From assembly GCA_900546775.1 (NCBI GenBank), contig UREM01000030.1, forward strand, positions 1 through 22,161: a stretch of 22,161 nucleotides of DNA, written 5' to 3'. Origin of the DNA: an uncultured Collinsella sp. (lineage in GTDB: Bacteria; Actinomycetota; Coriobacteriia; Coriobacteriales; Coriobacteriaceae). The notes under the pieces are model-generated. The model did not search any database, was not told the origin of the DNA, and saw only the letters and a program-made list of their open reading frames with translations. The translations under genes were made by a program, and so were the position numbers. Shown one piece after another: positions 1-22,161 of the stretch (position 1 is the stretch's first letter; each line of letters opens with the position of its first letter).

Positions 1-86
1 TCATGCCTCGCCTTTTGAATGACAAATTGTCGCCCTGGGCGGCGCGCAGCGTCGGCCCGTTACGCGGTTTGGTAAAACCGCGTAAC
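1..86. repeat. 86-bp intergenic repeat, copy 1 (cut by window edge)
   Basis: This stretch aligns without gaps to 8322-8407. Both copies end exactly where the stop codon of a minus-strand gene begins. The last 28 bases (59-86) form a perfect 12-bp hairpin, GTTACGCGGTTT / AAACCGCGTAAC, with loop GGTA. The 12 bases at 46-57 (gcagcgtcggcc) are identical in the other copy. No U-tract follows on the minus strand, so it is not a classic terminator. The element probably extends left of the window. Confidence 0.75.
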
Positions 87-806
87 TTACATCACCATGA
101 CGTAACGGCTACCCACGTAGTACTGCTTACCCATCAGGACCGGCTCGCCATTGGGGCCGATAAAGCCGGCACGCAGATTGAGCAGTGGATCGTGCGGAGC
201 AATGCCCAACTCGGCCGCTTGCTCGGCGTTAGCGCGAACGGCCTCGACCGTACGGTAGCCAACCGAGACAATCGGCGTTCCGCCAACACGCTCGACCTCG
301 GCAAAAATCGACTTGTCCTCAAGATCGGCCGTCAACAGCTCACGGTATGTATCAAACGGCACAAAGATGTTTTCCTCAAAGATGGGCTCGCCGTCGGCCG
401 TACGCACGCGCTTAATGTGCAGTAGCAGCGCGTCCTTCTGCAGGCCAAAGAACTCCATCTCGTTTTGACGTGCCGGCACAATCTGGCGATCGACCACGTG
501 TGCACCCGCCTTCATGTCATTGTCGGCACACAGCGCGGTAAACGTCTGCAGCGTCGAGGCGTGGAACTGGCGGTTGATGTGCGGCGTGGAGACAAAGGTG
601 CCGCGGCCCTGCTGCTTAACCAGGTAGCCATCGGAGCACAGCTCCTCAACGGCGCGACGCACCGTAATGCGGCTTACCTCGTACTGCTCGGCAAGCTCAA
701 GCTCGGACGGGATACGCTCCTTGGGTGCATAAACACCTTTCTCGATCGCATCCTTGATTTCGTCGTAAATCTGCTGGTAAAGTGGTGCATTTTTGGGTGC
801 GGGCAT
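87..806 (-). CDS. GntR/HutC-family transcriptional regulator (UTRA domain)
   Basis: This 239-residue protein has the layout of HutC-type GntR regulators. An N-terminal winged helix-turn-helix (about residues 8-75) contains RIPSELELAEQYEVSRITVR and the wing GRGTFV. A UTRA effector-binding domain follows (about 95-235). Such proteins usually bind a phosphorylated sugar or amino-sugar derivative and leave DNA when it is present. The start is ATG with only a weak AAGAG ribosome site. Its upstream region carries a motif that recurs before the PTS IIAB gene and before eamA, so I infer that it controls both and itself. It lies at the far end of the locus, beyond the YitT and HAD genes. The effector is unknown; a glycated amino acid 6-phosphate is a reasonable guess. 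Confidence 0.9.
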   Translation of the reverse strand: MPAPKNAPLYQQIYDEIKDAIEKGVYAPKERIPSELELAEQYEVSRITVRRAVEELCSDGYLVKQQGRGTFVSTPHINRQFHASTLQTFTALCADNDMKAGAHVVDRQIVPARQNEMEFFGLQKDALLLHIKRVRTADGEPIFEENIFVPFDTYRELLTADLEDKSIFAEVERVGGTPIVSVGYRTVEAVRANAEQAAELGIAPHDPLLNLRAGFIGPNGEPVLMGKQYYVGSRYVMVM

Positions 807-842
807 ATCTGATCACTCTTATCAAAATAGCGAAATAACTAA

Positions 843-865
843 TACGTATATAACGTCTTTTTATA
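843..865. promoter_or_regulatory. Candidate operator upstream of the first gntR (site A)
   Basis: The AT-rich 104-bp gap between the YitT stop and this gntR contains TATAACGTCTT at 849-859. That is identical over 11 bases to the left part of the palindrome at 6876-6889. It overlaps ACGTATATAACGT (844-856), which is itself nearly palindromic. The position about 40 bases before the gntR ATG fits autoregulation. Binding is inferred from motif sharing only. Confidence 0.5.
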
Positions 866-910
866 TGTTATCTCAGTTTGATAAAACGATACACCACATA
901 CAGCAAATCC

Positions 911-1918
911 TTACTTGCCGTCGTCCTGCTGCAGACTGTCCTGCTCGCTGAGGCGCGCCTGCCTGCTGGCCATGCGCGCGGGCTTGTCGGGATCGGGTAC
1001 GGCCGTGGGCATGGGCTCGTCGACATGACCGCCCCACCAGCCGCCCACAAAGTTAAGCGTGTGGAACACATTGATCACGGCGCCGGGATCAATGTCGCAC
1101 ACCAACTTGATGATGTCCTGGCTCTCATAGGTCGAGACAACGGTGTGCAGCAGGTACATCTTTTCGCGGCTGTATCCGCCAACGACCTCGGCGCAGCTGA
1201 TGCCGTGCTGAAAATGGTCGATATAGGCGGTCATGACCTCGTCGGCCTTGCGCGTCGTGATCTGCAGCGTTACGCGGTCATAGCGGCGGTAGAAGCTGTC
1301 GATGGTCTTGGTCGAAATAAACTGGAACACGATGGAGTACGCCGCGTTGTCCCAGCCAAACATAAAGCCAAAGATCGCCAGGATAAAGCAGTTAAAACCA
1401 AAGATGACGCCCCAGATGGTCTTGCCCGTGTGGTTGGAGACCCACAACGCGATAAAGTCGGTACCGCCGGTGGATGCGCCGGACTTAAGCGCGATGGCGG
1501 CGCCCAGGCCCGAGACCACGCCGCCAAAGATGATGAGCATAATCTTGTCGCCCAAAAACGGCGCAAAGTGAAAGATGTTAAGGAACAGCGACGAGAGCGC
1601 AACCTGCATCATCGAGAAGATGACGAAGCGCTTGCTAATGCCGCTCCAGCATAGGAGCGCCACGGGGATGTTGAGCGCGAGCATACCGAGCGAGATGTCG
1701 ATATGAACGCCACCCAGCGAGGTAACGCGATCGAGCAGGACCGCGACGCCGGTAAGACCGCTCGGAAGCAGGTCGGCGGGTTGAATGAACGCCTGGATCA
1801 GGAATGTCTGGAGAACGGCAGAAATGGTGACCGCCACGGCGGTGATGGCACGGCGGACGATGGTAAGGCGGCCGAGCACGAGCACGCGGTCCGTGAGCTG
1901 ATCGATGGCGTTCGCCAC
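911..1918 (-). CDS. YitT family membrane protein (DUF161 plus DUF2179)
   Basis: This 335-residue protein has about five hydrophobic segments between residues 20 and 205, with family-like stretches LLPSGLTGVAVLLDRV (51-65) and SGASTGGTDFIALWV (146-160). A soluble C-terminal DUF2179 domain follows (about 215-290), then a polar tail of roughly 35 residues. YitT proteins are widespread in Gram-positives and their transport role is unsettled. The start is GTG, chosen because AAAGGAG lies 5 bases upstream and the reading is open from there. A possible -10 box (TACAAT, 1964-1969 on the minus strand) has only a distant TTGAAG as partner, so the promoter is uncertain. It sits between two locus genes but shows no obvious functional tie to them. 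Confidence 0.88.
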   Translation of the reverse strand: MANAIDQLTDRVLVLGRLTIVRRAITAVAVTISAVLQTFLIQAFIQPADLLPSGLTGVAVLLDRVTSLGGVHIDISLGMLALNIPVALLCWSGISKRFVIFSMMQVALSSLFLNIFHFAPFLGDKIMLIIFGGVVSGLGAAIALKSGASTGGTDFIALWVSNHTGKTIWGVIFGFNCFILAIFGFMFGWDNAAYSIVFQFISTKTIDSFYRRYDRVTLQITTRKADEVMTAYIDHFQHGISCAEVVGGYSREKMYLLHTVVSTYESQDIIKLVCDIDPGAVINVFHTLNFVGGWWGGHVDEPMPTAVPDPDKPARMASRQARLSEQDSLQQDDGK

Positions 1919-2054
1919 GTAGGCTCCTTTCGAAGGCAGATGTAGTTGTGGGGCGTGGCCGCGATTGTAGCATGGAGCATGCGGGGGCGCTTCAATTCAC
2001 CCTCTCTCGACAACCAAAACGGGACCGGTAACCCCACAACCAAAGGCCCAAATT

Positions 2055-2178
2055 CTAAGTGAGTAGACTTTTCGCAACCTGCCGAGCACAGCCAATAACA
2101 GCCACCTCTGTGACCTGCGGTTTTACTAAGGCAGAAACGCTTTGTGCTCGGCATGCGCCAAAAAGTCTACTCACTTAG
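2055..2178. repeat. 124-bp palindromic intergenic element, copy 1
   Basis: The ends are perfect 18-bp inverted repeats, ctaagtgagtagactttt (2055-2072) and its complement (2161-2178). A second inner pair, gccgagcaca (2081-2090) and tgtgctcggc (2143-2152), is also perfect. Between them lies a loop of about 50 bases. A near-identical copy in the same orientation is at 10479-10601. No coding potential and no obvious target-site duplication flank it. With the AT-rich remainder of 1919-2273 it makes up the only notable content of this 355-bp gap. Confidence 0.88.
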
Positions 2179-2222
2179 TCTGAGTCGAAGCCAAACTGAT
2201 CCAAATTGAAGCCAAAATGAGC

Positions 2223-2270
2223 CAATCCGCCGCGATAAATGCGCGAATCGGCACTTCTCGCGGCGGATTG
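2223..2270 (-). terminator. Hairpin just after the HAD gene, possible terminator
   Basis: A perfect 13-bp stem, caatccgccgcga (2223-2235) with tcgcggcggattg (2258-2270), encloses a 22-base loop. It begins three bases after the HAD stop codon on the minus strand. The following bases read GCTCATTTTGG, a weak U-tract. It could be a terminator or an mRNA-stabilising 3' hairpin. Confidence 0.5.
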
Positions 2271-2273
2271 ACG

Positions 2274-2903
2274 CTACAAAGCGGCCAGAATGTCGGTCAG
2301 ATTATCGATAACGGCATCGGCTCGCGATTGATCGAGGTTGACGCCCTCATGCGGACGCAGTGCCAGGACGCGGGCGCCGGAGCGCTTGCCAGCCTCGATG
2401 CCCAACGGCGAGTCCTCGATAACCAGGCACTCGGCGGGGTCAACGCCCAGCGCCTCCATGGCACGCAGGTAGATCTCGGGGTCGGGCTTAAATGCACTGC
2501 ACTCGTGACCGCTGATGGTGTAGTCCAGCACGTCGGTGATACCGGCAATCTCCACCAGCTCGTCAATGAGCTCGCGATAGGACGAGCTCGCGATGGCACA
2601 TTTCATGCCGCGCTTGTGCAGCTCACGCATCACCGGCTCCGTCTGCTCGTTGAGTAGCTCGGCATACGGAACGGGATGGTCCGGGCTGTAGACCTGCTTG
2701 TACTCCACGCGCAGGCGCTCGCGCAGCTCAACATCGTCGGGCACCAGCGACTTCCAAATGGCAGGCTCGTTAGACCCCGAAAGATCGGGGATCTCGTCAA
2801 AATGGAACCCCTTCTCTTCCATAAACGCCACGCGACGGCGGTTGTAGAACCACTCGGTATCGACCAGCACGCCGTCCATGTCAAACAGCACTGCCTTAAT
2901 CAT
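2274..2903 (-). CDS. HAD superfamily phosphatase / beta-phosphoglucomutase-like
   Basis: This 209-residue protein has the HAD subfamily IA signature. Motif I is DMDGV with Asp8 as nucleophile and Asp10. Motif II is the Ser at 106 (CAIASSS). Motif III is Lys139 (FKPDP), and motif IV is VIEDS (Glu163/Asp164). The helical cap lies between about residues 15 and 80, as in sugar-phosphate phosphatases and beta-phosphoglucomutases. The start is the ATG at 2903, because GGGAGGAG lies 6 bases upstream; the ATG two codons earlier overlaps that site. A strong terminator separates it from the deglycase gene upstream, so it is probably a separate transcript or depends on read-through. Its substrate could be a hexose phosphate from the locus, but the sequence does not show this. 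Confidence 0.9.
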   Translation of the reverse strand: MIKAVLFDMDGVLVDTEWFYNRRRVAFMEEKGFHFDEIPDLSGSNEPAIWKSLVPDDVELRERLRVEYKQVYSPDHPVPYAELLNEQTEPVMRELHKRGMKCAIASSSYRELIDELVEIAGITDVLDYTISGHECSAFKPDPEIYLRAMEALGVDPAECLVIEDSPLGIEAGKRSGARVLALRPHEGVNLDQSRADAVIDNLTDILAAL

Positions 2904-2918
2904 ACGCATCTCCTCCCA

Positions 2919-2961
2919 CCTGCCGAAAAGGGACAGGTTTATTTTGGTAGGTTTTATCTGG
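2919..2961 (+). repeat. 43-bp repeat, copy 1
   Basis: It begins cctgccgaaaagggacaggt and ends ggttttatctgg. The same 43-bp unit occurs at 10695-10737 in the same orientation and at 10840-10882 inverted. This copy lies in the 5' leader of the HAD gene, ending about 8 bases before its ribosome-binding site. Confidence 0.8.
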
Positions 2962-2997
2962 TGTTTTGCGACGCGACAGACACGCCCTCCCCAAAGC

Positions 2998-3029
2998 AAA
3001 AAAGGGGACGGGGCAAAACCCCATCCCCT
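2998..3029 (-). terminator. Rho-independent terminator after the first deglycase gene
   Basis: On the minus strand an 11-bp stem (AGGGGATGGGG / CCCCGTCCCCT, one G·U pair) with loop UUUUG is followed directly by six U. It lies 34 bases beyond the stop codon of the SIS gene at 3063 and closes the PTS-deglycase transcript before the HAD gene. Confidence 0.85.
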
Positions 3030-3062
3030 CTCAATCAACCCGTAAGGTCTACTTACTTGTGA

Positions 3063-4046
3063 TTAGTAGGAAAGCTTCCACATGTAGCGACGCATGGTCA
3101 GCGGGTGCTGACGGGCCTCGGCGATCTGGTTGCCGTACTCGCGCATAACGGCGAGGTGCAGCAGCGGGTTGAAGTAGGTGACGACGCTTGCCGGCACGGC
3201 GTCGGCCAGACCGTAGTCCTTGGAGTCGATCAGAGCGACCTTGGCGCCCATGCGCTTAAGGAAGGTGAGGGCGCGGGCGTCCATCGGACGGGTGGCACCA
3301 TCGGACATGAAGAAGACGTAGGGCTTACCCTCGGTGGAAACCTCGAACGGGCCGTGGAAGTACTCGCCGGTGTTGTAGGCGGCGGCGTCGATCCACTGCA
3401 TCTCGGTGAACAGGAAGGCGGCGTGAGAATAAGCCATCTTCTCGGAGGCACCAGAGGCCATGAAGTAGATCATCTTGTCGTCCTTGAAGTCCTGGGCGAA
3501 CTGCTTGGCGAGGCCCTTGGCGGACTGAGCGGCGTTCTCGCAGAGCTCGAAGACGTTGGTGAGGCCGGTGATCATGTCCTCGTAGTGGTCATAGCCCTCG
3601 GTCTGCTGAAGGATCTCGAGAGCAAGAGCGATGGCGTAGCCAGGCTTCTCGCACTTGGCAGCGTAGTTGGCATGGAAGCCGTGAACGATGACGTGGTCGG
3701 CGTCGACGGTCAGAGCGGAGCCGGCCTTGTTGGTGAGGGAGACGACCGGGCAGTTGTGCTTCTTGGCGGTCTTGTTGGCCTCGACGGTCTCGGGCGTGGA
3801 GCCACCGAGGGAGCAGGTGATCACGAAGGTGTGCTCGTTGACCCAGGAAGGCGTGTCGTAGTTGAACTCGTTAGCGGTGAAAATCTGAACGTTCAGCTTG
3901 TCCGTGTTGTTGGCCAGGAAGTACTTGGCAGGGTAAAGGTCGGACATGGAAGCACCGCAGCCGACGAAGGCGACGCTGTGGATCTCGTGGTTGGACAGGA
4001 CGTCAGCGACGATCTGCTTAGGGAGGTTAAGGTCGATCTCGTACAT
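3063..4046 (-). CDS. SIS-domain sugar-amine deglycase (FraB/FrlB/GfrF-like)
   Basis: This 327-residue protein has two SIS domains (about 15-160 and 180-310). It resembles deglycases that split Amadori-type amino acid 6-phosphates into hexose 6-phosphate and free amino acid. Visible landmarks are the sugar-phosphate loops GCGASMSD (29-36) and SLGGSTPET (79-87), then TEMQW with Glu215 and TGEYFHGP with His231. The 16-residue Glu-to-His spacing matches the catalytic pair described for Salmonella FraB (Glu214/His230, from memory). The C-terminus RRYMWKLSY is also typical. The ATG at 4046 is chosen because AAAGGA lies 9 bases upstream; an ATG three codons earlier overlaps that site. It is last in the PTS operon, before a terminator. 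The substrate could be fructoselysine-6-P, glucoselysine-6-P, fructose-asparagine-6-P or a related compound. Confidence 0.88.
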   Translation of the reverse strand: MYEIDLNLPKQIVADVLSNHEIHSVAFVGCGASMSDLYPAKYFLANNTDKLNVQIFTANEFNYDTPSWVNEHTFVITCSLGGSTPETVEANKTAKKHNCPVVSLTNKAGSALTVDADHVIVHGFHANYAAKCEKPGYAIALALEILQQTEGYDHYEDMITGLTNVFELCENAAQSAKGLAKQFAQDFKDDKMIYFMASGASEKMAYSHAAFLFTEMQWIDAAAYNTGEYFHGPFEVSTEGKPYVFFMSDGATRPMDARALTFLKRMGAKVALIDSKDYGLADAVPASVVTYFNPLLHLAVMREYGNQIAEARQHPLTMRRYMWKLSY

Positions 4047-4136
4047 CTGACACATTCCTTTCGATTTTTTGCGGCGCCACATTGCCGGGCGCTCGCAGGG
4101 TTACCGTGGTTTGGACCGAGTCGCCGGCCCGTTGAG

Positions 4137-4169
4137 GATGTGTCAAAGGAACTGTCCCTTTGACACATC
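4137..4169. other. Intercistronic hairpin between IID and deglycase genes
   Basis: A perfect 13-bp stem, gatgtgtcaaagg (4137-4149) with cctttgacacatc (4157-4169), has a 7-base loop. No U-tract follows on either strand. In the transcript it lies about 90 bases before the deglycase start, so it may tune expression between the PTS and the deglycase or mark a processing site. Confidence 0.7.
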
Positions 4170-4180
4170 TAGGGATGGAA

Positions 4181-4211
4181 GCCTGCCTGGGGTATGGGAT
4201 GCCAGGCAGGC
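4181..4211. other. Second intercistronic hairpin after IID
   Basis: A perfect 10-bp stem, gcctgcctgg (4181-4190) with ccaggcaggc (4202-4211), has an 11-base loop. It lies 35 bases after the IID stop on the minus strand. It lacks a U-tract, so full termination is unlikely. With the hairpin at 4137-4169 it fills most of the 199-bp gap. Confidence 0.65.
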
Positions 4212-4245
4212 CCCCGGGGGAAAGCGGTTAGGCGCTTGGTCGCGA

Positions 4246-5079
4246 CTAGGCCAGGATGCCGGCCGCGGAGAGGGCGATGCCGCCCACGATGGCGATCACG
4301 AGAAGCCAACCGGTGTTGACGTTCTTCTTGATGAGCCAGTACATAAGGCCAGTGAGGCCAAGGGAGATCATCTGGGGCATCATACCGTCCAGGATGTCCT
4401 GGATAACGACGGTGCCCTCAGCGAACTGCAGCGGGGTGGTGGCGCCGATCAGCGTAGCGATCATGCCGCCCACGGACATAAGACCTACGATGCCGCAGAC
4501 ATACATGAGCTTTTCCATGAGGTCGCCGCCCTGAAGCTTGCTCAGGTACTCGTGGCCGCCCTGATAGCCCATCTTGGCTGCGAACCAAGTGATCAGCACA
4601 GAGGGGACGATGGAGATGAGCATGGCCAGGATCGGGCCCATGATGGAGCCCTGCTGAGCCAGCTGAACGCCCAGGCCAAAGGCGATAACGCGGATGGTGC
4701 CCTGGAAGAGGGAGTCACCGATGCCGGAAAGCGGACCCATGAGGGAGGTCTTGACCGCGTTGATCGAATCGGGATCGAAGTTCTCGGGATCCTTGGCGTA
4801 CTCCTCCTCCATGGAGGCGGCGAGGCCTAGGACAAAAGCGCTCGTCTGCGGGGTGCAGTTGTAGAACGCCATGTGACGATGGTAAGCCTCTTTCTTAGCA
4901 GCGAGCTGCTTGGGGTCAGACTCGTCGGGGTAGAGGCGGTCGAGCGTGGGGACCATGCCGTAGAGGAAGCCCATGTTCATCTGACGCTCGTAGTTCCAAG
5001 AGGCCTGGATGGCCCAGGAGCGCCAGAAGAACTGGCTGACCTTCTTGTTCAGGGACACGTCCTTGGTTGCGGTTGCCAT
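4246..5079 (-). CDS. PTS mannose-family membrane subunit IID
   Basis: This 277-residue protein matches the EIID subunit of mannose/fructose/sorbose PTS permeases. The N-terminal amphipathic part reads FFWRSWAIQASWNYERQMNMGF, with a typical cytoplasmic section to about residue 95. The family stretch SLMGPLSGIGDSLFQGTIR lies near 110-130. Several hydrophobic segments follow, ending in a membrane helix at the C-terminus. With IIC it forms the sugar channel in the cytoplasmic membrane. The ATG at 5079 follows AAGGAGG with about 8 bases between them. It starts only 13 bases after the IIC stop, so the two are co-transcribed and probably translationally linked. Confidence 0.93.
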   Translation of the reverse strand: MATATKDVSLNKKVSQFFWRSWAIQASWNYERQMNMGFLYGMVPTLDRLYPDESDPKQLAAKKEAYHRHMAFYNCTPQTSAFVLGLAASMEEEYAKDPENFDPDSINAVKTSLMGPLSGIGDSLFQGTIRVIAFGLGVQLAQQGSIMGPILAMLISIVPSVLITWFAAKMGYQGGHEYLSKLQGGDLMEKLMYVCGIVGLMSVGGMIATLIGATTPLQFAEGTVVIQDILDGMMPQMISLGLTGLMYWLIKKNVNTGWLLVIAIVGGIALSAAGILA

Positions 5080-5092
5080 AGTGTGTTCCTCC

Positions 5093-5887
5093 TTAGTCTT
5101 CGTCGTCTTCGAGCGGATCATAGTCGGAATCGACACCGGCAGCAGCATGGGAACCGTTGAACTTGAAGCCCATGAAGACGATAGCCAGGCACACACCGAT
5201 CAGAGCGACCGCGATGACGGACAGGTTGAGGTAGGCGGCGAGCAGGAAACCGATGAACAGGAACGGGGTCATACCCTTCTTGATCATCATGGTGAGCAGC
5301 AGGGCCAGACCGTAGGCGGTCATGATCTTGGTCGAGACGTTCAGACCAACGGACAGCCACTCGGGAACCATGTTGACGATGGCTTGGACCAGGTCGGTAC
5401 CGACAAAGACGGCCAGGAAGATCGGCAGGAAGTACATGATGGCGTACAGACCGGAGCCGGCGCAGATGTGCATGCGGTAGGCGGTCTTGAACTTGCCGTT
5501 ATCAATCGCGCTATCGGCCACATGGGTGAGGGCGGCGATGATGGAACGGAACACGATGCCGAGGAGCTGACCCAGGACGGCGACCGGGATGGCGATCGTC
5601 ATGGCGGTCTCGGCGGAAGCATCGGTCAGGCACGCAAAGGAAGCGGCCACGATGCCGCCCAGGACCATATCGGGCGGAACGGCGGCGCCGACCTGCACCA
5701 GGCCCATGGACACGAGCTCGACGGCGGCACCGACGGCAAGGCCGGTGGGCACATCGCCCAGCAGCAGACCGACGAGCGTAGCGCCAACGAGGGGCTGCTC
5801 GAAGTTAAGACGACCGAGCAGGCGGGAGTCCCACATGCAGAACACGCCGACGAGGCCGACGAGCACCGCACTGATGAACGTATTCAT
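5093..5887 (-). CDS. PTS mannose-family membrane subunit IIC
   Basis: This 264-residue, strongly hydrophobic protein fits the EIIC subunit of the mannose-family PTS. The N-terminus has GRLNFEQPLVGATLVGLLLGD, followed by AVGAAVELVSMGLVQVGAAVPPD (about 50-75), both typical of the family. The C-terminus is an acidic tail (YDPLEDDED). AAGGAGAAGG precedes the ATG at 5887. It lies 36 bases after the IIAB gene and 13 before IID, giving the usual IIAB-IIC-IID order. Substrate choice in this family depends mostly on IIC, IID and IIB and cannot be read from the sequence alone. Confidence 0.93.
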   Translation of the reverse strand: MNTFISAVLVGLVGVFCMWDSRLLGRLNFEQPLVGATLVGLLLGDVPTGLAVGAAVELVSMGLVQVGAAVPPDMVLGGIVAASFACLTDASAETAMTIAIPVAVLGQLLGIVFRSIIAALTHVADSAIDNGKFKTAYRMHICAGSGLYAIMYFLPIFLAVFVGTDLVQAIVNMVPEWLSVGLNVSTKIMTAYGLALLLTMMIKKGMTPFLFIGFLLAAYLNLSVIAVALIGVCLAIVFMGFKFNGSHAAAGVDSDYDPLEDDED

Positions 5888-5923
5888 ACCCTTCTCCTTT
5901 CAGTCAGGCAAAAGCCTGGTTGA

Positions 5924-6847
5924 TTACAGCTTGGCGTCGATGTCGACGCTCTGATACGTAGGGGTCTGCTGGACATAGAGCTTAATGCCCATGTCGAGCA
6001 GTTGGTTGACGTCGGCCTTCTGGGTGGCGTCGAGGAAGACGGAGCTGTCCTTGCCGCCGATCTGATCGGCACCGTCGTGGTTGGCGGTGGCGCCCAGGTT
6101 GATGGCGTCGAGCTTGTAGCCCTGGCAGAACTGCAGCATCTCGGCCGTGTTGCCAAAGACGAACATGACGCGCTCGCCGAGGGTGTTGAGCTTGTCCATC
6201 TTGGCGAGGGCACGCTCGACGGTAAAGACGTTCAGGCGCACGCCCTGGGGCTTGGCAAGCTTGAGAGCGCCCTTCTTGATGTCATCGTTGGCGGCAGCGT
6301 TGTCGACGACGATGATGCGCTCGGCCTGAACCTTGGTGGTCCAGGTAAAGACGACCTGACCGTGCAGCAGACGGTAGTCAAGACGTGCGAGGACGATCTT
6401 GGCGGGACCGGAGCTGTGACGGGGCGCCTTAGCCTTCTTGGCGGGAGCCGCGGCAGCCTCGACCGGTGCGTTGGGGTTGGTCAGACCGGTGCGGGCCTCG
6501 TTGATGAGGGCCGCGAGCTCGGCACCCTTGACGGGGGCGGGGCTCATAGCGAGCGTCAGTGCCAGCGGAATGTTGAAACCGCTGATCACCGTGAATGCCG
6601 CACCGTTGCGGGAAAGCTCGACCATGCTGTTGTTGACCGAGCTGCCGAGCATATCGGTCAGCACATAGACGGTGTCGTCCGCGTTGAACGTGGCGATCAT
6701 GGCGTCCACCTTGTTGGTGATGGGCTCCTTGTCGTCACGAGCAAGCGACACGACGTGGACGTTCGACACGTCGCCGAGAACCATCTCGAGCGTGTCTTTG
6801 GCGCCTGCGGCCAGGCCGCCATGAGATGCGAGAATGATCTGATTCAT
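5924..6847 (-). CDS. PTS mannose-family fused IIA-IIB protein
   Basis: This 307-residue cytoplasmic protein joins two phosphocarriers. Residues 1-125 are EIIA (EIIA-man fold) with the phosphorylated His9 in ILASHGGLA. Residues 126-147 are an Ala/Pro/Lys-rich linker. Residues 148-307 are EIIB with the phosphorylated His162 in RLDYRLLHGQVVFTW. Phosphate would pass HPr to His9 to His162 to the incoming sugar. The ATG at 6847 has a very strong AGGAGGAGG site 4-5 bases upstream. It is the first gene of the PTS transcript. A perfect TATAAT -10 box overlapping a palindromic operator lies just upstream, so it probably has its own regulated promoter. Confidence 0.94.
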   Translation of the reverse strand: MNQIILASHGGLAAGAKDTLEMVLGDVSNVHVVSLARDDKEPITNKVDAMIATFNADDTVYVLTDMLGSSVNNSMVELSRNGAAFTVISGFNIPLALTLAMSPAPVKGAELAALINEARTGLTNPNAPVEAAAAPAKKAKAPRHSSGPAKIVLARLDYRLLHGQVVFTWTTKVQAERIIVVDNAAANDDIKKGALKLAKPQGVRLNVFTVERALAKMDKLNTLGERVMFVFGNTAEMLQFCQGYKLDAINLGATANHDGADQIGGKDSSVFLDATQKADVNQLLDMGIKLYVQQTPTYQSVDIDAKL

Positions 6848-6873
6848 CTTGCCTCCTCCTTTTCGTTATGGTC

Positions 6874-6889
6874 ATTATAACGTCTTATA
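6874..6889 (-). promoter_or_regulatory. PTS promoter -10 box overlapped by palindromic operator (site B)
   Basis: On the minus strand TATAAT occupies 6879-6874. It overlaps the exact palindrome TATAA-CGTC-TTATA (6876-6889). Transcription would start about 20 bases before the IIAB ATG. No good -35 box is seen 16-18 bases upstream, which suggests activator help. An operator on the -10 box fits repression by a GntR protein. Related motifs occur at 849-859 and 8154-8169. Confidence 0.6.
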
Positions 6890-6917
6890 CGTTGCGGATA
6901 TTGCTAATTAGTATAAA

Positions 6918-6952
6918 GACCGTTCGCGGGTGAAAATCGACCGTTGACGGGT
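6918..6952. promoter_or_regulatory. Direct repeats upstream of the PTS promoter
   Basis: gaccgttcgcgggt (6918-6931) and gaccgttgacgggt (6939-6952) are direct repeats 21 bases apart, two helical turns. They lie roughly 50-85 bases upstream of the inferred PTS start site. This spacing suits a dimeric or tandem activator, which would explain the missing -35 box. The rest of the 183-bp gap after eamA has only a weak GC-rich hairpin near 6969-7008. Confidence 0.45.
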
Positions 6953-7030
6953 TTAACGTACTTGAAACGTTGGGGCTGGGCAGGCCGGCACTGGCGGGAT
7001 AACCCCAAGTCGGACCCTGCGCGCAATCCC

Positions 7031-8113
7031 CTATCGCACGAAGTACCAGGGGCTTTCCTGCACGGTGGGCTCCAGCGCGATGCCGGTGCGTTCCTTAAAC
7101 AGATCCATGTCCTGCGTTTTCTCCGTCCACCACGCGTTGGGCTTAAAGGTCATGCTCTCAGCGACATGACCGACAAATACACTGTTGCGCAGCTTGGAGA
7201 AGTCGGTGTTCATAATCAGGATGGACATGAGCACCAGCACAATACCCAGGACCTTGATCGCGCCGGCGGACTCGGCATAGACACCAATGCCCACCAGTAC
7301 GGTGACGACCGTCTCGAAAGACATTACGACGGGAACTTTCGATGTCTCGAGCCCCATGGACAGACCCTGCATATATAAGATGTAAGCCACGGCTGTGGGG
7401 ATGAGTCCAAAGCCAAGGAACAGCAGCAGCAGCTGTGGCGACATTGCCGCGGCGACATCCGGCCACGGAGCCGCGATAGCCGCCATAACCGCACCGCCAA
7501 AAACAAGGCCCCAAAACGTGACAGCCAGCGGGTGGACCGTCTTGGTTGCTATCCGGCTAAACACCGCGAGCGACGCCCCACAAAAGCCTGCAATCACGCC
7601 CGACGTGACGCCCCAAACCGAAAAATGGAAACCGGAAAGGTCGCCATTAGTTACTGCAAGTACACAGCCCCCTATGTTAAAAGCGATGGCAACGAGCTTG
7701 TTGGGGGTCACGTCCTCGCGATAAAGCACGCGGCCGAGCACGACGCCAAACACCGGCGAGGTATAGAGCAGCACCGAGGCCGTGGACATGCCCACCTCGC
7801 CCATACACTCGTAATAGCAAGTGTTGGCGGCGGCCAAACCGACGATACCGACAAGCGCGCAGGAAACAAGCTCTTTAGGGCTTGCCTTGAACAGGGCCAG
7901 CGGACCCTGAGCCACGGTAGACCCCTCACCCGAACGGCAGCCCATAAACATCAGGACCGGCGCCAAGATAAGCGCTCCGACCAACAAGCGAAAGGCAGCC
8001 ATACTCTGGGACGTAACGCCCATGGCCGAGATGCCGTTTACAAAGATTCCGATGCTGCCCCACATAAGCGCGGCGATCAGCACCAGCACATAGCCCAGAT
8101 TGCTTTTCTTCAA
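7031..8113 (-). CDS. EamA (DMT) family transporter
   Basis: This 360-residue protein has about ten hydrophobic helices in two EamA repeats (about residues 6-140 and 155-290), as in RhaT/YdcZ/RarD-type drug and metabolite transporters. The first repeat opens with VLIAALMWGSIGIFVNGIS; the second includes FGLIPTAVAYILYMQGLSMG. A polar C-terminal tail of about 60 residues is longer than usual. I chose a TTG start at 8113 because GAGGAGG lies 5 bases upstream, while the GTG at 8149 has no ribosome site and adds only a polar stretch. It sits between the second deglycase and the PTS genes. Since the PTS probably imports the substrate, this carrier may export the released amino acid or take up a related compound. 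That role is inference. Confidence 0.88.
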   Translation of the reverse strand: MKKSNLGYVLVLIAALMWGSIGIFVNGISAMGVTSQSMAAFRLLVGALILAPVLMFMGCRSGEGSTVAQGPLALFKASPKELVSCALVGIVGLAAANTCYYECMGEVGMSTASVLLYTSPVFGVVLGRVLYREDVTPNKLVAIAFNIGGCVLAVTNGDLSGFHFSVWGVTSGVIAGFCGASLAVFSRIATKTVHPLAVTFWGLVFGGAVMAAIAAPWPDVAAAMSPQLLLLFLGFGLIPTAVAYILYMQGLSMGLETSKVPVVMSFETVVTVLVGIGVYAESAGAIKVLGIVLVLMSILIMNTDFSKLRNSVFVGHVAESMTFKPNAWWTEKTQDMDLFKERTGIALEPTVQESPWYFVR

Positions 8114-8153
8114 CGCAGCCTCCTCGGTATTGTTTCCAATATGTTTCACACTA

Positions 8154-8181
8154 CGTTATAGTCGTTATATACATTTTTCAA
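8154..8181 (-). promoter_or_regulatory. Candidate eamA promoter with operator (site C)
   Basis: On the minus strand TATAACGACTATAACG (8169-8154) matches the PTS operator region in 12 of 16 bases. A TTGAAA (8181-8176) lies 15 bases before TATAAC (8160-8155), a short but possible promoter spacing. It stands about 40 bases before the TTG start of eamA. Confidence 0.45.
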
Positions 8182-8267
8182 GGCACAAATCGGCAAACGG
8201 GAAATCTCTAGACAAAGGGAGTGTCCCGCCAGCCACGGTATCGTCGATGTTTTGGCAATGTCAGCGA

Positions 8268-8366
8268 AAACCCGCCAGAGCGAGCAAGGTGCCTTGAAGT
8301 GAGGCGGCATTGACCTTCTGGTCATGCCGCCGAAGTTGAAAGGCAGATTGCCGCTCTGGCGGGTTT
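8268..8366. other. Large nested stem structure after the second deglycase gene
   Basis: A perfect 15-bp outer stem pairs aaacccgccagagcg (8268-8282) with cgctctggcgggttt (8352-8366). Inside, ggcggca-t-tgacc (8303-8315) pairs with ggtca-tgccgcc (8320-8331) around a 4-base loop with one bulge. On the minus strand the distal arm ends GGCGGGTTTT, so it may act as a weak terminator. It overlaps the 86-bp repeat and occupies much of the 293-bp gap between deglycase and eamA. Confidence 0.65.
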
Positions 8367-8407
8367 GCAGCGTCGGCCGGTTACGGCGTTTGGTAAAACG
8401 CCGTAAC
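8322..8407. repeat. 86-bp intergenic repeat, copy 2
   Basis: It aligns gap-free with 1-86. Its terminal hairpin (8380-8407) is GTTACGGCGTTT / AAACGCCGTAAC with the same GGTA loop. Compared with copy 1 the stem differs at two adjacent positions, and both changes are compensated on the other arm. The last base is also the first base of the deglycase stop codon read on the minus strand. Confidence 0.75.
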
Positions 8408-9399
8408 TAATAATCAAGCTTCCACATGTAGCGGCGCGTCATGTAGTCCTTGTGGGTGACGGCAGAGAGCGCGCGCATGTACACGTTGTTGAGGATCGGG
8501 GCAAAGATCAGGTGGTTGAAGTACTCGCTCACGCTGTCCTTGATGTCGTTGAGGCCGAGCTCCTTGGCGTCGAGCTGGTAGACGCGCTCGCCACCGTACT
8601 GATTGACAAAACGGATGCCGCGCTCGTCGTTGCAGCGGCTGCGGCCGACGCTGATGAGCTGGAACAGCGAGGTACGCTTGTCCAGAATCTCGAAGGGGCC
8701 GTGGAAGAAGTCGCAGGTGTTGATGGTGCAGGAGTCGATCTGCAGCATCTCCTGCACGTTGCAGATGCTAAAGACGTAGGCGGCACCAAAGAGCGGGCCC
8801 TGGGCCATGACGTTGATGCAAGGCTTGTCGGCGTTCTGCTCGGCCCACTTAGCAGCGAGCGGACGGGTGTACTCGACGGCCTTGCGATAGATGGGGTCGA
8901 CCAAGTCGAATGCGGCCATAGCGGTCTCGTACTCGGCATAGCCCTCGGTCTGCTGCGTGAGCTCCATGGCGATCATGGTCACGACGGCGGAGTTGGTGCG
9001 GCCCATGCAGGACTCGTCGACGGCCAAGCTGTCGTACTGGATCTTGTAGTCGCAGACCTCGGTGAGGCCGGACTCGTCAACATAGATGGCGATGGTGCTG
9101 GCGCCGTGGTCCTTGGCAACCTGAGCGGCGACGATGGTCTCCTTGGTGCCGCGCATGGACACGACGACGGCCAGGGTGTTCTCGTTGACGTAGGCCGGGG
9201 TGGCGTGCACAAACTCGTTGCTGGTGTAGCTGGAGCTCACGACCTGCGTGGCCTCGTGCTCCATAAAGTACTGGGCAGGATAGTTACCACCGTTAGATCC
9301 GCCGGCGCCGATCCACACAACGCGCTTGATGCCGCCCTTGTCTGCCTTGTCAGCCAAAACCTGGGAGACGACATCCTTAACCTGTTCCTGAGTAGTCAT
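8407..9399 (-). CDS. Second SIS-domain deglycase-like protein
   Basis: This 330-residue paralogue of the protein at 3063-4046 has the same two-SIS layout and C-terminus (RRYMWKLDY). The catalytic pair is kept: Glu217 (VQEML) and His233 (FFHGP), 16 residues apart. Two features differ. The first phosphate loop reads SMRGTKET and appears one residue shorter than SLGGSTPET. The segment before the catalytic His is TCDFFHGP instead of TGEYFHGP, with Gly to Cys and Glu to Asp. These suggest another substrate, as with the separate GfrE and GfrF deglycases. The ATG at 9399 follows GAAAGG by 10 bases; earlier in-frame starts have no ribosome site. It is transcribed away from the second gntR, which probably controls it. 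Confidence 0.87.
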   Translation of the reverse strand: MTTQEQVKDVVSQVLADKADKGGIKRVVWIGAGGSNGGNYPAQYFMEHEATQVVSSSYTSNEFVHATPAYVNENTLAVVVSMRGTKETIVAAQVAKDHGASTIAIYVDESGLTEVCDYKIQYDSLAVDESCMGRTNSAVVTMIAMELTQQTEGYAEYETAMAAFDLVDPIYRKAVEYTRPLAAKWAEQNADKPCINVMAQGPLFGAAYVFSICNVQEMLQIDSCTINTCDFFHGPFEILDKRTSLFQLISVGRSRCNDERGIRFVNQYGGERVYQLDAKELGLNDIKDSVSEYFNHLIFAPILNNVYMRALSAVTHKDYMTRRYMWKLDY

Positions 9400-9436
9400 C
9401 GTGCATCGGCCTTTCTTCTCATTTGATGCTCTCGAT

Positions 9437-9596
9437 GGCATACAAGTTACATACATGTTTTGGTTATGTCGACTAGTTGTATGCTATATTTGTCTTAGAA
9501 ATTTTGCTGGTAAAGTTTTCGGCAATCTATTACCAGCGGTTTTGTTGTCATGTTGGATACATGCTTGGTTCGGTAAGCATATAAGTTAGATACAGG
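9437..9596. promoter_or_regulatory. Divergent promoter and operator region, deglycase / gntR
   Basis: This 205-bp AT-rich gap has three related 13-mers: agttacatacatg (9445-9457), tgttggatacatg (9551-9563) and agttagatacagg (9584-9596). It also has an inverted pair, gcatacaa (9438-9445) with ttgtatgc (9478-9485), and a perfect 8-bp inverted repeat, gctggtaa (9506-9513) with ttaccagc (9530-9537). A plausible rightward promoter is TTGCTG (9504-9509), 18 bases, TATTAC (9528-9533), with two 13-mers downstream of it. No strong leftward promoter is evident. The adjacent GntR protein is the obvious binder. Confidence 0.55.
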
Positions 9597-9604
9597 TTAT
9601 TCGC

Positions 9605-10327
9605 ATGAGCACTTCGTCAAAAAAGAACTTGGCCCAATACGAGCGTCTGGCGGGTACGCTGCGTGACCGCATCGCCGCCGGCACCTACGCACGCGGAGAC
9701 AAGCTGCCGTCCGAGATGGAGCTCATGGACGAATCGGGGCTGTCGCGCAGCACCGTGCGCCACGCGCTTAAGGTGTTAGTTGACGAGGGCCTGGTGCGCA
9801 CCGAGCGCGGACGTGGCACCTTTGTGGCCGACACGCCCGCGCTCCACGAGAACAACCTGGTGTTTTCGAGCTATACCAAGCAGGTCGAAGGCCGGGGCAT
9901 GAAGCCCACCACGCGCACGGTGGACTCGGGCTTTGCCAAAGCAATGGGCAGCGTGGCCAAGTTCTTTGACGCTACCGTGGGCAGCAAGCTTGTCAAACTT
10001 GTCCGCCTGCGTTACCTGGACGATGCGCCACTGTGCCTGGAGACCACCTATCTACCACCGAGCTTTGAAGCACTCATCGATCGCGATATCAACGGTTCGC
10101 TCTACGCCACGCTGCGCCAAGAATTCCATCGCGCGCCGGCACAGGGGCATAAGACCTTTGAGGTGTGCTACGCCTCGCAAAACGAGGCGTTTTTGCTCAA
10201 CGTTGAGCGCGGGCAGGCACTGATCCTTATCACTGACTACGTCTACGACACCGACGGCCGCCCGCTGCACATCTCCAAGCGCATCCAACGCACCGACCGC
10301 GCCAAATACACCGAGCCCATCGGCTAG
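9605..10327 (+). CDS. Second GntR/HutC-family regulator (UTRA domain)
   Basis: This 240-residue protein has a winged helix-turn-helix (about 10-78; KLPSEMELMDESGLSRSTVR and wing GRGTFV), then a UTRA effector domain (about 95-235). The ATG at 9605 has only a weak AGG-type ribosome site, which suits a low-abundance repressor. It is the only gene of this locus read on the plus strand and diverges from the second deglycase gene, a layout usual for a local regulator. Its own upstream region lacks the motif shared by the first gntR, PTS and eamA, so the two regulators probably bind different sites. A phosphorylated glycated amino acid is a possible effector, by analogy with FrlR. Confidence 0.9.
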   Translation: MSTSSKKNLAQYERLAGTLRDRIAAGTYARGDKLPSEMELMDESGLSRSTVRHALKVLVDEGLVRTERGRGTFVADTPALHENNLVFSSYTKQVEGRGMKPTTRTVDSGFAKAMGSVAKFFDATVGSKLVKLVRLRYLDDAPLCLETTYLPPSFEALIDRDINGSLYATLRQEFHRAPAQGHKTFEVCYASQNEAFLLNVERGQALILITDYVYDTDGRPLHISKRIQRTDRAKYTEPIG

Positions 10328-10337
10328 CGCGCCAAAC

Positions 10338-10378
10338 CAGGCAAAATGCACCTAATATACGTTTTACCTGCGGTTTTT
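10338..10378 (+). terminator. Weak terminator candidate after the second gntR
   Basis: caggcaaaa (10338-10346) pairs imperfectly with ttttacctg (10362-10370), followed by cgg and a run of five T. The stem is AT-rich with one mismatch, so termination would be modest. Confidence 0.35.
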
Positions 10379-10478
10379 ATAAAATCTCAAACCAGCATGG
10401 CGCAAATGCCAGCATCGCCTGGCAACGCACGCCGTCCAAGCTCAACTGTTCCTGTCCAGAATATCCAGCACCGTAAAC

Positions 10479-10601
10479 CTAAGTGAGTAGACTTTTCGCG
10501 ATCTGCCGAGCACACCCAAAACAGCCATCTCTGTGACCTGCGGTTTTAGTAAGGCAGATGCGCTTTGTGCTCGCCCTGCGCCAAAAAGTCTACTCACTTA
10601 G
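10479..10601. repeat. 124-bp palindromic intergenic element, copy 2 (123 bp)
   Basis: It has the same perfect 18-bp terminal inverted repeats as 2055-2178 (10479-10496 and 10584-10601) and the same orientation. The inner arms, gccgagcaca and tgtgctcgcc, carry one mismatch. The segment tctgtgacctgcggtttta in the loop is shared. Along with the 43-bp repeats it accounts for much of the 543-bp gene-free gap 10328-10870. Confidence 0.88.
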
Positions 10602-10694
10602 CTCGCAAGGCGTCCCGAGGGGACGATTCAGGTCAAAATAGCATACGAACGCCGTGCTTCTTGCGGCGATTTGATGCCACAAGACAGCCAAAAA

Positions 10695-10737
10695 CCTGCC
10701 AAAAAGGGACAGGTCTAGTTTGGTCGGTTTTATCTGG
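10695..10737 (+). repeat. 43-bp repeat, copy 2
   Basis: It has the same length and orientation as 2919-2961 with a few substitutions (cctgccaaaaagggacaggt at the start, ttttatctgg at the end). With the inverted copy at 10840-10882 it forms the arms of a 188-bp palindromic unit. Confidence 0.8.
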
Positions 10738-10782
10738 AGCTTTGCTGCATCCGCAGGTCAATCGCCTTGGTCATACACACCC

Positions 10783-10827
10783 AAAACAAAAGCCGCCGCG
10801 AAGGTATCCGCATCCTTCGCAGCGGCT
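10783..10827 (-). terminator. Rho-independent terminator for the GNAT gene
   Basis: On the minus strand a 14-bp stem (AGCCGCUGCGAAGG / CCUUCGCGGCGGCU, one U·G pair) with a 9-base loop is followed by TTTTGTTTT. It lies 44 bases after the GNAT stop codon, at the centre of the inverted 43-bp repeat pair. Confidence 0.85.
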
Positions 10828-10839
10828 TGCAACGTTTGC

Positions 10840-10882
10840 CCAGATAAAACCTGCCAAAATAAACCTGTCCCTAAATGGCAGG
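10840..10882 (-). repeat. 43-bp repeat, copy 3 (inverted)
   Basis: Its reverse complement begins cctgccatttagggacaggt and ends ggttttatctgg, matching the other two copies over their whole length. It overlaps the last four codons and the stop codon of the GNAT gene. Confidence 0.8.
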
Positions 10883-11461
10883 TTTGGGGAGGTCGGGGAA
10901 CCAGGTTGGCTTGGGTTGGTTGGGTATGCGCTCGGCTAGGACCAGCTCCATCCAACACATGTCGTACCAGCGACCGAACTTTTGAGCGCAACGGTCGAAG
11001 GCACCCACCAGGCGATACCCCATATGGGCATGGAAATCCTGGCTGTTGTGCGTCAGGTACTCGTCGTCCTTATCGTGCGGCACGGCAATGAGCGCGCACA
11101 TGTTGGTGATGCCCATCGCGACCAGGCATTGCTTGAGCGCATCGTGCAGCTTGCGGCCCAGCCCGCCGTGGCGCACGTCGCGCGCCAGGTAGATCGACGT
11201 CTCGACCGACCAGTCGTAGGCCTCGCGGCTGTTAAGCGGACTCACATAGGCATAGCCTACCGGACGCCCGTCCAGCTCCATCACCAGGTACGGATAGCGC
11301 TTGAGCGTGCGCTCGATGCGCCCGGCGAACTCCTCAACGCTCGGCACCTCGTATTCGCAGGTTATCGCCGTCTCGCGCACATACGGCTCGTAAATGGCAA
11401 GCAACGCCGGCGCATCATCGGGCGTCGCCAGGCGAATCGTCGGCTTGGACATCTCGGTCAT
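10871..11461 (-). CDS. GNAT N-acetyltransferase, phosphinothricin acetyltransferase-like
   Basis: This 196-residue protein is a single GNAT domain. It opens with IRLATPDDAPALLAIYEPYV, has VGYAYVSPLNSREAYDWSVETSIYL in the middle, and an acetyl-CoA loop RHGGLGRKL at residues 97-105. The closing FHAHMGYRLVGAFDRCAQKFGRWYDMCWMEL is typical of the Pat/Bar (COG1247) group, which acetylates small amines using acetyl-CoA. The actual substrate is unknown. The ATG at 11461 is chosen because GGGAGAAGGG lies about 5 bases upstream. The final residues PKPAI are encoded within a 43-bp repeat, so the C-terminus may be recently altered. A terminator separates it from the aldolase gene. Confidence 0.88.
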   Translation of the reverse strand: MTEMSKPTIRLATPDDAPALLAIYEPYVRETAITCEYEVPSVEEFAGRIERTLKRYPYLVMELDGRPVGYAYVSPLNSREAYDWSVETSIYLARDVRHGGLGRKLHDALKQCLVAMGITNMCALIAVPHDKDDEYLTHNSQDFHAHMGYRLVGAFDRCAQKFGRWYDMCWMELVLAERIPNQPKPTWFPDLPKPAI

Positions 11462-11477
11462 ACAACCCTTCTCCCTC

Positions 11478-11520
11478 AAAAACAAAGGCCGCCTTGCGCC
11501 AAACCCAGCGCAAGGCGGCC
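11478..11520 (-). terminator. Rho-independent terminator after the aldolase gene
   Basis: On the minus strand a perfect 13-bp stem (GGCCGCCTTGCGC / GCGCAAGGCGGCC) with an 8-base loop is followed by TTTGTTTTT. It begins about 20 bases after the aldolase stop and ends 16 bases before the GNAT start, so any GNAT expression from upstream must read through it. Confidence 0.88.
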
Positions 11521-11538
11521 CCTCGTCATTACATCAGG

Positions 11539-12564
11539 CTACAGGACAGCCGCCAACGCGTCGATGTCCTCCTGCGTCGTGGCCCAGCTGGTGCAAAAGC
11601 GCACCACCGTGTGGGTCTCGTCGTACTTTTCCCAATACTCGATCGAGGCATGCTCGCGAATGCGGGCCATGTCCTCGTTGGGCAAAATCACAAACTGCTG
11701 GTTGGTGGGCGTCTCCAAGAAGAACTGGTAACCGCGCCCGTGCAACACACGACGCAGCGCCTGCGCGGTCTCGATCGCCTGGCGACCGATCTCAAAATAC
11801 AGGCCGTCGGTAAAGAGCGCCTCAAACTGAACGCCCGTCAGACGGCCCTTGGCCAGCAGCGCTCCGTGCTGCTTAATGCGCGGAATGGGGTGTGCCGGAG
11901 CGTGCATGCCGCAAAACACCACGGCCTCGCCGCAAAGCGCGCCGCACTTGGTGCCGCCAATGTAGAACACGTCGCACAGCTGCGCCAGCTCGGGCAGGGT
12001 AATGTCGCACTCATCGGCCGCCAGCGCATAGGCCAGACGGGCCCCATCCACAAACAGCGGAATCTGGCGCTTCTGGCACACCGCATGAATCGCCGCAAGC
12101 TCGGCGGCGGAGTACAGCGTGCCGTACTCGGTCGATAGGCTCACGTACACGGCACCTGGGAACACCGTGTGCTCGTAGCTCTCGTTTTCGTAAAACACCT
12201 GGATATAGCTGTCGAGATCCTCGGCATGCATCTTGCCCTCGTAGCCGGGAATGGTAAGCACCTTGTGGCCGCCAAACTCGATGGCACCCGCCTCGTGGCA
12301 GGCAACGTGGCCGGTCTCGGCTGCAACGACGCCCTCGTAGGGCGCAAGCAGCATGTCAATCACCGTCGCGTTGGCCTGTGTGCCGCCCACCAGAAAAAAC
12401 ACGTCGGCATCGGGTACCTGACAGGCCTCACGAATGAGCTGCTTGGCACGCTCGGTGTGTGCATCGGTACCGTAGCCGGGCTGCGGCTCCATATTGGTGT
12501 CGACGAGCGCCTGCAGCACTGCCGGATGTGCGCCGTGAGAATAGTCATTGTTGAACGCGAGCAT
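11539..12564 (-). CDS. Low-specificity threonine aldolase-like PLP enzyme
   Basis: This 341-residue protein is a fold-type I PLP enzyme of the threonine aldolase / beta-eliminating lyase group, which splits threonine or related beta-hydroxy amino acids into glycine and an aldehyde. Landmarks are FNNDYSHGAHP at the N-terminus, VGGTQANATV (59-68) for cofactor phosphate, His86 in ETGHV for ring stacking, Asp173 in FVDGARLAYA, and the PLP Lys206 in YIGGTKCGAL. The length is normal for the family. The ATG at 12564 has AGAGGA 5 bases upstream. It follows the PAP2 gene by 45 bases and ends at a strong terminator. The gene may be ltaE, but other aldolase specificities cannot be excluded. Confidence 0.9.
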   Translation of the reverse strand: MLAFNNDYSHGAHPAVLQALVDTNMEPQPGYGTDAHTERAKQLIREACQVPDADVFFLVGGTQANATVIDMLLAPYEGVVAAETGHVACHEAGAIEFGGHKVLTIPGYEGKMHAEDLDSYIQVFYENESYEHTVFPGAVYVSLSTEYGTLYSAAELAAIHAVCQKRQIPLFVDGARLAYALAADECDITLPELAQLCDVFYIGGTKCGALCGEAVVFCGMHAPAHPIPRIKQHGALLAKGRLTGVQFEALFTDGLYFEIGRQAIETAQALRRVLHGRGYQFFLETPTNQQFVILPNEDMARIREHASIEYWEKYDETHTVVRFCTSWATTQEDIDALAAVL

Positions 12565-12609
12565 GGTAATCCTCTCTAGCCGGGCACGAGCCCGATGATT
12601 CAGATGGGG

Positions 12610-13473
12610 CTATTGTACGCCGCCCGGATAGGCAATGCGCGCGGCAAGGCACTCGAGCGCCAGCACCAAGGCAAAGCCGCAGCTCACGTCACTCAAAAAG
12701 TGTGCGCCGATCACGATGCGACCAAAGGCGACGAGCGCTGCAACCACAGCGGCGACCCAAAAGACCACGCGGCGGCGCGACGGCTTTTCCTTAAAGGCCG
12801 CCGCGGGAAGCCCGGCGAGCATAAGGCCGATCGCCGCGTGCGCCGTGTGTCCGCTCGCAAACGACTTAAAGCCGTCCTTGATCACGCCGGCGGCGATATA
12901 GGCCCACTTGTCGGGGTTGCCGATCACCCACCACGGCTGAAAATTGAGCCCCGGCGTGACCTCGATCACGCGCATGCGCGGGCGCGACCACAGCGGCTTG
13001 ACGATCACGTTGAGGATAATGGCCTGAGCGACCCACACGGCAAGCACCATCAACGCCCAGCGCGTGAGATCGTCGGGCTCGGTCGTGCGCGTAAGGCGAT
13101 AGGCGATGAGGTTGGCCGCGATGACCAGCACAAACGTCAGCACCAACTGAACCACGATGAGTTTGCCGCCAACCCGCAGGGACGAAACGATCTCGTAGCC
13201 GACCAGGCCCACGTTGACCAGAACGCCCAGCACGGCGAGCCATTTGCTCCCCCTGGAGTCGGGACGCACCGCGCGTACGAGCATAACGCCTGCGACGCTC
13301 GCCGTCAGCTCAAACGGCAGCTCGCCGGCGGCCTCGATAAAGCGGCCGTACATGCTGGCGATGTTGAACAGCGCGCTCGAGATCTGGTAATCGAAGAAGC
13401 TGCCCACGCCCAGACAAAGGCACAGAACGACCGCGATAGCGGCGGCGTCTTTCTTGTAGATGTACCCGAACAT
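12610..13473 (-). CDS. PAP2-family membrane phosphatase
   Basis: This 287-residue integral membrane protein carries the three acid-phosphatase motifs: KPLWSRPR (159-166), SFASGHT (204-210) and RIVIGAHFLSD (252-262), with His209, His258 and Asp262 as the expected catalytic group. Several hydrophobic helices surround them. Family members remove phosphate from lipid phosphates such as phosphatidic acid or undecaprenyl pyrophosphate on the outer face of the membrane. The spacing between the first and second motifs contains a TPGLNFQPWWVIGNPDKW insert. The ATG at 13473 has GGAAAGGAA upstream; in-frame codons before it have no ribosome site. It lies 81 bases after mfd. Confidence 0.88.
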   Translation of the reverse strand: MFGYIYKKDAAAIAVVLCLCLGVGSFFDYQISSALFNIASMYGRFIEAAGELPFELTASVAGVMLVRAVRPDSRGSKWLAVLGVLVNVGLVGYEIVSSLRVGGKLIVVQLVLTFVLVIAANLIAYRLTRTTEPDDLTRWALMVLAVWVAQAIILNVIVKPLWSRPRMRVIEVTPGLNFQPWWVIGNPDKWAYIAAGVIKDGFKSFASGHTAHAAIGLMLAGLPAAAFKEKPSRRRVVFWVAAVVAALVAFGRIVIGAHFLSDVSCGFALVLALECLAARIAYPGGVQ

Positions 13474-13512
13474 GCTTTCCTTTCCATCGGGCGAAGTTTT
13501 CAACCTGCAACG

Positions 13513-13541
13513 TGGCGGGGCAAAGAATCCTTGTCCCGCCA
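13513..13541. other. Hairpin between mfd and the PAP2 gene
   Basis: tggcggggcaa (13513-13523) pairs with ttgtcccgcca (13531-13541), with one G·U pair. No U-tract follows on the minus strand, so it probably does not end transcription. It may mark mRNA processing. Confidence 0.5.
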
Positions 13542-13554
13542 AGCCACCTACCTG

Positions 13555-16500
13555 TTATTCATCATCGCTGGCACCCAGCTGCTGCAGCAGCATGAGGGCT
13601 GCTGCCACGGGACCGGCCTCGTCGTTGGCGTCGAGACCGCGGCCCAGGCCGCTGCCCACACCGGCGCCCGCCTTGTAGGGCACCGACAGCTTGCGGCTCT
13701 TGGGAAAGTTCACCGCGCCATAGCGGGTCTTTAGTTCAAAGGCCACCTTCTTGGGCACGTCGACGCCCAAAAACGTGATACGCCCACCGCTGAGCGTGAC
13801 GCTCTCGAGCCCCAGGCGCTCGCCGCGAATACGGATGCGCGCGCGGTTGAACAGGTTGAGTCCCGCCAACGGCAGCTCGCCATGCGCGGCCTCGGTCTCT
13901 TCCTGCACCTCATCGATGCTCTCCAGGTCCTCGGCCGCTGCGAGCTTACGGTACACGAGCACGCGCTGATCCACCGCCGGCAGGTACTCCTCGGACAAGA
14001 AGTAGTCGGCCGGCAGGTTAATGCCCACGCTCGTCGCCTCCACGCCGGCATCGTCGTCACCGCGTGCCTCTGCCACGGCCTGGCCCAGCATCTGCGTAAA
14101 CAGGTCAAAGCCCACGCTCGACAGGTTGCCGTGCTGCTCGGCGCCCATAAGCGAGCCGGCGCCGCGGATCTCCAGGTCGCGCATGGCGATGCGCATGCCG
14201 CTGCCCAGGTCCTGGAACTCGGAAAGTGCAGTCAGGCGTGCCGTTGCCTCCTCGGTAAGTGGCAGCTCGCCGGGGAACATAAAGTACGCGTATGCCTGCG
14301 TGGCCGAGCGGCCCACGCGGCCCTTAAGCTGGTAAAGCTGTGCCAGACCCAGACGCTGCGAGTCTTCGATGATCAGTGTGTTGGCGGTCGCGTTGTCGAT
14401 GCCGCTCTCCACGATGGTCGTGGCGATGAGCACGTCGATCTTTTTGGTCGCGAACTCGATCATCACGTCCTCGACCTCGCGCGGGCTCATCTTGCCGTGC
14501 GCCACGCCCACGCGCGCCTCGGGCGCGGCCTCGTGCACGCGCGCCACGGCGTCGTCGATAGTCTTGACGCGATTGGACACGTAATACACCTGTCCGCCGC
14601 GGCCCACCTCCAGACGAATCGCCGCACTCACCACGTCGGGGTCGTACTCCCCCACGTGCACAATGACGGGACGACGCCCGGTCGGCGGCGTGGTGATCAG
14701 GCTCATGTCGCGCACGCCGCTCGTGGCCATCTGCATGGTTCGCGGAATAGGCGTTGCCGAGAGCGTGAGCACGTCGATTTGCTCGCGCAGGTTTTTGAGC
14801 TGCTCCTTGTGCTGCACGCCAAAACGCTGCTCCTCGTCGATGATCACCAGGCCCAGGTTCTTGGGGTTCACATCGGCCGAAAGCAGGCGGTGCGTGCCGA
14901 TAAGCACGTCAATCGCGCCCTCGGCAAACGCCTTGAGTGCGCGCTTTTGCTGCGCCGGCGTACGGAAGCGGCTGAGAACCTCGACCTCAAGGCCAAACGG
15001 GGCAAAGCGTTCAAAGAACGTCTCGTAGTGCTGCTGGGCCAGAATGGTCGTGGGGCAGAGCACCATGACCTGGCGGCCGGAGTCCACGCACTTAAAGGCC
15101 GCGCGCAGGGCGACCTCGGTCTTGCCGAAGCCCACGTCGCCGCAGAGCAGGCGGTCCATGGGCTTGGGCGCCTCCATGTCAGCCTTGATGTCGGCGATAG
15201 CCTCCAGCTGGTCGCGCGTCTCGTCGTAGGGGAAGCTCTCCTCCATCTCGATCTGCTCGGGCGTATCGGGCGGGCAGGCGATACCGGTAATCGACGAGCG
15301 ACGCGTATACAAATCGACCAGGTCAAACGCCAGCTTTTTGGCGTTCTTGCGCGCCTTGTTGGTGGCACGTGTCCAGTCGGCGGTGTTGAGCCTGGTCAGG
15401 CGCGGCTTGTCGCCGTCGGGGCCAACATAGCGCGTGATGCGGTCGACCTGCTCGAGCGGCACGTAGAGCTTGTCGCCGTCGGCATATTCCAGCAAAAAGT
15501 AGTCGCGTTCCTTGCCGCCCACTTCCTGGCGCGCGATCTCGCTAAAAAGCGCGATGCCATGCGTTGCGTGCACCACGTAGTCGCCCGGCTTAAACGGGAA
15601 GGTGATCTGCGTAATGTCAACCTTGCGGCGGCTGCGCGCGCGATTGGCATCCATGCGGGCGTTGAGGTCGGCGATCGAGAACACGGCCAGGTTGGCATCG
15701 GGCACCACCACGCCCTGCGGCAGAGCGGCATCGACAAAGGTCACGCGTCCGCGCGAGATGGTGGGCACGGCGACACCGGCGGCAGCCTGGGCGGCACCCG
15801 CCTCGAGCGAGCGGGCGTTAAGCGCGTCGGCCTTGCGCTCGCGAATGGAAGCATGGGCCTCCTGGCGGGCGGCACGGTCGGCAGAATCCGCCGCCGCCAC
15901 GCGTACACGGTCACCGATAACACCGGCGTTTTCGGGCGCGGCCGTCAGTGACTCCTCAAAGGTTATGCCCTCGTCGCCAAAGGTGAGCTCCATCGACTCG
16001 CGCGCACCGCGGTCGGGGATGGCAAACACGCAGGCATAGCGCTTGCCCACGACCTCCTGGATACGCGTCATAAAGCGATTGTCCGAGCCCGCAATGGCCG
16101 GCTGCTCAATCTTGAGCTCGGCCGTCACCGCACCACCGGCACGGATGAGGCTCACATAGTTCAGGCGCTGCTGGGCACCAAAATCGAGCTGTTGGGCACG
16201 CACGTACAGACCATCCAGGCGGTCAATCCCTGCCTCGCCGGCACGCGCCTCGATATCCTCGTAGGCGCGCAGACAGTCGTCGAACAGCGAGCGCGGCTCG
16301 GACAGGACCACGAGCGCCTTGCCGCTCACGTGTGTCAGCGGGCTCACGGTCTGGCCGTACATCACCGGCAAAAAGCGGTCGAGCTCGGGCGTGACGATGC
16401 GCGCATCCACCATCTCGAGCAGCGCCGCCAGTTTGCTGTCGTCCTGGCTGGCGCGATAGAGCGCCACATGCATGTTGTGGACCGCCTCGTCGGTAAGCGC

Positions 16501-17187
16501 CAGCTCGCGGCACGGGAAGATCTCGATACTGTCCTCGTTGCCGATGGTCTGCCCCGTTGAGCTCACCATGCGGCGGATGCGGTCAATCTCGTCGCCAAAG
16601 AACTCAATGCGCACGGGCGCTTTCTCTTGTGCGGGGAACACCTCGACGGTGTCGCCGTGAATGCGGAACAGACCGGGCGCATCAGCGGCGCCGGCATTGG
16701 TGTAGCCCATGCCCACCAGGCGATGCGGCACCTCGTCAAAAGGAATCTCCTCGCCCACCGCAAAGGTCGTGGACTCCCAGTAGTGGCTCTCGACCGGCGG
16801 CACGCAGCGCAGCAGCGCGCGGGCCGAGGCAACCATGATGCAGTTGTCCCCGCGCACGATGCGCCCCAGAGCCTCGCAGCGCTGCGCCACCACGGCATCG
16901 TCGGGCGCCTGCTCGCGCCACGGATAGTCCTTGCGCTCGGGAAAACGGCACACGTGCGCCAGGCCCACGTAGGCGGCAAGGCTGCGCGCGGCGCGATCGG
17001 CCGCATCCTCGCCACTCACAATGTAGACCGTCGGGCGCGGACGGCGCGCAAACTGGGCGGCCGCCATAAGCGTGCGGCCCGACTGCGACACGGCCAGCGT
17101 CACGTCCTCGCCGGCATCGAGTCCGGCCTCGACGGTCTGCAGCGCCTCGGCAGTGTAGAGCTGCGCGGCTATACGGTGAATGAGCAT
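13555..17187 (-). CDS. mfd: Transcription-repair coupling factor Mfd
   Basis: This 1210-residue protein is a full-length Mfd, which removes RNA polymerase stalled at DNA damage and recruits UvrA. The order is a UvrB-like N-terminal part (about 1-400), a CarD-like RNA polymerase-interaction domain near 530-590 (KPGDYVVHATHGIALF, DKLYVPLEQVDRI), and the SF2 translocase. The translocase has Walker A GDVGFGKTE near 683 and DEEQ in IIDEEQRFG near 782. The later motif is GRVGRS, followed by the C-terminal TRCF domain. The ATG at 17187 follows GGAGG by 6 bases. It is slightly longer than the E. coli protein, with an Ala-rich segment (about 430-480) before the CarD-like domain. The neighbour nth also acts in DNA repair. 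Confidence 0.96.
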   Translation of the reverse strand: MLIHRIAAQLYTAEALQTVEAGLDAGEDVTLAVSQSGRTLMAAAQFARRPRPTVYIVSGEDAADRAARSLAAYVGLAHVCRFPERKDYPWREQAPDDAVVAQRCEALGRIVRGDNCIMVASARALLRCVPPVESHYWESTTFAVGEEIPFDEVPHRLVGMGYTNAGAADAPGLFRIHGDTVEVFPAQEKAPVRIEFFGDEIDRIRRMVSSTGQTIGNEDSIEIFPCRELALTDEAVHNMHVALYRASQDDSKLAALLEMVDARIVTPELDRFLPVMYGQTVSPLTHVSGKALVVLSEPRSLFDDCLRAYEDIEARAGEAGIDRLDGLYVRAQQLDFGAQQRLNYVSLIRAGGAVTAELKIEQPAIAGSDNRFMTRIQEVVGKRYACVFAIPDRGARESMELTFGDEGITFEESLTAAPENAGVIGDRVRVAAADSADRAARQEAHASIRERKADALNARSLEAGAAQAAAGVAVPTISRGRVTFVDAALPQGVVVPDANLAVFSIADLNARMDANRARSRRKVDITQITFPFKPGDYVVHATHGIALFSEIARQEVGGKERDYFLLEYADGDKLYVPLEQVDRITRYVGPDGDKPRLTRLNTADWTRATNKARKNAKKLAFDLVDLYTRRSSITGIACPPDTPEQIEMEESFPYDETRDQLEAIADIKADMEAPKPMDRLLCGDVGFGKTEVALRAAFKCVDSGRQVMVLCPTTILAQQHYETFFERFAPFGLEVEVLSRFRTPAQQKRALKAFAEGAIDVLIGTHRLLSADVNPKNLGLVIIDEEQRFGVQHKEQLKNLREQIDVLTLSATPIPRTMQMATSGVRDMSLITTPPTGRRPVIVHVGEYDPDVVSAAIRLEVGRGGQVYYVSNRVKTIDDAVARVHEAAPEARVGVAHGKMSPREVEDVMIEFATKKIDVLIATTIVESGIDNATANTLIIEDSQRLGLAQLYQLKGRVGRSATQAYAYFMFPGELPLTEEATARLTALSEFQDLGSGMRIAMRDLEIRGAGSLMGAEQHGNLSSVGFDLFTQMLGQAVAEARGDDDAGVEATSVGINLPADYFLSEEYLPAVDQRVLVYRKLAAAEDLESIDEVQEETEAAHGELPLAGLNLFNRARIRIRGERLGLESVTLSGGRITFLGVDVPKKVAFELKTRYGAVNFPKSRKLSVPYKAGAGVGSGLGRGLDANDEAGPVAAALMLLQQLGASDDE

Positions 17188-17212
17188 GCTGTTCCTCCGG
17201 CATCGCAACGCC

Positions 17213-17240
17213 AAAAGCCCGCCGGGGCAAGCTCGGCGGG
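17213..17240 (-). terminator. Possible weak terminator between nth and mfd
   Basis: On the minus strand CCCGCCG pairs with CGGCGGG around a 9-base loop, followed by CTTTT. It lies about 105 bases after the nth stop and 26 bases before the mfd start. The short U-run makes read-through likely. Confidence 0.5.
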
Positions 17241-17344
17241 TCGTACGTCAAATACATTGTCTGTCATGGTAGCGCATGGAGAGGACTCCGGCTCAAGGGC
17301 AAACCCAGCCCCGCAAAAAACGCCAGACGAAGATGCGTTCCGCC

Positions 17345-18010
17345 CTACCCCGCTACGCGCACGCTGGGGCACAAATCTGCCAGCGGGCACTCGTCGCACT
17401 TAGGTTTGCGAGCGTCGCAGATCTCGCGGCCAAAGGTGATCCACTGGTGGTTGACCGACTCCCAATACTCGTGCGGCAAAATCTTGAGCAGATCTTGCTC
17501 GGTCTTGAGCGGCTCTTTGGCATGCGTCTTGGGGCTCAGCATCAGGCGGTGCGCGATGCGGTTGACGTGCGTATCGACCGCGATGCCCTCGACAATGCCA
17601 AACCCCACGTTGAGCACGATGTTCGCCGTTTTGCGCCCCACACCCGGTAGCTTGACGAGCTCCTTCATGTCGGCCGGCACCTCGCCGCCGTAATCGGCAA
17701 CGATCATCTGCGCGGCCTCCACGGCGTGCTTGGCCTTGCTCTTATAAAAGCCGAGTGACTTAATGGTGTCGGCCACATCGGCCACGCTCGCCCCCGCCAT
17801 GGCCTCGGGCGTGGGCCACTGGGCAAACAGCCGCGGCGTCACCTTGTTGACCTGTGCATCGGTCGTCTGCGCCGAGAGCAGCACCGCGATGAGCAGCCTA
17901 AAGGGATTCTCGTGGTCCAAAAAGCACTCAACCGGGCCATAGCGACGGTTGAGGCGCTCGCACACCTCAACGGCGCGCTCGCGTTTGGCGGCATTGGTCT
18001 CGCGTGGCAT
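17345..18010 (-). CDS. nth: Endonuclease III (DNA glycosylase / AP lyase)
   Basis: This 221-residue protein is a standard endonuclease III, which excises oxidised pyrimidines and nicks the abasic site. The helix-hairpin-helix LPGVGRKTANIV carries the catalytic Lys127, and VDTHVNRIA carries Asp146. The 4Fe-4S cluster motif is Cys198-X6-Cys205-X2-Cys208-X5-Cys214. The ATG at 18010 has GAGGAG about 6 bases upstream, and an earlier in-frame start lacks one. It follows the ABC exporter gene by 63 bases on the same strand and precedes mfd. Confidence 0.96.
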   Translation of the reverse strand: MPRETNAAKRERAVEVCERLNRRYGPVECFLDHENPFRLLIAVLLSAQTTDAQVNKVTPRLFAQWPTPEAMAGASVADVADTIKSLGFYKSKAKHAVEAAQMIVADYGGEVPADMKELVKLPGVGRKTANIVLNVGFGIVEGIAVDTHVNRIAHRLMLSPKTHAKEPLKTEQDLLKILPHEYWESVNHQWITFGREICDARKPKCDECPLADLCPSVRVAG

Positions 18011-18073
18011 AACGACTCCTCGGCTCGGCAGAAACATAACTTCACGGAAACGATTGTCCCACGTACGGGGGCC

Positions 18074-19876
18074 TTAAGCCTCCAAAAATGCGCCGGTCTG
18101 GCGGCCCCACAGGCTCGCATACTCGCCGCCTGCCTCGACAAGCTGCGCATGCGTACCGTCCTCGACAATCTCGCCGTCCGCCAGCACCACGATGCGATCG
18201 AGCGCCGCCACGGTGGACAGGCGATGCGCCACCACAATGGAGGTGCGACCGCGCATCAGGTTCTCGAGCGCCTCCTGCACCAGCGCCTCGGACTCGCTGT
18301 CGAGGGCAGACGTCGCCTCGTCGAGCACCAGGATCGGCGCGTCGGTCAGGATAGCGCGGGCGATGGCCACGCGCTGACGTTGGCCGCCCGAAAGCTTGAC
18401 GCCGCGCTCGCCCACCATGGTGTCAAAGCCGTTGGGCAGGCGGTCGATAAACTCGGTCGCATTGGCCAGGCGCGCGGCCTCGCGAATCTGCTCGTCGGTT
18501 GCGTCGGGGCGGCCGTAGGCGATATTCTCGCGAATGGAGCGATGGAACAGCAGCGCCTCCTGCGGCACGTAGGCAACCTGGCGGCGCAGGCTCTGCTGTG
18601 TGCAGCGCGAGACGTCTTGGCCGTCCACGAGCACGCGGCCGCCCTGCACATCGTCCAAGCGCAACAGCAGCTTGGTGAGCGTCGTCTTGCCCGAGCCCGA
18701 TTTACCCACCAGGCCCACGCGCTGGCCCGCCGCCACGTGAAGCGTCAGGTCGTCGAACACGTTCTCGCCCGCCGCGGCGTCACGGTATGCAAAGCTCAGG
18801 TGCTCAAAATCAATCGCACCTTCGGTCACTTTAAGCTCGGGAGCGTTCTCGTCGTCTGCCACCAGACGCGGCTCGTCCAGCACGCGCGTCATCTCGGCCG
18901 CATCGCCCAGCGCGCGGTTGATGCGCTGCATCATGGAGCTTACGTAGTTCAGACGCATGGTGAGGTTGTACGTATAGGTAAAGATCATGACGAGCGCGCC
19001 GGCCGAAATGCCAAACCACGCGTTGCCACCCGCGACGAACACACTCACCACGGCCATGGTGATGACGATAAGGCCCGAGGTCGTAAAGTTGCGCTGCATC
19101 ATGGCGTGCATCGAAACCGTTTCGGCGTCGCGCGCGGCGCGGTCGGCGGCATCGAACAGGTCGCGCTCAAAGTCCTCGCGCCCACAGGTCTTGACGGCCA
19201 GGATATTCGTGACCGCGTCGGACAGCACGCCCGACAGCTTGTTCTGCGCGGCGGACGTCGCGGCCGAAAGCGGCATGATGCGCTTGTACATAAGCCAGAC
19301 AAACGCAATGTAGACGACCATGATGCCCACCAGGATCACGGTAAACGTCGGCACCACCGGAGCGAGCGCCGCCACCGTGCAGACAACCGAGGTGATGGTG
19401 GGAATGAGCGAATACACCGTCACGTCTACCAGCCCCGTATAGCCGCTCATAAAACGACTCGTCTGGCTCACGAGCGATCCGCCAAAGCGGCTGGTGTGGA
19501 ATGTCATGGATTGATTGGAGAGCGTGTCGAAGCACAGGCGCGCCAGGTGATAGTTGCCCGCAATCTCGAGCTTGTAGACGGTGTAGTCCTGCAGCTTGGA
19601 GAGGATCTGGCCCACTAGGTTAACGAGCACGAGCGCCAGAATGTAGGGACCAAAGACCTCGAATACTTGATCGCCCGCCACGGAACCCGCTTGGACGCGG
19701 TCGACGATGAGGGCCATCACGTAGGTGTTGGCAAACGTGAGCAAAAAGATGTAGCCCGCCGACGAGAACACCGAGAGAAAGACGATCAGCGGCTGCGTGC
19801 GCGTGACGTCCCAAAAACGCTGCAGCGTGCGGCGCACGGTGGAGCGTTTGAGCGGACTGGTGTTTCTCTGAGACAT
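18074..19876 (-). CDS. ABC exporter, fused membrane and ATPase domains
   Basis: This 600-residue half-transporter has six membrane helices in an ABC type 1 exporter domain (about 40-330), then an ATPase domain (about 360-590). The ATPase motifs are Walker A VGKSGSGKTT near 391, signature LSGGQRQR near 495, Walker B ILVLDEATSALD near 519, and the switch His in VVAHRLS. It probably works as a homodimer, since no partner half-transporter gene is adjacent, or with a partner elsewhere. The substrate may be a drug, lipid or peptide; nothing nearby decides it. The ATG at 19876 follows AAAGGA by about 6 bases. A terminator separates it from rmuC upstream. Confidence 0.92.
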   Translation of the reverse strand: MSQRNTSPLKRSTVRRTLQRFWDVTRTQPLIVFLSVFSSAGYIFLLTFANTYVMALIVDRVQAGSVAGDQVFEVFGPYILALVLVNLVGQILSKLQDYTVYKLEIAGNYHLARLCFDTLSNQSMTFHTSRFGGSLVSQTSRFMSGYTGLVDVTVYSLIPTITSVVCTVAALAPVVPTFTVILVGIMVVYIAFVWLMYKRIMPLSAATSAAQNKLSGVLSDAVTNILAVKTCGREDFERDLFDAADRAARDAETVSMHAMMQRNFTTSGLIVITMAVVSVFVAGGNAWFGISAGALVMIFTYTYNLTMRLNYVSSMMQRINRALGDAAEMTRVLDEPRLVADDENAPELKVTEGAIDFEHLSFAYRDAAAGENVFDDLTLHVAAGQRVGLVGKSGSGKTTLTKLLLRLDDVQGGRVLVDGQDVSRCTQQSLRRQVAYVPQEALLFHRSIRENIAYGRPDATDEQIREAARLANATEFIDRLPNGFDTMVGERGVKLSGGQRQRVAIARAILTDAPILVLDEATSALDSESEALVQEALENLMRGRTSIVVAHRLSTVAALDRIVVLADGEIVEDGTHAQLVEAGGEYASLWGRQTGAFLEA

Positions 19877-19951
19877 GGGCTTCCTTTCGCGTCTGATAGG
19901 GCGAAACGCCATTGTTGCACACTAAAGCGCACTTCAGGCAAGTGCAACGCG

Positions 19952-19984
19952 AAAAGCGCCCGCGTCCCGCGCTTGCGCAGGCGC
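19952..19984 (-). terminator. Rho-independent terminator after rmuC
   Basis: On the minus strand GCGCCUGCG pairs with CGCGGGCGC (one U·G) around an 11-base loop, followed by UUUU. It starts 17 bases after the rmuC stop codon. Confidence 0.65.
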
Positions 19985-20001
19985 CCCGCCGTCAGATGCA
20001 G

Positions 20002-21357
20002 CTAGTCCTCGTCTTTTTGGTCTGCGAGCAGCTCCGCAGACGTGAGTCCCAAGATCTCGTCGGCCTCCCGCGCGTCTTCCAGCGCGTCGATGTCCTTGAG
20101 CTTGCGCTCCATGACGTTGGTGCGCGTGGTAATGATGCCCTCGACCGTTTTGCCCGCGGTCTCGATCTGCTGCTGGGCGCGGCGCAGCGCCTTTTGATAG
20201 CGCGGCAGCTCGGCCTTGACAGCGGAGAGCACGCGCAGTACATCGTCGGTGCGTTTTTGCAGCTTAAACGTTTGGTAACTCATCTGCAGGCTGTTGAGAA
20301 TGGCCGCCATGGTGCTAGGGCCGGCAACGTTGACATGATAGTCGCGGCCCAGGGTCTCGATAAGCCCGGGGCGGCTGACGACCTCAGCGTACAGCCCCTC
20401 AAACGGAACGAACATGATGCCAAAGTTGGTGGTCACGGGCACGCTCAGATACTTTTCGCAGATGTCCTTTGCCTCACGCTTGACCATAGCGTCAAGCGTC
20501 TTGCGCGCGGCGGCGACGGCATCCGCGTCGCCCGACTCCTGGGCATCGAGCAGATGCTCGTACGCGTCGCCCGGGAATTTGGAGTCAATCGGCAGCAGTA
20601 CGGGGTCGCCCTCGTCTACCGGCAGCTTGACGGCAAACTCAACACGCTCCGAGGCGCCGGGCTTGGTGGCAACGTTTTCCAGATACTGATCGGGTGTGAG
20701 GATATCCGCCAGGATCGCGCCCAGCTGCACCTCGCCCAAAATGCCGCGCGCCTTGACGTTACCCAGCACGCGCTTAAGGTCGCCCACGCCAGTGGCGATA
20801 GATTGCATGTCGCCCAGGCCCTTGTACACGGCCTCGAGCTGGTCGCTCACCTGCTTAAACGATGCAGACAGACGGTCGTTGAGCGTGCGAGCGAGCTTCT
20901 CGTCCACCGTCGCGCGCATCTGATCGAGCTGCACGTTGTTGTCTTTGCGGATGGCGCCCAGCTGAGCATCGACCGTCTCGCGCACCTTGTCCAGGCGATG
21001 CTCGATGCCCTCGCGATTGGCGCCGAGCTGTTGGGCCGTCTCACGGCGCAGGTCATCCATCCGGTCACCAGCTTGCGAGAACTCGCGTGCGATGGCCAGG
21101 TAACGTTGCTGCTCCACGGCCGCATCGGTCGTCTGCTGCTGCGCGATGGCATTGGCCGTGCGGCGTGTTTCGGCCAGCGCGACGTTCAGGGCATCGAGCG
21201 CGTTGTTGGCCTGCTCGAGTGCTGCCAGCGTTTCCGCGCTACTGTCGCCACGCTCCCGCAACTCGGCACGAAGGCCCTTGAGCTGCAGGGCACAGGCCGC
21301 AGCGACCCCCACCGCCACCAAAGCAATCACAATAAGTGCAATATCAATTGCAGACAT
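20002..21357 (-). CDS. rmuC: DNA recombination protein RmuC family
   Basis: This 451-residue protein matches RmuC, a predicted nuclease-like protein that limits inversion at short inverted repeats in E. coli. An N-terminal membrane anchor (about 3-24) is followed by a long Ala/Glu/Arg-rich coiled coil (about 25-165). The RmuC domain (about 170-430) has GVGDLKRVLGNVKARGILGEVQL, DSKFPGDAYEHLL and NFGIMFVPFEGLYAEV. The start at 21357 is chosen because GGCGGAG lies 4 bases upstream and the anchor begins directly after it. It lies 124 bases after the small membrane-protein gene. An RmuC in a region full of inverted repeats is notable but does not prove a link. Confidence 0.92.
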   Translation of the reverse strand: MSAIDIALIVIALVAVGVAAACALQLKGLRAELRERGDSSAETLAALEQANNALDALNVALAETRRTANAIAQQQTTDAAVEQQRYLAIAREFSQAGDRMDDLRRETAQQLGANREGIEHRLDKVRETVDAQLGAIRKDNNVQLDQMRATVDEKLARTLNDRLSASFKQVSDQLEAVYKGLGDMQSIATGVGDLKRVLGNVKARGILGEVQLGAILADILTPDQYLENVATKPGASERVEFAVKLPVDEGDPVLLPIDSKFPGDAYEHLLDAQESGDADAVAAARKTLDAMVKREAKDICEKYLSVPVTTNFGIMFVPFEGLYAEVVSRPGLIETLGRDYHVNVAGPSTMAAILNSLQMSYQTFKLQKRTDDVLRVLSAVKAELPRYQKALRRAQQQIETAGKTVEGIITTRTNVMERKLKDIDALEDAREADEILGLTSAELLADQKDED

Positions 21358-21481
21358 AAACTCCGCCCAACAAACCCAATCGATCATCAATCAAAACCGC
21401 GATCAATCTTACCCCGCCACACACACGGATCACTCACTGCCTTGCAGACAAATTTCTCTTAGAGCCGCGGACGCTAAAACG

Positions 21482-21916
21482 CTAGCTCTCCCAGCCGGCG
21501 CGGATGGTTGTTATGACGTCACCTAAGCGCTGGCCTAGGGCCGCTAGATGCTGGAGCACCTCGTTGGGCGATGCGCCGTTGAGGATGCACGTGAGGGCAT
21601 ACGACGCCAGAAAGATGGCCGCAAGCCCCAGCGGGATGAGCACGATCATCGCCAAGGTGCGCAGGCGCTGGCCCACGCGGCGACGACGCGCACGACGCTT
21701 GTCGAACGCGAGCTCCTGCGCATATGAATCTTGCTGTACGGAATAGGCCTCTGGTGCCGATTCACACCCGGGCACAGCTGCAGGTACAGCAGCGGGCACG
21801 ACATTTTGCGCAAAGGGCTGGACTGCCGCCCCTTGCATTTGCATCTCCATGAGTCGTTGCTGCTGACGCAGCATGCGCTCAGCTTGTTGCTGCGGAGTCT
21901 CAAGAAACAAATCCAT
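21482..21916 (-). CDS. Hypothetical small one-helix membrane protein
   Basis: I do not recognise a family for this 144-residue protein. Its N-terminal third is rich in Gln and Met (PQQQAERMLRQQQRLMEMQMQ). It continues through a Val/Ala/Pro stretch to a strongly basic patch, KRRARRRRVGQRLR (about 74-87). One hydrophobic helix follows (about 88-112), then a short tail of about 30 residues. The positive patch before the helix predicts a cytoplasmic N-terminus and an outside tail. The ATG at 21916 follows GGAGG by 5 bases. Codon use is like its neighbours. It precedes rmuC on the same strand, and a shared transcript is possible. Confidence 0.75.
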   Translation of the reverse strand: MDLFLETPQQQAERMLRQQQRLMEMQMQGAAVQPFAQNVVPAAVPAAVPGCESAPEAYSVQQDSYAQELAFDKRRARRRRVGQRLRTLAMIVLIPLGLAAIFLASYALTCILNGASPNEVLQHLAALGQRLGDVITTIRAGWES

Positions 21917-21994
21917 GCTGGCCTCCAAAATCGGAGCATTCGACGCTTACGCCCAGCATCCCGCACCGCCATGACCGCGACAACGCAATCCGTA

Positions 21995-22023
21995 GCAATA
22001 GCCGCAAAGTTTCTTGTTGACAA
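21995..22023 (-). promoter_or_regulatory. Candidate promoter for the small membrane-protein gene
   Basis: On the minus strand TTGTCA (22023-22018) and TATTGC (22000-21995) are 17 bases apart, about 80 bases before the ATG at 21916. The -10 box is a poor match to TATAAT. The remainder of 21917-22161 shows no convincing gene; its last bases, ggggacaggga, recall the core of the 43-bp repeat. Confidence 0.4.
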
Positions 22024-22161
22024 AAGCTGTCGAAAACCTCAACAACTCCCCTACCAGCACTTTCTCTGAGCTTTTTTCGCCAACAATCTTTTGGCCTTCC
22101 ACCCTTACGCCAACTGACCAAAATCTAACCAAAAGCTTGACGAAAATTGTGGGGACAGGGA

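Follow-up and report, generated by a model that had tools for sequence, protein, structure and literature searches.

A candidate glycated-amine utilization locus in Collinsella with a mannose-family PTS and two SIS proteins

Described systems and gene content of the cassette

In Salmonella, gfrABCDEF encodes a mannose-type PTS and two SIS proteins (available text of PMC12675984 and PMC4987338) and is served by the LevR-type sigma54 activator GfrR (PMC4987338, same text). The Salmonella fra system is described, in the accessible part of its source, with the transporter FraA, the kinase FraD, one SIS protein (FraB) and the asparaginase FraE, and its regulator gene fraR belongs to the GntR family (PMC4072780, partial text). 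In a third Salmonella locus, STM0577-72, the SIS protein STM0572 adjoins a sigma54-dependent PTS with the LevR-like regulator STM0571 (available text of PMC4987338). The seven-gene fructoselysine PTS operon of F. prausnitzii, as outlined in part of PMC12136445, has a regulator unlike that of Salmonella and one unmatched gene. C. intestinalis has been reported to degrade dietary glycation products (as cited in the accessible portion of PMC10255453). A literature search returned no paper identifiable as describing the Collinsella cassette presented here, although a 2019 Cell Host Microbe paper on C. intestinalis may do so.

The window (the whole stretch of 22,161 nucleotides that was analysed) was placed in the Collinsella aerofaciens complex, SIS1 being 98-99% identical in loci L001-L003. 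Genes were called by Pfam domains, those of the SIS, PTS, EamA and GntR proteins each scoring over the curated cut-off, and likely starts of SIS1, SIS2, IID and HAD were set by using the usual length of relatives and the first well-aligned methionine. Ten genes were assigned to a conserved cassette spanning 87-10327 (Table 1). The first-pass annotation had drawn the locus at 3063-10327; its fused IIA-IIB, IIC, IID, two SIS proteins and EamA carrier were all recovered by Pfam, and both of its GntR genes are real (Pfam GntR and UTRA), but GntR1 (87-806) falls outside that range, and the larger cassette also includes a HAD hydrolase and a YitT protein (911-1918).

Conservation of the cassette exceeds chance: SIS2 was matched in 39 and SIS1 in 46 of 197 Coriobacteriales genomes (E ≤ 1e-90), and SIS1 was on the same contig as SIS2, at most 7 kb away, in 38 of the 39 SIS2 genomes (lists compared by eye). 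The loci in all locus counts are not independent samples. Rfam (gathering threshold) and tRNA scans across the window gave no match, and promoter-like (4 vs 3.7) and terminator-like (7 vs 9.3) sites in the window were at shuffle level. Gfr-clade and kinase-type loci are also present in the genus, and the cassette is separate from both.

Table 1. Features of the cassette and putative operator-like sites, in window coordinates
Feature	Position	Strand	Basis and remarks
GntR1	87..806	-	GntR/UTRA regulator; Pfam GntR and UTRA
GntR1-type operator-like site before GntR1	843..857	+	1 mismatch to RACRTHTATRAYGWC; putative
YitT-family membrane protein with DUF2179	911..1918	-	Pfam
HAD hydrolase	2274..2903	-	beta-phosphoglucomutase/phosphatase type; ORF opens at 3038, start ~2903 likely
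SIS1	3063..4046	-	predicted deglycase, FraB/FrlB kind; Pfam SIS; ORF opens at 4082; relatives usually 327 aa
PTS IID	4246..5079	-	Pfam EIID-AGA (ORF match 4246-5196)
PTS IIC	5093..5887	-	Pfam EII-Sor
PTS IIA-IIB fusion	5924..6847	-	Pfam EIIA-man + PTSIIB_sorb; phospho-sites His9, His162 by motif
Weak GntR1-type site before IIAB	6879..6893	-	2 mismatches; putative
EamA carrier	7031..8149	-	Pfam EamA, two stretches
Two overlapping GntR1-type sites before EamA	8152..8175	-	8161-8175 1 mismatch, 8152-8166 2 mismatches; putative
SIS2	8407..9399	-	diverged, deglycase-like; Pfam SIS; ORF opens at 9456; relatives usually 330 aa
GntR2-type operator-like repeat near SIS2	9438..9455	-	putative
Third, weaker copy of GntR2-type repeat	9549..9566	-	78%; putative
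GntR2-type operator-like repeat near GntR2	9577..9594	-	putative
GntR2	9605..10327	+	GntR/UTRA regulator, divergent from SIS2; Pfam

Placement of the SIS proteins

In the SIS tree, in which outgroup branches are long and NagB-II was left out, 3eua, FraB, STM0572, SIS1 and SIS2 formed one group (99/94), and SIS1 and SIS2 stood apart from E. coli GlmS, AgaS, the GfrF clade and E. coli FrlB. Grouping with GlmS or AgaS had been named beforehand as the result that would speak against deglycases; both proteins grouped with FraB and B. subtilis FrlB instead. The nearest solved structure for both was 3fkj (Salmonella STM0572), and FraB was 40-41% identical to each. An assignment of 3fkj as GfrF was dropped, given that its title and the locus map (PMC4987338, as available) identify it as STM0572.

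A mannose-family PTS paired with two SIS proteins recalls Salmonella gfrABCDEF, and the locus could on that ground be read as a Collinsella gfr operon in which SIS1 corresponds to GfrF and SIS2 to GfrE, with the 6-phosphates of fructoselysine and glucoselysine as their substrates; fructoselysine is a possible substrate even without orthology. However, GfrF (2a3n, identified as STM4540 by structure title and locus map in the available text of PMC4987338) was located in a different clade (100/100), joined there by an E. faecium locus and Collinsella loci L107 and L090. By score, 2a3n reached only ~52-53 bits to SIS1 and SIS2, as against 235 bits to an E. faecium locus protein. IIC and IID were likewise far closer to Enterococcus L096 (292 and 396 bits) than to L103, L107 or L090 (120-153 and 188-227 bits). 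No LevR-type regulator was found among the ten genes at 87-10327 by using Pfam and NCBIfam, whereas gfr has GfrR as well as a deglycase of another clade. Since SIS1 and SIS2 are among the FraB/B. subtilis FrlB-type proteins and apart from GfrF, the term deglycase is supported and the term gfr is not. The kinship with gfr proposed in the first-pass annotation was therefore not borne out in this tree, from which Salmonella GfrE was left out, and a gfr operon is very unlikely.

Both SIS proteins have a Glu/His pair 16 residues apart, matching Glu214 and His230 of FraB, which we take to be its catalytic residues (structure 9otu is titled as a FraB E214A mutant). Although the FraB-like spacing remarked on earlier is thus real, it is not diagnostic of deglycases, because E. 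coli GlmS and FrlB have it too. The SIS1 model was weak at residues 211-240, which was counted against the explanation preferred below.

The phosphate-binding loop is kept in SIS1. SIS2 belongs to a clade of its own, sister to FraB/STM0572, in which the loop is one residue shorter and the HPL that is otherwise conserved close to the C-terminus is missing (both in 8/8 aligned rows). Given the missing loop residue, SIS2 may be inactive or different. SIS1 could then be the sole working deglycase, with SIS2 a paralogue that is either inactive or regulatory, sensing the phosphorylated compound or adjusting SIS1; such a role would agree with the 8 of 46 genomes that have SIS1 without SIS2 (2 of these with SIS1 near a contig end). 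Retention of the Glu and His in all eight SIS2-clade rows argues against inactivity, as does the age of the clade, which is shared with Lachnospiraceae and in which the SIS2 of L057 adjoins epimerase and kinase genes, and we consider this explanation unlikely. For enzymologists, SIS2 offers a relative of FraB whose phosphate loop is changed.

Exchange of the PTS with FrlD-type kinases

The mannose-family PTS has IIA, IIB, IIC and IID domains and phospho-histidines identified by motif. Among 41 Bacillota loci with SIS1 relatives, an FrlD-type kinase adjoined in 28 and a mannose-type PTS in 8, and in none were both present within 8 kb. No FrlD/FraD-type PfkB kinase was detected among the ten cassette genes (Pfam), and no FrlD/FraD-type kinase was near SIS1 in 38 Coriobacteriia loci within 8 kb. 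This either-or pattern speaks for the PTS as the source of the 6-phosphate on which SIS1 acts, and with the deglycase clade unchanged the exchange cleanly illustrates a swapped import and phosphorylation step. Two loci were counted against it: L046 has both PTS and kinase once the flank is widened to 10 kb, and L090, a Gfr-clade locus, also holds both.

The same exchange bears on a reading of the cassette as an amino-sugar locus, with its SIS proteins acting as isomerases/deaminases of glucosamine or galactosamine phosphate. Amino sugars are often carried by mannose-family PTSs, and the top NCBIfam match of SIS1 was the glmS model (86.5 bits, cut-off 418). The SIS tree, the structural ranking and the exchange with FrlD-type kinases all argue against this reading, to which we give hardly any credence.

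We conclude that the cassette is probably a glycated-amine utilization locus in which a PTS imports and phosphorylates, SIS1 and SIS2 cleave, and two GntR proteins control. The calculations themselves establish the genes present, their folds and clades, the PTS/kinase exchange and the conservation of the operator-like motifs. The substrate would lie among the glycated amines, either Amadori or Heyns compounds, of lysine or another amine. The PTS (IIAB-IIC-IID) would bring in one or more such compounds while phosphorylating the sugar, doing in a single step the work of transporter and FrlD-type kinase in related loci. SIS1 would convert a 6-phosphofructosamine to glucose 6-phosphate and a free amino acid or amine, and SIS2 may act on a second compound or configuration arriving via the same PTS. 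Phosphorylating import followed by deglycation, as proposed at first pass, is accordingly the part of that proposal supported by the exchange and the SIS tree; the gfr kinship attached to it is not.

Among described systems, the Enterococcus IIA-IIB-IIC-IID-SIS-LevR-HAD operons (L096, L039-L041) share the PTS, the HAD and a SIS1 relative at 52-53% but, unlike the cassette, have a single SIS protein, a LevR-type regulator and no adjoining EamA or GntR. B. subtilis FrlB (3eua, BSU32610) and the Bacillota kinase-type loci share a related deglycase, with a kinase and other transporters in place of the PTS. Salmonella fra shares the larger deglycase clade and a GntR-type regulator (FraR; PMC4072780, as available) and differs in its transporter and kinase, single SIS protein and asparaginase. 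STM0577-72 is alike in its SIS-PTS adjacency and differs in its LevR-like regulator. The F. prausnitzii operon, likened by description (PMC12136445, in part), has PTS and deglycase with only one SIS.

Regulators, accessory genes and a broader reading

GntR1 is conserved at the cassette end in Collinsella and Atopobiaceae. The short palindrome CGTTATAACG was rejected as its operator, the near match before IIAB being restricted to the C. aerofaciens complex in the 23 sources scanned, and a longer, degenerate motif was adopted in its place. Operator-like sites fit a cassette split by two putative motifs, one fitting GntR1 (EamA, PTS, GntR1) and one fitting GntR2 (SIS2). Most lineages without GntR2 have a GntR1-type site before SIS2. 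Two results were counted against the preferred explanation: the IIAB site has 2-3 mismatches in C. aerofaciens and 4 or 5 in five loci, and 14 of 40 GntR1 upstream regions are without any site at ≤ 1 mismatch. In the absence of an inducer, GntR1 probably keeps its own gene, EamA and the PTS operon repressed, and in Collinsella SIS2 would be under separate GntR2 control.

The HAD hydrolase, near SIS1 in 36/38 Coriobacteriia loci, is a further cassette member, as is, in some lineages only, the YitT protein (near SIS1 relatives in 21/38 Coriobacteriia and 8/41 Bacillota loci). EamA is an add-on: EamA and GntR2 were both present in 22 and both absent in 9 of 31 scored Coriobacteriia loci. Against solved chains EamA had no useful relative, with a single irrelevant match (E 0.0092). 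The HAD is probably a phosphatase easing sugar-phosphate stress, and products may be exported by EamA and perhaps YitT. The idea of a different build of the pathway needs to be narrowed, for GntR in place of LevR is not new in itself: besides fraR, GntR genes occur in the frl locus of a Pantoea and in a plasmid-borne fra locus, and E. faecium plasmids have SIS-PTS loci with one or two GntR genes alongside.

A broader reading, offered tentatively as a possibility we lean against, joins these observations. SIS2 would be a distinct deglycase subfamily with a rebuilt phosphate loop, serving another glycated-amine class than SIS1, so that one PTS feeds two enzymes under two GntR sensors. SIS2 would have passed from GntR1 to GntR2 as EamA and GntR2 joined in Collinsella and close kin, with HAD, EamA and YitT acting together as an overflow route by which excess glycated compound is stripped of phosphate and exported.

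The cassette is a defined candidate for part of glycation-product breakdown in the human gut, where Collinsella is common. Gut studies score gfrABCD by orthology group (PMC10134792, available text), and such scoring may pool PTS loci with deglycases of different clades. Glycated amines of this sort, for example sugar-modified amino compounds, arise in heated food.

Make-up and conservation of the cassette

By sequence identity the window is assigned to the Collinsella aerofaciens complex, because SIS1, one of two putative SIS-family deglycases, is 98–99% identical in loci L001–L003; 35% of the window's sampled words were found in the nearest genome compared. The cassette comprises ten genes, with GntR1 (a GntR/UTRA regulator), YitT (a membrane protein), HAD (a hydrolase), SIS1, the mannose-type PTS genes IID, IIC and IIAB, EamA (a carrier) and SIS2 on the minus strand and the second regulator, GntR2, on the plus strand. 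The gene list of the first-pass annotation held, although GntR1, HAD and YitT fall outside the range that it gave. Intergenic gaps are 13 and 36 bases within the PTS genes and 104 to 355 bases elsewhere, which points to likely transcription in several units.

SIS1 and SIS2 matches (E ≤ 1e-90) were found in 46 and 39 of 197 Coriobacteriales genomes, and match lists compared by eye showed the two genes sharing a contig, no more than 7 kb apart, in 38 of the 39 SIS2 genomes; the sole exception (G155) has SIS2 2–3 kb from a contig start. Eight genomes had SIS1 without a SIS2 match, including two (G032, G034) in which SIS1 sits 4–6 kb from a contig start. Among the 38 Coriobacteriia loci fetched, IIC or IID lay within 8 kb of SIS1 in all, and HAD (≥ 100 bits) within 5 kb in 36 (absent in L023 and L077). 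EamA and GntR2 were both present in 22 of these loci and both absent in nine, two of which (L028, L030) have just 1.1–1.3 kb of sequence before SIS2; seven loci with SIS2 missing or at a contig edge were omitted from this scoring. EamA is an addition confined to Collinsella and its close relatives.

Exchange of PTS and kinase beside SIS1 relatives

Neighborhoods of SIS1 relatives were scored in 41 Bacillota loci (matches ≥ 100 bits, within 8 kb): 28 carried an FrlD-type (PfkB) kinase without a PTS, eight a PTS without the kinase, five neither and none both (Fisher p = 1.3e-5 assuming independent loci, which these are not). Three loci that lack both (L050, L061, L075) are contigs shorter than 9 kb, and L046 has both once the flank is widened to 10 kb. 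The PTS was present in 38/38 Coriobacteriia loci and the kinase in 0/38. The rule of PTS or kinase is not general, because L090, from the separate SIS clade with Salmonella GfrF (2a3n), combines a PTS with a kinase-like gene (120 bits). Bar L046, the PTS-linked SIS1 relatives included in the tree formed a single clade of eight rows (99/100), which suggests that the kinase-to-PTS switch occurred once. Kinase-type neighborhoods also held FraB relatives, an asparaginase (L045), FrlC-type epimerases and ABC transporters (the last named by eye). This exchange is the strongest evidence for a putative substrate that is a glycated amine phosphorylated ahead of cleavage.

HAD was closest to beta-phosphoglucomutase and phosphatase proteins. 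Since 6-phosphofructose-aspartate is toxic in the absence of FraB (PMC12755824), it is a reasonable guess that HAD is a phosphatase relieving build-up of the phosphorylated compound. YitT, a possible exporter, was no more than 5 kb from an SIS1 relative in 8/41 Bacillota and 21/38 Coriobacteriia loci, with three outside Collinsella confirmed by Pfam; such proteins recur near deglycase genes in two phyla.

Upstream motifs and the two regulators

A 15-base motif, RACRTHTATRAYGWC, was derived by eye from regions upstream of IIAB and GntR1, which leaves EamA and SIS2 alone as semi-independent tests of it. The window holds seven matches with ≤ 2 mismatches (two inside genes) versus 0.79 expected. 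With ≤ 1 mismatch in 42 sources, the motif lay upstream of EamA in 24/25, GntR1 in 26/40, IIAB in 11/38, SIS2 in 7/34 and IIC in 2/41 (L027 and L077, where IIC heads its group), and upstream of SIS1, HAD and IID in 0/42, 0/33 and 0/18 (chance expectation ≤ 0.1 for each set), the C. aerofaciens loci being closely related and lineages far fewer than loci. Sites before IIAB differed from the motif at 2–3 positions in the C. aerofaciens complex and at 4–5 in L028, L030, L036, L037 and L078, and ten of the 14/40 GntR1 upstream regions lacking the motif at this threshold were from Coriobacteriia outside the complex (2–5 mismatches); these mismatches count against the motif.

Before SIS2, RACRTHTATRAYGWC sites occurred in 0/23 sources with GntR2 versus 7/11 without it (a perfect site in L028, overlapping the start of the SIS2 match, was excluded). 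The GntR2–SIS2 gap instead holds repeats fitting TGTATNTAACTTNTATGC, with two exact sites in the window versus 0.05 expected, the pattern itself being drawn from these sites. Best sites in this gap had two (L025), three (L018, L022, L026) or four (L034) mismatches, which is no more than suggestive. RACRTHTATRAYGWC and TGTATNTAACTTNTATGC are putative operator sites of GntR1 and GntR2, respectively, and on the simplest reading SIS2 would have moved from GntR1 to GntR2 control as GntR2 and EamA entered the cassette.

Catalytic residues and related loci

Glu214 and His230 of FraB (numbering checked against a plasmid FraB) aligned with retained residues in both SIS1 and SIS2, as first reported, but this pair is weak evidence because E. 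coli GlmS and FrlB have it at identical spacing. All eight aligned SIS2-clade rows have a phosphate-binding loop one residue short (SxxG-T) and N-x-C-[DE] at FraB's HSGE position; none of them has the HPL that is conserved close to the C-terminus.

Judged by its sequences, the cassette is very probably not the Gfr operon. Window IIC and IID scored 292 and 396 bits against Enterococcus L096, and more weakly (120–153 and 188–227 bits) against L103, L107 and L090. Other Collinsella loci are the more natural candidates for use of fructoselysine and glucoselysine, the kinase-type L105 and L106 being a candidate fructoselysine locus. The GntR of a GntR–SIS3 pair, a few kilobases past GntR1 and beyond the window's start, is about 47% like GntR1.

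The individual parts of the cassette all belong to known types, and operons that combine a PTS with a deglycase are not new either. Apparently new in the literature searched, with possible overlap with a 2019 C. intestinalis paper, are one PTS paired with two enzymes of different subclades near FraB, the PTS-for-kinase exchange and the two-regulator split. Further PTS-SIS loci were observed on E. faecium plasmids.

Coordinates of the cassette, its repeats and related loci
Feature	Source	Positions	Details
Cassette	window	87–10327	
YitT-family protein	window	911–1918	
YitT-family protein	L056	12041–12892	
YitT-family protein	L070	11028–11993	
YitT-family protein	L036	5486–6355	
Inverted repeat	window	2055–2178	between YitT and HAD; 36-base arms, 86% complementary, 52 bases apart
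Hairpin	window	4137–4169	16-base arms (94%), inside 199-base IID–SIS1 gap
GntR–SIS3 pair	L001	16344–18212	
GntR–SIS3 pair	G001:C1	near 2.024–2.026 Mb	
PTS-SIS locus, Gfr clade, separate from cassette	L107 (Collinsella, G001)	6077–14034	two GntR, SIS, IIA, IIB, IIC, IID, epimerase, SIS
PTS-SIS locus, Gfr clade, separate from cassette	L090 (Collinsella, G002)	11314–20000	three SIS (Gfr clade or like it), two GntR, PTS, kinase-like gene
Kinase-type locus	L105 (Collinsella)	2567–10268	GntR, YfcC transporter, FrlC-like epimerase, SIS, PfkB kinase, amidohydrolase (named by eye)
Kinase-type locus	L106 (Collinsella)	2383–9235	as L105
PTS-SIS locus	L099 (E. faecium plasmid)	8004–13064	one or two GntR; HAD gene also present
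PTS-SIS locus	L103 (E. faecium plasmid)	4293–9400	one or two GntR
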